NCBI GenBank assembly: GCA_903884005.1
Contig: CAISDA010000064.1
Span: forward strand, 62,001-126,000
Direction: 5' to 3'
DNA from: an uncultured Ignavibacteriota bacterium
GTDB lineage: Bacteria > Bacteroidota > Ignavibacteria > UBA10030 > UBA8401
DNA length: 64,000 nt
The notes below the pieces were generated by a model. It saw nothing but the letters and a program-made list of their open reading frames with translations, had not been told where the DNA came from and did no database searches. Position 1 is the first letter of the stretch. Every line of letters begins with the position of its first letter. Below are positions 1 to 64,000 of the stretch, piece by piece. The position numbers were made by a program, and so were the translations under genes.

Positions 1-1044
1 TTGCATACGCTTCTTCGCAATGCGGATTCGCTGCTCGCAATGAAGCCCCTCTCCGTCATGGACAAAACGCAGACGCCGCCGAGCGGGTCTAAGCACGACT
101 ATTTGAGCATGGGTCCGTATTGGTGGCCCGATACGAGCAAGCCCGACGGCCTGCCGTACATCAGAAAAGACGGCCGGCGAAATCCCGAATACAATACGTT
201 TACGGATCCGGACTATTTCGAACGCATGGCGATGGCCGTGGAGAAGCTGTCGTTGTCGTTCGCCATTACATCCGATGCACGATACTCGGCAAAGGCCGCC
301 GAACTTCTGCGCGTATGGTTCCTGGACGAGAACACGAAAATGAATCCGAACATGAACCATGCGCAATTCATCCCCGGCATCAACTCGGGCAGAGGCATCG
401 GGATCATCGAAACCCGCCGCATCTATAAAATACTCGACGCCCTCTGTCTGCTTGAAACATCCCGGGAGTGGAAAAAACTGGATGATGAACAAATGCGAGC
501 ATGGTTGGGCGAATATTTCCGGTGGTTGACCACCAGCCCATACGGTATCGACGAATCGAACGAAAAGAACAACCATGGCACATGGTACAACGTTCAGGTC
601 GTATCGCTGTCGTTGTTCCTTGGAAAGACTGAACTTGCCGGACATTATCTCGACAGCGCAAAAATCAAGCGGATCACTCCTCAAATCGAACCGGACGGAA
701 AACAGCCGCTTGAACTGGCGAGGACCAATTCCTGGAGCTACAGCGTGATGAATCTGTCCGCTTTTTTTCATCTGGCAACAGCGGCCGACCGGGCGGGCAT
801 CGATCTCTGGCACTATGAAAGCCCCCGCGGCGGATCGATCCGAAAGGCGCTGGAATATCTTCTGCCGTTTACCGTGAATCCCGAGAAATGGACGTACGGG
901 CTGCTGCATCCGATCGAACCGGCCTCCCTGTACCCCTTGCTGCTCCAGGCTCGACAACACATCGACAAAACAAAATATTCCGGATGGCTGAAACAATTGC
1001 ACCGAAAAAGTACCAATGAAGTCATTGAAGGTCTGCTCGATTAA
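1..1044 (+). CDS. Alginate-lyase-family polysaccharide lyase, 5' end cut by window
   Basis: The 347 visible residues resemble the alginate lyase superfamily (Pfam PF05426-type, alpha/alpha-toroid), which cleaves uronic-acid polysaccharides by beta-elimination. Diagnostic segments are SMGPYWWPDTSKPDG near residues 37-51, the NNHGTWYN motif at 190-197 (H192 a likely catalytic or neutralising residue) and NSWSYS with Y247 a candidate catalytic Tyr. The first codon in the window is TTG at position 1, but the family normally has a signal peptide and some further residues before this point, so the gene almost certainly begins upstream and is partial here. It is followed 51 bases later by a heparinase II/III-like gene on the same strand, which fits a uronan-degradation cluster. 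The precise substrate (alginate, glucuronan or another) cannot be read from the sequence. Confidence 0.8.
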   Translation: MHTLLRNADSLLAMKPLSVMDKTQTPPSGSKHDYLSMGPYWWPDTSKPDGLPYIRKDGRRNPEYNTFTDPDYFERMAMAVEKLSLSFAITSDARYSAKAAELLRVWFLDENTKMNPNMNHAQFIPGINSGRGIGIIETRRIYKILDALCLLETSREWKKLDDEQMRAWLGEYFRWLTTSPYGIDESNEKNNHGTWYNVQVVSLSLFLGKTELAGHYLDSAKIKRITPQIEPDGKQPLELARTNSWSYSVMNLSAFFHLATAADRAGIDLWHYESPRGGSIRKALEYLLPFTVNPEKWTYGLLHPIEPASLYPLLLQARQHIDKTKYSGWLKQLHRKSTNEVIEGLLD

Positions 1045-1095
1045 TTCGAAGCCGTTGCGCTGGTGCGACGGATCAATTGGAAAAAAGGAACCATA

Positions 1096-3249
1096 ATGAA
1101 ACTATCCAGCTTCCGGCGTATCGTCTCTGTCGTTTTTTTCTCATGCATCGGCGCGCTTCCGTCGTCTGCTCAAATTACCAAAGAGGATATCACATCGCGT
1201 ATCAACATCCATGACTTGCGGCATCCCTATTTGTTCTTTTCGAATGAGGAAAAACCGGAGATCCGGAAGAGAATACAATCCGATCCCGAAAGCAGGAATA
1301 TCATGAAGCGGCTTGTGGCGGAGGGGAACCGGTTTCTGCGAAGGCCGTTCCAAAAAAAAGTTCTGTACCAACCTGCACATCCGCGGTTCGAAACTGAGAA
1401 CGACGCGCTGCCCTATCTGACGGATATATCGGATGGAGCGGTCACGCTGGCGTTTCTCTACCAAATGACCGGCGATGAAAAATACACACAGCGTGCGATC
1501 GAGTATGCCGAGGCGATCTGTGATGTGCCCGAGTGGAAAAATGCGGCTCACGCGTTCGACATCATTTATCCGAGGGTCTGGCCGTGGAACGTTCCGAACG
1601 ATCAGGTCGTCTTTTCCTATGATATCTATGCCGCGAGAATCGCCCGGACGCTGTCTACAGCGTATGATTGGCTGTACCCGGCGATGACGATGCAGCAGCG
1701 GGATAAAATTCGGAATGGACTGCTCGAGAAGGCCGTCACGCGCGTGAGGGGCAATTACGAATTTTTTTGGTGGTCGTCCGCCTATAAATGCAATTGGTCG
1801 GTTATTTGTTACAGCGGACTGGGAGTGTCGGCGCTGGCATTGCTGACGGAAAGCCCGCAGTTGGCCGATGTCGTCGCAGAATCTTATAACCGCATCGGCC
1901 TTACCTACGATCAGATCGGAGAGGAAGGCGGCTGGCAGGAGGGACGGGGCTACAGTGAATATATGCTGACAAGCGGCGCGTATTTCATGGACGCGCTCAA
2001 ACGTGTTTCGCACAACAAGCTGGATCTTTTCCGGCATCCCAAGATCAAGGCTACCGCATTCGATTTTCAGCTCTACGCGCTGACGGCATCATTCGGCGAC
2101 AGTGACGGCAAAAGCGGAACACCGACATACGCCGCGAATAAATTTGTCGCAGAAACAGGGAGTGCAACATCGGCATTTTATCGGGAAAGATTTTTGGGAG
2201 CGGGTTCAGACATGTTCGACATTCTTTGGCCGAGAAGCACGGTGAGGCCCGAAGAGCCGAAACAAAAATCACGACTGTTTAAGAACATCAATTGGGCGGT
2301 CCTGCGCAGCGATTTCTTCGACCCGTCCACAGTGACCGTCGCCTGCAAAGCCGGCTTCAATGACGACCCTCATCACGGCCACCTCGATTGCGGACAATTC
2401 ACCGTTACATGGCAGAATGTTCCGTTCATCAGGGATCTCGGCAGAATGAAATACGATGAACAATATTTCAACGAGGAACGGTTCGAGTATCTCCTTGCGT
2501 CGAGCGAGGGGCATAACGTTGTCTCGGTGAATGGCGAACAGCAGATCGTTGCGAAGAAAAAAGATGCGGAATGGAAATCGAATGTCGGCGGAAACATTCT
2601 CGAGTACCGGACGGATGATACGAGGGATTATGTGCTGATGGACCCGACGCACGCCTATCCCGGAAAAGAACTGAAGCATTGGCGGAGGAACATTGTTCTG
2701 GAAAAGCCCGCCGTGACGCTCGTGGTTGATGAAGTGGGGGCAGACATCGGGGCGACGATCGCAGCACGGTTCTTCCCCGGCACCGGCGACAATGGCGGTG
2801 TCGATACGCGGCCAGAACCGGGAAGACACAAGGCATCGGTAAAAGCACCGCACGCGACGGGGGAAGAGGATTTCAACGGCGGAAAAATTCTGAAGGACCA
2901 CGTGTTGCTCACCGATCGTGCCGGACACAGCATGGTGCTCATTCCCCTCGTGCTCGACAATGAGTTCCGGATCGTCGGCGACAAGGCTGCTGCGCTGCCG
3001 GTGGCGAACGATGCCGCCCTTGAGTGGGTGCAGTATGTCGAAACAGTTGCAACGGCCAAAGCCCCCACAACGATCATCGCAACGCTCATCCTTCCCGTTG
3101 CTGACGAGAAGGATGCGCAAAGAATGTCCGCCTCGGCCAAAATAGCCGTGGTGGGAAATGACAAGGTGCTCGTATCGATGAACGACGCCGATCGTTCTCT
3201 GCAATGGGTCTTCGAAAAAACTGCGGATGGTCTCGTGCTGCAAAAATAA
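1096..3249 (+). CDS. Heparinase II/III-like polysaccharide lyase, secreted
   Basis: A 717-residue protein. I chose ATG 1096 because it follows a purine-rich AAAAGGAA stretch and gives a clean signal peptide (KLSSFRRIVSVVFFSCIGALPSSAQ); a GTG 33 bases upstream only adds a charged extension. The N-terminal half is rich in the W/Y-containing helices of an alpha/alpha-toroid (FFWWSSAYKCNWS around 228-240) and the C-terminal half is a beta-sandwich containing HHGHLDCGQF at 426-435, the hallmark of heparinase II/III-like C-domains (PF07940). Expected role: periplasmic or surface beta-elimination of a uronic-acid-containing glycan, in concert with the upstream lyase. No sorting domain is present at the C-terminus, so it is probably periplasmic. 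Confidence 0.85.
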   Translation: MKLSSFRRIVSVVFFSCIGALPSSAQITKEDITSRINIHDLRHPYLFFSNEEKPEIRKRIQSDPESRNIMKRLVAEGNRFLRRPFQKKVLYQPAHPRFETENDALPYLTDISDGAVTLAFLYQMTGDEKYTQRAIEYAEAICDVPEWKNAAHAFDIIYPRVWPWNVPNDQVVFSYDIYAARIARTLSTAYDWLYPAMTMQQRDKIRNGLLEKAVTRVRGNYEFFWWSSAYKCNWSVICYSGLGVSALALLTESPQLADVVAESYNRIGLTYDQIGEEGGWQEGRGYSEYMLTSGAYFMDALKRVSHNKLDLFRHPKIKATAFDFQLYALTASFGDSDGKSGTPTYAANKFVAETGSATSAFYRERFLGAGSDMFDILWPRSTVRPEEPKQKSRLFKNINWAVLRSDFFDPSTVTVACKAGFNDDPHHGHLDCGQFTVTWQNVPFIRDLGRMKYDEQYFNEERFEYLLASSEGHNVVSVNGEQQIVAKKKDAEWKSNVGGNILEYRTDDTRDYVLMDPTHAYPGKELKHWRRNIVLEKPAVTLVVDEVGADIGATIAARFFPGTGDNGGVDTRPEPGRHKASVKAPHATGEEDFNGGKILKDHVLLTDRAGHSMVLIPLVLDNEFRIVGDKAAALPVANDAALEWVQYVETVATAKAPTTIIATLILPVADEKDAQRMSASAKIAVVGNDKVLVSMNDADRSLQWVFEKTADGLVLQK

Positions 3250-3391
3250 TCACGGGAGTGCAAATCCGCTCCGGGAACAAGGGGCGGACGACAATACTGA
3301 ACAGACATTCATACGAATGGTATTGCCGGCCGGAATGGCGCTTCATCCCTTCATGTGCACACTGTCATGCTTTGGGGGCTGAAAATTTTAG

Positions 3392-3574
3392 AAAGGATAC
3401 CGTGATGCAGCGACGAAATATTATCCACTCGCTCAGCCGAACCTTGCCGAGGATTACATCTCCACCAGTTCGCTGTATCTCTGTGCTGCAGCATTCCTGC
3501 CGCTGGGTTTGCCGACGACGGACGAGTTTTGGACCGCCTCCGCTCTATTTCAAATATGCATTTTCCCTCAGTAA
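3392..3574 (+). pseudogene. Remnant of a DUF2264 family gene (C-terminal fragment)
   Basis: Read in frame 2, this stretch encodes AEDYISTSSLYLCAAAFLPL followed directly by GLPTTDEFWTAS, which matches the conserved C-terminal segment of DUF2264 proteins, a family often found in polysaccharide utilisation clusters. The frame is closed by a TAG at 3389 just upstream, has no plausible start, and diverges after the FW motif into unrelated codons before a stop at 3572-3574. I therefore read it as the tail of a decayed gene. The remaining bases of the 3250-3708 gap hold nothing else that I can recognise. Confidence 0.6.
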
Positions 3575-3708
3575 AATAGCATAATTGCATGTTAATTTAC
3601 CTGTCTACAACAGTTCTTATCTTGTTTTCCCGTTCAACATCATAGTTATTATCCCTGTCTATAATAAAGGATTCCGGTTCCTTCCATCCTTGTACATTCG
3701 AATATTCT

Positions 3709-5313
3709 ATGCGCACAAGAATGCTCCTCCACTCAAACAGTCGTGTGTCCCGCGGCCCTGCCCGATCATTGTATTTCCGGAATGCTGTTTCACGGATTGC
3801 TGCCGCTGTCTGTGTTCTCATCCTGGTCACGGGAATATGCAGCTCCCAGGATGTGGGAAAGTCGACCCTGCTTGGAAAAATCAAGCCAAAACATTCCTCG
3901 GCAATAGCCCGCTCGCCATGGGGCATTCAGGTCGGCTCGCTCGATGTGAGCATCGTGAAAAAGGCTTCGGAGATCGGCGTGAAGTGGACACGCCTGCAGG
4001 CATCATGGTCTGCGATCGAAAAGCAGCGCGGTGTGTATGATTGGCAGGAGACCGACAGCGGATTTACGACTGCGATCGAAAATGGGATCACGCCCTTTGT
4101 GTGTATCGGCGAGTCGAACAAGTTATATCTCACCATGAATACAGCGGTCGATCCGAAGCTTACTGAAATTTACGGTTCACACCTGAAACCGCCCACATCC
4201 GATTCTGCCGCAATGAAGGCCTGGTTGGTATTCGTCGGAAAGGTCATCGAACGATACAAAGACAAGATCAAGTACTGGGAAGTCTGGAACGAGCCGAATC
4301 ATTTCGCATACTGGGGCGATACACCCGACGGCAAGGAATATGGACGCCTCCTGAATCAAAGCGCAAAAGTCATTAAGGCGATCGATCCGGAAGCGAAGGT
4401 GCTCGGTGGTGCATTGGCGGGTTTGGATCCTGAATTCACCGACGATTTTTTGGGTGCCGGCAACGCATCGCTGGTGGATATTATCACATTCCATAATTAT
4501 GGTGCAATACCCGAGGAGCGGATCTACAAGGCTCTCCAGGTATGGGGCGTCGTCAACAAGCGTAACCCTCGCATCAAATTATGGCAGGGCGAGTGCGGGT
4601 ATCCTTCGCATAGCAGCACGCGCGATTTTCGGGGGACCAGTCCGTGGGGTCCAGTGATCCAGGCAAAATGGCTCTTGCGACAAGCGTTCGTCGATACGTA
4701 TTTCTGCCGTGCCTCGATGAGCAATTATTTTAAATTGGTCCATCAGGGTGGCCGGGGCGAGATGCCGAAGCGGTCGTTTCTGTCCGGCATCGACAGCGTC
4801 CTGGGTTATCCGGATAAGGGCGGCTCGCGCGTAAAGGTAGTCGGCGTCAACGAGAAATGCCTTCTCGAAAATCCAAGCCTCGCAGAGAAGCCCGCTTTTT
4901 TTTCCTATCAAAATCTCTGTGCGGTGATGGACGGCCGCTTTTCGCCGTTCGAAATGAAAAATAAGATTATCATCAACGACGTGGGCACGTTTTTCGGGAT
5001 CGGCAGCGAGGACGATGCATTTCCCTCTATTCCGCTTGTCGCTTCCTATCGAACCGATCAAGGAAAGACGCTCATTGCGTACTGGCTTCCATGGCATCCC
5101 CAGGAACTCATTCGGACGGGTTCCATCGATCTGACGATCGAAGATCCCGGAATGAAAAAGCCCGTGCTTGTCGATCTCCTTGACGGACGCGTCTATCAAC
5201 TCGCTCGATATTCGAAAGCCGGGAAGAATATTGTGCTCACCAATATCCCGTTGGCCGATTATCCCATGCTCATTATTGACGGCGACGAGGTCGAGATCGA
5301 TCCGGCCGGTTGA
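3709..5313 (+). CDS. Clan GH-A glycoside hydrolase (GH39/GH5-like), secreted
   Basis: A 534-residue (beta/alpha)8-barrel glycosidase. YWEVWNEPNHFAYWG carries the acid/base Glu (E195) in the NEP motif that defines clan GH-A, and LWQGECGYPS supplies the likely nucleophile (E295). The segment KWTRLQASWSAIEKQRGVYDW near residue 91 is the typical first-strand region of GH39-like enzymes. Residues about 25-45 are hydrophobic and end near CSSQ, so the protein is exported; the 24-residue polar leader makes a start at the second ATG (3721) possible. It lies between lyase genes and probably removes side chains or cleaves neutral linkages of the same glycan. Family assignment within clan GH-A is uncertain. 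Confidence 0.75.
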   Translation: MRTRMLLHSNSRVSRGPARSLYFRNAVSRIAAAVCVLILVTGICSSQDVGKSTLLGKIKPKHSSAIARSPWGIQVGSLDVSIVKKASEIGVKWTRLQASWSAIEKQRGVYDWQETDSGFTTAIENGITPFVCIGESNKLYLTMNTAVDPKLTEIYGSHLKPPTSDSAAMKAWLVFVGKVIERYKDKIKYWEVWNEPNHFAYWGDTPDGKEYGRLLNQSAKVIKAIDPEAKVLGGALAGLDPEFTDDFLGAGNASLVDIITFHNYGAIPEERIYKALQVWGVVNKRNPRIKLWQGECGYPSHSSTRDFRGTSPWGPVIQAKWLLRQAFVDTYFCRASMSNYFKLVHQGGRGEMPKRSFLSGIDSVLGYPDKGGSRVKVVGVNEKCLLENPSLAEKPAFFSYQNLCAVMDGRFSPFEMKNKIIINDVGTFFGIGSEDDAFPSIPLVASYRTDQGKTLIAYWLPWHPQELIRTGSIDLTIEDPGMKKPVLVDLLDGRVYQLARYSKAGKNIVLTNIPLADYPMLIIDGDEVEIDPAG

Positions 5314-5457
5314 GGTATCGCGTGAATGTGTGTATTGATCGTTCTCATGAACCGGTGCTTGCAGTCCAGGTGAGGCAGTGCAGCAATGATCAGTGCTGAC
5401 CATCTTCATGTTGCCGTCGAGCTTGATATTTATCACTGATGAAAGGTATGGACAATA

Positions 5458-6921
5458 GTGGAATACAATCAGCGTCACGTTCGGATCCTGGTCATTCGAA
5501 CTTTCATCTGCATGCTCGCATCGAGCGCGGCTTTCGGCACCGTCAATGCGCAACCGCGCAACATCCTCACCAACGCGCTTTCCCGTGTCAACGGAACGGC
5601 GGTTTTCGCTGCTCAAAAAAACTGGCATCCGTTTCCGAATGCATCGGAACGAACCCTGTGGGAAAAGCTTCCCGGGGCACTGCGAAAAGAATATATCAGG
5701 CGGGGTGAGGAAGCGCTCGCATACACATGGCCGTCGCTCCCGGCTGCGATCTATCTGGAGTATACACAATCAGGTAGCCGGCAAAGCGATCGTCTTTCAT
5801 CCGAGCGACGTCAAAAAGTGCTTGACCTTGTGCTGGCGGAATGCATGGAAGTGGCCGGGCGGTTCATTCCTCAGATCGTCACGGGCGTATGGCTTGTGTG
5901 CGAAGAGACGTCGTGGGTGGGGGCTGCTCACATCGCCGAGCAGAAAGCAGGAAAGGGACTGCCGGATAAATCGGAGCCGATCATCGATCTCTTCAGCGGT
6001 GAAACAGCGAATCTCCTTGCGTGGACCTCGTACCTCGTGGGCGATCGGTTGAATGCCGTATCACCCCTCATCACGAAGCGCATCACGTCCGAGGTGAGGG
6101 AACGAGTGCTGTTGATGTTCCTGTTCAATCTCGATCTGTTACAGGACCAAACGGCAGCGGAGCGCCTGCGGCAGGATGTCTGGCTTCCCCAATCCGAAAT
6201 GATGGCCGCTCGCGAAGCGGCGAACTCCGCGCAAGGATTCTACATTGCGGCGCAAGGCGGACACAACGAGCAGAGCCATAATCATAACGACGTCGGAAAT
6301 TATATGCTGTATGCGGACGGCGAACCGGTGCTCATCGATGCCGGGGTCGAAGCCTACACGGCGAAGACGTTCAGTCCCGAACGGTACGACATTTGGACGA
6401 TGCAGTCCGCCTATCACAATCTGCCGACCATTAACGGTTTCATGCAGAGCTCGGGGAAACAATACGCAGCACGCAATGTGCGGTTCAGAGCCGTGCGGGA
6501 TTCCGTAATATTTTCGCTCGATATTGCCGGGGCGTATCCGGCTGCGGCAAAGATCCGCACATGGAACCGCACACTCACGCTCGATCGCCGGAAAGGGATG
6601 GTCGAAATTTCCGAAGCGTATCGTCTGGACACGGCGGCAAGCGATATCGTGCTCAACCTGATGACGCCGTGCACTGTTGTTGCAAGCGAGGCCGGCACAC
6701 TCATCCTCCGCGTGAATGCCGCACAGCCGCAGCATCAGGCCTTCGATGTTGCTCTGCACTATGACGGCACAGCGATGATCCCGCAGATTGAAACGATCAC
6801 GTTGCAGGACAACCGTATGCGCCGCGTGTGGGGGGATGCATTGCACCGGATCGTACTCAGGCTGAAGAACCCGAAGCAGAACGATGCAGTGACAATATCG
6901 TTTGACCGAAGAGGGAAATAA
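5458..6921 (+). CDS. Heparinase II/III-family protein with internal deletion
   Basis: A 487-residue protein starting at GTG 5458; a signal peptide ends near VNAQ. The N-terminal part (WHPFP..SERTLWEKLPGAL) and the C-terminal part (HNEQSHNHNDVGNYMLYADG, with HNHND at 274-278) match heparinase II/III proteins that are usually around 620-640 residues long. What is missing is the middle of the alpha/alpha toroid: after SEVRER (about residue 216) the sequence jumps to MFLFNLDLLQDQ, skipping the conserved segment that normally contains WWMG and NNWNPW. The reading frame is intact, so this is either an in-frame deletion that leaves a damaged enzyme or an assembly artefact. Function as an active lyase is doubtful. 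Confidence 0.75.
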   Translation: MEYNQRHVRILVIRTFICMLASSAAFGTVNAQPRNILTNALSRVNGTAVFAAQKNWHPFPNASERTLWEKLPGALRKEYIRRGEEALAYTWPSLPAAIYLEYTQSGSRQSDRLSSERRQKVLDLVLAECMEVAGRFIPQIVTGVWLVCEETSWVGAAHIAEQKAGKGLPDKSEPIIDLFSGETANLLAWTSYLVGDRLNAVSPLITKRITSEVRERVLLMFLFNLDLLQDQTAAERLRQDVWLPQSEMMAAREAANSAQGFYIAAQGGHNEQSHNHNDVGNYMLYADGEPVLIDAGVEAYTAKTFSPERYDIWTMQSAYHNLPTINGFMQSSGKQYAARNVRFRAVRDSVIFSLDIAGAYPAAAKIRTWNRTLTLDRRKGMVEISEAYRLDTAASDIVLNLMTPCTVVASEAGTLILRVNAAQPQHQAFDVALHYDGTAMIPQIETITLQDNRMRRVWGDALHRIVLRLKNPKQNDAVTISFDRRGK

Positions 6922-6997
6922 GAACGCACACAGGCGCGAGCGCTGTGAGCAGTGAAGAAGAACCAGTTGTTACTTATCATCGAGGAGAACCGTGCAT

Positions 6998-7224
6998 ATG
7001 AAATTCACATCAACCGTGCAAACATTGCTGCTGATGCTGTTCGCGCTTCCGTCGATTTCAACTGGTTCCCGACACGGAAGGCCGCATGGATCGCCGCAGG
7101 CATGCCGTCGACCTCGGTCAATGCCGGCGGGACAGGTATCCCCGCTCAATTTACACTGGGACAAAATTATCCCAATCCATTCAATACTCAGGTTTTTAGT
7201 GCATTCTTCCAAAATTGTTATTAA
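6998..7224 (+). pseudogene. Remnant of a secreted sorting-domain protein
   Basis: A good ribosome-binding site (GAGGAGAA at 6982-6989) precedes ATG 6998, which opens a signal peptide MKFTSTVQTLLLMLFALPSI. Shortly after it the coding sense moves to another frame, where IPAQFTLGQNYPNPFN, the start of a type IX sorting domain, appears at about 7135-7185 and then breaks off before the expected PST motif. Only the two ends of a secreted protein are left, separated by a deletion and a frame change and with the C-terminus truncated. Confidence 0.65.
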
Positions 7225-7249
7225 ATTCATCAAGCCCGTTTTGGCCGCT

Positions 7250-7351
7250 GCATTGGCGCAATGTAGCGTTCATGAATGTGGGGTTTACCACCCCGCATGA
7301 AAATACCCGTTTCGCAGACGTAGCATTGTAGGGTGAGCTGTTCGCTCGCCC
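7250..7351. repeat. Dispersed palindromic repeat, copy A
   Basis: Contains GCATTGGCGCAATGTAGCG, a short hairpin (GTGGGGT / ACCCCGC) and the stem GGGTGAG...CTCGCCC at 7331-7351. The same blocks recur at 9205-9415 and, inverted, at 16890-17005. It resembles a REP-like intergenic element. Confidence 0.6.
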
Positions 7352-7422
7352 GTGTGCGCGAAGCGGTGCGAGTTACAAGAGAGAAACCATCTCACCACAA
7401 TTAAACAGGAAAGCCTGATCGT

Positions 7423-8157
7423 ATGAATATGTATACTCGTGTTGTTGCAGTCATCGGCATCGCTCTCGTCACGTGCCTGTGCGTAGCGGCGCAAACAAAC
7501 ACGCTCACGCCGAAGGAAGCGAAACAGGGCTGGAAATTGCTGTTCGACGGAAAGACCATGAACGGGTGGCGCGGTGCCTATCTCGATTCGCTCCCGGCAA
7601 AGGGGTGGACCGTCAGAGACGGGCAGCTGATCGTTCAACAATCCGGCGGAGGCGAAGCGGCGTTCGGCGGCGATCTTGTGACGATCGCTCTGTACAGCAG
7701 TTTCGATCTCGCATTCGATTTCAAACTGACCCCGGGCGCGAACAGCGGCGTCAAGTATTTCGTGACGGAGGAACTGCCGAAGACTCCCGGCTCGGCGATC
7801 GGTCTCGAATACCAGGTGCTGGACGACGCACTGCATCCCGATGCGAAGTTGGGCATCGATGGCAACCGAACACTCGCCTCACTATACGATCTGATTCCGG
7901 CCCGCGATAAAAAGCCGAATCCGATGGGAGAATGGAATCACGGCCGCATTCTGGTCAAAGGCACACACGTGGAACATTGGCTCAACGGGAAAAAAGTGCT
8001 GGACTATGAACGCGGCGGAGCAGAGTTCCTTCAGCACAAAGCCGTGAGCAAATTCAAGGACCGTGCAGGATTCGGCGAGGCGAAAGCCGGACACATATTG
8101 CTGCAGGATCACGGCAACGAAGTGTTCTATCGGAACATCAAGATCCGCGTTTTATAG
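7423..8157 (+). CDS. DUF1080 (3-keto-disaccharide hydrolase) protein, exported
   Basis: A 244-residue protein with signal peptide (VVAVIGIALVTCLCVAAQ) followed by a single concanavalin-like DUF1080 domain. Diagnostic stretches are GWKLLFDGKTMNGWRG at about 36-51, FDFKLTPGANSGVKY near 105 and GLEYQVLDD near 127. Members of this family (PF06439) hydrolyse 3-keto-glycosides in bacteria that degrade glycosides by oxidation at C3. The next gene encodes a sugar isomerase-like TIM barrel, a frequent partner, but the Gfo/Idh/MocA oxidoreductase expected to make the 3-keto substrate is not in this window. Confidence 0.85.
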   Translation: MNMYTRVVAVIGIALVTCLCVAAQTNTLTPKEAKQGWKLLFDGKTMNGWRGAYLDSLPAKGWTVRDGQLIVQQSGGGEAAFGGDLVTIALYSSFDLAFDFKLTPGANSGVKYFVTEELPKTPGSAIGLEYQVLDDALHPDAKLGIDGNRTLASLYDLIPARDKKPNPMGEWNHGRILVKGTHVEHWLNGKKVLDYERGGAEFLQHKAVSKFKDRAGFGEAKAGHILLQDHGNEVFYRNIKIRVL

Positions 8158-8257
8158 ATCGAGATGTATTGGATTGCATCATTTCGTGGCGAGATAGTAT
8201 CTTGCCTGTTTGCGCGAAGAGCGAGTTTTTCAGCCGAACCATCATCGATGCAATGTC

Positions 8258-8279
8258 GGGAGAAATGTCGTCTCGCCCT
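8258..8279. repeat. Diverged copy of the palindromic repeat
   Basis: The 8158-8341 gap contains CAATGTCGGGAG...TCTCGCCC followed by GGACGAGTTACTAGAGGGA, similar in order to the tail of the copies ending near 7400 and 9430 (GAGTTACTAAGGAG). No coding content is seen in this gap. Confidence 0.4.
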
Positions 8280-8341
8280 GCCATAGGACGAGTTACTAGA
8301 GGGATACAATCATGAATGAATTTTAATGGAGACGAAACATA

Positions 8342-9184
8342 GTGAACGGATCACGTCGCAGCTTTATCCAATTGGCGGGCATGGCCGCCGCATGCACCGC
8401 ACTTCCGTTGTCGCGCCTTGCGGCGGACAACTCTGCCGTGCGAACGAAAAAAAATATCCCCTTCGATTTCGGCATCGCTTCCTATACGTTCCGCGCCTTC
8501 ACGCTCGATCAGACGATCGATATGACGAAGCGCCTGGGCATAAACAAGCTCACGCTGAAGGACAAGCACCTGCCCATGGCGCTCTCACCCGAAGAGATCG
8601 CCGCGGCGGTGGAAAAAATGAAAGCCGCCGGCATCGAATTGTCCTCACTCGGCGTCATCTACATGAACACCGAAGAGGAAGTGCGGAAGGCCTTTGCGTA
8701 TGCTCACGCCGCTGGAGTGAAATTGATGAACGGCTGCCCCATACCCGAACTGCTCAACTTTACCGAACGCATGGTGAAAGACACCGATATCACGATCGCA
8801 ATTCACAACCACGGCCCGGACAATCGTTCCTATCCGCGTCCCCTCGATGCATATACGCTCATTGCAAAAATGGACAAACGGATGGGCCTCTGTGTCGACG
8901 TCGGGCACACACAGCGGTTGAACATCGACCCTGCTGATGAGATCGAACGGTGCTTCGACCGCGTGTTCGACATGCACATCAAGGATGTATCCGCTTCCTC
9001 GAAAGAAGGAAAGACGATCGAGATGGGGCGGGGAGTCATTGACATCCCGAAGCTCATGCGCCGTTTGGTGACCTTGGGCTATTCGAAGACGCTTCATTAT
9101 GAATTTGAAAAAGACGATAAAGATCCGCTGGCCGGAGTCGCCGAGTCCGTCGGCTATGTGAACGGCGTCATCGCGGCGCTGTAA
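8342..9184 (+). CDS. Sugar phosphate isomerase/epimerase-like TIM barrel, Tat-exported
   Basis: A 280-residue protein beginning at GTG 8342. The N-terminus NGSRRSFIQLAGMAAACTAL is a twin-arginine signal (SRRSFIQ), so the folded protein goes to the periplasm. The body matches the xylose-isomerase-like TIM barrel family (PF01261): FGIASYTFRAFTLD at the start, IAIHNHGPDN, CVDVGHTQR and DMHIKDVS, which supply the usual metal-binding His, Asp and Glu residues, and a terminal HYEFEKD. In Bacteroidota, members of this family encoded next to DUF1080 genes act as 3-keto-glycoside lyases; here the adjacency supports that reading but does not prove it. Confidence 0.8.
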   Translation: MNGSRRSFIQLAGMAAACTALPLSRLAADNSAVRTKKNIPFDFGIASYTFRAFTLDQTIDMTKRLGINKLTLKDKHLPMALSPEEIAAAVEKMKAAGIELSSLGVIYMNTEEEVRKAFAYAHAAGVKLMNGCPIPELLNFTERMVKDTDITIAIHNHGPDNRSYPRPLDAYTLIAKMDKRMGLCVDVGHTQRLNIDPADEIERCFDRVFDMHIKDVSASSKEGKTIEMGRGVIDIPKLMRRLVTLGYSKTLHYEFEKDDKDPLAGVAESVGYVNGVIAAL

Positions 9185-9204
9185 CGGAGAATCATCGCAA
9201 GGCC

Positions 9205-9415
9205 TGCGGCACACTTGTTTCCCGAAGTACCGCGTGGCAGTTGCATCGGTGCATTGTAGGGCGAGTTGCTAGCTCGCCCGGTTGCCGGAAGATAGAAGTT
9301 ACGTAAGAGCGCGGTCTGTTCGCCCGCGGTGCACTTTTTTCTCGAAGTAACTCGCTGCCGTTGCATTGGCGCATTGTCGGGCGAGTTGTTAGCTCGCCCT
9401 GGCCCGGCAACGGCA
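9205..9415. repeat. Palindromic repeat, two tandem copies with 120-base period
   Basis: Two direct copies each contain CGAAGTA, a TTGCATYGGYGCATTGT block and the stem GGGCGAG...CTCGCCC. The stems lie at 9259-9279 and 9379-9399, exactly 120 bases apart. An inverted copy including the flanking GAGCGCGGTCTGTTCGCC block is found at 16890-17005. This fills most of the 9185-9454 gap. Confidence 0.7.
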
Positions 9416-9454
9416 TGAGTTACTAAGGAGATACCCATAAAGGAGAAATGTTGT

Positions 9455-10165
9455 ATGATGCGAAGAAATATCGTGATGCTGTATTTTCTGCTGTTGTGCT
9501 CGGCGCAGTGGTCGGTCGTTCTCTCGCAAGACACGGCGCGAAGCGCTCCGACGCTCCGGTTCCTCGACCAGATTGAAGCGTATGTGAGGCAGGATTCCGC
9601 CGCTCCTCCGGCGAAAGGGACGATCCTTTTTATCGGCAGCAGCATCTTCCGGCAATGGACGCATCTGCAAGAGCACATGGCTCCGCTGCCGGTGTATAAT
9701 CGGGCATTCGGAGGTTCACGCACGGCAGAGATCCTCCTGCATATGGACGACCTTGTCTTTCCGTATGCGCCGCGGATCATCGTGTATTACTGCGGCAGCA
9801 ACGATGTGAACGCCAACGTGCCGACTGCCGACATAGCAAATAATTTCACGCTCTTCGTCGAGAAGGTTCACAGCCGCCTTCCCGGCACGAAGGTCGTGTA
9901 CGTTTCCATCAACCGCGCACCGCAGAAAATTGTAAAGTGGACTGTCGTCGACTCTGTCAATGCACTCGTCCGCGACGTGTGCGAACGCTCGCCCGCACTC
10001 ACGTATATCGACGTCAATCCCGCCCTCTTCGACAGCACCGGTGCTCCGCGCATTGCGTTGTACAAAGACGATAAGCTGCACTTCAAGACCGACGAGGCCT
10101 ACCTCGGATTCACCGCCATCATTAAACCGATCCTGACCAAACTCTGGAATGCAGCGGCGCAGTAA
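9455..10165 (+). CDS. SGNH/GDSL-family hydrolase, exported
   Basis: A 236-residue exported SGNH hydrolase preceded by AGGAGA at 9441-9446; a second ATG follows immediately at 9458. The four SGNH blocks are visible: FIGSSIF with S62/S63 as the nucleophile region, FGGSRT for the oxyanion Gly, CGSNDV for the Asn, and DDKLHF with H209 of the catalytic dyad. Such enzymes are typically carbohydrate esterases or lipases; the location at the end of the carbohydrate cluster suggests deacylation of a glycan, which is inference. Confidence 0.8.
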   Translation: MMRRNIVMLYFLLLCSAQWSVVLSQDTARSAPTLRFLDQIEAYVRQDSAAPPAKGTILFIGSSIFRQWTHLQEHMAPLPVYNRAFGGSRTAEILLHMDDLVFPYAPRIIVYYCGSNDVNANVPTADIANNFTLFVEKVHSRLPGTKVVYVSINRAPQKIVKWTVVDSVNALVRDVCERSPALTYIDVNPALFDSTGAPRIALYKDDKLHFKTDEAYLGFTAIIKPILTKLWNAAAQ

Positions 10166-10226
10166 CTTCAAGAATTACCACGCTGCCGAAGCGAAATTAA
10201 TCGATGGTGTAAAATATGAAACACCT

Positions 10227-12704
10227 ATGAAAAAATCTCTGCGATTCCTGTTCCTCATTACTGCGATCATGTGCTCCCACACTGCCGTTCATTCACAGAC
10301 CGTACCGGTGACCTTCCGCGTAAATATGGGCTACCAGATTTCTTTGGGAAAGTTTGACCCGGGAACGGAATTTGTAGACGTTGCCGGAACATTTAACGGC
10401 TGGGGCTCGCCCGTCACTAAACTTGCCGATTCGGACGGCGATAAAATCTATGAGATAGTCATTAACGGATTTACGCCAAATGCCTCGGCCGATTTTAAAT
10501 TCAGGATTAACGGGCAGTGGAATGGAAGAGAGGAATTTCCTAATGGCGGTGCGAACCGAACCTATAAGGTAAAACCCGATTCCAATATTATGTATGTTTG
10601 GTATAACAATGAAGTATCTCCTTCCGGCCCGCCGAAGGCGAACTTTACAGCAAACTCACTGACGTTATTTGAAAACGGCCTGGTGTATTATTCCGACGTA
10701 TCATCGGGTGAAGTGACACGCTGGCAGTGGACCTTTGAAGGCGGAACACCCGCTTCGTCTACAGACAGGAATCCATCGGTGTTCTATCCCAAAGCAGGCA
10801 ATTATGGCGTCAGTCTTATTGTCGGCAATTCGACCCTCAGCGATACGCTTACAATGAAAAACTATGTTCTCGTTAACAAACGCGAAACCAACAGAACCTC
10901 ATGGTGGAATAACAGTGTTTTTTATGAGCTTTTTGTCCGCAGCTTTTACGACAGCGACGGCAACGGCATCGGGGATTTTAAGGGCATAACGCAGAAACTT
11001 GATTACCTCAATGACGGAAACCCCGATACGCATGACGATCTTGGCATCACCGGCATATGGCTCATGCCGATAAATCCTTCGCCAAGCTACCATGGATATG
11101 ATGTCACAAATTATCGCGATGTTAACCCGGCATACGGCACCATGAATGATGTGAAGGAATTCGTCACCCAGGCGCATAAGCGTGGTATCCGCGTAATAAT
11201 AGATTTCGTCATGAACCATAGTTCAAACAAGCATCCGTGGTTCCAGCAGTCGTCTCTGAACAACCCGTTGTACAGAAATTTTTATCGCTGGTCGGCCACG
11301 AATCCCGGCTATGCCGGTCCGCTCGGCACGGCGTGGTTCAGCAGTTCATCGGGGTATTATTACGGCGTATTCGGTTCCGGCATGCCGGACCTGAATTATG
11401 AAACACAGGCTCTCAAGGACAGCATGTTTACCGCAGCAGATTTCTGGCTTAAGGATGTGGGAATTGACGGCTTCCGCCTGGATGCGGCGATGTATATTAT
11501 GGAAACAGGTCAGCAGGGTGTAAACACACAGGCTACGTTTGATTTCTGGAATGAATTCAACCAGCATATCAAGCAGACCAAACCGGATGCATTTACCGTC
11601 GGCGAAGCATGGACCAACAGCGAGACAGTGCTTAATTATGTTACCAATAACAGGCTCGACTATTGTTTTGAATTTGATCTGGCCTCCTCAATTGTGAATG
11701 CCGTCAACACCGGAGATGCGAGTGGGTTATCGGCCCAGATACAGAAAGTCTGCAACATCTATCCATTCCTTCAATACGGGACGTTTCTTACAAATCACGA
11801 TCAGAACCGGGTAATGAGTTCATTGAATAGTCTGGATAAAGCAAAGGCCGCTGCTTCACTCTATCTTACCTTCCCGGGCATACCGTATGTCTATTATGGA
11901 GAGGAACTGGGAATGCTGGGAGCCAAACCTGATGAACAAATACGCACACCTATGCAGTGGACGGGTGCTGCCAATGCCGGCTTTACGACGGCAGTACCAT
12001 GGGAGGCGCCTAACAGCAGCTACACTTCAGTCAATGTTGCAGGAGAGCAGACATCCCCGTCGTCAATGCTCAACTGGTATAAAAAACTGATTGGCATTAG
12101 GAATCAGGTGGCTGCACTCCGCCTGGGCGAATACGAAGGCCTTACCTGTACGGGTGCTCCCGTGATGGCATATATGAGGCATTACCAGGGTCAATCTGTT
12201 CTGGTGGTTGTCAATACGGCCTCCGCCGCACAGCCCGCTCTCACGCTTACACTGCATGGAAATGTTGTAAAAGCCGGGACGTATAACGTAACCGATCTGC
12301 TTACTGCATCCAGCCCTGCATCGATCACCGTGGGTACTTCATTGAATATAAAAAATATTTCCGTCGGAGCGTACGGCACACTTATCTACTCGTTTGCAGA
12401 CGGCTCAGGGACGGCTGTTGCTGAAAGAGCGAATGTTCCAAAGGAGTATGCATTACGTCAGAACTACCCGAATCCTTTTAACCCGTCAACGACAATCCGT
12501 TATTCACTTGCCAGGCAGTCACACGTTGAACTTACGGTATTCGACATGCTGGGCCGCGAAGTCTCTACCCTGGTAAGTGCAGAGCAGAGTGCAGGGGAGT
12601 ATCACGTTCAGATCGACGGTTCAACGATCCCGAGCGGAGTGTATATTTATACAATGAAGGCTGGAGATTTCAGGGAGAGTAAAAAGTTTTTGCTGCTAAA
12701 ATAA
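10227..12704 (+). CDS. Secreted GH13 alpha-amylase with PKD and type IX sorting domain
   Basis: An 825-residue multidomain enzyme. I chose ATG 10227, which begins a signal peptide ending near HSQ; the frame is open 78 bases upstream without a signal. Order: an E-set/CBM-like module (VTFRVNMGYQISLGKF, VAGTFNGWG) at 25-130, a PKD-type domain at about 140-220, GH13 barrel with DFVMNHSSN, nucleophile D419 in GFRLDA, acid/base E460 in VGEAW and D525 in TNHDQNR, a C-terminal beta domain, and a sorting domain (LRQNYPNPFNPSTTIRYSL). It should hydrolyse alpha-1,4-glucans at the cell surface. Codon choice is less GC-rich than that of its neighbours (about 50% against about 60% GC in sampled lines), which hints at a different origin. 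Confidence 0.9.
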   Translation: MKKSLRFLFLITAIMCSHTAVHSQTVPVTFRVNMGYQISLGKFDPGTEFVDVAGTFNGWGSPVTKLADSDGDKIYEIVINGFTPNASADFKFRINGQWNGREEFPNGGANRTYKVKPDSNIMYVWYNNEVSPSGPPKANFTANSLTLFENGLVYYSDVSSGEVTRWQWTFEGGTPASSTDRNPSVFYPKAGNYGVSLIVGNSTLSDTLTMKNYVLVNKRETNRTSWWNNSVFYELFVRSFYDSDGNGIGDFKGITQKLDYLNDGNPDTHDDLGITGIWLMPINPSPSYHGYDVTNYRDVNPAYGTMNDVKEFVTQAHKRGIRVIIDFVMNHSSNKHPWFQQSSLNNPLYRNFYRWSATNPGYAGPLGTAWFSSSSGYYYGVFGSGMPDLNYETQALKDSMFTAADFWLKDVGIDGFRLDAAMYIMETGQQGVNTQATFDFWNEFNQHIKQTKPDAFTVGEAWTNSETVLNYVTNNRLDYCFEFDLASSIVNAVNTGDASGLSAQIQKVCNIYPFLQYGTFLTNHDQNRVMSSLNSLDKAKAAASLYLTFPGIPYVYYGEELGMLGAKPDEQIRTPMQWTGAANAGFTTAVPWEAPNSSYTSVNVAGEQTSPSSMLNWYKKLIGIRNQVAALRLGEYEGLTCTGAPVMAYMRHYQGQSVLVVVNTASAAQPALTLTLHGNVVKAGTYNVTDLLTASSPASITVGTSLNIKNISVGAYGTLIYSFADGSGTAVAERANVPKEYALRQNYPNPFNPSTTIRYSLARQSHVELTVFDMLGREVSTLVSAEQSAGEYHVQIDGSTIPSGVYIYTMKAGDFRESKKFLLLK

Positions 12705-12772
12705 TCGCATACGTAGAATTTATTTCGGGCGCGTGTTCGTCGCCATTCAGTCAATGATCAGAGGAGTTGTCT

Positions 12773-15160
12773 ATGAGATCTGTTTCCGGTTTGCTCTTGT
12801 TGAGCGCTCTCTCCTTCACGACCGTTCCGGGGGAAACGCACTATAAGCTGCCCCCGAAGGAAGTGGTCGACATTCTCGATGCGCCGCCGACGCCGCGGGT
12901 CATTGTGAGCCCGGCAAAAAACGCCATGCTGCTCGTCGAGTATCGGCCCAATCCGTCGCTCGAATTCATTGCGCAGCCGATCCTCCGCATCGGGGGGATA
13001 CGCATTTCGCCGAGACTCTCGGCACAGCAGCGCATCACCCAATATACCGGCATTACCATAAAAAATCTTGTTACGCAGAAGGAAGTCCGTGTGCAGCTTC
13101 CGCCGGGATCGAATATCGGCGTGCCGGTCTGGTCGTTCGACGGCACGAAGGCGGCGTTCACGCGCGATGTGAAGGATGGCGTCGAATTGTGGATCGCCGA
13201 CGCGGCGACAGGGAAGGCGCATGCGCTCCCGGGCGTTCGCGTCAATGACGTGATTGATGCGCCGTTCGAGTGGATGAGCGACAACGCGACGCTGCTCGTC
13301 CGCTTGATCGCCTCCAAGCGTGGAAAGGCGCCCGACGCGCCTGTGGTGCCGAGCGGACCGAATGTGGAAGAGACCTATGGCAAAGTGTCGAAGACTGCGA
13401 CGTATCAGGATCTGCTCAAGTCGCCGTACGACGAGCAGCTGTTCGAGTACTACGCTGTTTCGCAGCTCGCTCGCGTGAACAGCATGACAGGCCGCATCAC
13501 GCCGATCGGCTCTCCGGGCATGTTCATGTCCGCCGAATTTTCCCCGGACGGCCGTTCACTGCTTGTGACAACACTTGCGCGTCCATTTTCCTATCGTGTG
13601 ACGTACGAGGATTTTGCCCGCTCGATCGAGGTGTGGGATGCGAAGGGAACGCTCGTGAAGACGATCGCACAATTTCCCGTGACGGATGAAGTGCCGACGC
13701 AGGGCGTGTACACCGGCCCGAGGGATGTGCAATGGCAGCCGTTATACGATGCGAAGCTTGTCTGGGTCGAGGCCCTCGACGGCGGCGATCCGATGAAGAA
13801 AGTCCCGTTCCGCGAAAAAATTATGACGCTGCAGGCGCCGTTTTCTTCGCAGCCGGCCGAACTGATGAAACTCCAGCACCGATTCTCGGAGTTCCGGTGG
13901 TTCCCCGAGAAGGACAAGGCGCTCATCACGGAATACGACCGGGACCGCAGGTGGAGAACAACGTCCCTTCGTTCGATGTCCGACAGCGTACAAAAAAAAG
14001 TGCTCTTCGATCTGAGCGTGAACGACGCGTATAAGGATCCGGGCACGCCCATTCTCCAGACGGATAAAAACGGAACGACTACGCTGCTCAAGGACGGCGA
14101 CTGTATCTATCTCACAGGCAAAGGAGCGTCGGACAAGGGAGACATGCCCTTCCTCGACAAGTTAAACATTGCAACGAACGCAACACAGCGGCTCTTCCGC
14201 TCGGACGATAAAAGTCTGGATCAATTCATCTCGTTCGTCGGCGCCGATGGCGGCACGATCCTGACGCGGTATGAAAGCAAGACCACGCCTCCGAATTATT
14301 TCCTCGTGAACCTGAAGAATAACGCAAGGACCGAACTGACGAAGTTCACGGATCCCGCCCCGCGTATGACAGGCATGAGAAAGGAACTCATCACCTACAA
14401 ACGGCCCGATGGCGTTCCGCTCTCCGGTACGCTCTATCTTCCTCCCGGCTACAGGGATGGCACCCGGCTGCCGCTTATCATGTGGGCCTACCCGCTTGAA
14501 TACTCCGATGCCGGCACTGCCGGACAGGTCCGCGGTTCCACCAATACATTCACGTTTTTCCGGGGCGCCTCGCCTCTCTTTTATGTCACACAGGGATACG
14601 CCGTGCTCATGGATGCCACGATGCCGGTCGTCGGGGATCCGGAAACAATGAACGATACGTTCATCGAACAGATCGTCGCCGCGGCAAAAGCCGCCATCGA
14701 CACACTGGACGCCATGGGCGTGATCGACCGGCGCCGGGTTGCCGTGAGCGGCCACAGTTACGGCGCGTTCATGACGGCGAACCTGCTGGCCCATTCGGAC
14801 CTCTTCGCCGCGGGCATTGCGCGAAGCGGCGCCTACAACCGCACACTGACGCCGTTCGGATTCCAAAGCGAACGCCGGTCGTTCTGGGAAGCAACGGACG
14901 TCTATATGAACGTCTCACCGTTCACCTTCGCCCACAAGATCAAGAAACCTCTCCTCATGTTCCATGGGGAAGCGGATAATAACACCGGGACGTTCCCGAT
15001 CCAGTCCGAACGGCTCTTCAACGCTATCAAGGGGAACGGCGGAACGGCGCGCCTGGTCATGCTCCCCTTTGAAGCGCACGGCTACTCGGCGCGCGAATCC
15101 GTGCTCGATGTGCTCGCCGAAAGCTTCGAGTGGGCGGACAAGTACGTGAAGAATAAATGA
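12773..15160 (+). CDS. S9 family peptidase (prolyl oligopeptidase/glutamyl endopeptidase-like)
   Basis: A 795-residue exported serine peptidase. ATG 12773 is chosen because GAGGAG lies at 12761-12766 and a signal peptide (SVSGLLLLSALSFTTVPG) follows. The N-terminal two thirds are a beta-propeller; the C-terminal alpha/beta-hydrolase domain has GHSYGAF with S662, HGEADNN with D735 and FEAHGYS with H769 as the catalytic triad. The combination of LYLPPGYRDGTRLPLIMWAYP and GHSYGAF is closest, in my recognition, to the S9D group that includes plant chloroplast glutamyl endopeptidase. Cleavage after Glu would be of interest given the downstream glutamate polymer locus, but that specificity is not demonstrated. 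Confidence 0.85.
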   Translation: MRSVSGLLLLSALSFTTVPGETHYKLPPKEVVDILDAPPTPRVIVSPAKNAMLLVEYRPNPSLEFIAQPILRIGGIRISPRLSAQQRITQYTGITIKNLVTQKEVRVQLPPGSNIGVPVWSFDGTKAAFTRDVKDGVELWIADAATGKAHALPGVRVNDVIDAPFEWMSDNATLLVRLIASKRGKAPDAPVVPSGPNVEETYGKVSKTATYQDLLKSPYDEQLFEYYAVSQLARVNSMTGRITPIGSPGMFMSAEFSPDGRSLLVTTLARPFSYRVTYEDFARSIEVWDAKGTLVKTIAQFPVTDEVPTQGVYTGPRDVQWQPLYDAKLVWVEALDGGDPMKKVPFREKIMTLQAPFSSQPAELMKLQHRFSEFRWFPEKDKALITEYDRDRRWRTTSLRSMSDSVQKKVLFDLSVNDAYKDPGTPILQTDKNGTTTLLKDGDCIYLTGKGASDKGDMPFLDKLNIATNATQRLFRSDDKSLDQFISFVGADGGTILTRYESKTTPPNYFLVNLKNNARTELTKFTDPAPRMTGMRKELITYKRPDGVPLSGTLYLPPGYRDGTRLPLIMWAYPLEYSDAGTAGQVRGSTNTFTFFRGASPLFYVTQGYAVLMDATMPVVGDPETMNDTFIEQIVAAAKAAIDTLDAMGVIDRRRVAVSGHSYGAFMTANLLAHSDLFAAGIARSGAYNRTLTPFGFQSERRSFWEATDVYMNVSPFTFAHKIKKPLLMFHGEADNNTGTFPIQSERLFNAIKGNGGTARLVMLPFEAHGYSARESVLDVLAESFEWADKYVKNK

Positions 15161-15343
15161 TCTGTGGCTGGCGGCAGTGCCGCCGGTGCAGGGCGATATG
15201 CGAGGCCGTGCCGCTCACGCCCCCCCCCCAAAAAAAAATGCGCGCGGCGATGACCGTGCCGGCCGGGAACGGCGGCACGCGGGCATTATAAAAAACTTCA
15301 CACACCAAGGGCGCCGATGGAACCAATCCATCGGCGTTCGCGT
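15161..15343. other. Intergenic stretch with homopolymer run and hairpin
   Basis: A run of ten C followed by nine A lies at 15220-15238. Further on, CGCCGATGG pairs perfectly with CCATCGGCG (15312-15336, 7-base loop). There is no T-tract after the hairpin, so I do not call it an intrinsic terminator. Confidence 0.4.
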
Positions 15344-15378
15344 TATAATATATTGAAACATCTAAATATATGAATATG
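15344..15378 (+). promoter_or_regulatory. arsR promoter and operator-like site 1
   Basis: A TATAAT hexamer at 15344-15349 is followed by a 28-base AT-rich site (15351-15378) that overlaps the arsR start codon. The same 28-base site, identical at 23 positions, recurs at 15674-15701 before the reductase gene. ArsR-family repressors bind such AT-rich imperfect palindromes (core ATYTAAATAT). The assignment as operator is inferred from this duplication. Confidence 0.55.
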
Positions 15379-15657
15379 AAAACGACCGAAGACGAGATCG
15401 TCAAAATAGCAAAAGCGCTGTCCGACAAGACCCGTCTGAGGATCCTCGGCGAGATCTCGAAACGGAAGAGCATGACGTGCGGCGAGACCGAAAAAATCGC
15501 CGGGCTTGCCCAGCCCACGGTGTCGCACCACATCAAGATTCTCTGCGAGGCGGGTCTGCTGGACATGGAAAAGGACGGTCGTCACGTCATCATTTCCGTG
15601 AACAGAAAGATGCTCAATAAGTTTACCGCGATGATCGGACACTCGATCTGTACCTGA
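15370..15657 (+). CDS. ArsR/SmtB-family transcriptional regulator
   Basis: A 95-residue winged-helix protein. IAKALSDKTRLRILGEI is the ArsR helix 1-2 signature and AGLAQPTVSHHIKILCEAGLL is the recognition helix-turn-helix, followed by the wing KDGRHVIISVN. The usual metal-binding ELCVCDL motif is replaced by SMTCGETEKI, with a single Cys, so it is more likely a redox or organic-molecule sensor than a metal sensor. No Shine-Dalgarno is visible before ATG 15370; ATG 15376 in the same frame is an alternative. It probably represses itself and the downstream flavin reductase through the two matching AT-rich sites. Confidence 0.85.
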   Translation: MNMKTTEDEIVKIAKALSDKTRLRILGEISKRKSMTCGETEKIAGLAQPTVSHHIKILCEAGLLDMEKDGRHVIISVNRKMLNKFTAMIGHSICT

Positions 15658-15673
15658 ATTTTTTTGCCGTATA

Positions 15674-15701
15674 TATCGAAATATTTAAATATATGGATAT
15701 A
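15674..15701 (+). promoter_or_regulatory. Operator-like site 2 before the reductase gene
   Basis: Aligns without gaps to the site at 15351-15378 (23 of 28 identical); a TATCGATA palindrome follows directly at about 15700-15707. Placement between arsR and the reductase suggests ArsR control of the latter. Confidence 0.5.
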
Positions 15702-15768
15702 TCGATAGATGGAGACGGCCTCACAAGAGCACATTCACCACTCACACGTACATCGAAAGGGACCACCA

Positions 15769-16803
15769 ATGAAGGATCTATTATTCAGCCAGTTCACGCT
15801 CGGCCGCATCACACTGAAAAACCGCATCGTCATGGCGCCGATGACGCGCAGCCGCGCGATCAATAACACTCCCAATGCGCTCATGGCCGAGTATTACCAG
15901 CAGCGCGCCGGAGCCGGCCTGCTCATCACCGAAGGCACATCGCCATCGCCCAACGGACTCGGGTATTCGCGCATTCCCGGCCTCTATACTGCCGACCAGG
16001 CCGCCGGCTGGCGTTCGGTAACGGATGCCGTGCACGCACAGGGCGGCGCCATGTTCGTCCAACTGATGCATACCGGACGCGTCTCGCATCCGCTCAATCT
16101 CCCCGCCGGGGCGAAACTGTTTGCGCCGTCGGCCATCGGCCTCACCGGCACGATGTGGACCGACCAGGAGCAGATGCAGCCGTACCCGGTTCCCGCTGCC
16201 ATGACGTTCTCCGAGATCCAGGACACGATCGATGAATTTGTCGCAAGCGCCCGGCTGGCTGTCGAGGCCGGTTTCGACGGCGTCGAACTTCATGCCGCCA
16301 ACGGGTACTTGATCGAACAGTTCATCAATCCGTCCGCCAATCAGCGCACCGACCAATACGGCGGCTCGGCTGAAAATCGGATCCGCTTCGCGCTCGAAAT
16401 TGTGCAAAAAGCCGCCGCGGCGATCGGTGCCGACCGCATCGGCATAAGGGTTTCGCCCTACGGCGCGTCCAATGACATGGGCGCCTACGACGGCATCGAG
16501 GAGACGTACGCGCTGCTTGCCGAAAAGCTGAACGCGCTCGGCATCGTGTATATGCATGTCGTCGACCACAGCGCGATGGGGGCCCCGGCGGTGAGCCCTT
16601 CGGTAAAGGCGCTGATACGCGAAAATTTCAAGGGCACGATCATCCTCTCCGGCGGGTACGACGCCCAGAAAGCCGAACAGGACCTTCAGGATCACAAAGG
16701 CGAGCTCGTAGCGTTCGGCAGGGCCTTTATATCCAATCCGAATCTTGTGGACAAGATCGCGCAGCACGCCGCACTGAACGCTCCCGATATGAGCACGTTC
16801 TAG
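15769..16803 (+). CDS. Old yellow enzyme family NAD(P)H:flavin oxidoreductase (alkene reductase)
   Basis: A 344-residue FMN-dependent TIM-barrel enzyme. ATG 15769 follows GAAAGG; an in-frame ATG at 15709 would add an unlikely His-rich leader. Conserved elements: FTLGRITLKNRIVMAPMTRSRA at the N-terminus, the substrate-anion-binding H175-A-A-N178 motif in ELHAANGYLIEQF, and INPSANQRTDQYGGSAENRIRF typical of the NemA/OYE class. It reduces activated C=C bonds of electrophiles or nitro compounds in the cytoplasm. Linked to a preceding ArsR regulator, a common arrangement for reactive-electrophile response. Confidence 0.9.
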   Translation: MKDLLFSQFTLGRITLKNRIVMAPMTRSRAINNTPNALMAEYYQQRAGAGLLITEGTSPSPNGLGYSRIPGLYTADQAAGWRSVTDAVHAQGGAMFVQLMHTGRVSHPLNLPAGAKLFAPSAIGLTGTMWTDQEQMQPYPVPAAMTFSEIQDTIDEFVASARLAVEAGFDGVELHAANGYLIEQFINPSANQRTDQYGGSAENRIRFALEIVQKAAAAIGADRIGIRVSPYGASNDMGAYDGIEETYALLAEKLNALGIVYMHVVDHSAMGAPAVSPSVKALIRENFKGTIILSGGYDAQKAEQDLQDHKGELVAFGRAFISNPNLVDKIAQHAALNAPDMSTF

Positions 16804-16889
16804 TCGCCGGGCGAAAAAGGGTATACCGATTACGCCCTCAGCTGACGCATCTGCTATGAAAATACTCGGCGGCGTAGGTGGTGCGTGTA

Positions 16890-17005
16890 GGGCGAGCTGT
16901 TAGCGCGCCCAGGGCGAAATAACCTTTCGCGCTACAATGCGCCAATGCAACGGCCCCGAGTCACTTCGAGAAAAAAATTCGCCGTTGGCGAACAGACCGC
17001 GCTCT
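16890..17005. repeat. Palindromic repeat, inverted copy
   Basis: Stem GGGCGAG...GCGCCC at 16890-16910, then ACAATGCGCCAATGCAACGG and a block to 17005 that is the reverse complement of the 9305-9400 copy. It occupies the left part of the 16804-17197 gap. Confidence 0.65.
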
Positions 17006-17043
17006 CAACAAGCCGCCTCTTCGAATGAAGAGACGGCTTGTTG
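17006..17043. other. Strong hairpin between repeat and rmuC
   Basis: CAACAAGCCG-CCTCTTC pairs with GAAGAG-CGGCTTGTTG, a 17-pair stem with one mismatch and a 4-base loop. No T-tract follows on either strand, so terminator function is uncertain. A GCC-rich low-complexity run follows at 17058-17104. Confidence 0.5.
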
Positions 17044-17197
17044 TCGTATACAACGCAGCCTGCCGCCCCGCCGCCCGCCGCCGCCTGCCGCCGCATGCCG
17101 CCGTATGTACGTTCCCCATTCGGTTTTTCATGTTCCTTCACACGGATATTATTCCTATATTCATTAAAAATATGTATTAACATGGAGTGCATTGCAA

Positions 17198-18511
17198 ATG
17201 GACGTGATACTGCTCTCGGTTGTGTGTGTGTTGATCGCGGCGGCGATCGTGTTGATCATCGTCTTCCGCCCTCGCGCCTCGGCCGACCTCGCAGAACTTC
17301 AGGCCACAATGGCGGAGTTGCAACATACCCTGCTCCGGATAGAGACGACGCTCAAGGAAGAATTTCGTTTCAACCGGGAGGAAAATGCGGCGATAGCGAA
17401 AGACAACCGTTTTGAATTGAACACCACGCTGAAGGATCTCAAGTCGGCGTTGTCCGCCGATACGAAAGAATTTCAGGAATCCTTCGATAAAAATGTGCGG
17501 TCGTTCAATGACCTTCAGCGCGAAAAATTCTCCGGACTTGAATCCAGGCAAAACGATCTCGTCCGGAATACTGAGGCAAAATTGGAGTCGATACGCATCA
17601 CCGTGGAAGAAAAGCTGGAAAAAACGCTGAGCGATCGGCTGGGACAAAGTTTCGAGACCGTCGGCAGGCAATTGATCGAGGTGCAAAAGGGACTGGGCGA
17701 AATGCAGACCCTGGCGCAGGATGTCGGCGGCTTAAAAAAAGTGCTGAGCAACGTGAAAATGCGGGGAGGCATCGGCGAAGTGCAGCTGGCCATGCTCCTG
17801 GAACAGATCCTGGCTCCGGACCAATATCAGGCCAATGTGAAGACCAAAGCCGGCAGCAACGATCTTGTCGAATTTGCCATTAAATTGCCCGGCCGCGACG
17901 ACGACAACGGCCAGGTGTGGCTGCCGGTCGACGCGAAATTTCCCAAGGATGTCTACGAGCAGCTTCAGACGGCGTACGACATCGGCGACCTGGCGCAGAT
18001 CGATGCTGCGCAAAAATTGCTGGACACGACGATTAAAAAAATGGCGAAGGACATCAGCGAAAAATACATCGACCCGCCGCATACCACGGACTTCGGCATC
18101 ATGTTCCTGCCGTTCGAGGGGATCTATGCGGAGGTTGTCCGCAAGGCGAGCCTGCTCGAAGACCTCCAGCGCAACTATAAGATCATTGTCACCGGGCCTA
18201 CCACGCTGGCGGCCATTCTCAACAGTTTGCAGATGGGCTTCAGAACCCTGGCGATACAAAAACGAAGCGGCGAAGTGTGGCAGGTGCTGGGCGCGGTGAA
18301 AAAGGAATTTGAAAACTTCGGCGGACTCATGGAGAAGGCGAAAAAGAATTTCCAGACGGGAATGGACCAATTGGACGACGTCATGGGAAAACGGACGCGC
18401 GCGATCACGCGCAGGCTGAAGGATGTCGAAACATTGGGCGAGGCCGAGACGAAATTGCTGCTGCCCGAAGCGTCGAACAGCGAGATCATCGACGATGACA
18501 CGGACGCGTAA
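17198..18511 (+). CDS. rmuC: DNA recombination protein RmuC
   Basis: A 437-residue protein with an N-terminal membrane anchor (residues 2-22), a long coiled coil (about 30-155) and the conserved RmuC nuclease-like domain: GGLKKVLSNVKMRGGIGEVQL, the catalytic-like stretch WLPVDAKFPKDVYEQL, FLPFEGIYAEV and ITGP-like VTGPTTLAAILNSLQMGF. RmuC limits inversion at short inverted repeats. ATG 17198 is preferred over TTG 17192 and follows ATGGAG at 17182-17187. It stands alone and is unrelated to its neighbours; high confidence. Confidence 0.95.
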   Translation: MDVILLSVVCVLIAAAIVLIIVFRPRASADLAELQATMAELQHTLLRIETTLKEEFRFNREENAAIAKDNRFELNTTLKDLKSALSADTKEFQESFDKNVRSFNDLQREKFSGLESRQNDLVRNTEAKLESIRITVEEKLEKTLSDRLGQSFETVGRQLIEVQKGLGEMQTLAQDVGGLKKVLSNVKMRGGIGEVQLAMLLEQILAPDQYQANVKTKAGSNDLVEFAIKLPGRDDDNGQVWLPVDAKFPKDVYEQLQTAYDIGDLAQIDAAQKLLDTTIKKMAKDISEKYIDPPHTTDFGIMFLPFEGIYAEVVRKASLLEDLQRNYKIIVTGPTTLAAILNSLQMGFRTLAIQKRSGEVWQVLGAVKKEFENFGGLMEKAKKNFQTGMDQLDDVMGKRTRAITRRLKDVETLGEAETKLLLPEASNSEIIDDDTDA

Positions 18512-18695
18512 TGGTCCGCACATCCCCGCGCCTGAAGCATCCGTGTAATTGATCGAGGTGCACTCACACCGCCGTCATTCCAATGTACTCATCGTGACTT
18601 CGTCGACAATTTTCATACGAATGCCATTGCATCACTCTGTGTGTGTTAAGTAAAAAACTGTTGTGTACGTCATATTCATCATCGGGACCCTGCTC

Positions 18696-21284
18696 ATGAA
18701 AAAAAATCTTGCCTCGCTGCTCATCGCCGTTCTCGTCCTGTTGTCGGTTGCACGCGCATCGGATCCGGCGCAAAAATTCCGAACCCTTCCCAAAGGGATC
18801 TCCCTCCATCAATTGGACAACGGCATGACCGTGCTGTTGATCGAAAATCCCGCATTGCCCATGGTCGGGGCGAACGTGATCGTGAAGGTCGGGTCGGCGT
18901 ACGAGTCGTTCTCGACAAGCGGCATGAGCCATATGCTCGAGCATTTGCTCTTCAACGGGACTGCCGCCCGCACGCAAAAACAATTGTACGACGACGTCGA
19001 CCGGATCGGCGCATACAACAACGCGTCGACGGCGGACTTCTACACGAATTTTATGATCGTGACTCCGGCGCACAATATGAGAAAGGGGCTCGAGATACAA
19101 TCGGATATGCTGTTCCATTCCATCCTGCCCGCCGAAAATTTTCAGAAGGAAAAAGGCATCGTGCTCGAGGAAATATCCAAAAGCATGGCCGATCCGAAAG
19201 AGCAAATGGACCGCAACGTCCTTTCCATCCTCTATAGGGGACACGCCCTGTCGCTGCCCACGCTCGGCACGTATGCCACGATCCAATCGCTTACCCGCGA
19301 CGACGTCTTCGCGTTCTATAAGAATAATTATGTTCCGAACAACATGATCCTGACGGTGATCGGAAATTTCCAGACCTCCGTGCTCCTTCCGGTGCTGAAG
19401 GAAATATACGGGAAGGCGATCCCCGGCATGGTCAGGCGTGAGCCCGATCCCGAACTTGCCGTCGGTTTCCAGCAGACAGGCATCTCCGCGCACGCTGCTG
19501 CAGGCGCCTCGAACCGTTTTTATGACGGCACGGATATGATCGTGCAGGTGTTCTACCCGCTTCCGCACCAAGGGTCGTCTGAGTATTTTCAGCTGCTCGA
19601 CGTCGTGCTGGAGAAAAAGACCACAGACATGCAGTCGGCGCTCAAAGCCGAGTTCCCGCAGAACGTGAAGTCGCTGCAGCTGTCCACATCGTTATCGCAT
19701 CTCGGCAATTACCTCGAGGCGTCCATCACCGTGAGCGGCGATGCCGATCAAACGGCGTTGGTGAACTCCCTGTCCGCAAAAATGCAGAATTGCGATTTCA
19801 TGCTGTCTGCAGATGCAGTGACCTCCGAAGCAACGCAGGCGCGCACGGAATTCGTGAAGAACATCGAAAAACCCCACATGTTCGGCATCTATCATTCGGA
19901 TGCGATCGTGAAACGGGGGATCGATGCAGTACTGGCATCCTTCAGCGGCGAGGGATTTTTCGCCGCGGCAAAAGAACTCGGTTCGCTCAAAATCGACACG
20001 CATCCCGTCGTCATCATTCAATCCCCGTCGGCAAAGAAAACGCAGGATGGAACAGCGTCGGCAGGCGGCGCAAAATACTTCGTCGGCGATTCGACCGCAA
20101 GCACCCTCATTGCCGTCCGCAACGACGCGAGCAACCTCCTGGCGATCCACTATTTGGTTAAACACAAAGCGGTGTTCGAATCGAAATATGGAAAAGATGC
20201 GTCCAAGATTCTCCACGAGTGCCTGGATCAGCGCTTGAAATCCGCCGCGAATCAAAAGCTCAGCGCCCGCTTCGGATTGACATTTACGGTGAACGACAAC
20301 CCGTTTATACCGATGGATGACATTTATCTGCATCCCGATTTCGGTTACATACGCGTTGAAGGATTGGCGGACGACCTGTCCGGAGCGACCGCGTACCTCA
20401 ATTCCCAATTCCTGAACTTTGTGCCGACACAGGAAGAATGCGACAAGGCGGTCGAAAAATATAAAAACATCGACCGCTCGCTTGCCGGAGGCGACAAATC
20501 GAAAAAAATATTTGAGGAGACATACAAGGCAGCCGTCTACGAACCGAATCCGTACGCACAAGTGCAGCCGGCGTTGACGTACGCCTCCCTCGCCGCGTTC
20601 GCGAAAGAATATTTTACACCGTCCAACATGATCATTTCCGCGGTCTCGCCCGCCGATCCGGATTCGGTGAAACATCTGTTCATCGCATATACCGGCCGCG
20701 CCATGGCCAATGAGCCTGCAGTGTACACGCCGACATTGCGCATGCAGCCCAAACCCGTCTCGACGGAAAAAAGCGGGAACGGGGAACGATCGTATCTGTT
20801 CTGGGGATTCGTCACGACGATCGATCCGGCGGACGCTCCGGCGCTGCAGGCGTTGTCGTTGGTGCTCTCCGATGAGATCGTGTTCACTATCAGGGAGAAA
20901 CAGGGGCGGGCGTACAATATGGCGGCAGGCGTAGAAGTGATACAGGACAAGGCCCTGTTCTACATCAATCAGGGCACGCGCCCGAAGAATGTCGACACAC
21001 TGCTCCTCCAGTATCCGGGATTCTTTAAGAGATCAGCAGTGGATAATGTGAAGCAGGAGCAATTGGAAAAATCGATCAACATGTATTTGGGGCGGATCAT
21101 GTTCCGGAGGCTCTCCAGCATCAATCAGGCATTCTATCTCGGTTCATCGGAGTACCTCAATCACGAGTACACGTACGACAAATCGTTCCTCGAAAAATTG
21201 AAGAACGTGAAACTCGCCGATGTCGTCAACGCCGCCCATAAATACCTGACGGTGAAGAATCCCGTGTCGGTCGTCATCAGGTAA
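18696..21284 (+). CDS. M16 (insulinase/pitrilysin) family zinc peptidase, exported
   Basis: An 862-residue protein made of two M16 halves. Start ATG 18696 begins a signal peptide (NLASLLIAVLVLLSVARAS). The N-terminal half has the inverted zinc motif H79-M-L-E82-H83 in GMSHMLEHLLFNGT, and the distal Glu lies in KGIVLEEISK. The second half (from about residue 450) lacks HxxEH but keeps the fold and ends with TIREKQGRAYNMAAGVEV, which corresponds to the substrate-clamp region. Usual role: processing or degrading peptides in the periplasm. A 178-base gap without recognisable features precedes it. Confidence 0.9.
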   Translation: MKKNLASLLIAVLVLLSVARASDPAQKFRTLPKGISLHQLDNGMTVLLIENPALPMVGANVIVKVGSAYESFSTSGMSHMLEHLLFNGTAARTQKQLYDDVDRIGAYNNASTADFYTNFMIVTPAHNMRKGLEIQSDMLFHSILPAENFQKEKGIVLEEISKSMADPKEQMDRNVLSILYRGHALSLPTLGTYATIQSLTRDDVFAFYKNNYVPNNMILTVIGNFQTSVLLPVLKEIYGKAIPGMVRREPDPELAVGFQQTGISAHAAAGASNRFYDGTDMIVQVFYPLPHQGSSEYFQLLDVVLEKKTTDMQSALKAEFPQNVKSLQLSTSLSHLGNYLEASITVSGDADQTALVNSLSAKMQNCDFMLSADAVTSEATQARTEFVKNIEKPHMFGIYHSDAIVKRGIDAVLASFSGEGFFAAAKELGSLKIDTHPVVIIQSPSAKKTQDGTASAGGAKYFVGDSTASTLIAVRNDASNLLAIHYLVKHKAVFESKYGKDASKILHECLDQRLKSAANQKLSARFGLTFTVNDNPFIPMDDIYLHPDFGYIRVEGLADDLSGATAYLNSQFLNFVPTQEECDKAVEKYKNIDRSLAGGDKSKKIFEETYKAAVYEPNPYAQVQPALTYASLAAFAKEYFTPSNMIISAVSPADPDSVKHLFIAYTGRAMANEPAVYTPTLRMQPKPVSTEKSGNGERSYLFWGFVTTIDPADAPALQALSLVLSDEIVFTIREKQGRAYNMAAGVEVIQDKALFYINQGTRPKNVDTLLLQYPGFFKRSAVDNVKQEQLEKSINMYLGRIMFRRLSSINQAFYLGSSEYLNHEYTYDKSFLEKLKNVKLADVVNAAHKYLTVKNPVSVVIR

Positions 21285-21342
21285 CTGTAGGGCTTTTCGG
21301 TATAGCAACTTAAGAGATTCATCTCTGGTGCTGCCGTGGGTC

Positions 21343-21373
21343 AGCAAGGGCGCCCGGCACGAACGCCCCTGCT
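21343..21373. terminator. Possible bidirectional terminator between convergent genes
   Basis: AGCAAGGGCG at 21343-21352 pairs with CGCCCCTGCT at 21364-21373 (one mismatch, 11-base loop), located between the ends of the M16 gene and the oppositely oriented response regulator. T-tracts are weak on both sides. Confidence 0.4.
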
Positions 21374-22748
21374 ATTTCTGCTTGAGATTGTAATACACCC
21401 TCTTCGAGAACAGGAGCCGCCGGTTGATCTTCAGCAGCGTTGCTGTGGCCGTCCGGTTCCAGTTCGTTTTATTGAGGGCTTCAAGGATGATGTTCTTTTC
21501 GGCCGAGGCCAGATACGATTTTAAATTGAATCCTTCATGTACCAGGCTGCCGCCGGCGGCAGGGCCCGGTACCGGGTGGGACGTGAAGGGGAGGTGGTCG
21601 ATGGTGATCACATTGCCCTGCGTCATGACGAGCACACGCTGTATCACGTTCTCCAATTCGCGGATATTGCCGGGCCAGGTGTAGGCGATCAGTTTTTTCA
21701 ACGACTCGTCCGGAACGATTATTTTCTCTGTCGGTTTGATCTTCTTGAGAAAATGATCGACGAGCACCGGTATGTCTTCAGGCCGGTCGCGCAGCGGCGG
21801 AATGATGATGTGAATGACATTGAGCCGGTAAAACAAATCCTGACGGAAGCGCCCCGCCTTCATTTCCACTTCAAGATCCTTATTGGTCGCCGCAATGACC
21901 CGGACGTCCACCGTCAGCGTGTCTTTCCCGCCCACGCGTTCGAATGTTTTTTGCTGAAGGACGCGCAATAATTTCATCTGCAGTCCCGGCGTCATATTGT
22001 TCACTTCGTCCAGCAGGATCGTGCCGCCGTCGGCAAGCTCGAATCGGCCTTTGCGCTGCGATACCGCGCCGGTGAACGCTCCCTTTTCATGCCCGAACAA
22101 TTCGCTTTCGAGCAGCGTTTCGGTCAGTCCGCCGCAGTCCACTTTGATGAACGGCTTGTCTTTGCGCAGGGAGTGCCGCTGGATCGCGTCGGCGATCAGT
22201 TCTTTTCCCGTCCCGCTTTCGCCCTGGATCAAAAATGTCGCGTCGCTTGGCGCGGCCCTGCCGATCAATTTGAAGATCTCCTGGGATTTTGGGCTGATCC
22301 CGACAAGCTGGCTCGTCGCAGACAACTGCGTACTGATGGATACGGTGGACCGCAGCTCCTTCACTTCACCCAACAGGTCCCCGTACGTGAGCGCGCGCCG
22401 CACCACCAGCAGGAATTCGTCGAGCTCGAACGGCTTGTCGAGATAATCGTATGCCCCCGCCTTCATCGCTTCGATCGCCCGTTCGCTCGTGCCATATGCC
22501 GTAAAGACGATCACGGGAAGATCGGGAAAGTCTTTTTTGATCTCTTTCAACGCAGTGATCCCATCCATCCTCGGCAGATTGATGTCCAGCAGGACGAGAT
22601 GCAGAGCGTGCGTGCGCGTGCGCTCCAGCGCTTCGACGCCGTCGCATGCCTCCACCACGGTATACCCTTCGCGCGACAACAGCTCGACGACATTCTTTCT
22701 CATTGATGCTTCGTCGTCGACGACGAGAACTGTCTTTTTTTCTTTCAT
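21372..22748 (-). CDS. NtrC-family sigma-54-dependent response regulator
   Basis: A 458-residue protein; the true start is ATG at 22746-22748 (MKEKKTVLVVDDE), 4 bases after the kinase stop. Receiver domain residues 5-117 has D11/D12, phosphoacceptor D55, T83 and K105. The AAA+ domain (about 150-375) contains Walker A GESGTGKE, the sigma-54-contacting GAFTGA loop, and LLDEV. A Fis-type HTH closes the protein (ILEALNKTNWNRTATATLL). It activates sigma-54 promoters after phosphorylation by the adjacent kinase. The divergent PGA operon, which has a sigma-54-like element upstream, is the obvious candidate target. Confidence 0.95.
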   Translation of the reverse strand: MKEKKTVLVVDDEASMRKNVVELLSREGYTVVEACDGVEALERTRTHALHLVLLDINLPRMDGITALKEIKKDFPDLPVIVFTAYGTSERAIEAMKAGAYDYLDKPFELDEFLLVVRRALTYGDLLGEVKELRSTVSISTQLSATSQLVGISPKSQEIFKLIGRAAPSDATFLIQGESGTGKELIADAIQRHSLRKDKPFIKVDCGGLTETLLESELFGHEKGAFTGAVSQRKGRFELADGGTILLDEVNNMTPGLQMKLLRVLQQKTFERVGGKDTLTVDVRVIAATNKDLEVEMKAGRFRQDLFYRLNVIHIIIPPLRDRPEDIPVLVDHFLKKIKPTEKIIVPDESLKKLIAYTWPGNIRELENVIQRVLVMTQGNVITIDHLPFTSHPVPGPAAGGSLVHEGFNLKSYLASAEKNIILEALNKTNWNRTATATLLKINRRLLFSKRVYYNLKQK

Positions 22749-22752
22749 GGCA

Positions 22753-24297
22753 TTAATTTTTCTGTTCTGAAACACCCGGTAATGTGATACGGCAGGTTGC
22801 TCCCTGTCCGTCGGTCTGTATGAATTCGATTCTGCCCCCGTGCGCCTTGACGATCTCGTAGGAGATGGAAAGGCCGAGCCCGACGCCGTGGATTTTTGTC
22901 GTGAAAAAAGGATCAAAGATCTTCTGGCGGAGAGCATCGGGAACGCCCATGCCGGTGTCGCGGAACTGCACGATGACGGACCGTCCGTCGTCGTCGACCC
23001 AGGTCGATATGGTCACGGTGCCGTGTTCCTGCATCGATTCGACGGCATTGACGCACAGATTGATGCACACTTGTTCCATCGCCTGAGCGTCGAAGTCGAG
23101 CAGCGGCAGGTCCTCTGAGCAGCGCAGGACAACGGCGATGTTCTTGCTCTCCGCCTCCATTTGTATCATGAGGGCTGTTTGGCGGACGACGTCGTTGATG
23201 TTGTGTCGTTGGAATTTATTCTGTGTCGGTTTTGCAAAGACGAGCAGCCGCTTCACAAGGTTCGAGAGACGGTTGATTTCCTTGACCACCAGTTCCATCG
23301 AGTCCGGAGATACGGTCTTGCGCAGCTCGGCGTCGGTCTTTTCCTGTGCAAGCTCGCGCTGCCACATCTGGATGCGCGTCTTGATCACGGCAAGCGGCGT
23401 TTTCACTTCGTGTGCAACCCCTGCGATCAGCTTTCCGAGCGTCGCCATCTTGTCCTGCTGATGCAGCTCTCTCTCCAGGTGCTCCCGGTCTTCCTGTCCC
23501 TGCATTAACGCATCGACCATCGAATTGATCGACGCAGCGATCGCCCCATACACTCCATCCTCCAGCGGAAGACGATACGATGGATCCAATTTAACAAGAT
23601 CGAGCCCGGCGCGAATGGCGTTCACATGACGGCGCCGGAGCCACAGCAGGATCAGCGCGGCGCCGAGCGCGCCGATGGCAACGATCGCCGCAAAATTGAT
23701 GACGCGCAGTAATTTGCTCGACGGAAGCTCCCGTTCGACGTGAATGCGCGCCCACGTTCCGCCGATGGTGATATTGTTCACGATGATCGGTTCCGTCGCA
23801 AGCGGAAACACCGCAAAATCGAACGAGTGGAATTCCAGAAGTGAGCGGCGGTTTTTTATGGATTCGAGTATCTGCGCCTTGATGATCGGATACGAACGGG
23901 GTGCCGGCCCGTATGCGGGCGCGGGTGCCGGCGCCGTCGGCCACGAATATCCGATCATCTCATCGAGCGTCAATAAATAAAAGCCCCCCTCCATTCCGGT
24001 AACGGACCGGGCCTGCCGTGCTGTGATGCCGGAAAAAAGACTGTCGACCGTTCGCCACTGTCTCTTCGATAATGTTTCAACGGAAAAGAAGTGCTGCTTC
24101 TCAAGACTGTCGATGATGGAGACGGAAGCGGAGGTGATCTTTTTCACCGTTTCCTGAGTCAGTATGGTGTTGGTCTGGACGATCTCCTTCGTCCACCGGT
24201 CCAACAGCACGATCGTTCCATACACGGCGATCCAGATCAGCACAATAATGACTGCCGTAACGATCACCGACGAAAAAGAGAAACCGAATTTTTTCAT
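22753..24297 (-). CDS. Sensor histidine kinase, partner of the NtrC-type regulator
   Basis: A 514-residue membrane kinase. TM1 is residues 9-31, then a periplasmic sensor of about 170 residues with a Pro/Ala-rich patch (TAPAPAPAYGPAP), TM2 near 200-220 and a HAMP-like linker. The dimerisation/phosphoacceptor motif is GVAHEVKTPL with H296. N-box NLCVNAVESM, G1 DTGMGVP, F-box FDPFFTTK and G2 GLGLSI complete the ATPase domain. The gene is transcribed together with the regulator. The periplasmic domain is not one I recognise; a ligand related to the glutamate polymer is conceivable because of gene position only. Confidence 0.93.
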   Translation of the reverse strand: MKKFGFSFSSVIVTAVIIVLIWIAVYGTIVLLDRWTKEIVQTNTILTQETVKKITSASVSIIDSLEKQHFFSVETLSKRQWRTVDSLFSGITARQARSVTGMEGGFYLLTLDEMIGYSWPTAPAPAPAYGPAPRSYPIIKAQILESIKNRRSLLEFHSFDFAVFPLATEPIIVNNITIGGTWARIHVERELPSSKLLRVINFAAIVAIGALGAALILLWLRRRHVNAIRAGLDLVKLDPSYRLPLEDGVYGAIAASINSMVDALMQGQEDREHLERELHQQDKMATLGKLIAGVAHEVKTPLAVIKTRIQMWQRELAQEKTDAELRKTVSPDSMELVVKEINRLSNLVKRLLVFAKPTQNKFQRHNINDVVRQTALMIQMEAESKNIAVVLRCSEDLPLLDFDAQAMEQVCINLCVNAVESMQEHGTVTISTWVDDDGRSVIVQFRDTGMGVPDALRQKIFDPFFTTKIHGVGLGLSISYEIVKAHGGRIEFIQTDGQGATCRITLPGVSEQKN

Positions 24298-24381
24298 GTC
24301 TACTGTGAATGCGAAGAGCGTGCCATCTTCAAATGGGAAAAATCGATCCGGAATGGGAAAGGATGCAGCAGTGTGGGCTGA

Positions 24382-24416
24382 TTCCGCTCAATCAGCGTGT
24401 ACACTTTCCGCTCAAT
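24382..24416 (+). promoter_or_regulatory. Direct repeats, candidate activator-binding sites
   Basis: TTCCGCTCAAT occurs at 24382-24392 and again at 24406-24416, period 24 bases. The first copy lies inside a perfect CTGATT...AATCAG palindrome. They sit about 45-80 bases upstream of the sigma-54-like element at 24461, a usual place for NtrC-type enhancer sites. Confidence 0.5.
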
Positions 24417-24460
24417 GATTTGAAATATAGCATAATTTAGCAAAAAATAGTGAAAAAAGA

Positions 24461-24476
24461 TGGCATAATAGTTGAA
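24461..24476 (+). promoter_or_regulatory. Sigma-54-like promoter element upstream of the PGA operon
   Basis: TGGCATAATAGTTGAA has the -24 TGGCA block and TTG at -12 with correct spacing, but GA instead of the canonical GC at the -12 dinucleotide. Transcription would begin near 24487, leaving about 130 bases of leader before ATG 24616. Confidence 0.45.
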
Positions 24477-24615
24477 TCATCGTATATTCAACAGGCCGCT
24501 TCGCCCGGTAAGGACATCCGGGGCCGGGGCGGCAAAGCGGCACAGGAGTACCGATCCATACCCTGTTCAGACACACTACAGGGCAGGCCGGATCCACAAT
24601 GGCATTGATCCCAAC

Positions 24616-25635
24616 ATGAGAAACGCGGCACGCAGTATCGTTTGTTTCATATCCGTGTTCCTGGCAGCGCACTCCGCTGCTCAGGTGCATCAGGTGCCGG
24701 CGAATGCGTTGATGGATGCCTTCGCGCAAAAGGAGGAGGTGACCATCCTGATCACCGATTCCGGTCTGGGGGGCGTAGCCGTCTGTGCCGATATCGAGGA
24801 ACGACTGCACCGCGACCACCCGTTTCGATCGGTGAAACTCGTCTTTTGCAATGCGCTGCCTGAATCCGATTACGGCTATAATATGATGGGGTCGGCAGAG
24901 GAAAAGATACGGACATTCTCTCTCGCGCTGTCCGGCATGACGAAATGGTACTCTCCGGACATCATACTGATAGCGTGCAATACGCTGTCCGTGTTGTATG
25001 AACAAACGGACTATTCCCGGACGGCAGCCGTTCCAGTGGTCAGCATTGTGGATATAGGCGTGAGGATGATGGCCGATGCGTTGAACAAGGAACCGGCATC
25101 GTCCGTGATCATCTTCGGAACGGAGACCACCATCGAAGCCAACAGTCATAAGGCGTTGTTGATGAAAAACGGGATCGCCGGGGATCGGATCGTCACCCAG
25201 TCGTGTCCCGACCTTGCGGGCGAGATCCAAAGCGACGCCGGCAGCGATGCCGTCGAGTCGATGATCGAATTTGACGCCGGCGATGCCGTCGAAAAACTCG
25301 GCACGCACGGCGGAACCGTCTATGCCGGATTGTGCTGCACGCATTTTGGCTACGCGGCCGAAAAATTTTTCGGCGCCGTGAGCCGGCTCTCCAAGCGAAC
25401 AACCGTTGTCATCGATCCGACGCGCTCAATGGGCGGCGTGGTGTTCCACCAGGGCTCATCGAACCGGTTCGCCGCAACAGCACTCAGCGTGCACGCGGCT
25501 TCCCGCGCGGTGATCACGCCGCAGGAGGCGCTGTCGATCGCCGCATTGATCGAAGGGCGATCGGAGCCAACGGCGAATGCGCTCCGGAAGTATGAAATGA
25601 AAAAAGATCTTTTCGAATTTGAGAGAGTCCGATGA
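24616..25635 (+). CDS. Exported glutamate racemase-like protein, first gene of PGA locus
   Basis: A 339-residue member of the Asp/Glu racemase superfamily. Catalytic features of cofactor-independent glutamate racemases are kept: ITDSGLGG with D48, IACNTLS with C121 and GLCCTHFG with C241-T-H243. Unusually, ATG 24616 opens a signal peptide (SIVCFISVFLAAHSAAQ), and the protein is longer than cytoplasmic MurI (about 265 residues). It would therefore racemise glutamate, or a glutamyl end, in the periplasm. The frame is open upstream to 24472, but that extension is basic, overlaps the promoter element and hides the signal peptide. The stop overlaps the next start (ATGA), indicating one operon. Confidence 0.8.
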   Translation: MRNAARSIVCFISVFLAAHSAAQVHQVPANALMDAFAQKEEVTILITDSGLGGVAVCADIEERLHRDHPFRSVKLVFCNALPESDYGYNMMGSAEEKIRTFSLALSGMTKWYSPDIILIACNTLSVLYEQTDYSRTAAVPVVSIVDIGVRMMADALNKEPASSVIIFGTETTIEANSHKALLMKNGIAGDRIVTQSCPDLAGEIQSDAGSDAVESMIEFDAGDAVEKLGTHGGTVYAGLCCTHFGYAAEKFFGAVSRLSKRTTVVIDPTRSMGGVVFHQGSSNRFAATALSVHAASRAVITPQEALSIAALIEGRSEPTANALRKYEMKKDLFEFERVR

Positions 25636-26831
25636 TGCGCGTCAACACGGTGATACGATGTGTTCTGCTGCTCGGTTCGCTCGTGAGCGTTGCGGCTCCG
25701 GTTCATTCGCAATCGTTGATGTCCGGCGATATCGTTGAGTTCGTCAGGACCATCAAGGATGCGATGCCGGATATGGGAACCAATAAGTTCTTTATTCCCA
25801 CCAACGCTCATCTTAATGTATTCGATACATTGTTTATCGATGTGAAGAACGCCAATTACACCACCATTGCGGCGCGCGCGTCGCAATTCGGGTATCAGTT
25901 CATCCGGTTCGTGAACACGGCCACCGGCGACACGCTCCTCGTGTTCAAGGAAAATGTTCCCGTCCTCCGCGGCTGGGGAACATATATGTATTGTCCCTCG
26001 GCCGCCTATGACCTGGCGATCGAGGCTCCGCATCCCTTGTGGGATACAAATTCATGGGAACTGGCAGTGCGCTTGTTCATCCGATCGGATGCGAAATGGT
26101 TCCTCCTTGCCGGAACGCACCGCTACTGCAATTCCGATTCGTCGTCGGACATGGCTCATGTCACCCAGTCGGTCTTTCATGTGTGCCACAAACGCGCGGC
26201 AACATCGTGCGCGATCCAGATCCACGGATTCAGCAAAACAGGAGCGAATGCGGGGTATCCCGACGCCGTCATCAGCAACGGGACGCTGACTCCTCCGGCG
26301 GTCCTCTACACGCTTGAAAATAAATATATTTCGAAGGGCTTTACAGCGGGCGTGTTCAGCGCCTCCACCTATGCGAAGTTGAACAATCTCGGCGCGACCA
26401 CGAACACACAGGGCCTATGGTCGAGCAACAACGGAAAAACGTTCGTCCACATCGAACACGATTATCCGCTTCGCACGACGTTGTCGAAGCAATTGCTCTG
26501 CGTCGATGCGATCGCCGAAGTGTTTGCCCCCGCTGCGACTCCGGTGCGCGCAGAGAACGCGGCGCCATCGGTCTTCTCGCTCTTCACAAATTATCCGAAC
26601 CCGTTCAACCCCTCAACGACCATCACATTCTATGCGCCCGCGGACGAATGGATGCAGCTGTCGGTCTGCGATATGTCCGGTAAAGAGATCGCCGTGCTGG
26701 TGAACGGCCGCACAGAACGCGGATTCCATTCCGTTGCGTTCAATGCGGAGCGTTATTCATCGGGAATTTACTATTGCAACATCAAAACACATTCATTCAC
26801 ACGAACAATGAAAATGGTGCTGACCAAATGA
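25632..26831 (+). CDS. Secreted candidate PGA hydrolase with type IX sorting domain
   Basis: A 399-residue protein with signal peptide (ending near VHSQ) and a sorting domain at the C-terminus (LFTNYPNPFNPSTTITFYA...GIYYCNIKT), so it is delivered to the cell surface. I do not recognise a named family with certainty. Three His-containing motifs stand out: EAPHPLWDTNSWE (H134), AGTHRYCNSD (H163) and IQIHGFS (H198). Their order and spacing recall zinc amidohydrolases of the N-formylglutamate amidohydrolase / phage poly-gamma-glutamate hydrolase type. Operon position between a racemase and PGA transport genes supports glutamyl-polymer cleavage; this is inference. Overlaps both neighbours by 4 bases. 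Confidence 0.6.
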   Translation: MMRVNTVIRCVLLLGSLVSVAAPVHSQSLMSGDIVEFVRTIKDAMPDMGTNKFFIPTNAHLNVFDTLFIDVKNANYTTIAARASQFGYQFIRFVNTATGDTLLVFKENVPVLRGWGTYMYCPSAAYDLAIEAPHPLWDTNSWELAVRLFIRSDAKWFLLAGTHRYCNSDSSSDMAHVTQSVFHVCHKRAATSCAIQIHGFSKTGANAGYPDAVISNGTLTPPAVLYTLENKYISKGFTAGVFSASTYAKLNNLGATTNTQGLWSSNNGKTFVHIEHDYPLRTTLSKQLLCVDAIAEVFAPAATPVRAENAAPSVFSLFTNYPNPFNPSTTITFYAPADEWMQLSVCDMSGKEIAVLVNGRTERGFHSVAFNAERYSSGIYYCNIKTHSFTRTMKMVLTK

Positions 26832-28663
26832 ACTCCATTGCTGTCTTGAAACGTAGTGTTATACTCGCCGCTGTCATCCTCCCGCTGCTGTGCACGGGCT
26901 GCGGTGTGTTCGCCGACGACGGAGATTCCGGTGCTTCGATCGTTCCGGCCAAAGGATATTTTTATATCGCGGACAGAAACTCCACGTCCATCATCATGAT
27001 CGATGCCGAGTTCCGTGAAATGAAGCGATGGAATTATTTTCTTGTCACGGCAGACAGCAGCATCCAGGGAATGACATGCGATGGAAAATCACTCTGGATC
27101 TCGTCGGCCGGCTCTACCGATAAAATATTTCAGATCGACGCATCGGGCGACGTGTTGACCGTGATACGGTCGTTCGACGCGCCGCCCCAGAAACAGGGAA
27201 CGACCCGCGGGCTCGCCTGGGACGGCAGCAACCTCTGGGCGGCCAACAGCGGATCGGCGACGTATGCAACGCCAGCAATGCTGTACAAGCTGGACGCCAA
27301 CGGCGCCATTCTTTCCGAGTACCAACTGCCGTCCACCGATCCGCGCGGTTTGGTCTATGTCAAACCCAAGCCCGACGTCTACGGCCGCGGCCCCGATGCT
27401 GGATTGTATTATTCGGATATCACCACGGACAAGGTGTATAAGTTCATTCCGGGGATACCATATTTTGATACGGTGTTTACGGCTCCCAAACCGCCTCTGG
27501 GCGCAAGCTATACCTATCCCGCCGGATTGGCGTATGATGGAACATTTTTCTGGCTCGTGAACAGCAGCAATGCCGCGGACCATCTCTATAGAATATCATA
27601 CACGGGCAAAGAGCAGATCCGTTACGATCTGCCGTATCCTTCCATGGGACCGGCAGTATGGACTGCTGTTGATGTGCGCGTTGAAGAGGAAATCTCTGTG
27701 TCCTCGCTTGCACCGTCGTCAGGCATCCCCGGCGCGGCGTTGACGGTGGACATTTTCGGAACAGGATTCAAATCCGGATACGGAGTTAGTGTCGATTTCG
27801 GAGCCGGCATCTCGGTCAGCGCACCGCAATACGTCAGCAGTTCACAATTGAGAGTGAACATCATCATCGACCAGTCGGCCGCACTCGGAAAACGAAATGT
27901 CAAGGTCACCAATCCGACGGGAAAATCGGCGACAGGGGTAGCGCTATTCGAACTGACGGCAGTGCCGCAAATTTCATACCTCTGGTTGGCCGATCAGGCA
28001 TCCGGACAATACAACGTGCATAAGATCCGCGTATCCGATACGACGCTCGTTCGTTCGTGGTCGACCACGGCCATCCTGTCTTCCAGCGGTGCGCAAGGAT
28101 TGGCATTCGACGGAACGAATTTCTGGATGAGCACCTCGGGCACAGACAGGAAGATCCATAAGATCGATACCACCGGTACGGCTCTGGCATCGATCTCGTC
28201 CTTCTCCGCGCCGGCAGTCGGTGGCACGGTCCGCGGGATCACCGCCGATGCGGCCGGGAATATCTGGGTCTCGATCAGTCAGGTGACCGCAGGCGGAGGA
28301 AGAATTTACAAGATGAATCAAACCTCAGGCGCAGTTCTGGATTCCATTGCAACGCCGGGACAAAATCCGCGGGGAATCACGTTCGCGAACAATATCCTGT
28401 ACTGCAACGACACGGACCTCGACACCGTGTATAGCTATACCGCCGGAGCCTGGAGTGGAAAATTTCAAACACCCACGACCGGCGGCGCGAGCAGATTTGC
28501 AACCGGCCTCACATGGGACGGCACTAATTTCTGGATCGCAAACTCTACGACGGCATCCGATTATCTGTTCAAGGTATCGCTGACGGGAACAGTGCTTCAA
28601 ATATTCCGCCCGGGTATTGCCGGCGACCCGCAATTCACCGGATTAATGTATGTTGGAAAATAA
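26828..28663 (+). CDS. Beta-propeller/IPT-domain lipoprotein
   Basis: A 611-residue protein starting at ATG 26828, which overlaps the previous stop. The N-terminus ends in LCTGC with C25 as the probable lipidated residue. Residues about 40-290 are propeller-like repeats of the pattern GLAWDGSNLWAANS; an IPT/TIG domain follows (SLAPSSGIPGAALTVDIFGTGF, about 295-380); a second propeller-like segment occupies 390-611 (GLAFDGTNFWMSTSG). No catalytic residues are evident. It is likely a surface or periplasmic binding or scaffold protein of the PGA system, possibly holding polymer near the following outer-membrane barrel. Confidence 0.7.
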   Translation: MNSIAVLKRSVILAAVILPLLCTGCGVFADDGDSGASIVPAKGYFYIADRNSTSIIMIDAEFREMKRWNYFLVTADSSIQGMTCDGKSLWISSAGSTDKIFQIDASGDVLTVIRSFDAPPQKQGTTRGLAWDGSNLWAANSGSATYATPAMLYKLDANGAILSEYQLPSTDPRGLVYVKPKPDVYGRGPDAGLYYSDITTDKVYKFIPGIPYFDTVFTAPKPPLGASYTYPAGLAYDGTFFWLVNSSNAADHLYRISYTGKEQIRYDLPYPSMGPAVWTAVDVRVEEEISVSSLAPSSGIPGAALTVDIFGTGFKSGYGVSVDFGAGISVSAPQYVSSSQLRVNIIIDQSAALGKRNVKVTNPTGKSATGVALFELTAVPQISYLWLADQASGQYNVHKIRVSDTTLVRSWSTTAILSSSGAQGLAFDGTNFWMSTSGTDRKIHKIDTTGTALASISSFSAPAVGGTVRGITADAAGNIWVSISQVTAGGGRIYKMNQTSGAVLDSIATPGQNPRGITFANNILYCNDTDLDTVYSYTAGAWSGKFQTPTTGGASRFATGLTWDGTNFWIANSTTASDYLFKVSLTGTVLQIFRPGIAGDPQFTGLMYVGK

Positions 28664-28673
28664 GGATCGGGCT

Positions 28674-29951
28674 ATGAAGAAAATATTTCTCTTACTCTGT
28701 GCAGCAGTGTTTGTGTTCCTGATGATGCCGCGGCAGCTCCACGCGCAATTCAATGTTGAAGGCGATTTCCGCGTGCGATGGTATTCCGACAGCTTCGGCT
28801 GGGCTCGCGACGATCGGGGGCAGGAAAATTATATGCGCTACCTCGCGAGGATCCGCACGAAGGCAAAAGTGACGAACACGACAACGTTCAATGCCGAGTT
28901 CATTTCGCTGATCGATAATCCGGGCCAACCGGTGCGCAACATCGCCGGCACCGGACCCATGCGATACGGCGTCAGCCAGCTCTACGCCGAAATGTCGCAG
29001 GAAAATTTCCTGATCTTCGATCTTGCCCGCGTGCGTGTCGGACGCCAGCAGTTCCCCATCGGAAACGGATTGTCGTTCGGCGAGTCCTATTATTACACGG
29101 ATAAATTCGACGGCGGCAGGGTCGATCTTGCGCTGTTCCCCGTGACGCTCTCGTTGTTTGGAGCGGTGACCGGACAGAATCTGAGCGCATCCGGACTCTA
29201 TCCCGATCCGGGGAGCGATCAAATTTATGCGGCTAAGCTCGGCTGTACTGTGTTGGGACAGGATCTGATGCTCTACGGGATCGACCAGCGCCTCCGGGGC
29301 GCGTATAACGATAATGTCATCTACGGCGCCGGAACGGCGGGTGAGCTGTACGTGAAGGATCTCGAATACTTCGCAGAAGGCGCCTACCAAAAATTCAATC
29401 AACCGCCGGGACTTCCCGAAAAAGCGGGGATAGGCTACATGGGAGGCGTCAGCTATCGGTGGGGAATGGGTCCGTTTCGGTCCATTAAAATAGAGACTCG
29501 CTATGCCGCATATCAGGGCGACGATGCGAAGACGGAAAAGATCGAACAGTTCAGTCCGCCGTATCCCGACTTTTTCTGGGGCAGCAGGGTCGGCTATGTG
29601 AACGGCGACGTCGGAGGAGATTATCCGCGCAACAGTCAAAATTTGGAGGGCAGCCGGATCTGGTATTCGAGGATCTATTTCATTCCGAAAGTTTTGCCGA
29701 AAGTGCGGCTGCAGTTCCAATACGTGAAAGTGAACGAATACGTCGACAACGACAACTACAATTCAATGGACGACGAATTCTCGGCGCGTCTCTATTACTC
29801 GGTGACGAACAATTCCGCATTCCAGCTCCGGTTCTCGCGCGTCATTCCGAATGCCGACGACAAGGACCGTGACGGCAACGGATCGATCACCTCATCGGAG
29901 GACCGCGTGTCCGTGAACACCGTCATGCTTGAATGGCAGATAGAATTTTAA
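28674..29951 (+). CDS. Outer-membrane beta-barrel (alginate-export/porin-like)
   Basis: A 425-residue protein starting at ATG 28674 after TAAGGATC; signal peptide ends at LHAQ. The mature part is made of alternating amphipathic strands (FNVEGDFRVRWYSD, MRYLARIRTKAKV, DLARVRVGRQQFPIGNG) and ends with the aromatic strand MLEWQIEF, the C-terminal signature for Bam-dependent barrels. The RVGRQQFPIGNG type of motif recalls AlgE/alginate-export porins. Within this operon it is the best candidate for an outer-membrane channel for poly- or oligo-glutamate; ion selectivity cannot be judged from sequence alone. Confidence 0.7.
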   Translation: MKKIFLLLCAAVFVFLMMPRQLHAQFNVEGDFRVRWYSDSFGWARDDRGQENYMRYLARIRTKAKVTNTTTFNAEFISLIDNPGQPVRNIAGTGPMRYGVSQLYAEMSQENFLIFDLARVRVGRQQFPIGNGLSFGESYYYTDKFDGGRVDLALFPVTLSLFGAVTGQNLSASGLYPDPGSDQIYAAKLGCTVLGQDLMLYGIDQRLRGAYNDNVIYGAGTAGELYVKDLEYFAEGAYQKFNQPPGLPEKAGIGYMGGVSYRWGMGPFRSIKIETRYAAYQGDDAKTEKIEQFSPPYPDFFWGSRVGYVNGDVGGDYPRNSQNLEGSRIWYSRIYFIPKVLPKVRLQFQYVKVNEYVDNDNYNSMDDEFSARLYYSVTNNSAFQLRFSRVIPNADDKDRDGNGSITSSEDRVSVNTVMLEWQIEF

Positions 29952-29974
29952 TGAGTTTATAAAAAAACGTACGC

Positions 29975-31243
29975 ATGCCTTTAGAACTGATCATATTGCT
30001 TTCCATGCTGGCGGTGTTTGCCGGCGGCGTGTTCTGGCTTAAACTGCCTTCCGGCGTCGCCATGGGTGCTGCCGCTGTGGTCGGAGCCCTCGTGGGTGGG
30101 CAGGGAATTCCCGTCCGTCACCTCGTGGAAGGAACATTCGGGTATCTCGACGCCATGCTCATCATCGCCACCGCGATGATCTTTATGAAGGTTGTCGAAG
30201 CAACCGGTGCGCTCGGAACGATCAGCTACAGCATGATCAAATCGCTCTATCGCTATCCGACGCTGCTGATGATACTGGTGGCGTTCTTCGTGATGTTCCC
30301 GGGAATGATGACCGGTCTGTCCTCGGCATGTATTTTAACGACAGGCGCTCTTGTGGCTCCCGCGCTGGTCGGCATGGGAATACCCGCCGCGTCTGTCGGG
30401 GCGTTCATTGCCATGATGGCGGTGTTCGGCATGATCGCACCGCCCATTAATATTCCCGTCATGATCATCGGCGGCGGCGTCGATATGCCGTACGTCGGGT
30501 TTGAAAAACCGCTGATCATGCTGACATTTCCGCTCGCCATCGCGACGGCGCTGTATTACCGGTTCCGTTTCATCCGGAAGATCAACGTGGATGAGATTCT
30601 TGAAAAGCTTCCGCGGTCGGTGTACGCAAAACACGGCATCAAGCTGTTCCTTCCGCTGTTCATCGTCATCGGATTGATGGTCGGCATACGCATTGCGCCG
30701 GACGCGATTCCCGATATCGGCATTCCGCTGATCTTCATGATCGGCGCGGTGGTCGGGATCCGCACCGGAGAGAAGGTTGCGGTGATCGATGTTGCGCGCA
30801 CGGCGATACGCGAATCGCTTCCCGTGCTGGGTATCCTTGCCGGCGTCGGTATGTTCGTCCAGATCATGACGCTGACCGGCGTGCGCGGGTATCTTGCGGT
30901 GAGCGCATTGCAGCTCCCGCCCGAATTCCTGTATCCCGGCATCGCGCTTATTATGCCGGCGATGGGCTCGGCATACGCGGCATCATCCGTGATCGGCGTT
31001 CCGCTCGTGTTCGTGTTCCTCGGACGCAATGAAATCGTCGTGACATCCGCGCTGTCGCTCATCGCCGGAATCGGCGATCTGATGCCGCCTCCGTCGCTGT
31101 TGTGCGTGTTCGCCGCTCAGCTGCTCGGAATAAAAAATCATTTTACCGTCTTGAAGGCGGCCGCGGTTCCCATTGTGATCGCGCTGCTTGCCGGAGTTCT
31201 GGCGATCATTTTTGCCGCCGATATCGGCTCACTGTTGAAGTAG
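29975..31243 (+). CDS. DctM-like (TRAP large subunit-type) permease
   Basis: A 422-residue polytopic membrane protein with about 11-12 hydrophobic segments and no signal peptide. The pattern MMTGLSSACILTTGALVAPALVGMGIPAASVGAFIAMMAVFGMIAPPINIPVMIIG is characteristic of the large subunit of tripartite TRAP transporters and of related ion-transporter-superfamily permeases. No canonical DctP binding protein or DctQ subunit lies next to it; instead a tiny membrane ORF and a DUF6305 protein are close by. It probably moves glutamate or short glutamyl peptides across the inner membrane. Direction of transport is not evident. Confidence 0.8.
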   Translation: MPLELIILLSMLAVFAGGVFWLKLPSGVAMGAAAVVGALVGGQGIPVRHLVEGTFGYLDAMLIIATAMIFMKVVEATGALGTISYSMIKSLYRYPTLLMILVAFFVMFPGMMTGLSSACILTTGALVAPALVGMGIPAASVGAFIAMMAVFGMIAPPINIPVMIIGGGVDMPYVGFEKPLIMLTFPLAIATALYYRFRFIRKINVDEILEKLPRSVYAKHGIKLFLPLFIVIGLMVGIRIAPDAIPDIGIPLIFMIGAVVGIRTGEKVAVIDVARTAIRESLPVLGILAGVGMFVQIMTLTGVRGYLAVSALQLPPEFLYPGIALIMPAMGSAYAASSVIGVPLVFVFLGRNEIVVTSALSLIAGIGDLMPPPSLLCVFAAQLLGIKNHFTVLKAAAVPIVIALLAGVLAIIFAADIGSLLK

Positions 31244-31252
31244 GAGCGGACA

Positions 31253-31399
31253 ATGATATTCTATCTTTATATACTCATTGCGGCAATCACGGCCGCCATC
31301 ATTGTCGCGGAATTGTTCCGTGAAAAAAGCTGGCGTCACCAGCTTGCGATGGTCATTATCCTGATCCCTCTTGTGCTTAGAATATTTCACATAAAATAA
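31253..31399 (+). CDS. 48-residue membrane peptide in the PGA operon
   Basis: ATG 31253 is preceded by AGGAG at 31242-31246, which overlaps the stop codon of the permease gene, and the stop TAA (31397-31399) is one base before the next start. The peptide begins MIFYLYILIAAITAAIIVAE and has two hydrophobic segments (about 2-19 and 30-44) around a charged loop LFREKSWRH. Tight packing, a good ribosome-binding site and membrane character make it a credible gene. It may be a reduced small subunit for the DctM-like permease, or an accessory like the small PgsE peptide of Bacillus; neither homology is established. Confidence 0.65.
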   Translation: MIFYLYILIAAITAAIIVAELFREKSWRHQLAMVIILIPLVLRIFHIK

Positions 31400-31400
31400 C

Positions 31401-32519
31401 ATGCAGCGACACCACTATACAGCCTTGGCGTTCTTGTTTCTCGGAGTGATCGTGTCCGCGATTGCGTCAAGGGATTTCCTTTCGATGCGCGCGCCGGACG
31501 TCCTGTATCCGTCCCGGTTCGTGACGAAGACCGGAATGCTCAGCGGGTATTGTCCGGACATCCATGGCACGTACGGCGACACACCGGTCTATTACTTTGA
31601 GAGCGGACAACCTGGCGCGACAATATTGCTTCTGGGCGGAACGCATCCCAACGAATCGGCCGGTTTTATCGCCGCCGCCGTGCTGGTAGAAAATGTCCGC
31701 CTTGCCAAAGGAAGGCTGATCGTTGTTCCCCAGGCGTGTGCCAGCGGATTCACCGCGACCGATCCGCTCGAAGCCAGTCCGATGTCATTTACATTGACAA
31801 CGCGAAGCGGGGAGCGCGTGTTTCGGTCCGGCGCGCGCGGCGGCAATCCGATCCACCAGTGGCCCGATCCGCTTGTCTATCGCCATTATCCGTCGGGGCA
31901 GCAGCTCTCCGGCATGGAAAGCAGAAATTTGAACCGCTCCTATCCCGGAAATCCGAACGGCACGTTCATGGAAAAAAACGGTCATGCACTGCTGCAATTG
32001 ATCAAGACGGAAAAGGTGGATATCGCGTTCGATCTGCACGAAGCCGCGCCTGAAGTGATGATCATCAATGCGATCATCACGCACGAAAAAGGGAGCGACA
32101 TAGCCGCCACTGCCGTCTTGAACCTGGAATTGGAAGACCTGAAATATTCGCTTGAATTATCGCCCAAAAATTTTCACGGACTGAGCCATCGCGAATGGGG
32201 AGATTCGGCGAGTGTGATTCCGTTCCTGATGGAAACCAGCAATCCGATCCAGGGACGACTCCGCGGCGCGACGAATGTGAATTTGCTCCTCAATGGGAAA
32301 GACAAATTTTATTCGATTGCGTCTCAACTGACGAATGTGCGCATCACGTACGAACCGGACGGCGAACCGCTCTCGCTGAGGGTTGGGCGGCACCTGCAGG
32401 GATTTCGCAGGCTGATCGAATCGTATAACGAGCAGCACCCGGACAACACCGCGATCGTCGAAAATATTCCCGAGTATCATTCAGTGATCGAGCGCGGTGT
32501 CGGCAATTTTTTGAAATAG
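31401..32519 (+). CDS. Succinylglutamate desuccinylase/aspartoacylase-family (M14-like) metallohydrolase
   Basis: A 372-residue zinc-enzyme candidate with an N-terminal hydrophobic anchor or signal (YTALAFLFLGVIVSAIA). GGTHPNESAG supplies H82 and E85 and FDLHEAAPE supplies H213 as third zinc ligand, the M14/AstE-AspA arrangement; NLNRSYPGNPNG carries the substrate-carboxylate Arg. Family members remove acyl groups from glutamate or aspartate or act as carboxypeptidases. In this setting, an exo-type cleavage of gamma-glutamyl chains or of their ends is plausible. It begins one base after the small membrane peptide. Confidence 0.8.
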   Translation: MQRHHYTALAFLFLGVIVSAIASRDFLSMRAPDVLYPSRFVTKTGMLSGYCPDIHGTYGDTPVYYFESGQPGATILLLGGTHPNESAGFIAAAVLVENVRLAKGRLIVVPQACASGFTATDPLEASPMSFTLTTRSGERVFRSGARGGNPIHQWPDPLVYRHYPSGQQLSGMESRNLNRSYPGNPNGTFMEKNGHALLQLIKTEKVDIAFDLHEAAPEVMIINAIITHEKGSDIAATAVLNLELEDLKYSLELSPKNFHGLSHREWGDSASVIPFLMETSNPIQGRLRGATNVNLLLNGKDKFYSIASQLTNVRITYEPDGEPLSLRVGRHLQGFRRLIESYNEQHPDNTAIVENIPEYHSVIERGVGNFLK

Positions 32520-32559
32520 AAGCACACTTCCATTCATTGTATCATAGGAGACATACGGT

Positions 32560-33117
32560 ATGAAATTTTTTCGCTATCTTACACTCGTCATCGCTTTGGG
32601 CACGTCGGTGACAATGCTGTTCTCGCAGTCGAAAGAAAAATTTGAACAACCCATCCTCATTACCTCTGCCGGACAAAGTGCCGATGTGACACTCGCCGCC
32701 AGTTTGTGTAAAAAGGCGGGATTGAATGCCAGGGCCATCAATCGCGCGACGGCGGCCGATGTGAAAGATGCAAAAACACTGATGATCGTTCCGGGCTTCA
32801 GTTCCAAGGGGCTCGGCGCAGCCGGCATCAGCCGCGAGCAGGAAATGGACCGTGTGAAAGAGGTCATCGCCGCCGCGGTGAAACAAAAAATGAAGATCTT
32901 CGTGCTGCACATTGGCGGAAAGCCGCGCCGCGGCGTTCAATCGGATGACTTCAACAAAGTATGCGCTGAAGCGTCTCAGGCGATGATCGTCGTCAAAGCA
33001 GGCAATGAGGATAACTTTTTTTCCGCGATCGCTGCCTCAAAAAAGATCGGCATCACGGTGGTCGAAAAAATTGCCGAAGCGATCAAGCCGCTTGAAGCCG
33101 CTTGTACGAAGAACTGA
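32560..33117 (+). CDS. DUF6305-like exported protein
   Basis: A 185-residue protein with a signal peptide (YLTLVIALGTSVTMLFSQ) and a ribosome-binding site TAGGAG. The mature region begins QPILITSAGQSADV, continues with MIVPGFSSKGLGAAGI, IFVLHIGGKPRRG and VVKAGNEDNFF, the pattern I associate with DUF6305. The function of that family is not known to me; its fold looks like one Rossmann-type alpha/beta domain, half the size of a periplasmic binding protein. Placement next to a DctM-like permease and a gamma-glutamyltransferase suggests a role in binding a substrate or metabolite of the same system. Confidence 0.7.
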   Translation: MKFFRYLTLVIALGTSVTMLFSQSKEKFEQPILITSAGQSADVTLAASLCKKAGLNARAINRATAADVKDAKTLMIVPGFSSKGLGAAGISREQEMDRVKEVIAAAVKQKMKIFVLHIGGKPRRGVQSDDFNKVCAEASQAMIVVKAGNEDNFFSAIAASKKIGITVVEKIAEAIKPLEAACTKN

Positions 33118-33176
33118 TGTGCGGAGCTTTCACGAGCGCGGCCATTCAATAGATTATTAATTATGCAAAGACCATC

Positions 33177-35177
33177 ATGAAAACATATCGTATCGTGTAT
33201 CGCCTGTTTGTTTCCATCGCCCTTGTCACATCGCTTCTTGTGTCGCAAACAGTCAGCGTCGCCTCGAAGGGCGACGTCGCTGTTGGAAAGGACGGAATGG
33301 CGACCACAGCCCATCCGCTCGCATCCAAAGCGGCCATGGAAATGCTGCAGCGCGGAGGCAATGCCGTTGATGCCGCCGTTGCGGCCGCGTTCGCCATCGG
33401 CGTCGTGGAGGCGGACGGCTCGGGCCTCGGCGGCGGCGGCGCAATGGTGGTGTACCTGCAGAAGGAACAACGGTCGGTCTTCATCAACTATTACCAGCAG
33501 GCCTCGGAAAAGATCAATGAGGTGAATTACAATCCTGCAACCGACAACAAATCCGCTAAAACGATACTCGTCCCCGGAAATGCGGCGGGATTGACATCCG
33601 CTCTCGAGAAATATGGAACGCTCCCGCTTGCAGTCGTTCTTGCGCCGGCGATCAAATATGCGGAAGAAGGATTTCCGCTGGATGAAACGCTCTCCAGCAT
33701 CATCCTCGACAACAACGATCTGCTGGCTAAATATCCTTCCACCGCCGGGATCTACCTGCCTGAAGGATTTCCCATTCAGCAGGGAGAGACACTGAAACAG
33801 CCGGAACTGGCGCGCACGCTCCGGGCGATCGCGCAGCAAGGCCGCAAAGGTTTCTACGAGGGCCCGGTGGCCGAAGAGATCGTCAAAGTGGTGACCGAAA
33901 ACGGCGGCAAGATGAACATGAACGACATGAAAAACTACCAGGTCGTTATCAGCGAACCTGTGCGCGGCACGTATCGTGGATATGAAATTCTCTCGGCCGA
34001 CGCGCCGCTCTCCGGTGCATCGGTCATTGAGGCGATGAATATGCTGGAGAACGCAGACATCAAAAAAATGGGCCATTTTTCCTCGTCGGTGAATACGACG
34101 CACCTGATGGCCGAAACCATGCGCCGCGTGTATGCAGACCGGACTTCGTTCATACAGGATCCGCGCTTCGCATACATTCCCACGAACGGATTGATCTCGA
34201 AAGATTTTGCGGCGAACCGGTTCAACGACATCAACATGGCAACGGCAGACCCGACCGACTATAGAAAAACGAAGTCCGGGAACCCGCTGCCGTACGATGC
34301 AAAATCGCGAAAACGGATATCGGCCCCGCCGCAACAACAGACAACCGTTGATGTGCGCGACGATGTGGATGATGAAGCATCCTCCTCTAAAAAAGAATCG
34401 GACCCGTTCGATAATTGGGGGAAAAAGAAGAAATCCCGGATCGAGCCTGCACCGAATGCAACACCTGAAGGCAAGGACGACAGCACCAGCCAAAAAAAGA
34501 ACGGCAAGAGCGATCCAGAGAAAAAAGAGATCGAATCGTCGTACAACATGCGTGCGGCGGACAGTCTCGGCCATCTGCTTGTGCTCTACGCCGAATTGGC
34601 GGAACCGCCGCTCATGGAAAGTGACGGACATACGACGCATCTGTCCGTCGCCGATAAATTCGGCAACGTCGTTTCGTTGACGCAAACGCTCGGAACGTTT
34701 TTCGGTTCAGGACTCACAGCGGCCGGTGTGATGATGAACGGGTCGCTGTCCAATTTTTCGACCACCACGTCTGTTAATTCGATCGAACCGAACAAACGGC
34801 CGCGCAGCTCGATCGCGCCGACGATCATCCTGAAGGACGGGAAACCGTTCATGTCCGTCGGTTCGCCCGGCGCCTCGCGCATCGTGGCTACCGTGATCCA
34901 GCTCATTGTCAATGCGATCGATTTCGGCATGGACGCGGGCGAAAACAACCGCGCGCCGAGGTTCTTCTGCCAAAAATTCGAGGACTACCTTCACCTCGAG
35001 TCGCGTTTCACAGACGACGTGAAAGAGGGATTAAAGAAAAAAGGGCATACCCTGCGCGAGCACGCTGAATTTGATCTGTATTTTGGCGGCGCACAGATCA
35101 TTATGATCGATCAGGCGACCGGAACATTCTACGGGTCGGCCGATCCGCGCCGGGGCGGTGCAGCAATCGGCGATTAA
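33177..35177 (+). CDS. ggt: Gamma-glutamyltransferase with charged insertion
   Basis: A 666-residue Ntn-hydrolase. Signal peptide, then the GGT large-subunit motifs GMATTAHPLASKAAMEMLQRGG and EADGSGLGGGGAM. Autoprocessing should occur before T486 in DGHTTHLSVADKFGNVVSLTQT, leaving T486 as N-terminal nucleophile of the small subunit; PRSSIAPTI and SPGASRI close the active site. Between about residues 370 and 465 there is a low-complexity charged insert (DDVDDEASSSKKESD, GKKKKSR) absent from E. coli GGT. The family includes CapD, which cleaves PGA and anchors it to peptidoglycan. Role here: cleavage or transfer of gamma-glutamyl units in the periplasm. Confidence 0.9.
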   Translation: MKTYRIVYRLFVSIALVTSLLVSQTVSVASKGDVAVGKDGMATTAHPLASKAAMEMLQRGGNAVDAAVAAAFAIGVVEADGSGLGGGGAMVVYLQKEQRSVFINYYQQASEKINEVNYNPATDNKSAKTILVPGNAAGLTSALEKYGTLPLAVVLAPAIKYAEEGFPLDETLSSIILDNNDLLAKYPSTAGIYLPEGFPIQQGETLKQPELARTLRAIAQQGRKGFYEGPVAEEIVKVVTENGGKMNMNDMKNYQVVISEPVRGTYRGYEILSADAPLSGASVIEAMNMLENADIKKMGHFSSSVNTTHLMAETMRRVYADRTSFIQDPRFAYIPTNGLISKDFAANRFNDINMATADPTDYRKTKSGNPLPYDAKSRKRISAPPQQQTTVDVRDDVDDEASSSKKESDPFDNWGKKKKSRIEPAPNATPEGKDDSTSQKKNGKSDPEKKEIESSYNMRAADSLGHLLVLYAELAEPPLMESDGHTTHLSVADKFGNVVSLTQTLGTFFGSGLTAAGVMMNGSLSNFSTTTSVNSIEPNKRPRSSIAPTIILKDGKPFMSVGSPGASRIVATVIQLIVNAIDFGMDAGENNRAPRFFCQKFEDYLHLESRFTDDVKEGLKKKGHTLREHAEFDLYFGGAQIIMIDQATGTFYGSADPRRGGAAIGD

Positions 35178-35256
35178 CGCACGCCGCGCTCCCGACATGA
35201 ATGCTCGCGGATGGTAAACTCGTGCTCCATTGATGTGAAGTGTTTTTTTTGGGTAA

Positions 35257-35423
35257 CTGCTCACCATACTCTGTATATCCATGTCATTCTGAGGGAGCGA
35301 AGCGACCGAAGAATCTAAAACCCATAGGCAACAGGCAGCCTGGATTAGATGCTCCCATCACCAGGTTGTTATAGATCCTTCGCTGCGCTCAGGATGACAG
35401 TGATTTGGGTGTACGCTGAGTAG
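35257..35423. mobile_element. MITE-like element, copy 1
   Basis: Core 35282-35399 begins TGTCATTCTGAGGGAGCGA and ends CTGCGCTCAGGATGACA, a long imperfect inverted repeat. Weaker outer arms (CTGCTCAC... / ...GCTGAGTAG) extend it to about 167 bases. A second copy lies at 59620-59789. It carries no gene, sits between ggt and pgsB and ends 13 bases before the pgsB start. Confidence 0.75.
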
Positions 35424-35436
35424 AGACTTTATTTGT

Positions 35437-36645
35437 ATGTTTCATCACGTGGCGGATGGTCTTCCTCGCATTGTGTCATCGCACGACCAGACAGCGAAAG
35501 CATTATCATTGACTATCGTACCCATTATCACCATTGCATGCCTGATGTTGTTGATCGCTGAACGGATCATTCTCACGCGGCGTGTCCGTTCGATCGCGTG
35601 CCGCATTCATGTGAACGGCACTCGTGGGAAATCCAGCGTTACGCGCTACATCGGTGCCGTCCTGTCGGCTTCACAACGACGGACCTATGCAAAGATCACC
35701 GGAATCGTTCCAACCCTGATCTCTCCCGACGGTTCATCGCAGGCGATACGCCGCCGGGGCACGCCGCGTGTGCAGGAACAATTTTCGGTCATTTCCCGTG
35801 CGGCCGCGGGTTGTGCCGACGCGGTGGTGCTGGAGTGCATGTCCCTGAAGCCGGAATATCAGCGATTGGAAGCGCGAATATTTCTCCCTCACGTCACGGT
35901 GATTACGAACATAGAGGATGATCATCGTGAAGAGATGGGAGTCTCACACGAAGACCACGTCGCTGCGATCAGTGAAGGCATTCCCTTCCATGCGGTTGTG
36001 TTTACCGCCGATGCGGGACACTTCCCGCTCCTGCAACACTATGCCGAAGCGCGGGGAACCACTGTCCACTGTGTGCCGCCCCTTGCTCAGGAACTTGCCT
36101 CTCAATTGCCGGAAGGAATGTTCGCCGCCAATGTAGCGCTGGCGCTTGCTGTCGGCGCCCACTGGGGAATCAGCGAACAATTTTCGTTCGATGCGATCCG
36201 CGCGCTCGGCGCAGAGAGCGATTGTGTCGAGACTACGATCAACGGATTCCGCACGCGCTTTCTCAACGGGTTTGCGGTCAACGATGTCCCGTCGGCCGAA
36301 CGGTATATTGACCGATGGTGCGATACTGCTGCGCCGAGAAAAAAAATCATCATCCTTAATACGCGCAGCGATCGTCCGCTCAGGACGGTCGAATTTGTGA
36401 AATGGTGCGCGTCGGTGAACGATCTTCATCATCTGTTCATTACCGGCACGCATGCCGCGTTTGCATCCCGGGCGCTGAAAAAATCACAGCTCGCTCCGGC
36501 AGCCTATAGCCGCGTGACCTCACAGGAACTTCCGGCGAGGATAGCGGACATGCTGTGCGCTGAAACGGACATCGTGGGCTTTGGCAATATTGCAGGAGAA
36601 GGGTTCGAGATCGTCTCGTATTTCAAGAACAGGGATGCCGCATAA
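35437..36645 (+). CDS. pgsB: Poly-gamma-glutamate synthase ligase PgsB/CapB
   Basis: A 402-residue Mur-ligase-like amide ligase that adds glutamate to the growing gamma-linked chain using ATP. Residues about 25-45 form a membrane anchor (LTIVPIITIACLMLLIAE); the P-loop is HVNGTRGKSSVTR with K65; then ECMSLKPEYQ, VITNIEDDHREEMG and ILNTRSDRPLR follow, all characteristic of PgsB/CapB rather than MurC-F or FolC. The length matches Bacillus PgsB (about 393). Gene order B-C-W with 2-base and 1-base gaps downstream confirms the identification. Confidence 0.93.
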   Translation: MFHHVADGLPRIVSSHDQTAKALSLTIVPIITIACLMLLIAERIILTRRVRSIACRIHVNGTRGKSSVTRYIGAVLSASQRRTYAKITGIVPTLISPDGSSQAIRRRGTPRVQEQFSVISRAAAGCADAVVLECMSLKPEYQRLEARIFLPHVTVITNIEDDHREEMGVSHEDHVAAISEGIPFHAVVFTADAGHFPLLQHYAEARGTTVHCVPPLAQELASQLPEGMFAANVALALAVGAHWGISEQFSFDAIRALGAESDCVETTINGFRTRFLNGFAVNDVPSAERYIDRWCDTAAPRKKIIILNTRSDRPLRTVEFVKWCASVNDLHHLFITGTHAAFASRALKKSQLAPAAYSRVTSQELPARIADMLCAETDIVGFGNIAGEGFEIVSYFKNRDAA

Positions 36646-36647
36646 CA

Positions 36648-37088
36648 ATGGTCATTGAAACGCTCTTCATCGGACTTATCATCGGATTTATGTTCTACGA
36701 ACTTTCCGGCGTCTCGCCGGGCGGCGTGGTCGCTCCCGGTTATTTTGCGCTGTTTGTTCATCAGCCGGGTCGCATCCTGGTCACCGTGGTCATCGCCCTT
36801 GCCGTGTGGGGTGTGCTGGAATTGGCATCGCGTCATCTCATTGTCTACGGGCGGCGAAAGCTCCTCCTCGCACTTCTCCTGAGTTTTACGCTCAAGCTGT
36901 GTGTTGAACAATGGATACAACCGCTTCAACACCTGCCGTTCGATATCCAATCGATCGGCTATATCATTCCCGGACTCATTGCAAACGAGATGTCGCGGCA
37001 GCGGATCGTTCCCACACTTTCCGCCCTGGGCATTGTCACCGCGATCGTGTTCTTCGTCGTCACGCTCGTTCAACCGTTCATTCGCTAG
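36648..37088 (+). CDS. pgsC: Poly-gamma-glutamate biosynthesis membrane protein PgsC/CapC
   Basis: A 146-residue polytopic protein (about four hydrophobic segments) directly after pgsB. GLIIGFMFYELSGVSPGGVVAPGYFALF is the conserved PgsC/CapC signature; GYIIPGLIANEMSRQRI is its C-terminal conserved part. PgsC forms the membrane synthase core with PgsB. Length agrees with the family (about 149). Confidence 0.93.
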   Translation: MVIETLFIGLIIGFMFYELSGVSPGGVVAPGYFALFVHQPGRILVTVVIALAVWGVLELASRHLIVYGRRKLLLALLLSFTLKLCVEQWIQPLQHLPFDIQSIGYIIPGLIANEMSRQRIVPTLSALGIVTAIVFFVVTLVQPFIR

Positions 37089-37089
37089 C

Positions 37090-38112
37090 GTGAAAAAACA
37101 TCCGGACATACGGCTTGTGCTGCTGGCGCTCGGCGCCGTCACGCTCGTCATTCTCTCTCAGACTCTTTTCCTCGATACGCAGGACGCACCGAATGCCGGC
37201 AAGGTCCGTGACGCGATACGTGTCGCCGATGCGTGGATGAATATTATACAGCAGGAAAAAGCGGCGCGTCATCTTCTCTCCGCCGAAGCGAATCATTTTC
37301 CGTCCGAAGCCATGCTCGGCGACGATTTTTCGGAGATGACCACAACGCTCGGCTCGCTCGAAGCAAAAAAAATTTCGGTCAATCCGCAGTTCGCCGGTCT
37401 CGTCGTACGGTGGATCACCGAACTCGGCCTCGATTCGACCGATGAAGTGATGGTCTCGTCGTCCGGCTCGTTCCCGGGGCTTGCGATTTCCACGATGGCG
37501 GCGTTGCAGACCATGAATCAGCGCGCAGTCCTGACAATGTCCATCGGCGCGTCGTCCTTTGGCGCGAACCAGCCATCCATGACAATGATCGACATCCAGA
37601 GGCTGCTCAACCGGAAAGGGAATTTACGCTACCTGCCCGAACTGATCACCTATGGCTGCGACAATGACAATGGCGAAGGATTTTATGACGGGGGAAAAGA
37701 AGCTGTCGACTCATCCGCGCTCCGCAGCGGCGTGCAGATCTGGAAGCCCGCCACGCTCGAAGAGTCGATCGCGAAGCGGCTGGATATCGTAAAGACCCGT
37801 CACGTCCGGCTCCTGATCAACATCGGCGGCAATCATGCGATGTTGGGAAATTGCGCCCACGCGTCGTCGTGGCCCAACGGCCTGCATCGGTCGGTCGCGA
37901 CGTGTGCGCATGCCGACCGCGGCGCGATCGCGCGGATACATGAGCTCGGAATACCGGTGATTCATTTTCTGAACATCAAAGAGCTTGGATTGAAGAACGG
38001 CATTTCAGATTCCTATACGTCGAACGAGGAATTATTTGTAACAAGAAGAACGAATACGATTGCAGCACTATGCTCCCTGGCGCTTCTTGCCTCGTGCGTT
38101 CTGCTATTATAA
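37090..38112 (+). CDS. pgsW: Poly-gamma-glutamate system protein PgsW
   Basis: A 340-residue protein starting at GTG 37090, one base after the pgsC stop. It has an N-terminal membrane anchor (LVLLALGAVTLVILSQT) and a C-terminal hydrophobic segment (NTIAALCSLALLASCVLLL) with a soluble domain between. Conserved-looking stretches are DEVMVSSSGSFPGLAIS, MSIGASSFGANQPSMTMIDIQ and INIGGNHAMLGNCAHASSWPNGL. I recognise it as the poly-gamma-glutamate system protein that accompanies PgsBC in several non-Bacillus genomes, where it replaces or supplements CapA. Its biochemical function is not known to me. Confidence 0.85.
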   Translation: MKKHPDIRLVLLALGAVTLVILSQTLFLDTQDAPNAGKVRDAIRVADAWMNIIQQEKAARHLLSAEANHFPSEAMLGDDFSEMTTTLGSLEAKKISVNPQFAGLVVRWITELGLDSTDEVMVSSSGSFPGLAISTMAALQTMNQRAVLTMSIGASSFGANQPSMTMIDIQRLLNRKGNLRYLPELITYGCDNDNGEGFYDGGKEAVDSSALRSGVQIWKPATLEESIAKRLDIVKTRHVRLLINIGGNHAMLGNCAHASSWPNGLHRSVATCAHADRGAIARIHELGIPVIHFLNIKELGLKNGISDSYTSNEELFVTRRTNTIAALCSLALLASCVLLL

Positions 38113-38193
38113 ATCCAACTGCGGCCGCACTAGAATACCAAGCATTTGTGGATCATGGCCGCACGAATTGTCCGACGGATCAGGAAAAAAAAC

Positions 38194-39834
38194 ATGACAC
38201 ACCGGAAAAAGATCATGGGAAATAAGCAATTGATTCGGATACGCTTGCGATCACTCGCTCTCCAGGGTTGCGTTCTCCTGGCCATGCTCGGCGCCTATCG
38301 CAGTGCCTTTTCCCAGGCGGGGACCGACGGGCGCAGCATGCCAGCCGAGGAAATGCGCCGTGCTGCATTCGTGGGTGCGGATCGCAGCATAACGGACGAT
38401 CCGCTGGAGGAGTGCACCATCGGAGCGGCATGCGGCAGGGCGGCGAAGGACGGACGCCCAATGATCTGGAAAACGCGCGACGCCTCCACCGGAGATAATG
38501 CGATATACCAGAATACGGAGTACCGCTATAAATTTTTGGCGGTCATCGATGCGGGGAACAGGCAGAGCAGTTGGATGGCGCTGAATGAAAAAGGTTTTGC
38601 GATTCTTAATTCTGTCGCACACGACATCAACGAGGGGTCGACGGGGCCGGGCAACGGGGCGGTGATAACACTCGCCGCAGGTACCTGCGCCTCGGTCGCG
38701 GAATTTCAGCGTCTGCTCGACAGTACGAACACGACCAGGCGGAGCACAGCCGCCAACTTCGTCGTGATGGACTCGGCCGGTGCGGCAGCCATCTACGAGA
38801 CCGGCCCCGCCTCGTACCGAAAATTTGCCGCCACTGATTCGATCGCGTATCCCAAAGGATATGTCTTGCGCACCAACTTCACCGTCACCGGCGGAGGCAG
38901 CGTGGGCCTGGCGAGATTTAACCGGTCGAGCGCCCTCTTCCAGGGATTCAGTGCCGGAGATTCGATCTCGCCGAAAACAATTTTGCGATACCAGATGAGG
39001 GACTTTGCCGATCCCACCGGCGTTCCCTACCCGCTTCCGTTCACGGGGAGTGTCTCCGGCGCTCCCGCTGGATATATACCGATCGATGAAACGATCTGCA
39101 GGCTCACGTCGGTGTCTGCCGCAGTCATCCAAGGCGTCCGTGCCGGAGAAGCGGCGCGAACCTCCACGTTCTGGGCGATCCTCGGCTGTCCCGCCACCGG
39201 GATTGCAGTTCCGTACTGGCCGGTGGGCGCACCGCCTCAGGTGTCCGCCGATCTTCCCAAGGCACCATTGAACACCATGTCCAACGACATCTTCACGAAA
39301 ATAGCGGGCGGCGCACCATGGAGCAATTGCATCAACACACGGCTTCTCCGCGATGCCGCCGGCGGTGGCCTGCTGCGAAATATTTATCAGGCGGAAGATG
39401 CCATCTTTGCTGCGGCAGATACGCTGCTGGTGCGTTGGCGCGCAGGGGGGGCTGATGCACCGGTCATGCTCAAGGCGGAATCGACCTACGCTGCGCTTGC
39501 GTTGAACGGCCTCACCGCTGCAAAAAATGCGTTGACCGGAGTCAATCCTGCGAACACTGCCGCCGTGCCGACTGAATTTTCGTTGTCGCAGAATTTTCCC
39601 AACCCGTTCAATCCGTCGACGGTCATTCGCTTTCAACTTGCAGCGGCCGGCCGTGTGGAACTGACGGTCGTTGATGTACTGGGGCGCCATGCCGCAACAC
39701 TTGTCGATAACGAGATGCCTGCCGGAATTCACACTGTTGCCTGGGATGCCTCGCGGTGTGCCGGCGGTGTTTATTTCTACACGCTGAAAACAACTCTCTT
39801 CACGTCAACGAAACGGATGCTGCTCGTCCGATAA
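38194..39834 (+). CDS. Ntn-hydrolase (C45/acyltransferase-like) with sorting domain
   Basis: A 546-residue secreted protein. I chose ATG 38194, 8 bases after AGGA; ATG 38215 would also work. After a signal peptide (ending AFSQA), LEECTIGAACGRAAKDGRPMIWKTRD is the N-terminal-nucleophile motif of the acyl-CoA:6-APA acyltransferase/C45 group, with C74 as predicted nucleophile after autocleavage. Further Ntn features are GFAILNS and NFVVMDSAGAAAIYE. The tail LSQNFPNPFNPSTVIRFQL...GVYFYTLKT is a type IX sorting domain. It lies 81 bases after pgsW and could hydrolyse amide bonds of glutamyl compounds at the cell surface, which is inference. Confidence 0.75.
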   Translation: MTHRKKIMGNKQLIRIRLRSLALQGCVLLAMLGAYRSAFSQAGTDGRSMPAEEMRRAAFVGADRSITDDPLEECTIGAACGRAAKDGRPMIWKTRDASTGDNAIYQNTEYRYKFLAVIDAGNRQSSWMALNEKGFAILNSVAHDINEGSTGPGNGAVITLAAGTCASVAEFQRLLDSTNTTRRSTAANFVVMDSAGAAAIYETGPASYRKFAATDSIAYPKGYVLRTNFTVTGGGSVGLARFNRSSALFQGFSAGDSISPKTILRYQMRDFADPTGVPYPLPFTGSVSGAPAGYIPIDETICRLTSVSAAVIQGVRAGEAARTSTFWAILGCPATGIAVPYWPVGAPPQVSADLPKAPLNTMSNDIFTKIAGGAPWSNCINTRLLRDAAGGGLLRNIYQAEDAIFAAADTLLVRWRAGGADAPVMLKAESTYAALALNGLTAAKNALTGVNPANTAAVPTEFSLSQNFPNPFNPSTVIRFQLAAAGRVELTVVDVLGRHAATLVDNEMPAGIHTVAWDASRCAGGVYFYTLKTTLFTSTKRMLLVR

Positions 39835-39890
39835 TGGCGCGTTAACCCCGCATGCACGGTGCGGCACACGTATCAATAGATAGCAGGCAC

Positions 39891-40808
39891 ATGAACATTG
39901 TGAACACCGTTTTGATAATTATTTTCTGCTGCGCGCTGCAGCCTCTTGCGGCGCAAACCTCAGAGACGCTCATCCCCGGCAAGTCATACTTCGGCGAAAA
40001 GCACTACATCGAATATATCGCGGGGAATATGCCGCTTGTGATCTCCGTGCCCCACGGTGGACATCTGGAACCGGAGGAGATCGCAGACCGGGAACTCGGC
40101 ACAAAAGGGAATTACGACGTCTACACGCAGGAGCTTGCCCGCGCGATCGTCGATGCGGTATTCCGGCGCACAGGAAAATACCCGTACTGCATCATCAACC
40201 GATTGCATCGCAGTAAACTGGATGCGAACCGCGAAGAATATGATGCGGCGCAGGACAATCAGCCGGCTCTCCAGGCATTCAGGGAGTTCCATCAATTCAT
40301 CGACTCGGCGGAATCATCCGTATGGAGAACATTCGGAGCCGGGTTGTACATCGACTTGCACGGCCACAGACATAAGACACAGCAATTGGAATTGGGTTAC
40401 CTTCTTGTCGGATCGCAGTTGGCGTTATCCGACGATTCGTTGAATGCGCAGAAAAATCTTACCTCGAGCAGCGTCGGATCTCTTGCGATGCAGCAGCGTC
40501 TGTCGCTCGCCGAAATCATCCGGGGCCCGAACAGCATCGGCGCGTTATTCGAACAGAGGGGTATTCCCGCCGTGCCCAGTCCGACACGGCCGAATCCCGG
40601 AGGCGCTCTGTATTTCAGCGGCGGTTACAATCTTGAGAGGCATAGTTCCGCAGGCACCGGAGTGCTCGGCGGGGTGCAGATCGAAACATATAGTACCGGA
40701 ATCCGGGACGGTGACAAGAACGTCAACGCATTTGCCCTGACGGCTGCCGACGTGCTCCTTGAATATCTCCGCGTCTACCAGCTCCGGATGGCCCATCGGA
40801 TCAATTGA
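39891..40808 (+). CDS. N-formylglutamate amidohydrolase-like exported enzyme 1
   Basis: A 305-residue exported protein; ATG 39891 gives a signal peptide (VNTVLIIIFCCALQPLAAQ). SVPHGGHLEPEEIADR (H55) and YIDLHGHRHK (H157) match the two metal-binding motifs of the N-formylglutamate amidohydrolase family (PF05013), and LDANREEYDAAQDN is another strongly conserved segment. HutG-type enzymes are cytoplasmic; export suggests a different substrate with a glutamyl amide. A paralogue with about half its residues identical is at 52288. Both genes neighbour a beta-helix secreted protein. Confidence 0.75.
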   Translation: MNIVNTVLIIIFCCALQPLAAQTSETLIPGKSYFGEKHYIEYIAGNMPLVISVPHGGHLEPEEIADRELGTKGNYDVYTQELARAIVDAVFRRTGKYPYCIINRLHRSKLDANREEYDAAQDNQPALQAFREFHQFIDSAESSVWRTFGAGLYIDLHGHRHKTQQLELGYLLVGSQLALSDDSLNAQKNLTSSSVGSLAMQQRLSLAEIIRGPNSIGALFEQRGIPAVPSPTRPNPGGALYFSGGYNLERHSSAGTGVLGGVQIETYSTGIRDGDKNVNAFALTAADVLLEYLRVYQLRMAHRIN

Positions 40809-40947
40809 CGGCCGTGCACGGTTCTCGCGAGTGAATGCCTGGAAACACGAATGTGCTGTATTCGCCCACCTGTGAGACGATTTGTCCCATTTGGGCGGGA
40901 ATCGGGTAAAAAAATCTTATTATTCCTCGCATTTTCAACAAAGTATA

Positions 40948-40963
40948 TGGCATAGACATTGCT
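40948..40963 (+). promoter_or_regulatory. Sigma-54 promoter
   Basis: TGGCATAGACATTGCT has GG and GC separated by exactly 10 bases, with TGGCA and TTGCT blocks, a near-consensus -24/-12 promoter. It precedes the beta-helix gene (ATG 41025, with AAGGAG at about 41013) by 62 bases. A TTGGGCGGGAATC segment at 40891-40903 faintly resembles the reverse complement of the repeats at 24382 and 24406. Confidence 0.65.
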
Positions 40964-41024
40964 GTATATAGAAAAATGCAGCGTATCACTTTCGGTCACT
41001 ATTTTAACCTAAAGGAGACTTCCT

Positions 41025-42827
41025 ATGAAACAACTTTACACAGTGTGTCTGATGCTCAGTATTGCAAGTGTGTCGTTCGGACAATTGAGTGGAACGAAGA
41101 CCGTCGGCGGCACCACGCCGGATTACGCAACTCTTCGCGCCGCGTTCGATGCCGTTTCGGCCCAGGGCGTGGGAGCGTCCGGTGTGACCTTTACCATACG
41201 CGACGGTGTGTATAATGAGGATTCGCTGGTCATCAAAGCAGTGACAAGCACAAGCGTGTCTGCGCCGATCACGATCAAGCCGGCATCCGGAGCGAACGTT
41301 GTCATCAACGTGTCGCCGAAGACCTATTACAACCAGGCGGCCATCAAGATCGACAGCACCCAATACGTCGTGATCGACGGGAGCAATAACGGCACTACGT
41401 CGAAGAATCTTACCGTCAATGCGCTCGGCAATCTTGGCGCGCGCGCCGTTTTTATCGTGAACAGTTCGAGTAATGTGACCGTGAAGAACAGCATCCTTCG
41501 AACAGGCTGGACCGCCGCAACAGACAGCATGAAATTCATCTCCATTCAGGTCACGGTGACCGGGTCGGGGAGGAACTGCAATAATGCTCTCATTGAAAAC
41601 AATACATGCCGCAACGCCCACCGGGGTATTTCGGCATTTGGCGTCAGCACGGCCGACAGCATGCTCGGCCTGATCGTTCGCAACAATCTTGTCGATTCCA
41701 TTTCCACTGCGGCGATCTATACCGGATCGGCCATGGGTTCCCTCATCTATAATAATGACGTCAGCGTCCTCAACTCGGTGGCAACAGGAACAACGACGGT
41801 CTACGGCATCTATATCGGCGGCGGTTCGGACAGATGCAGAGTCTATAACAACAAGGTGCACGACATCAACAGCGTTGTCGGCGGCACGGTGATCACCTAC
41901 GGAATTTCATCCAATACGGGATCGGCGAATCACGGCGGCAATGTGATCTATAATAATTTTGTCGCGATGAACATCACGCAGAGCGCCAGCACCGGCAGCA
42001 TCTACCCCCTGTATGTTTCCGAGAGCACTGTTCCTGATTCCATTCTGTTCAATACGGCGAAACTCACCGGCAGCGGCACCAGCGCCCGGGCCTCCACGGC
42101 GTTCTATAAGGGAAGCGCAACCGGAACGTGTGTTGTCATGAACAATGTCTTGATCAATACGCGCACCGATGCGGCAGGCGGCATTGCGTCGGGGATCGGC
42201 CGGCCATCGACGCAGGCGATAGGCGCGATGATCTCGGATTACAATTGCGTCTTTGCCGGCACGGCCGATACCATTCAACACAAGATCGGCAGGCTGAGCA
42301 CCAATTATTTTGCGACACTCGACGGATGGCGCGCGGCCAATGGAAGCGACGGCGCCAGTGTTTCTGAGGACGTGCAATTCGTCAGCGCAACGGACCTTCA
42401 TGTGAAATCCGGTGTCGTGACGAAATTGAAAAACGCGGGCACACCCATTCCCGGATACACAACCGACATCGACGGACAGAAACGGAATGCAACCACTCCC
42501 GATATCGGCGCCGACGAATTTACCGGAATGACGAGTGTCGAGCGTATCGGCACCGGCACGCCGAGTACGTTTGCCCTCGAACAAAACTACCCGAATCCGT
42601 TCAACCCGTCAACCATGATCCGCTTTGCTGTCGATGCGGATCAATTTGTGACCCTCACCGTGAGCGACATGCTGGGCCGGACCGTTGCCGTGCTGCTGAG
42701 CGAACGTGTCAGCGCCGGAAATTACGGTGTTGCATGGAACGCATCGCAATCTCCGAGCGGCGTCTATTTCTACACGCTTCATGCCGGCAACAAAATGGAT
42801 ACGAAGCGGATGATTGTAATGAAATAG
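41025..42827 (+). CDS. Secreted right-handed beta-helix protein with sorting domain, paralogue 1
   Basis: A 600-residue protein: signal peptide (YTVCLMLSIASVSFGQ), a repeated beta-helix body (KTVGGTTPDYATLRAAFDAV, YVVIDGSNNGTTSKNLTV, NNALIENNTCRNAHRGIS, RCRVYNNKVHDIN) and a terminal sorting domain (LEQNYPNPFNPSTMIRFAV...GVYFYTLHA). No catalytic residues can be assigned. Parallel beta-helices in secreted proteins often bind or cleave polymers. Transcribed from the sigma-54 promoter at 40948, so it may belong to the same regulon as the PGA operon. Closely related in order and motifs to the C-terminal part of the protein at 49752. Confidence 0.8.
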   Translation: MKQLYTVCLMLSIASVSFGQLSGTKTVGGTTPDYATLRAAFDAVSAQGVGASGVTFTIRDGVYNEDSLVIKAVTSTSVSAPITIKPASGANVVINVSPKTYYNQAAIKIDSTQYVVIDGSNNGTTSKNLTVNALGNLGARAVFIVNSSSNVTVKNSILRTGWTAATDSMKFISIQVTVTGSGRNCNNALIENNTCRNAHRGISAFGVSTADSMLGLIVRNNLVDSISTAAIYTGSAMGSLIYNNDVSVLNSVATGTTTVYGIYIGGGSDRCRVYNNKVHDINSVVGGTVITYGISSNTGSANHGGNVIYNNFVAMNITQSASTGSIYPLYVSESTVPDSILFNTAKLTGSGTSARASTAFYKGSATGTCVVMNNVLINTRTDAAGGIASGIGRPSTQAIGAMISDYNCVFAGTADTIQHKIGRLSTNYFATLDGWRAANGSDGASVSEDVQFVSATDLHVKSGVVTKLKNAGTPIPGYTTDIDGQKRNATTPDIGADEFTGMTSVERIGTGTPSTFALEQNYPNPFNPSTMIRFAVDADQFVTLTVSDMLGRTVAVLLSERVSAGNYGVAWNASQSPSGVYFYTLHAGNKMDTKRMIVMK

Positions 42828-42932
42828 TCCTTTCATAAATTGTGCAGAGGGTTATCCGGAGTTATGGTGATCATCCATTCAACAAACGATAACCCTTTGT
42901 ATTTGGTCCCACTCCAATCGCAAAAGGCTCTC

Positions 42933-45629
42933 ATGAAACGTCTGCGCATTGCACTCTTCATCCGTTGGTCCCTTCCGGCACTGCTGATATTCTTCGCGAC
43001 TGCGGCACTTGCCGGCACGACCGGAAAAATTGCCGCCAGGGCTGTTGATAAAAAAACAGGCGAGCCCCTGCCGTCGGTAAACGTCGTCATCGTGGGCACG
43101 GCGATCGGCGGGACGACCAATGCGGAAGGATGGCTTACCATCATCAACGTACCGCCCGGCACGTACAATGTCCGCTCCACGATCATGGGGTACTCTCCGC
43201 AATTGACGACGAAGGTCGTTGTGAGCGCGGATTTGACGACGAACCTGACATTTGACATGACCGAAGCAAGCGTCGAACTCGGCAAGGAAGTCGTTATTGT
43301 CGCTGAGCGTCCGATGATCAGAAAAGACGAAACCTCGAAGATGTCCGTTATATCCGCAGAAACATTCTCGGACCTGCCCATGGTCAGTTTTCAACAGATC
43401 GTGGGACTGCAGGCCGGGTTTGTGACCGATGGAAGCGGGGATATCCATGCGCGCGGCGGACGAAGCGGCGAATTGGTGTACCTGGTGGACGGCGTGCCGA
43501 CGCGCGATCCGCTCTCGGGCGGCATGGGCACACAACTGGACAAGTACGCAATCCAGGAATTGCAGGTGCTCACCGGCGGATTCAGCGCCGAATACGGCCA
43601 GGCCCTGTCGGGCGTCGTCAACATCGTCACCAAAGAAGGCGGAACACAGTACAACGCGCGCGTGGAATACGAATCGGGACAGCTCAACGAATCGCCCTAC
43701 CATGCACTGAACGCCATGGCGCTCGACTATATGGGGACCAACGCCGATGGCACTCTCTCTCCCCGGAGCGATGACAGGGGAACGCTGATCAAGGACATAC
43801 CCTCCGCATACAAGCAGCAAACACTCAGCGGAACGCAGGGACTCTTCCCCGACATCGCGATGCTCGGTCAGGTGTCGCTCATGGCAAGCGGACCGATGCC
43901 GTGGATCCCGGCATTGAAATTTTTTACGACGGCGCGCTACGAAAACTCACTCTCCCAAATGCCGTGGGGGTATAATAAGGAACGGGAAACAAACGGAAAA
44001 CTTTCCTACCTGTTGGGCAATCTCAAATTCAGTTTGTCAGACCGCCGCTTGTGGAGAAAGTATAAGAGCTACTCGCATTCGTGGAAATACGTTCCCGACG
44101 GGTATGGCGAAAACAAAGAAACCACAGCGCGGCAAAACCTGACCGTGAATTATTTTCCGAACAACGAAACAAATGCGACATTCAATTTTTCGTTTAACGA
44201 CCGGCAATCGGGCCGGTATACTCCGGGCAAATATGCGATATTTTCTCCCGACGGCATCCTGATCGAATCGAACTATATCAAGAATACCGGAAATCAATTT
44301 ATCCAAACAGGAGATCTGGGCACCTCGTACGACAACCATCTGAAAACGTACATCGGCAAACTCGATCTCTCGTCGCAGTTCGACCGGTACAATATGGTCA
44401 AGGTCGGAGCTGAAATTACATCGTATGATATCAAGCGCCTGGCCTACGCGCAGCCGTGGAAGGGCGGATATTGGGGGTACGAAAATTTCCAAAAATTTCC
44501 GCTTGAGGTTGCTGCCTATGCGCAGGACAAGCTTGAACTGGGCTCCTTCATCATCAACGCCGGCCTCCGCTTCGATTATATCGACGTGAAGGACACGCAA
44601 TGGCCGAGCGTGACATCGCCGGCCGGATTCCTGGACGATACACTCAAGCAGTGGGTCGTTGTGAACGAGATCCCCGCCAAGTCGAGGATGCAGATCAGCC
44701 CGCGTCTGGGAATCGCATTTCCAATCACGGACCGCACGGTGTTCTACAGTTCCTACGGCCATTTTTTCCAGCGCGCAGATTATCTGGAAATGTACTCGCT
44801 CAGGGATCCTTCGATTAATAATGCCTTTGTCGGCAATCCCGGCATTGAACCCCAGAAAACCGTTGCATTCGAATTCGGCCTCAGGCAGCAATTGGGAGAG
44901 AACTATACGATCGAGGTCGGCTCGTACTTTAAGGACATCACCAATCTTGTGGGCAGCACCTACCGCACCGTGTTCCCCTATAGCTACACGATCTACGACA
45001 ATTCCAATTATGGAAAAGTGAGCGGCCTCGACGTGACGGTGACCAAGCGGATGAGCAATTATTTCGGCGGGAGTGTCACATACACCTACTCCGTGGCGAA
45101 AGGAAATGAATCGGATCCGACCGAAGGGTACTCAGACTATCGCGGGGCGAATGCCATACTGCGGCCGAAGCGAGTGTTCTATCTCGACTTCGACCGCAGG
45201 CATGTTGTCTCCGGCCTTCTCAATGTTGTCTTCCCCCGGGCGTTCGGCCCGCTGCTCTTCGGCTGTTATCCGTTCGAGAATCTCAATGCGAACATTGTGC
45301 TGCAGATGGCAAGCGGCCTTCCCTATACGCCGAATACGTTGGAGGAAGGCGACCAACTGATCGTCGAAAAAAATTCAGGACGCAAAGGGGGAACCTTCCA
45401 GGTGGACCTTCGCGTCGAGCGGTGGGTCTCGGCCTATAACGTAAAATTCTCGGCATTCATTAAGGTCGCGAATCTCTTTGATACGATCAACCCGCAGTTG
45501 GTGTGGTCTGCAACCGGCGACCCGTGGGATGGAGGCACGATCACTGCCAATACGCCGGACCGCCAGAGGAATCCGGGAAATGTCGACATTCGCCGCCGCA
45601 TCCAGGCGGGCATACGAATTGATTTGTAA
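42933..45629 (+). CDS. TonB-dependent receptor with carboxypeptidase-regulatory-like domain
   Basis: An 898-residue outer-membrane receptor starting at ATG 42933 (signal peptide ending ATAALAG). Residues about 25-110 form a CarboxypepD-regulatory-like domain (ARAVDKKTGEPLPSVNVVIVGT), 120-230 the plug (ARGGRSGELVYLVDGVPTRDP, GFSAEYGQALSGVVNIVTKEGG), and the rest a beta barrel. It takes up a ligand with TonB energy. The next two genes, a large exported protein and a PorV/PorQ-like protein, complete a set commonly seen together in Ignavibacteria-type genomes, functionally reminiscent of SusCD pairs. The ligand is unknown; a glutamyl polymer or its fragments is one possibility given the surrounding genes. 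Confidence 0.9.
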   Translation: MKRLRIALFIRWSLPALLIFFATAALAGTTGKIAARAVDKKTGEPLPSVNVVIVGTAIGGTTNAEGWLTIINVPPGTYNVRSTIMGYSPQLTTKVVVSADLTTNLTFDMTEASVELGKEVVIVAERPMIRKDETSKMSVISAETFSDLPMVSFQQIVGLQAGFVTDGSGDIHARGGRSGELVYLVDGVPTRDPLSGGMGTQLDKYAIQELQVLTGGFSAEYGQALSGVVNIVTKEGGTQYNARVEYESGQLNESPYHALNAMALDYMGTNADGTLSPRSDDRGTLIKDIPSAYKQQTLSGTQGLFPDIAMLGQVSLMASGPMPWIPALKFFTTARYENSLSQMPWGYNKERETNGKLSYLLGNLKFSLSDRRLWRKYKSYSHSWKYVPDGYGENKETTARQNLTVNYFPNNETNATFNFSFNDRQSGRYTPGKYAIFSPDGILIESNYIKNTGNQFIQTGDLGTSYDNHLKTYIGKLDLSSQFDRYNMVKVGAEITSYDIKRLAYAQPWKGGYWGYENFQKFPLEVAAYAQDKLELGSFIINAGLRFDYIDVKDTQWPSVTSPAGFLDDTLKQWVVVNEIPAKSRMQISPRLGIAFPITDRTVFYSSYGHFFQRADYLEMYSLRDPSINNAFVGNPGIEPQKTVAFEFGLRQQLGENYTIEVGSYFKDITNLVGSTYRTVFPYSYTIYDNSNYGKVSGLDVTVTKRMSNYFGGSVTYTYSVAKGNESDPTEGYSDYRGANAILRPKRVFYLDFDRRHVVSGLLNVVFPRAFGPLLFGCYPFENLNANIVLQMASGLPYTPNTLEEGDQLIVEKNSGRKGGTFQVDLRVERWVSAYNVKFSAFIKVANLFDTINPQLVWSATGDPWDGGTITANTPDRQRNPGNVDIRRRIQAGIRIDL

Positions 45630-45660
45630 CCACATGGCCAACGAGGAGAACAATAAGATC

Positions 45661-48639
45661 ATGAAGACAGCAGCAGCGATCGTTATCGGAATACTGTGTG
45701 CATTTCCCGCGTCTCTGTGTGGACAGGCGAAGGCGGTTGAAGGGACCCCGCTGAAGAAAGTGAACACAAGCATCGAAGACACCTGGGGAATGCTCGACAA
45801 GGGCGAACTCTACAACGTCTGCAGCAACCAGGGCACGATGACACGCAGCAAATTATTTGCAAAGTTGTACAATTTCCGGTGGCCCAAAAGCAAGGGCATC
45901 GTCACAAACACCGGCGACGTGAACGCCGTGCAGAGCGCCTCGCTCATTTTCGGCAGCAAAGGCAACATCATCGACGGCCACAGCAATGAAAGCACGTTCA
46001 ATCAGGACTGGCAGGGCGTGTATCAGGGGACCGGAAAATATTTTGCCGACGATCAGCCGGCATCGTTGAAGGCGACGGACGGCAGCCCCCGCATGGCGCA
46101 CAGCGACATTCCGAAAACGTGGCCCTCAGGGTATTTCAACGCGCAGAAAGTATGGACGCCTTCGCCCGTCGGCGCACTGGACGCGCTGTCCGCCGCCGAC
46201 AGGTCCGTCGTGCAGACAAAAGGCGCGTGGTACGATGAGGAAAAAAATCTCTGGCGCTTCTGGCCCAGCCGTTTCCGCATGGATACCGATTCCACTTCCG
46301 CCACGTACAATCACCAGATCCCCGGCGAATTCGCCGCAGACCGCGAACTCTACACGATCTTCAACGACAGAAACACACAGCCACCCGATAAGCCGCTCGG
46401 CATTCAGGTGGAGATGCATGTGTACAGCTGGGGACGGCGCTTCGCGCAGGATATTCAATTCTACGATTTCACGGTCACCAATACGAGCGCGGTGCGCCTG
46501 GATTCCTGCTCCTTCGGATATTTTCTGAATTATCGGTACGGCGATCCGAACGAAGAAGCATACACATCCTATAATTCGGGCATCAATCCGGCAGGATTCG
46601 ATAATGTGGTGATAAATTGGGATCCGAACGGCGCGACCGATCCTGTGCGGGGGATCAATAACGGATATTTTGGCAGCGCGATCTTTGCGACTCCCAAAGA
46701 CCTCGGCGTGACCGACGGGCACTTCTTCCGCGGAAACTCTACATACATCCCGACAAAATCGAAACGGAATGTCTGGCCCGTCATGACCAGCAATCCCGAT
46801 GACCCCGTACTGAAGGCAAGCAACGCATCCAATTGGTTCCACGGCGGTGCGAACACAAAGTTCGATGTCTTCGATTCGACCTACCTGTTCAAGGCCTGGG
46901 ACTTCACACAATTCGCCTTCATCCAGGCAACGGGATTGTTCAGCATGAATCCGGGCGAATCGGTGCGCGGGTGTATCGCATATACCGCCGGATATACGCT
47001 CGATCATTTCAAGCGTAATATCGCCACGGCGCAAAAATTGTTTCTTGCCCAATACAACGGCCCGTCGGTTCCCCCGTCGCCCAAATTATCCGGTGTGCCC
47101 GGCGATAGAAAGAACACGCTCTACTGGACGGATGATGCGGAATTGATCCCCGATGTCATGACGAAGAAGATCGACTTTGAAGGATATAAGATCTATCGGA
47201 GTCAGGACCGCGGGTCGACATGGGGAAAAGAGATCCGGGATGCTCAAGGGCGACTGGTCGGCTACCTGCCCATCGCACAGTTCGATAAAAAAAATGACAT
47301 TCAGGGAACAGACCCGCAGAACAATTACAACGACCTTGGCACGAACACAGGCCTTAAACATGCGTGGATCGATACCACAGTGTCCAACGGCGTCGATTAT
47401 TCCTATACGATCACCTCGTACGATTCCGGAGATCCGCTGGCGCTTGAATCGTTCGAATCGTCGCGCGGCACATCGGCTGCCGATGCCAATCTTGTGGATC
47501 TGACGCCGCTGCCCGACCCGGCGGGATATTGTGCATCGCAGGCCAACCTGACTAAATCCCGTACAAACGGCAAGGCGGCCGTGTCCGTGTTTGTGGCCGA
47601 TCCGTCGAAACTCGTTACGCAGCGCTATACGGTCCGCTTCAACAAGACGCCGGCCGATTCATTCTATTTCCTGGGTCGGAACGATTCTGTGCTGGCCAGG
47701 GTCCCGTTGGCGTCCGATGAAATGAAGATCATCGACGGCGTGCGGCTTCGCATCGAGACCGATCCTGCGATCGGAGGCATCAAGAGGATCACCGACGAAA
47801 CAGGGAAGAGCGTGAGCAGTTCAACGAGCAAGAATCAAACCGGGTCCTGGTTCGTGACGGTGAAATCGAACTATACCAGCGCCGACACCATCGCGCGCAC
47901 GAACGACTATGAATTCCGCTTCACGCAGTTCGGGTCCTATGCCGACACCATCGGCACGAATGGCCAGGGGCTCTTTGCGCGTATGAAGGTGCCGTTCGAG
48001 ATTTGGAATGTGACAACACCCGGCGCACAGCAGCAGGTCAATGCGGTCGTCGAAGATGCCAACCGGAACAGCCAGCTCAATTTCGGCGAGGTGATCCGCA
48101 TCGTCAACCTGCCCTATAAAAACAGCGTCAATGCCGGAGACAGCCTTGGCCTGTATACGACCGCCAAAATTCCCTATACGATCAAGATCGATACGCTCGC
48201 GCGCGATTCCGTGCTCAGTCCGCGCCTGCCCTTGACGGGCCAATACTTCAGGATCGAAACGAACAGCGCCGTCACGCAAAAAGATTCCTTCTATATCGTA
48301 ATGGTCATGCCATCGTTGAAAACACCCGGCATGACCAGCGAGCAGCTCCTGAGCCGCATCCGCGTCGTGCCCAATCCGTATATCGGCACGGCGAAATGGG
48401 AGCAGACGCAGAATACGAGAAAAATGCAGTTCACATTCCTGCCCCCGGCATGTACTATTTCGATCTTCACGGTCAGGGGAGAAGTGGTAAACCGGCTCAG
48501 GCATGTGAATCAAACAGGGACCGAAGATTGGAACCTCACAAATCAATCGGGTGTGGAAGTATCATTCGGAGTTTACGTGTATGTGGTCGAAGCTCCGGAC
48601 GGCGGCAAGACAACCGGCAAATTTGCAATTATCAAGTAA
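45661..48639 (+). CDS. Large exported protein of the TonB receptor set
   Basis: A 992-residue protein. ATG 45661 follows GAGGAGAA and begins a signal peptide (KTAAAIVIGILCAFPASLCGQ). The middle has an Fn3-like portion (LSGVPGDRKNTLYWTDDAEL, IDFEGYKIYRSQDRG). The C-terminus RIRVVPNPYIGTAKWEQ...GVYVYVVEAPDGGKTTGKFAI is a sorting-type domain with VVPNPY in place of NYPNPF. No enzymatic motif is visible. By position between a TonB receptor and a PorV-like protein it may serve as the surface-exposed ligand-binding partner of the receptor, analogous to SusD but unrelated in sequence. Confidence 0.7.
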   Translation: MKTAAAIVIGILCAFPASLCGQAKAVEGTPLKKVNTSIEDTWGMLDKGELYNVCSNQGTMTRSKLFAKLYNFRWPKSKGIVTNTGDVNAVQSASLIFGSKGNIIDGHSNESTFNQDWQGVYQGTGKYFADDQPASLKATDGSPRMAHSDIPKTWPSGYFNAQKVWTPSPVGALDALSAADRSVVQTKGAWYDEEKNLWRFWPSRFRMDTDSTSATYNHQIPGEFAADRELYTIFNDRNTQPPDKPLGIQVEMHVYSWGRRFAQDIQFYDFTVTNTSAVRLDSCSFGYFLNYRYGDPNEEAYTSYNSGINPAGFDNVVINWDPNGATDPVRGINNGYFGSAIFATPKDLGVTDGHFFRGNSTYIPTKSKRNVWPVMTSNPDDPVLKASNASNWFHGGANTKFDVFDSTYLFKAWDFTQFAFIQATGLFSMNPGESVRGCIAYTAGYTLDHFKRNIATAQKLFLAQYNGPSVPPSPKLSGVPGDRKNTLYWTDDAELIPDVMTKKIDFEGYKIYRSQDRGSTWGKEIRDAQGRLVGYLPIAQFDKKNDIQGTDPQNNYNDLGTNTGLKHAWIDTTVSNGVDYSYTITSYDSGDPLALESFESSRGTSAADANLVDLTPLPDPAGYCASQANLTKSRTNGKAAVSVFVADPSKLVTQRYTVRFNKTPADSFYFLGRNDSVLARVPLASDEMKIIDGVRLRIETDPAIGGIKRITDETGKSVSSSTSKNQTGSWFVTVKSNYTSADTIARTNDYEFRFTQFGSYADTIGTNGQGLFARMKVPFEIWNVTTPGAQQQVNAVVEDANRNSQLNFGEVIRIVNLPYKNSVNAGDSLGLYTTAKIPYTIKIDTLARDSVLSPRLPLTGQYFRIETNSAVTQKDSFYIVMVMPSLKTPGMTSEQLLSRIRVVPNPYIGTAKWEQTQNTRKMQFTFLPPACTISIFTVRGEVVNRLRHVNQTGTEDWNLTNQSGVEVSFGVYVYVVEAPDGGKTTGKFAIIK

Positions 48640-48653
48640 ACGGAGGTTCCTCG

Positions 48654-49676
48654 ATGAAAGCAGTGATCATTGGTATTATGATGTGTGTTCAAGTGTTCTC
48701 GTTGAATCTTTCCGCGCAGGAATTTTCAAAAGCAGGCACGTCGGCTGCGCAGTTCTTAAAGATCCCCGTCGGCGCCAGGGCCGCCGGCATGGCGTACGCC
48801 TACACGTCGCTTGTGGACGATGCGACGGCTCTCTACTGGAACCCCTCGGGCATCGCGTCCATGGACAAGGTCCAGGCGAGCGTCTCGCATTCGCCGTGGA
48901 TCGCGGGACTGTCGCACAGTTATGCAGGCATCGTCGTGCCTGCTGAAGGCATTGGCGCGTTCGGCATCAGCGCCATTGCGCTTCAAACAAACAAGATCGA
49001 ACAGACGACCATTGAACTTCCTGAAGGGACAGGGACCTATTACGATGCAATGGATTTCGCGGTCGGCGTGTCGTTCGCGCGGGCGATGACCGAAAATGTG
49101 TCCATCGGCGCGACCATCAAATATGTGAGCCAACGGATCTGGAACGAATCGGCTGAAACCTTCGCCGTCGATTTCGGCGCGATCCTCAAAACAGGATTCA
49201 AGGATATGAAGATCGGGCTGTCGTTCCAAAATTTCGGACCCGACCTGAAAATGTCGGGCCGGGAACTGATCCGCCAGGTGGATCCGGATCCCAACAGCAC
49301 CATGAATCCGTATGTTGAAACATTAATCCAGACGCAGGAGTGGGGGCTGCCGACAGCCTATCGCGTGTCCACGTCCATCTCGCTCATCGGCAGCGAGGGA
49401 TTGTTGCACGTTGAAAATTCACGTTTGCTGCTTGCCGTCGACGCAGTGCACTTGAACGACAATCCAGAGCACTACAGCGTCGGCACGGAGTACGAATTCG
49501 CGGGCACATTTGCCGTGCGCGGCGGGTATGTGTTCCAGACCGATGAAGAAGGCTTGACACTGGGAGCCGGACTCAACATTCCGATGGGGAGCACATCGTT
49601 CGCATTCGATTATGCCTACGCCGTGTTCGGCATTCTCGGCTCTGTCCAGCATTTTACGCTGAGCGCATCTTTCTAA
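48654..49676 (+). CDS. PorV/PorQ-family outer-membrane protein
   Basis: A 340-residue protein preceded by CGGAGG. After the signal peptide the mature N-terminus is SKAGTSAAQFLKIPVGARAAGMAYAYTSLVDDATALYWNPSGIA, the signature of PorV/PorQ (UPF0164-like) barrels; it ends in LSASF as outer-membrane barrels do. PorV acts as shuttle or receptor for type IX secreted proteins. Copies linked to TonB receptor genes may be dedicated to the neighbouring secreted protein. Confidence 0.8.
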   Translation: MKAVIIGIMMCVQVFSLNLSAQEFSKAGTSAAQFLKIPVGARAAGMAYAYTSLVDDATALYWNPSGIASMDKVQASVSHSPWIAGLSHSYAGIVVPAEGIGAFGISAIALQTNKIEQTTIELPEGTGTYYDAMDFAVGVSFARAMTENVSIGATIKYVSQRIWNESAETFAVDFGAILKTGFKDMKIGLSFQNFGPDLKMSGRELIRQVDPDPNSTMNPYVETLIQTQEWGLPTAYRVSTSISLIGSEGLLHVENSRLLLAVDAVHLNDNPEHYSVGTEYEFAGTFAVRGGYVFQTDEEGLTLGAGLNIPMGSTSFAFDYAYAVFGILGSVQHFTLSASF

Positions 49677-49751
49677 ATGTATGGCGGACAGATATTGATG
49701 TAACTGTCGCTATGAACAGGATTAATTTCTTTACCATCGATGGAACACCAC

Positions 49752-52244
49752 ATGAAAAACGCGGCCTTGTCTGTCCTCTTGATAGCGTTCTCCTCATCAA
49801 TCATCTTCGCGAGTCCCGGCGGCAAATCCGGAACGACCGGTAAAACGGGAGGTTCGGGGTGTGCGACATGCCACGGATCAGCCGCGACGCCGGGTGTGAT
49901 CGGGATTCTCGCGGGACCGGGCACTCTCGTCCCGGGTCAAAAAGCCGCCTACACGCTGACTATTACAGGCGGACCTGGCGCCGGAAGCGGCTGCAACATC
50001 GCCGCCAGCAGCGGAACGCTGGCGCCTGTTTCCTCGTATATAAAACTCTTGGGCGACGAACTGGTGCAAACAGCGAGCACCGCTTTTTTGAACGGGTCGA
50101 TCACATACAGTTTCACCTATACAGCGCCGATGACAGCCGGCAGTGTCACTCTCTACGGGACCGCATACAGTTCAAACCGCAGTCAGTCGTCCGGCGTCTG
50201 GAATCTGACGCCGAATAAATCGATTGCTGTTGTCGTTCCTACCGCCGCACCCGCGGTGCCCGCCCCGAGCGCGCCGGCGAACAATGCGCTGAACCAATCG
50301 CGTTCGTTACAGCTGGTCTGGAATTCTGTTAACCTCGCTGAAACGTATCGCGTGCAGTGTTCGACCGATGCCGGATTTACAGCGATCGTTGCCGATACTA
50401 CTGTGAGCGATACGCTGTTGGCGATCTCCAATTTCCAGAATGCAGTGAAATATTACTGGAGAGTGAATTCGAAAAATATCATCGGCTCGAGCGCGTGGTC
50501 CGCTTCGTATAATTTTACAACGCTTGCCGGTCTACCGCTGACCGGTATCAAGACCGTGGGGGGGGCGTCGCCGAACTATCCCTCACTCAAAAGTGCGCTG
50601 CGCGATCTGTCTCTGCTGGGCACGGCGGCTCCCGGTGTGATTTTTGCCATACGCCCGGGCACATATGTTGAAGACTCGCTGATCGTTCAGACTGCAACAG
50701 CGAGCGCGTCAGCCCCTGTGACGATCATGCCTGAATCCGGCGCGTCGGTCACGATCAACGACTCTGCTTCGAGCACGCAAACGTTCGTTATCAAGATCGA
50801 TAATACGCCGTACGTCACGATAGACGGAGGAGCCTCGCGCTCACTCACGATCAACGGCGTCGGCGCCAATGCAATGCGCGGCGTGTACGTTGCAGGCAAT
50901 TCGCCGTTCGCGACAATTAAAAATTGCGTGATCAGAGCGGGCGGATATTCTTCCAGCTCGTATCTGGCGGTCGAGCTTTCATCGCCGACGCCGAAGCTGG
51001 CTCCGCATAATTCGCGCGTGCAGAACAACATCATCCGCAATTCCTATTATGGCATCCGGCTCACAGGGAACGCAGCAACGGACACACTGCTGAACGTCGT
51101 CGTGAGCAATAACCTCATCGATTCTGTTGCGATCAGCGGAATCTATGTGACGTACTGCGCGTATGCTCAGATCGCAAACAACGACGTGAGTCTGTTGATC
51201 GGCGGCACAAGCTCCATGTATGGTATCTATGTCGGCAGCAGCTGCGACTATACGCGCGTGTATTCGAACAAGATACACGACATTAACCAGCTTTCAGCCA
51301 CATCGACCACAGCCGGGATCTATTGCAGCGTCGGCTCCTCAAGCCACGGCGGCACCTCGGTCTTCAATAATTTTGTCTCCATGAATCAGTCCACCGCCGG
51401 CACCGGAATCATCTACGGAATCTCAATGTATGAGACGAGCAATCTGTATCCCGACACTGTTGTGTATAATTCCGTGAATATTTACGGAACGAGCGCCGGC
51501 ATCCGACAGAGCGTGGCGATCTACCGCGCGTCATCGACGGGAACAGCAGGTGTCTTGTTCAGAAACAATATTGCCCAGAATATACGCACCGATGCGGGCG
51601 GTGCGTATACGGCGATCGGCAAAACAGCCGCTGCGACCGCGATGTCATCGGACTATAATGCGTTCTACGTGTCCACGACAGACTCGTCTCATGCAATCGG
51701 ACGCATCAACGCAACAACTCCGGTGCTGTACAGAACTCTGGCCGACTGGCGGTTGATGTCGGGAGGAGACTCATCAAGCATTACCGTTCAACCGGCATTC
51801 GTAAGCATGAGCGATCTGCATATCCCGAACGGAACAGCAACACAGATCGAAGGACACGGAACGCCTATTCCCGGCATCACGACGGACATCGACGGCAATC
51901 CCCGCGATGCCAAAAGACCGGATATCGGTGCCGATGAATTCAATGGAACAACGGCTGTCGTGTCTCTCGCGGAAATCCCGGCCTCGTTCACGCTCGCGCA
52001 AAATTTTCCGAATCCGTTCAACCCGGCAACGACCATTCGCTATGCGCTCCCATCGCAGTGCGCTGTCACACTCGTCATTTACAATGCGCTCGGACAAATC
52101 GTGAGTGTCGTGGTGAACGAAGTGCAAACAGCGGGAAATAAAGAAGCGACGTGGACCGCGAAGAATTTTCCCAGCGGCATGTATTTCTATCGGCTGCAGG
52201 CCGGAGACCACATCAGCGTTAAAAAAATGGCGCTGGTCAAATGA
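49752..52244 (+). CDS. Heme-motif, Fn3 and beta-helix secreted protein with sorting domain, paralogue 2
   Basis: An 830-residue protein starting at ATG 49752. After the signal peptide comes a Gly/Thr-rich stretch and GSGCATCHGS, a single c-type heme-binding motif (C37, C40, H41) of the type found in choice-of-anchor V/Reeler-like domains. An Fn3 domain follows (SAPANNALNQSRSLQLVWNS, about 175-255), then a beta-helix beginning TGIKTVGGASPNYPSLKSAL that parallels the protein at 41025, and a sorting domain (LAQNFPNPFNPATTIRYAL...GMYFYRLQA). Possibly a surface protein that binds polymer and carries heme. Function unknown. Confidence 0.75.
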   Translation: MKNAALSVLLIAFSSSIIFASPGGKSGTTGKTGGSGCATCHGSAATPGVIGILAGPGTLVPGQKAAYTLTITGGPGAGSGCNIAASSGTLAPVSSYIKLLGDELVQTASTAFLNGSITYSFTYTAPMTAGSVTLYGTAYSSNRSQSSGVWNLTPNKSIAVVVPTAAPAVPAPSAPANNALNQSRSLQLVWNSVNLAETYRVQCSTDAGFTAIVADTTVSDTLLAISNFQNAVKYYWRVNSKNIIGSSAWSASYNFTTLAGLPLTGIKTVGGASPNYPSLKSALRDLSLLGTAAPGVIFAIRPGTYVEDSLIVQTATASASAPVTIMPESGASVTINDSASSTQTFVIKIDNTPYVTIDGGASRSLTINGVGANAMRGVYVAGNSPFATIKNCVIRAGGYSSSSYLAVELSSPTPKLAPHNSRVQNNIIRNSYYGIRLTGNAATDTLLNVVVSNNLIDSVAISGIYVTYCAYAQIANNDVSLLIGGTSSMYGIYVGSSCDYTRVYSNKIHDINQLSATSTTAGIYCSVGSSSHGGTSVFNNFVSMNQSTAGTGIIYGISMYETSNLYPDTVVYNSVNIYGTSAGIRQSVAIYRASSTGTAGVLFRNNIAQNIRTDAGGAYTAIGKTAAATAMSSDYNAFYVSTTDSSHAIGRINATTPVLYRTLADWRLMSGGDSSSITVQPAFVSMSDLHIPNGTATQIEGHGTPIPGITTDIDGNPRDAKRPDIGADEFNGTTAVVSLAEIPASFTLAQNFPNPFNPATTIRYALPSQCAVTLVIYNALGQIVSVVVNEVQTAGNKEATWTAKNFPSGMYFYRLQAGDHISVKKMALVK

Positions 52245-52287
52245 TTAGTATTGGCGATAACGTTTCATTGAACCGCGGTGATCTCCT

Positions 52288-53187
52288 ATGAAAAAGTATC
52301 TGGTGTTGGTCCTGTCGCTTTTTTTCGCGGCGGCGCATGCATTTCCTCAATCCCGGAACTGTGTCCCGGGGCAATCCTACTGGGGGGCACAGCACTACGT
52401 CGAGTATGTTGCCGGAGATCTGCCGATCATCATTTCTGTTCCGCATGGCGGCAGCCTGAAGCCGGAACTCGTTGCAGACAGAACGTTCGGCGTGAATGTG
52501 AAGGATAACGGAACGCAGGAGATCGCGCGCGAAATGATTGCCGAGTTCAAGGCTCGGACCGGGAAATATCCACATGTTATTTTTTCGCATCTGGCGCGGA
52601 AAAAATTGGACGTCAACCGCGAGGAATTCGAAGGAGCGCAGGACAATCCGCCGGCGCTAGCCGCGTGGAACGAATATCACGGCTTCATCGATTCGGCAAG
52701 CGCTGCAGTGGTGAACATATTCGGCAGAGGATTCCTGGTAGATCTGCACGGCCAGAACAATCCGGAAGAGCGGATCGAGATCGGCTATCGGCTGGAAAAT
52801 GACGATCTGATGATGTCGGACGGCGATTTGAATCTGAAAGCATCCGTCGAAAAGAGCACGCTGAAAAACCTGATGAAATATTCGCCGCTATCGCATGCGG
52901 AACTCATCCGCGGCTCCAACAGTCTCGGAGCATTGTTCGACCGACGCTCTGTGCCTTCAACACCCAGTCCGTCCCAGCCCTCTCCAGGCTCGTACAAATT
53001 CTTCAGCGGCGGCTATACGGTCGGCCGTCATACGGTGGATGATACGTCTGCAGTCTTCGGAGTGCAATTCGAACTGAACACGGAACTCCGCCGGTCCGCC
53101 CGCAGCCATTCAACAGCGGTGATGCTGGTCACTGTGATCATCGACTACCTCACGATCCATTGGGGACCGGATTTTTGGAACAAATGA
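52288..53187 (+). CDS. N-formylglutamate amidohydrolase-like exported enzyme 2
   Basis: A 299-residue paralogue of the enzyme at 39891, with signal peptide (YLVLVLSLFFAAAHAFPQ). SVPHGGSLKPELVADR (H53), LDVNREEFEGAQDNPPALAAW and LVDLHGQN (H154) are retained, as are RGSNSLGALFDRR and FFSGGYTVGRHT in the C-terminal half. Likely a zinc-dependent amidase acting in the periplasm on a glutamate-containing substrate. It lies 43 bases after the second beta-helix gene and probably shares its transcript. Confidence 0.75.
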   Translation: MKKYLVLVLSLFFAAAHAFPQSRNCVPGQSYWGAQHYVEYVAGDLPIIISVPHGGSLKPELVADRTFGVNVKDNGTQEIAREMIAEFKARTGKYPHVIFSHLARKKLDVNREEFEGAQDNPPALAAWNEYHGFIDSASAAVVNIFGRGFLVDLHGQNNPEERIEIGYRLENDDLMMSDGDLNLKASVEKSTLKNLMKYSPLSHAELIRGSNSLGALFDRRSVPSTPSPSQPSPGSYKFFSGGYTVGRHTVDDTSAVFGVQFELNTELRRSARSHSTAVMLVTVIIDYLTIHWGPDFWNK

Positions 53188-53212
53188 ACTGACGGAGACA
53201 CGCGCCGTCTCC

Positions 53213-53277
53213 GCTCCCGTCATCGTTGTGTAGACGCTCAATAGAAATGTCAAGCTCCCGTCATCGTTGTTGACATT
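53213..53277. repeat. Direct and inverted repeats before the GH3 gene
   Basis: GCTCCCGTCATCGTTGT is present at 53213-53229 and 53254-53270. The second copy is enclosed by AATGTCAA (53246-53253) and TTGACATT (53270-53277), a perfect inverted repeat. A 7-pair stem CGGAGAC/GTCTCCG lies just upstream (53193-53213). Possible operator or processing site; no family match known to me. Confidence 0.5.
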
Positions 53278-53359
53278 ATCGATTAATTGAGCTACTGTTA
53301 GGTAGACCCGCTGTGCATCCCCTCCGGTCGTTGTAAAACATCCTCTTGGTTTCACTTGC

Positions 53360-56029
53360 ATGGGAGATCTTTCGGTGACAACGCAGCATCATTTTCGTTC
53401 ATCACTCTCGATGCTCGTCATCGCAGTGATCTTCCCGATCCTTCCTGTTTTTTCGCAGATCCCGGCACCGTCGCTGAAATACAAAGATCCTTCCATACCG
53501 CTTGAAGCGCGTGTGAACGATCTGCTATCGCGAATGACGCTCGAAGAAAAGATCGGCCAACTCCAATGCTCAATGAAGAGCGGCGAAATGGAACGGGTGA
53601 TGGCTTCGACAGGGCTCGGAGGCATCGCGCCGGTGCTCCGGTCGCTGACTGCCTCGCAGGCTGCTGAACGATCGAATGCATTGCAGAAGATCGCCGTCGA
53701 AACAAGCCGTCTCGGCATTCCCGTGATCTTTCACGACGAGGGATTGCACGGGTTGATCGGAACCAATGTCACGAGTTTTCCGCAGGCGATCGCCCTCGCC
53801 TCTACGTGGAACCCGGATCTCATGTCCAAGGTGGCCGCGGCGATCGGCAAAGAGTCCCACAGCCGGGGCATACGGCAGCTCTTATCGCCGACGATCAACA
53901 TCGCACGGGATGTCCGATGGGGCAGAGTCGGTGAAACATACGGTGAAGATGCATACCTCCAATCGCGAATGGGCGTCGCCTTCTGCAAGGCCGTCGAGAA
54001 CGAGGGAGTGATCGCGACGCCGAAACATTTTATCGCCAATAATGGCGACGGAGGCAGGGACAGTTATCCCATCCATCTCTCCGAACGCGAGCTGCGTGAA
54101 GTGTATCTTCCTCCCTTCAAAGCGTGCATCCAGGAGGCCGGAGCCCGTTCGGTCATGGCCTCGTATAACGCCATCGACGATGTTCCCTCTTCCGCCAACA
54201 GATGGCTGTTAACGGACCTGCTTCGGAAGGAGTGGGGCTTTACAGGATTCGTCATCTCCGATTATGGTTCGGTCCGGGGGATCAAGGAAAAACATTTTGT
54301 GGCCTCGACACAGCAAGAAGCCGCGGTACTGGCTGTCGAAGCCGGACTCGATATGGAACTTCCCCGCATTGAATGCTACGGAGCGCCGCTCCTTGAGGCT
54401 GCTCAACAAGGATCCGTCTCGATATCGGCGATCGATGCGGCGGTAACAAACATCCTTCGGGCGAAATTCACTCTGGGATTGTTCGAGCATCCATACGTCG
54501 ATGCGGCACAGGCGGAAGCTCTCAACGATTCTCCTGAACATCGCACACTTGCCCGCGAGGCTGCGCGCCAGTCGATCGTCCTGCTGCGGAACGAACGGCA
54601 TACACTTCCCCTGAAAAATAATGTGTCATCGATCGTCGTGATCGGTCCGAATGCCGATGAGGCTCAGCTGGGAGATTACAGCGGATACGGCATGAAGACC
54701 GTGAGCATGCTGGAAGGGATACAACATGCGGCCGGTCCGGGACAACATGTGACATACTGTAAGGGCTGTGCATTGGGCTTCAGGGCGCTTGCTCCCATTC
54801 CATCGGAATGCCTCGTTCCCCCGGATGCACAACCCGGCGAACACGGACTCAAAGGAGAATATTTCACCAATCCGCACCTTGCGGGAAAACCGATCTTCAC
54901 GCGTGTCGACACGCTGATCCATTTTGACTATGGGATGGGCTCTCCCGATACCGCCATCGGCCTGGATGACTTCTCCGTCCGGTGGACCGGAACATTGATC
55001 CCGAAAGAATCTGGAGAGTACGAACTTGGCGCCGCCACCGATGACGGCGTGCGTTTGTATGTCGACGGGAAACTGGTCATCGACAGCTGGTTCGACCGCG
55101 GTGCGACACTCGACGTCACCACCATGCATCTTGCAGCCGGGCATCCGTATGCTGTTACTATGGAATTCTACGAACATGTTGCATCGAGTTATGCGAGTCT
55201 CGATTGGGGATTGAAACAGAGTGTCGACCCCCTTATGAAGGCCGCAATCGACGCCGCAAAAAAATCGGATGTTGCCCTGATCGTCACCGCAATAACGGAG
55301 GGAGAGGGAAAGGACCGCGCGCATCTCGATCTTCCCGGCAAACAGGAGCAGCTCATCAGAGCCGTCGCGGCTACCGGAACACCGACTATCGTCATACTCC
55401 AGAACGGCAGTGCAATCACGATGAGCAATTGGTTGAATGACGCCGCTGCGGTCGTTGAGGCGTGGTACCCGGGCGAAGAAGGCGGTAATGCGGTCGCCGA
55501 CGTGCTCTTCGGAAAATATAATCCCGGCGGAAAATTGCCGCTCACATTTCCGCAGTATGTCGGTCAGGTTCCACTCTGCTACAATCACAAACCGACCGGA
55601 CGCGGCGACGATTATTCGGACATGAACGGCAAGCCGCTATTCCCGTTTGGATACGGCTTATGTTATACGACGTTTTCGTACGAGAATCTTCGGATCACAC
55701 CGCAGGCGATCGCCCCGTCCGGTTCGACCGCTGTCAGCGTCGATGTCCGAAATACCGGAAGCCTCCGCGGGGATGAAGTGGTGCAGCTCTATACGCACGA
55801 TCCGTTCGCAAGCGTAACGCGGCCCGTAATGGAATTGAAAGGATTCAAACGGGTGTCATTAAGTCCGGGGGAGAAGACTACGGTGACATTCTCGCTTGGC
55901 GTTGACGAATTATCTTTTCTCGATCGATCGATGCATCGAGTCGTGGAACCGGGCTCGATTGAAGTGCTGATCGGAAGCTCATCGGACGATATCAGAGCGA
56001 GAGCTTTATTCGATGTCACGACGCGGTGA
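53360..56029 (+). CDS. GH3 beta-glucosidase with inserted PA14 domain
   Basis: An 889-residue exported glycosidase. Signal peptide at about 15-33 (LVIAVIFPILPVFSQ). GH3 N-domain: SRMTLEEKIGQLQ, HDEGLHG, WGRVGETYGEDAYL, KHFIANN and GFVISDYGS with nucleophile D301. After the start of the C-domain (LLRNERHTLPLK) a PA14-like insert (about 495-625, GLKGEYFTNPHLAGKPIF...DDGVRLYVDGKLVIDSWFD) interrupts it, then EAWYPGEEGGNAVADVLFG and a fibronectin III-like end. Acts on beta-glucosides or related oligosaccharides. Followed by a sugar ABC transporter on the same strand, which suggests import of the released sugar. Confidence 0.93.
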   Translation: MGDLSVTTQHHFRSSLSMLVIAVIFPILPVFSQIPAPSLKYKDPSIPLEARVNDLLSRMTLEEKIGQLQCSMKSGEMERVMASTGLGGIAPVLRSLTASQAAERSNALQKIAVETSRLGIPVIFHDEGLHGLIGTNVTSFPQAIALASTWNPDLMSKVAAAIGKESHSRGIRQLLSPTINIARDVRWGRVGETYGEDAYLQSRMGVAFCKAVENEGVIATPKHFIANNGDGGRDSYPIHLSERELREVYLPPFKACIQEAGARSVMASYNAIDDVPSSANRWLLTDLLRKEWGFTGFVISDYGSVRGIKEKHFVASTQQEAAVLAVEAGLDMELPRIECYGAPLLEAAQQGSVSISAIDAAVTNILRAKFTLGLFEHPYVDAAQAEALNDSPEHRTLAREAARQSIVLLRNERHTLPLKNNVSSIVVIGPNADEAQLGDYSGYGMKTVSMLEGIQHAAGPGQHVTYCKGCALGFRALAPIPSECLVPPDAQPGEHGLKGEYFTNPHLAGKPIFTRVDTLIHFDYGMGSPDTAIGLDDFSVRWTGTLIPKESGEYELGAATDDGVRLYVDGKLVIDSWFDRGATLDVTTMHLAAGHPYAVTMEFYEHVASSYASLDWGLKQSVDPLMKAAIDAAKKSDVALIVTAITEGEGKDRAHLDLPGKQEQLIRAVAATGTPTIVILQNGSAITMSNWLNDAAAVVEAWYPGEEGGNAVADVLFGKYNPGGKLPLTFPQYVGQVPLCYNHKPTGRGDDYSDMNGKPLFPFGYGLCYTTFSYENLRITPQAIAPSGSTAVSVDVRNTGSLRGDEVVQLYTHDPFASVTRPVMELKGFKRVSLSPGEKTTVTFSLGVDELSFLDRSMHRVVEPGSIEVLIGSSSDDIRARALFDVTTR

Positions 56030-56062
56030 AAACAAGCATACAGCATCAGATTCTCCACACAC

Positions 56063-57547
56063 ATGGCCGATATTCATTTTGACACTATCACGAAGCGCTT
56101 CGGCGGGACCGTCGCGTTGGATGCCGTCTCGCTCACCATTCGTGAGGGCGAATGTCATGCGTTGATGGGGGAGAACGGCGCGGGGAAATCGACGCTCGGA
56201 AAAATTCTGGCGGGCATACACCGGCCCGATGGCGGGACGCTTATGATCGGCGGCAGCAGAAAAATTTTTCATTCGGTGCCCGAAGCGCGTGCGGCCGGGA
56301 TCGGCATGGTCTACCAGGAACTCGCCTCGTGTCCCGATCTGTCCATCGCAGAAAATCTTCTGCTCGGACACACTCCCTGCCGGTGGGGGCTCTTCGTGGA
56401 CCGGAGAACAATGGCGGCGGAATCCCGGGACCTCCTTCATGGTATCGCCCCTGAACTCGACGTTCGCCGGATGATGCATTCACTCTCTGTTGCACAGCGG
56501 CAGCTCGTGCAGATCGCCGCGGCCATCGGGACGCGGGCAGGCATCCTTGTCTTCGACGAGCCGACCAGTTCGCTTGCCGATGCGGAATCGAAACGGCTCT
56601 TCGCCATCATCGCCGATCTGCGAAAACGCGGAGTCACCATTGTCTACGTGTCGCATCGTCTGCCTGAAGTGTTCGAACTTGCCGATTCAATTTCGGTCCT
56701 CCGTGACGGCAGATTGGTCGGAACACTGTCGCGCTCCGAAGCAACGGACGATGTGCTGGTCCGGATGATGATCGGCCGGCCGCTCCTGTCTGAAACAGAG
56801 ATTCGGAAGGAAGGCGGCCCGTCAAAAATATTGCTGGAGGTGCGCGGCCTTTCGTCTCCCGGACTCTTAACGTCGCTCTCGCTCAGCGCGGGTGCGGGCG
56901 AGATCGTCGGCATCGCCGGTCTGGTTGGAGCGGGACGAAGTGAAATGGCGAGGGCGATGTTCGGCCTCGATGCGGCAAGCAGCGGAACAGTCACGATTGC
57001 GGGTACAGAGACCTCCGGTCTTTCGGTGCGCGGGCGAATGAAGGCCGGACTCGCCTTTATTCCCGAAGATCGGAAGCTCCAGGGCCTTGCGCTGGAGCTG
57101 AGCTGCCGGCGGAATTTTTCCCTCACGATACCCGAAAAGATACGCCGGCTGTGCTTCCTCGATCATCACCGCGAGACGGCCCTGCTCACTGCATTCTTCC
57201 GGATGCTGGGTATCAAAACGTCTTCGCCCGATGCTCCGGCATCGAGCCTCAGCGGGGGAAATCAGCAGAAGATCGTGCTGGCCAAGTGGCTCGCGCGTGA
57301 CGCGCGCGTGTTCATACTGGATGAACCGACACGCGGTATCGATGTCGGGGCAAAGTCCTCCATCCACACCATTATCCGTGAACTGGCGGCCAACGGGGCG
57401 GCAATTCTTCTTATCTCATCGGAGCTTCCCGAACTGCTCGGCCTTTCCCATCGGATCATCGTGATGAGGCAGGGCGAGTTCGTTGGGGAAGTTGACGGCA
57501 CCCTCGCGACACAAGAGTCGCTGCTGAGGATGATGTCCGGGTTGTAA
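56063..57547 (+). CDS. Sugar ABC transporter ATP-binding protein (RbsA/MglA type)
   Basis: A 494-residue protein with two fused nucleotide-binding domains. Domain 1: Walker A GENGAGKST (36-44), VFDEPTSSL; domain 2 has the degenerate P-loop GLVGAGRSEMA, signature LSGGNQQKIVLAKWL and ILDEPTRGIDVGAKS. This layout is specific to carbohydrate uptake family 2 (ribose, galactose, xylose). It starts 33 bases after the GH3 stop, so the two are probably co-transcribed. Confidence 0.93.
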   Translation: MADIHFDTITKRFGGTVALDAVSLTIREGECHALMGENGAGKSTLGKILAGIHRPDGGTLMIGGSRKIFHSVPEARAAGIGMVYQELASCPDLSIAENLLLGHTPCRWGLFVDRRTMAAESRDLLHGIAPELDVRRMMHSLSVAQRQLVQIAAAIGTRAGILVFDEPTSSLADAESKRLFAIIADLRKRGVTIVYVSHRLPEVFELADSISVLRDGRLVGTLSRSEATDDVLVRMMIGRPLLSETEIRKEGGPSKILLEVRGLSSPGLLTSLSLSAGAGEIVGIAGLVGAGRSEMARAMFGLDAASSGTVTIAGTETSGLSVRGRMKAGLAFIPEDRKLQGLALELSCRRNFSLTIPEKIRRLCFLDHHRETALLTAFFRMLGIKTSSPDAPASSLSGGNQQKIVLAKWLARDARVFILDEPTRGIDVGAKSSIHTIIRELAANGAAILLISSELPELLGLSHRIIVMRQGEFVGEVDGTLATQESLLRMMSGL

Positions 57548-57576
57548 ACGAAAAATGTTCTCACTCATGCTTTTCG

Positions 57577-57666
57577 GACACAAATGCTTTGTGTCTCACG
57601 GGAGGAATTATTATGTTTGTTCATTCTCCGAAGTGCGTCGGTGTTCCATACGGTCCCGCGGGACCG
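57577..57666 (+). promoter_or_regulatory. Hairpin and perfect palindrome between ABC ATPase and permease
   Basis: GACACAAA/TTTGTGTC forms an 8-pair stem at 57577-57595, and CGGTCCCGCGGGACCG at 57651-57666 is a perfect 16-base palindrome. Either may influence mRNA stability or processing between cistrons, or bind a sugar-responsive repressor. Confidence 0.4.
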
Positions 57667-57702
57667 ATAACAAAGGGAGATCATGCGATCGCTGCTGCGT
57701 AA
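57613..57702 (+). CDS. Possible 29-residue peptide overlapping the permease start
   Basis: GGGAGGAATTATT gives a very good ribosome-binding site for ATG 57613. The encoded peptide begins MFVHSPKCVGVPYGPAGPIT and stops at 57700-57702, 20 bases inside the permease gene. The overlap suggests translational coupling rather than an independent product. Existence as a stable peptide is doubtful. Confidence 0.3.
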   Translation: MFVHSPKCVGVPYGPAGPITKGDHAIAAA

Positions 57703-58657
57703 CCCTGTCGGCCGGGCTGTTCTTTCTCTCGTGCTCGTATGTCTCGTGGGTGTGGTGTTCAATGCGGACGGAACTTTTTTCCGCTGGGATACTCATCGCG
57801 ATATGCTCCGCCTTGTGTCCGTGTATGGCATACTGGCCGCCGCCTCGACAATCGTCATCATCACGGGAGGGATCGACCTTTCCGTGGGCAGTCTTCTCGG
57901 ACTTTCTGCCGTATGTTTCTCGATCTTCTCCATCCATAGGGGATGGGGCGCAATCCCTTCAGTCCTGGCGACCCTGTGCATCGGCGCCGTCTGCGGATCG
58001 ATCTCGGGCGGTGTGATCGGCCGATTCAAGATCCAACCCTTCATCGCCACGCTCGCCATGATGGTCTTTGCCAGAGGATTCGCAAAATACATTTCGGCCG
58101 GACAAAAGATCTCAACGGCAGTGCAATCGACCGACGGGACATTTTCGTACGTTCCGGTTCCGGGTATTTTTGATTTCATCGGAACGAGGATCTGGGGCGA
58201 TAACATCGCTGTTGTCACCATCCTGATGATCGTTGTGCTGTTTGCCGCATGGGTGTTCCTTTCACAGACGGTGCCCGGCCGCGAACTCTATGCGATCGGC
58301 GGGAACGAAGAAGCCGCGCGATTCTCCGGCGTGCCGATACCGAAGAATATCATCATCGCCTACGCGATCAGCGGACTTCTCTGCGCTGCGGCAGGCATCG
58401 CTCAGGCCGCACAGGAACTCCAGGGTGACCCCGAGGCCGGAGCGTCATACGAACTATCGGCGATCGCAATGGTCGTGATCGGTGGGACGAGTCTCCGGGG
58501 TGGAACAGGCGGAATACATCTCACCGTGCTCGGCATCCTGATCATCGGGTATCTCGAAAAGATCCTCAGCATCAATGCCGTCGGAGAAGAAACCCGGCTT
58601 ATGCTCACAGGCGCAATTATCCTTGCTGCCGTTCTCTTCCAGAAGAAAGGCGATTGA
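57683..58657 (+). CDS. Sugar ABC transporter permease (RbsC type)
   Basis: A 324-residue membrane protein with about eight to ten hydrophobic segments, preceded by AAAGGGAG. IVIITGGIDLSVGSLLGLSAV is the hallmark of RbsC-like permeases; VPGRELYAIGGNEEAARFSGVP is the cytoplasmic loop that contacts the ATPase; VIGGTSLRGGTGGI lies near the end. Works with the preceding ATPase and the following binding protein. Confidence 0.92.
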   Translation: MRSLLRNPVGRAVLSLVLVCLVGVVFNADGTFFRWDTHRDMLRLVSVYGILAAASTIVIITGGIDLSVGSLLGLSAVCFSIFSIHRGWGAIPSVLATLCIGAVCGSISGGVIGRFKIQPFIATLAMMVFARGFAKYISAGQKISTAVQSTDGTFSYVPVPGIFDFIGTRIWGDNIAVVTILMIVVLFAAWVFLSQTVPGRELYAIGGNEEAARFSGVPIPKNIIIAYAISGLLCAAAGIAQAAQELQGDPEAGASYELSAIAMVVIGGTSLRGGTGGIHLTVLGILIIGYLEKILSINAVGEETRLMLTGAIILAAVLFQKKGD

Positions 58658-58658
58658 T

Positions 58659-59582
58659 ATGAAGGTACACATGCTTTCAATGATGGTGTTCGCACTTTGT
58701 TGCATTTCTTCCGTTTTCCCTCAATCGCCGAACTACACGATCGGGATGAGCCAGTGCAACCTGGGCGAACCATGGCGCGTGCAGATGAACGCCGATATTA
58801 AAAATGCGGCTCAGGCACATCCCGAGATCCGCGTAATGTTTAAGGACGCGCAAAACGACAATCTCCGGCAGTCGGCCCACATCGATGAATTTGTTCGAGC
58901 GGGGGTGAACCTCATCATTGTGTCGCCGAAGGAAGCAGCACCGTTGACGAAGCCGATCAGCGATGCGTACAAGAAAGGGATACCTGTGATCGTGCTCGAT
59001 CGCAGGATACTCGGAAACGATTATACCTGCTTCATCGGCGCCGACAATAAAAAGATCGGCAAAGCCGCGGGCAAATGGATCGCCGCACTTCTCGGCGGCA
59101 AAGGAACGATCGTTGAACTGAAAGGATTGATGACGTCGACCCCCGGACAGGACCGGTCGAGCGGGTTCAGGGAAGGGATCAAAGGGAGCCGGTGCAAGAT
59201 CATTTTCGAGGCAGACATGAAATGGCTCGAGCCGAACGCCCGCAAAGAAATGGAATCGGCTCTGAGCCGGTTCCCACAGATCGACCTGGTCTATGCCCAT
59301 AACGATCCGGGGGCGCACGGCGCATATCTCGCCGCCAAAGCCGCCGGAAGGGAAGGGACAATGAAATTTGTGGGCATCGACGGGCTTCCCCAGGAGGGCC
59401 GGATGTACGTGAAGCAGGGGATCCTTGCCGCGTCGTTCGAATATCCCACAGGAGGAAGAGAGGCGATCGAAACCGCCCTTCAGATCCTCGGTGGAAAAAA
59501 AGCAGCCCGCGAGATCACGCTTCCCTCGAGAGTGTTTACCAAAGACAACATCGATAAGGGCGGGGAGGCATTGCCGCAGTGA
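58659..59582 (+). CDS. Periplasmic sugar-binding protein (RbsB type)
   Basis: A 307-residue protein starting one base after the permease stop. Signal peptide (MLSMMVFALCCISSVFPQ), then YTIGMSQCNLGEPWRVQMNADI, RAGVNLIIVSPKEAAPLTKPI, GIPVIVLDRRI and VYAHNDPGAHGAYLAAKAAG, the two-lobed type I periplasmic binding protein fold of the ribose/galactose group. It captures the sugar for import; the sugar is probably a product of the GH3 enzyme. Confidence 0.92.
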   Translation: MKVHMLSMMVFALCCISSVFPQSPNYTIGMSQCNLGEPWRVQMNADIKNAAQAHPEIRVMFKDAQNDNLRQSAHIDEFVRAGVNLIIVSPKEAAPLTKPISDAYKKGIPVIVLDRRILGNDYTCFIGADNKKIGKAAGKWIAALLGGKGTIVELKGLMTSTPGQDRSSGFREGIKGSRCKIIFEADMKWLEPNARKEMESALSRFPQIDLVYAHNDPGAHGAYLAAKAAGREGTMKFVGIDGLPQEGRMYVKQGILAASFEYPTGGREAIETALQILGGKKAAREITLPSRVFTKDNIDKGGEALPQ

Positions 59583-59619
59583 GCCGGTCCATTGATACCT
59601 GCATTCTTTTTTTTTGTAT

Positions 59620-59789
59620 CTACTCAGCGTAATCTATAATCCCTGTCATTCTGAGGGAGCTCGAGCGACCGAAGAATCTAAAATGCATACGACAACAGGC
59701 AGCATCGATAATGTGCTGCGACTGGAGACTAACATTGTAGATCCTTCGCTGCGCTCAGGATGACAGTGATTTTGGTGCACACTAAGTAG
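59620..59789. mobile_element. MITE-like element, copy 2
   Basis: Core 59644-59765 begins TGTCATTCTGAGGGAGCTCG and ends CTGCGCTCAGGATGACA, matching copy 1 at 35282-35399. The outer arms CTACTCAGCGT and ACACTAAGTAG are inverted copies of each other with two mismatches, giving a 170-base element. It occupies most of the 59583-59858 gap between convergent genes. Confidence 0.75.
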
Positions 59790-59858
59790 TTATTTTTTTT
59801 TGTTCAGAGGAAGTTCGCCGCGCGCCCGGGCCGGGGGCGCGATATCAGCCGACTTGTT

Positions 59859-61154
59859 TCAATGGCCGAGCTGCCTGTATTTTTCCTGATATTTTTTCCA
59901 CAGCTCCGTGTGCCTGCTGCGAAGATCGACACGTTTTCCCCGGATGAATTCCATCTCCACCGTAGACATGATCTCCAATGGATCGCCGCTGGTGACAATG
60001 AGCGTGGCATCCTTGCCGACCTCAAGCGATCCGACGAGAGCATCGATCCCCAGCACTTTTGCCGCATTGAGCGTTACCGACTTCAATGCCTCTTCCTTTG
60101 GCAGGCCGTATGACGCCGCGGTCGCTGCCTGATAGCCGATGTTCCGTTCGTTCATCGTCGCATTGCCGCCGCCCGATATTGCGAAGAGCACTCCCGCTTG
60201 AAATAATTTTAACGGGACGGTGAAGGGAGTATCGTACTCTTCCCATCGTCTGTTCGGCAGATCGTGTACCGGTTCAACGATGACGGCGACGGAATTTATT
60301 TTTAGCAGGTCTGCAACCTTCCATGAATCGCGCCCGCCGTGAATGACGAGACGCACGTGCTGATCGAGTGCAAACTGCACGGCTGCCTGTATCTGCGATA
60401 CCTCGTTCGCCCCGACAATAAGGGGCATGGTCCCCGCGAACAACGGCGCGAATGCCTCCCAGCGGAGATCGGTCTCATGGCTGCCGTCGGCTTTTTTGGC
60501 CTTCAGGTACGCGCGTGCGTCCTCAAAAGCAATTCGCAATTCCTTCACGGCGTTCCCGATCGATTTTTTCTGTTCCTCTTCGGACTGCCGTACGTCCGGG
60601 GAACGGTTGACGCGCAGGTTCGGCCAATTCACGTACAATCCGATCGGCGCCTTCAATGTCATGTCGTCAACCGTCCAGCCGTCCATCATCATTGCGGCGG
60701 TCCTTCCTGCGATCAGACTTCCGCCCGGCATGACGTGTGAAATGGTCACGCCGTTGGCGCGCGTTGCGGGGATCAGTTCGCTTTCCGGATTCACGGCCGC
60801 TTCGGCACGGACATTCGAATTGATCCGGCCTGTCTCTGCGACATCGTTTGTGCCGCGTGCCGATTCAATTTCGAGCAGGCCGATGGTGGATGCGGCATTG
60901 ATCAATCCGGGATACACATGCTTTCCACGGATGTCGATCGTTTCGGCATTGGCGGGGATCACCACACGTGTTCCGACCGCCGTGATCCTGCCACTCTCGA
61001 ACAGGATCATGCCGTTCTCGATGACGGCTCCGCTCACTGTGTGGATCGTGCCTCCGGCAAGTACGATTGGTCTGTCTTGTTTTTTTGCCGGCACCGGAAC
61101 CGATGCGTGCGTTGTGACAACCGCCGCGAATATCAGTATGAACACTGTTCTCAT
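59859..61154 (-). CDS. Amidohydrolase-family protein lacking the HxH metal motif, exported
   Basis: A 431-residue protein with signal peptide (TVFILIFAAVVTTHAS). It follows the imidazolonepropionase-like amidohydrolase pattern (GGTIHTVSGAVIENG, IDIRGKHVYPGLINAAST, NAAKVLGIDALVGSLEVGKDATLIV), but where active members have GLIDxHxH this one has GLINAASTIG, so the first two metal ligands are missing. Its start overlaps the stop of the upstream gene by 4 bases. It may be a non-catalytic partner of that enzyme. Confidence 0.75.
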   Translation of the reverse strand: MRTVFILIFAAVVTTHASVPVPAKKQDRPIVLAGGTIHTVSGAVIENGMILFESGRITAVGTRVVIPANAETIDIRGKHVYPGLINAASTIGLLEIESARGTNDVAETGRINSNVRAEAAVNPESELIPATRANGVTISHVMPGGSLIAGRTAAMMMDGWTVDDMTLKAPIGLYVNWPNLRVNRSPDVRQSEEEQKKSIGNAVKELRIAFEDARAYLKAKKADGSHETDLRWEAFAPLFAGTMPLIVGANEVSQIQAAVQFALDQHVRLVIHGGRDSWKVADLLKINSVAVIVEPVHDLPNRRWEEYDTPFTVPLKLFQAGVLFAISGGGNATMNERNIGYQAATAASYGLPKEEALKSVTLNAAKVLGIDALVGSLEVGKDATLIVTSGDPLEIMSTVEMEFIRGKRVDLRSRHTELWKKYQEKYRQLGH

Positions 61155-64000
61155 TGTCCCGCCTCGCTTTCACGTATCCGTGTGTGGTCGTCTTCATGAC
61201 AGGAATAATTCGAAGGACGCCGCACCGGAGGCGGTGCTCCGCCGCCTTTCTTTTTCGACGTCAGCGATTTTTGGACGAGCTCGGCTTTTTTCCTTTGAAT
61301 ATCCGCGCGCATCACTGCATCTTCGCTGCGATCGAAAAATTTTCTTCCCTCGATCCATGTCTGTTCGCACACGGTGTATGTCGAGAGCGGATGTCCGCTC
61401 CAAATCACAAGATCGGCGTCTTTGCCCTCTTCCAGCGATCCGACGCGGGCATCGATGCGCAATTGTCTGGCGGGATTGATCGTCACGAACTTCAATGCAT
61501 CGATCTCGCTGAGACCGCCGTATTTCACCGCCTTGGCGGCCTCGGTGTTCAGCCGCCGCGCCAGTTCGTTGCTGTCTGAATTGTACGAAACAAGCACTCC
61601 CGCGTCGTGCATCAACTTCCCGGCATATGGGATCGCATCGGCCACTTCGTGTTTGTATGCCCACCAATCGCTGAAGAGCGATGCGCCGACACCGCGCGTT
61701 GCGATCTCATCTGCTACTTTGTACCCCTCGAGCGCATGCTGAAGCGTGCCGATCTGAAAACCGAAATCGTCCGATACTTTGAGCAGCATCATGATCTCAT
61801 CCTGACGGTAACAATGCGAATGGATGAGCCGTTTGCTGTTCAGTATCTCGGCGAGGGCATCCAGTTCAAGATCGCGGCGGGGCGGGATCACGCCGGGCTT
61901 CGATGGTGCCGCGGCGATCGCTTTCTCGTACTCGCGTGCGGCGGTGAATGCATCGCGGATGATCTGTTCGACGCCCATCCTTGTCTGTGGGTAACGCGTT
62001 GTATACCGATCGCCCCAGTTGGACTGTTTCGGATTTTCGCCGAGAGCGAATTTTATTCCGGGCATCGCGCCTTCGAACTTCATCTGCTCAGGCAGCATCC
62101 CCCAGCGCAGTTTGGATACCTGATTCTGTCCGCCGATCGCATTGGCCGACCCGTGGAGCTGATTGATCGTTGTGACTCCGCCCGCGAGCTGGCGGTAGAT
62201 ATTGATGTCGTCCGAATTGACGACATCTCCGATGCGCACTTCGGCGGTGATCGCCTGCCCCGATTCGTTAACACCGTCGGAGATCGCCGTATGCGAATGA
62301 GCGTCGATCAGCCCGGCGGTCACGTGTTTTCCGGTCCCGTCTATGACAAGGGTGCCGCTCGGCACGGTGAGTCCTTTTCCCATCCTGGAAATCCTGCCTT
62401 TCACAAACAGAATGTCCGACGCATCAAGAGTTCCTTGCGGGCCGCTCGTCCAAATTGTCGCATTCCTCACGAGCACGTCCTGCTGATGCGGAAGTTCTTT
62501 CCTGCCAAATGCGCCATCGGGGAACAGAAGATCATTCGTAGAGCGCAACGGGGGAGACGCTTTTAACGTGTCGGCCTTTTCCCGGTACGCGGCCGCCCGT
62601 TGTGCGCTCCAGTTTCCCGATTGTCCGTCCGGCAGTTCAAACAGGCCTGCAAGAGTATTCTCGTTGACCGATCCCGATAAGCGAACAATTCCATTTCCGC
62701 CGAGCGAGTCGTTGTTAAATGACACTGCGAATTGTTTTTGCGAAAGCGCGGCCGATTGCGCCTTCACTTTCTGCCGGCCTTTCGTCACCATCACCGATAT
62801 CGTATCCATGTCCCCGGAGATGTCGAATGAGCCTGTGTCTGTCTTTGCGTCGGAACGCTTTAGGGCATACTTCCAGACGCCTCTCACATCGGCTGTCTGC
62901 GCCGCCTTCACGACGTAGCGTGTCCCTTCGATCCAGGTTTCACGGATCTTCGTTTTTTCATCGAACAACTCTCCATCGGTGAGGACAATGTTGGCATTCT
63001 TTCCCGGTTCGATCGTGCCAAGGCGCTGTTCCATTCCGGCAAGCCGGGCCGGGATCGTCGTGACCGATGCAAGGGCGTCCTCTGAACTCAAGCCGCAATC
63101 GATCGCAGTTTTCACCATTGTGCGAAATTTTGCCGCGTCCTTTAATTGAGTGGCGGTCAGCGCAAAGACAACGCCTGCCGCTTTGAGCCGCGCAGGGTTC
63201 TCTGATGCAAAATCCCAGTGACGAAGTTCTTCATACCCCGTATTGAATGCGTCTTCGGGCGTTTCCACGAATGGCGCATCGGGAAAATTGACGGGCAGAA
63301 TGACGGGCGTCTTCAGTTCCCTGATCGCATCGATGCGGCGATACTCGTACCCGCTTCCCCGCAGTATCCAGTGCACCGAAAATTCTTCCGCGATTTTCTG
63401 CGCACGCAGCGCCTTCAACTCATCATTTGTTTCGATCACCAGCAGCTGTTGTCCCGCGACGACATGGTCCAATGCCGCAAGCGTCCTGTTGTCTTCCGGC
63501 CGCGTCTGGTTCGGGTTTTTCGCATAGATCTTTTGCGCATCGGCATACCACTTCGCATCGATCAGTGTCTGACGCATCAGCGCGATCGTTCCCATGTGTG
63601 AATTGGGATACTCATCGCCCGAATCCTGGGCTGCGATGTTTGCATGAAGGAACACGGCGGGACGCAGGATCTGCAGATTCGCCGCGCCGTCGCCAAGATT
63701 CACAAGCGCGCTGCTCCCTTTGATGATTCCGTTTTGAGGAACAGAGAGCACCGCTGTGAATCCGATGGCACGAAGTTTTTCCGCCCCTTCTTTTTCAGGA
63801 AGAAAATTTTCGGCGGCGGAATAGTCCGCCTTCACATTCCGGTTCCAGTACGTTGAGCCGCGCGGTGCATCGATCTGTGGTTTTGGTTTCGGCTGTCCAT
63901 AATCCGAACAGAGGTCTATCATGCCGGCATATGCCGTCAATCCCGTGCAATCCCATTCCCGGGCATCGGCAGGGATCGGAGTGTTCCGGCCGACGGATTG
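61151..64000 (-). CDS. Tandem-domain amidohydrolase, 5' end outside window
   Basis: The frame runs open to the right window edge; codons from 64000 inward read RNTPIPADAREWDCTGLTAY before AGMIDL, so the TTG at 63940 is not the start. Two amidohydrolase domains are visible. The first has GMIDLCSDYG in place of HxH and seems inactive. The second (HQQDVLVRNATIWTSGP onward) has GLIDAHSHTAISDG with an intact HxH, plus HGSAN, HSHCYR and SYNSDSNELARR for the remaining ligands. Such proteins of about 1000 residues are common in Bacteroidota; substrate unknown, possibly dipeptides or cyclic amides. Confidence 0.8.
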   Translation of the reverse strand, partial: QSVGRNTPIPADAREWDCTGLTAYAGMIDLCSDYGQPKPKPQIDAPRGSTYWNRNVKADYSAAENFLPEKEGAEKLRAIGFTAVLSVPQNGIIKGSSALVNLGDGAANLQILRPAVFLHANIAAQDSGDEYPNSHMGTIALMRQTLIDAKWYADAQKIYAKNPNQTRPEDNRTLAALDHVVAGQQLLVIETNDELKALRAQKIAEEFSVHWILRGSGYEYRRIDAIRELKTPVILPVNFPDAPFVETPEDAFNTGYEELRHWDFASENPARLKAAGVVFALTATQLKDAAKFRTMVKTAIDCGLSSEDALASVTTIPARLAGMEQRLGTIEPGKNANIVLTDGELFDEKTKIRETWIEGTRYVVKAAQTADVRGVWKYALKRSDAKTDTGSFDISGDMDTISVMVTKGRQKVKAQSAALSQKQFAVSFNNDSLGGNGIVRLSGSVNENTLAGLFELPDGQSGNWSAQRAAAYREKADTLKASPPLRSTNDLLFPDGAFGRKELPHQQDVLVRNATIWTSGPQGTLDASDILFVKGRISRMGKGLTVPSGTLVIDGTGKHVTAGLIDAHSHTAISDGVNESGQAITAEVRIGDVVNSDDINIYRQLAGGVTTINQLHGSANAIGGQNQVSKLRWGMLPEQMKFEGAMPGIKFALGENPKQSNWGDRYTTRYPQTRMGVEQIIRDAFTAAREYEKAIAAAPSKPGVIPPRRDLELDALAEILNSKRLIHSHCYRQDEIMMLLKVSDDFGFQIGTLQHALEGYKVADEIATRGVGASLFSDWWAYKHEVADAIPYAGKLMHDAGVLVSYNSDSNELARRLNTEAAKAVKYGGLSEIDALKFVTINPARQLRIDARVGSLEEGKDADLVIWSGHPLSTYTVCEQTWIEGRKFFDRSEDAVMRADIQRKKAELVQKSLTSKKKGGGAPPPVRRPSNYSCHEDDHTRIRESEAGQ

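Follow-up and report, generated by a model that had tools for sequence, protein, structure and literature searches.

Poly-gamma-glutamate (PGA) is known mainly as a capsule or slime of Bacillus. Published accounts describe pgsA as dispensable and pgsBC as enough for PGA synthesis in B. subtilis (PMC6029982), and gamma-glutamyltransferase (GGT)-type enzymes as processing PGA in Bacillus (PMC3815933). For Gram-negative bacteria, polyglutamate production has been reported in Fusobacterium nucleatum (Candela et al. 2009, as cited in PMC3815933 and PMC4928254), and PGA synthesis genes are described from the Cloacimonadota, uncultured anaerobes with operons of CapB, CapC and CapA, or of CapBC with other synthesis or transport proteins (PMC13082233, PMC8542988).

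The stretch of 64,000 nucleotides analysed here (the window) carries a real, conserved gene set in which PGA synthesis is joined to apparent cutting and re-uptake machinery. As the earlier note had described, the + strand carries twelve genes from 24,616 to 38,112, in the order A, B, C, D, E, e, F, G, H, I, J, K; the locus does not end there as supposed, and continues to about 53,187 with about 20 genes. Its treatment as a single locus needs qualifying: the genes adjoin here, but they form two conserved blocks, one with a divergent kinase and sigma-54 regulator facing racemase A, hydrolase B, lipoprotein C and porin D, the other running from E to K, which are fused in the window and separate in relatives. 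The tight spacing was borne out at most junctions from A to K, which are short or overlapping, but not between GGT (H) and PgsB (I), where the gap is 259 bp. Part of this gap is repeated at 59,740, and the gap was shorter in all ten relatives that have the E-F-G order with both GGT and PgsB visible. The core consists of eight genes:

29975..31243, + strand: E, DctM-like inner-membrane permease (PF06808, 29.8 bits, cut-off 23.8)
31253..31399, + strand: e, two-helix membrane peptide of 48 aa
31401..32519, + strand: F, membrane-anchored or exported AstE/AspA-like zinc hydrolase (PF24827, AstE_AspA_cat, 35 bits, cut-off 25)
32560..33117, + strand: G, exported DUF6305 protein (PF19823, 163.9 bits, cut-off 25)
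33177..35177, + strand: H, exported GGT (TIGR00066, 459.1 bits, cut-off 357.85)
35437..36645, + strand: I, PgsB, poly-gamma-glutamate synthase ligase (TIGR04012, 257.0 bits, cut-off 222.7)
36648..37088, + strand: J, PgsC (TIGR04011, 121.7 bits, cut-off 96.45; PF14102)
37090..38112, + strand: K, PgsW (TIGR04332, 257.5 bits, cut-off 100)

PgsB, PgsC and PgsW, as named in the earlier note, all exceed curated NCBI cut-offs, and GGT does too. By profile, the ligase is PgsB and not MurC/FolC, a distinction on which that note had let its reading depend; FolC (20.8 bits, cut-off 162.65) and MurE (29.3 bits, cut-off 257.3) were rejected in the same searches. J is the sole CapC match in the genome, and because the PgsB and PgsC equivalog profiles were both exceeded, the pair can be assigned by sequence to the PGA synthetase PgsBC. 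PgsW most likely starts at the GTG at 37,090, as read from its translation, and is modelled as an alpha/beta domain flanked by one hydrophobic helix at each end (two hydrophobic segments; pLDDT 77).

The scores placing E in the DctM family, a family of importers, are modest: PF06808 was matched by 12 of 17 aligned members, with the best stretch covering part of the model only, and comparison of E, which has 11 hydrophobic segments, with the PDB gave a single believable match (E=0.0064). Among the locus genes scanned, a set that comprised the genes other than e, there was no Pfam match to DctP or DctQ. Peptide e follows E at all 19 class E-F loci examined (17 + 2), and also in Cetobacterium. 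The zinc ligands of AstE/AspA enzymes are HxxE...H, and the F motifs GGTHxxE and DxHEA were invariant in 15 of 15 sequences. The predicted structure of G is alpha/beta (pLDDT 65). In H, a low-complexity insert precedes the processing Thr; solved small chains align from residue 486 of the window protein, with this Thr at the small-chain start. The anchoring transpeptidase CapD was rejected as an identity for H, which scored 356 bits against solved GGT 4y23 and 186.3 and 88.0 bits against CapD chains.

Upstream of the core lies the first block:

21372..22748, - strand: divergent sigma-54-dependent response regulator, NtrC/AtoC-like (Pfam Sigma54_activat, Response_reg)
22753..24297, - strand: divergent sensor histidine kinase (HATPase_c, HisKA)
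24461..24476, + strand: tentative sigma-54-promoter-like site upstream of A, TGGCATAATAGTTGAA (score 14.5/16.5)
24616..25635, + strand: A, exported glutamate-racemase-like protein (TIGR00067, 44.4 bits; PDB MurI 1b73, E=1.5e-08)
25632..26831, + strand: B, T9SS-secreted candidate zinc hydrolase of an unnamed family (Por_Secre_tail PF18962, 34.6 bits, cut-off 27)
26828..28663, + strand: C, lipoprotein with repeats (NF058597, 37.8 bits, cut-off 30; CTGC lipobox-like)
28650..29951, + strand: D, outer-membrane porin-like protein (NF033939 porin profile, weak at 23.7 bits against a cut-off of 250)

Orthologues of the response regulator (54-85% identical), whose start was set from their alignments, and of the kinase (42-79% identical) adjoin racemase A in six loci. 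MurI catalysis uses two cysteines, one in an ACNT-type and one in a CTH-type motif, and the motifs DSGLGG, ACNTLS and LCC[TS]H were intact in four of four A sequences. The identification of A as an exported racemase is thus upheld in its catalytic motifs but not at the level of the MurI equivalog, for which it was rejected (cut-off 146.65); its N-terminal sequence appears signal-like by eye, and a separate MurI over the cut-off is present in genome G000. In B, the motifs PHPxWDTNxW, AGTHRYxN, QIHGF and HIExDxPLRT occur in six of six sequences, from which zinc binding is our guess, and a tailless B domain was found in six more proteins close to the core. The repeats of C look beta-propeller-like by eye. 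C and D recur together in relatives, D after C; D has a signal-like N-terminus and a C-terminal F.

Beyond PgsW, the locus continues on the + strand:

38146..39834, + strand: L, C45/AAT-like Ntn hydrolase with a T9SS tail (PF03417, 26.0 bits, cut-off 23.2)
39852..40808, + strand: M, exported N-formylglutamate-amidohydrolase-like hydrolase (PF05013, 34.1 bits, cut-off 28.9)
40948..40963, + strand: tentative sigma-54-promoter-like site upstream of N, TGGCATAGACATTGCT
41025..42827, + strand: N, T9SS-secreted protein (Por_Secre_tail PF18962, 35.2 bits, cut-off 27)
42840..45629, + strand: O, TonB-dependent receptor (PF00593, PF07715)
45634..48639, + strand: P, large exported protein
48654..49676, + strand: Q, PorV/PorQ-family outer-membrane protein (NF033709, 197.3 bits, cut-off 90)
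49740..52244, + strand: R, T9SS-secreted protein (Por_Secre_tail PF18962, 38.1 bits, cut-off 27)
52288..53187, + strand: S, second exported FGase-like hydrolase (PF05013, 22.3 bits, below the cut-off of 28.9)

The tail of L passes TIGR04183 (26.5 vs 23) but fails PF18962 (21.2 vs 27), and its NF040521 score is under the cut-off; in L141 and L148 the gene immediately upstream of the racemase is a relative of L. The M motifs SxPHxG, LDxNR, DxHG and QxE were found in six of six sequences. S aligns with M and has relatives adjoining the core in five loci (L034, L057, L085, L035, L083). O, P and Q stand together upstream of E in L034, L047, L053 and L057; relatives of P occur close to the core in these four and in L085, with a weak one in L041, and close relatives of R in L034 and L057. 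Searches against solved structures found no close relative of B, M or S. Sigma-54 sites were scored by our own scheme: the score of the site upstream of A was reached by 2.6% of 1000 random 300-bp stretches, and similar sites occur in two loci of the same family, L135 and L138, while the site upstream of N is the only one of maximum score in the window. Such sites were not in excess window-wide (58 vs 63-80 in shuffles).

In a sample of 294 genomes of the class, E was found in 14 and F in the same 14, each at 16 loci; the two lay less than 4 kb apart at every locus, with e alone between them at 15 of the 16. PgsW was present in 12 of these 14 genomes and in 11 of the 280 others (Fisher p 1.6e-13, related genomes being treated as independent), and in a thirteenth E/F genome with synthesis genes, G016, the contig ends inside PgsB. 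E and F were missing from 11 of the 23 PgsW genomes of the sample, so PgsBCW can exist apart from the module. The racemase family occurred in 11 of the 14 (not found in the other three) and in 13 of the 280 (p 2.7e-11, again with related genomes treated as independent). Separate clusters of racemase, permease, peptide, F and DUF6305 were seen in L083, L084 and L085; those of L083 and L085 also contain GGT and an FGase-like gene and lie in stretches free of Pgs genes, and in L084 a second PgsBCW-G-E-F set, in convergent orientation, lies some 2 kb away from the cluster. G180, the 99% complete genome to which L083 belongs, gave no CapC match while retaining the E, e, F, G, GGT, racemase and FGase-like genes, which fits a utilisation module. 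Blocks 1 and 2 are on separate contigs in G006, G016, G032 and G193, and surface proteins differ from locus to locus; T9SS proteins adjoining E carry an M23 peptidase domain over the Pfam cut-off in L036 and L054, and one in L058 scored under it (26.6 vs 28.7).

The neighbourhood conservation on which the earlier note had also staked its reading extends far beyond close relatives, through the class to Calditrichota and Cetobacterium. All eight core genes lie on one strand of plasmid p1 of Cetobacterium somerae (Fusobacteriota; NZ_CP143320.1, about 404-411 kb), annotated as ggt, DUF6305, TRAP large permease, 47-aa peptide, succinylglutamate desuccinylase-like, pgsB, pgsC and pgsW; identity to the window is 50.8% for E, 44.7% for F and 45.1% for G. 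The order there is GGT-G-E-e-F-PgsB-C-W, whereas in the window it is E-e-F-G-GGT-PgsB-C-W. No racemase match was found on the plasmid and no T9SS cargo is annotated in the stretch, unlike the window, and the plasmid's own response-regulator and ATP-binding (kinase-like) genes adjoin ggt. In Calditrichota, a GGT-PgsW-E-F-G cluster stands apart from PgsBC, and several stretches have F and G with no adjoining E or PgsW; CapC lies elsewhere in 19 of the 21 genomes with F, so genome-level separation from synthesis rests mainly on G180. E-e-F-G and PgsW are kept together across three phyla. With the core in Cetobacterium and partly in Calditrichota, the proposed adaptation to type IX secretion does not stand for the core, the T9SS cargo being added surface proteins. 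The supposition that no counterpart had been described gives way to a sequence counterpart in C. somerae, a locus that is annotated and for which we found no published description, but it holds in that the literature searched yielded no functional description of this gene combination.

With moderate confidence, we interpret the locus as a Gram-negative system for making and reusing PGA, the polymer serving as a recoverable glutamate store. PGA would be made and exported by PgsB, PgsC and PgsW, and cut to oligomers and glutamate by T9SS-secreted B, FGase-like M, S, membrane-anchored F and GGT. Fragments would enter through porin D and perhaps the TonB-dependent receptor trio O-P-Q, exported racemase A would balance D- and L-glutamate, and E, with e and periplasmic G as putative transporter subunits, would bring glutamate or gamma-glutamyl oligomers back into the cytoplasm of the same cell that makes the polymer. 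Control of the genes probably falls to the divergent kinase and sigma-54 regulator. What the sequences establish is the gene families, their unbroken catalytic motifs, the kept gene order and the joint inheritance; where the proteins reside, what they act on, which way transport runs and how the genes are regulated are inferences. The full polymer cycle of the earlier note accordingly survives as the best reading of synthesis, cleavage and uptake, although the cycling itself is something we infer. A bolder version, possible but doubtful, would make E, e and DUF6305 a new TRAP-like importer of gamma-glutamyl oligomers, PgsW a polymer handler for both making and reusing, and PGA a reversible store, not a capsule, in at least three phyla.

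It is unlikely that E, e, F, G and GGT instead finish and export PGA as part of a Gram-negative capsule-assembly operon, with E helping translocation and F and GGT trimming or anchoring the polymer as CapD does in Bacillus. The near-constant company of synthesis genes in E/F genomes, including the Calditrichota with CapC, the presence of PgsW beside E and F even where PgsBC are elsewhere, and the processing of PGA by Bacillus GGT-type enzymes would suit such an operon, but G180 retains the module with no CapC match, DctM-family proteins import, H is nearer GGT than CapD, and a racemase with several secreted hydrolases suits breakdown better. We give little credence to the idea that permease, racemase and hydrolases scavenge cells that have died or been preyed on for peptidoglycan gamma-D-glutamyl peptides or other gamma-glutamyl compounds, the tie to PgsBCW being secondary: the genes are linked to PgsB, PgsC and PgsW both in the class and in Cetobacterium, and in Calditrichota to PgsW, which argues against it, as does the lack of M23 matches in the scanned genes of the window, even though peptidoglycan stems contain gamma-D-Glu, M23 domains do occur beside E in L036 and L054, G180 has no CapC match, and the racemase family is found in 13 class genomes without E/F. 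That functionally unrelated blocks adjoin by chance is disfavoured as highly improbable, since their separation in four genomes and the variable surface proteins are set against E-e-F-G with PgsW over three phyla, identical E and F distributions in 294 genomes and racemase enrichment in those same genomes.

If the make-and-reuse package does couple the making of PGA with cutting in the periplasm and with a permease dedicated to it, the role of Gram-negative PGA would change, functions would follow for DUF6305, PgsW and the unnamed 48-aa peptide, and new gamma-PGA hydrolases are predicted. The idea is directly testable, because the core is on a plasmid of a cultured fish-gut bacterium, C. somerae.

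Among known PGA hydrolases, the phage-type PghP and PghL are zinc enzymes, and N-formylglutamate amidohydrolase, whose family is the one matched by M, is reported among the nearest folds to PghL (Z 12.2; PMC6506827), a likeness that supports M and S as candidate PGA hydrolases. A Pfam scan gave no match of B, F, M or S to the PghP family (PF05908). TRAP transporters (DctPQM) share DctM similarity with E; they have DctP and DctQ, whereas here a 48-aa peptide and DUF6305 stand beside the permease instead. The operon descriptions in the available text on Cloacimonadota mention no uptake or recycling genes, unlike this locus (PMC13082233, PMC8542988). A Bacillus-type capBCA operon was rejected, profile searches having found no CapA/PgsA among the locus genes scanned. 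With the Bacillus pgsBCA(E) and capBCADE operons the locus has in common the PgsB ligase and PgsC and, as in cap operons, a gamma-glutamyltransferase-type gene; it differs from them in having PgsW, and adds the permease, peptide e, the AstE-like hydrolase and DUF6305 and, in the window, the racemase and outer-membrane genes.

The twelve genes that the earlier note had read as a poly-gamma-glutamate (PGA) locus were all confirmed on the plus strand of the window, which is part of a 4.53-Mb assembly (G000, contig C64); they comprise a racemase-like gene (A), a T9SS candidate hydrolase (B), a lipoprotein (C), a porin-like gene (D), a DctM-like permease (E), a 48-aa peptide (e), an AstE/AspA-like hydrolase (F), DUF6305 (G), GGT, PgsB, PgsC and PgsW. 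Firm profile matches were obtained for PgsB, PgsC, PgsW, GGT and DUF6305, and Pfam cut-offs were passed by the permease E, the hydrolase F and the T9SS tail of B. Profile comparison placed the ligase in PgsB and ruled out MurC/FolC, and a CapD identity for GGT was disfavoured by comparison with solved GGT/CapD chains. Directly before its processing threonine, GGT has a low-complexity insert that is rich in lysine and about 100 residues long (window about 34,280-34,630). A 26-base sequence of the GGT-PgsB gap (35374-35399) is repeated exactly at 59740-59765, and a repeat-looking stretch at 35,283 occurs once in the window. Racemase A falls under the MurI equivalog cut-off yet keeps both cysteine motifs; because a separate MurI above the cut-off lies elsewhere in the genome, A is an extra, apparently exported racemase relative. 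A second gene of the racemase-A family, with a signal-like N-terminus and a different neighbourhood, lies at G000:C6:60689-61672 (stretches L111, L136).

The locus extends beyond these twelve genes. Upstream, genes for a histidine kinase and for a response regulator of the sigma-54 type face A, and downstream on the same strand follow L (C45/AAT-like, T9SS tail), the exported FGase-like hydrolases M and S, the T9SS proteins N and R, the TonB-dependent receptor O, the large exported protein P and Q, of the PorV family. Sigma-54-like sites were not in excess in the window (58 versus 63-80 in shuffles) nor above chance upstream of E, and the site upstream of A is common to members of the same family only. 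Rfam gave no match at the gathering threshold across 20,000-54,000 of the window.

Comparison of 19 loci with E and F, the window counted in, showed that the neighbourhood is conserved. The order E-F-G-GGT-PgsB-PgsC-PgsW recurs in nine relatives (G003, a member of the window's family, G006, in which GGT is split over two frames, G007, G013, G040, G032, G172, G193 and G212), and two further loci keep it as far as they can be read (G016, ending in PgsB, and G020, ending in GGT). Four genomes of one genus have PgsB-PgsC-PgsW-G-E-F instead (G050, G231, G263, G271), and three E-F clusters lack Pgs genes of their own, namely that of G180 and one additional locus each in G263 and G271, the one in G271 lying convergently about 2 kb from that genome's PgsBCW-G-E-F set. 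One genus holds two paralogous E-F-G sets (L084 of G271; L050/L085 of G263), one with PgsBCW and the other with the exported racemase. Peptide e follows E in 19 of 19 loci. Relatives of O, P and Q lie upstream of E in L034, L047, L053 and L057, those of P and Q adjoin the racemase-E-F-G cluster of L085, and weaker P and Q matches occur in L041, where E is missing. At L036:9116-13453 and L054:17431-19770, T9SS proteins encoded upstream of E each combine an M23 peptidase domain with a B-domain-related stretch.

Among 294 genomes of the class, F was found in 14 (16 loci) and E in the same 14 (16 loci), every time within 4 kb of F; in G180 the racemase and one more gene separate the two. On these identical distributions, together with the conserved order, chance clustering was rejected. 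PgsW occurs in 23 of the genomes (22 over the cut-off), in 12/14 with E and F versus 11/280 others (Fisher P=1.6 × 10−13), and the racemase family in 24, in 11/14 versus 13/280 (P=2.7 × 10−11), values that overstate significance because related genomes are not independent. The two E/F genomes without PgsW are G016, whose contig is cut in PgsB, and G180. Since 11 of the 23 PgsW genomes have neither E nor F, PgsBCW loci do not always carry them; neither was found in G018, the source of L020 and a row of the PgsW tree.

The racemase is often the first gene of a block of its own, in which a divergent kinase and regulator precede A-(B)-C-D. This pattern was seen in 6 of 15 racemase neighbourhoods compared, the loci of seven further racemase genomes being left out: G003, where about 21 kb of one contig separate the block from the core, G006, G016, G032, G193, which lacks B, and G212, where it lies upstream of the core and an FGase-like gene replaces B. 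Identity to the window's proteins in these blocks is 42-79% for the kinase and 54-85% for the regulator. G018 has A-B alone on a 3-kb contig, and the other eight neighbourhoods, including the second racemase of the window's genome and the E/F genome G172, did not show the pattern. In L141 and L148, stretches in which no E or F was seen, the gene next upstream of a racemase-A homologue codes for an AAT-like relative of L. The gene order of G180 is C-D-E-e-A-F-G-FGase-GGT; this stretch also holds a T9SS protein and a B-type domain, and the G180 assembly (99% complete) gave no CapC match. Judged by its gene content, this single genome provides the strongest case that the block may serve utilisation alone.

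A phylum search for DUF6305 gave 8/395 at E<=0.001, 7 of them above the cut-off and every one from the window's class, but the narrow range this implied was contradicted by occurrences in Calditrichota and Cetobacterium. Among 39 genomes of Calditrichota, the phylum of G604, F was found in 21 and CapC in 37, so that PGA synthesis may be a nearly phylum-wide trait there; the F genomes without a CapC match are G635 and G640. Twenty Calditrichota stretches around F were compared (Table).

Table. Gene arrangements around F in 20 Calditrichota stretches.
GGT-PgsW-E-F-G without adjoining PgsBC: 6/20 (L170, where two additional reading frames separate E from F, L171, L173, L174, L185, L188)
PgsW-E-F-G cut by contig end: 1/20 (L186)
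F and G without E or PgsW: 9/20 (L172, L175-L180, L183, L184)
F-G on a 3.5-kb contig: 1/20 (L189)
E-F without G: 1/20 (L181)
F alone: 2/20 (L182, L187)

A further Calditrichota stretch, L022, reads GGT-PgsW-E up to its contig end, and that around the G604 CapC holds PgsB-PgsC and another PgsW. Matches to the B domain in this phylum came from a profile including the T9SS tail and were not counted, because they were lost once the tail was removed. A Cetobacterium somerae plasmid carries all eight core genes (E to PgsW) in a single run, its E being 50.8% identical to that of the window; of 72,556 plasmid records, it alone matched PgsW, E, F or DUF6305 under the limits set. Near this core (L217 16532-19203, NZ_CP143320.1) lie two genes for chromate transporters and another ggt. 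Viral contigs gave no match to PgsW or DUF6305, and a genome-contig search with one PgsW protein returned four loci only.

In a PgsW tree of 27 rows, seven Calditrichota copies adjoining E form one group (98/98), which the Cetobacterium copy joins on a long branch of unsure placement (97/93); a second group (100/98) holds six copies of plain PgsBCW loci, and a third (98/96) eleven of the window's class. G604 has one copy in each of two separate groups, indicating that PgsW type is not set by phylum alone, and the copies of G050 and G231, although adjoining E-F-G, cluster with those of plain loci (98/96), which speaks against a clean division by context. For the PgsW model (five sequences; pLDDT 77, pTM 0.79), Foldseek returned nothing at E<=0.001, and the best VIA match (Z 7.9, rmsd 4.0, 156 aligned) may reflect just a common alpha/beta arrangement; no believable PDB relative was found by sequence. 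The DUF6305 model (three sequences; pLDDT 65) has a flavodoxin/CheY-like arrangement; Foldseek matched 15 structures at E<=0.001 (best 9e-05), and the top VIA Z was 9.4 (rmsd 3.4, 123 aligned), with ties among many unrelated families. PDB profile matches of DUF6305 to dihydropteroate synthase were short (best E=0.0014) and not believed. These modelled folds did not decide the function of either protein.

The PgsB family comprises ATP-dependent ligases, and PgsB with PgsC would make PGA at the inner membrane. That the locus has no CapA gene is no obstacle, because pgsBC alone are enough in Bacillus subtilis, where an L-rich polymer is made, according to the abstract of PMC6029982. Hydrolase F keeps the AstE/AspA-group zinc motif (15/15), and M and S conserve His, Asp-x-His and Glu motifs; according to an excerpt of PMC6506827, the folds closest to the PGA hydrolase PghL include M's family. 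The unnamed motif set of B resembles that of M and S. GGT is able to take off terminal gamma-glutamyl units, A would convert D- and L-glutamate into each other outside the cytoplasm, and E, of the DctM group, would be the obvious importer, e and G being its proposed partners because both travel with it. The substrate of each enzyme, and import rather than export, are predictions.

Open-access searches found no paper on PgsW together with PGA, on PGA utilisation loci, on Ignavibacteria with PGA or on an exported glutamate racemase. In a broader search neither DUF6305 nor TIGR04332 occurred in the papers listed, those matching DUF6305, TIGR04332 or PgsW in another were unrelated by title, and in further searches, including those for Gram-negative PGA, no title or opening of an abstract among the matches listed concerned this gene combination. 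The phrase 'poly-gamma-glutamate system protein' occurs once in a Francisella tularensis paper (PMC5362203), and the gene context in Fusobacterium nucleatum, for which Candela et al. (2009) is cited, may hold part of the core. The full polymer cycle that had been suggested is partly supported: the ligase and the conserved neighbourhood stand, and the cycling itself is what we infer. Taken together, the gene content and order point to a conserved variant of PGA loci, with a predicted function that yields a directly testable prediction.
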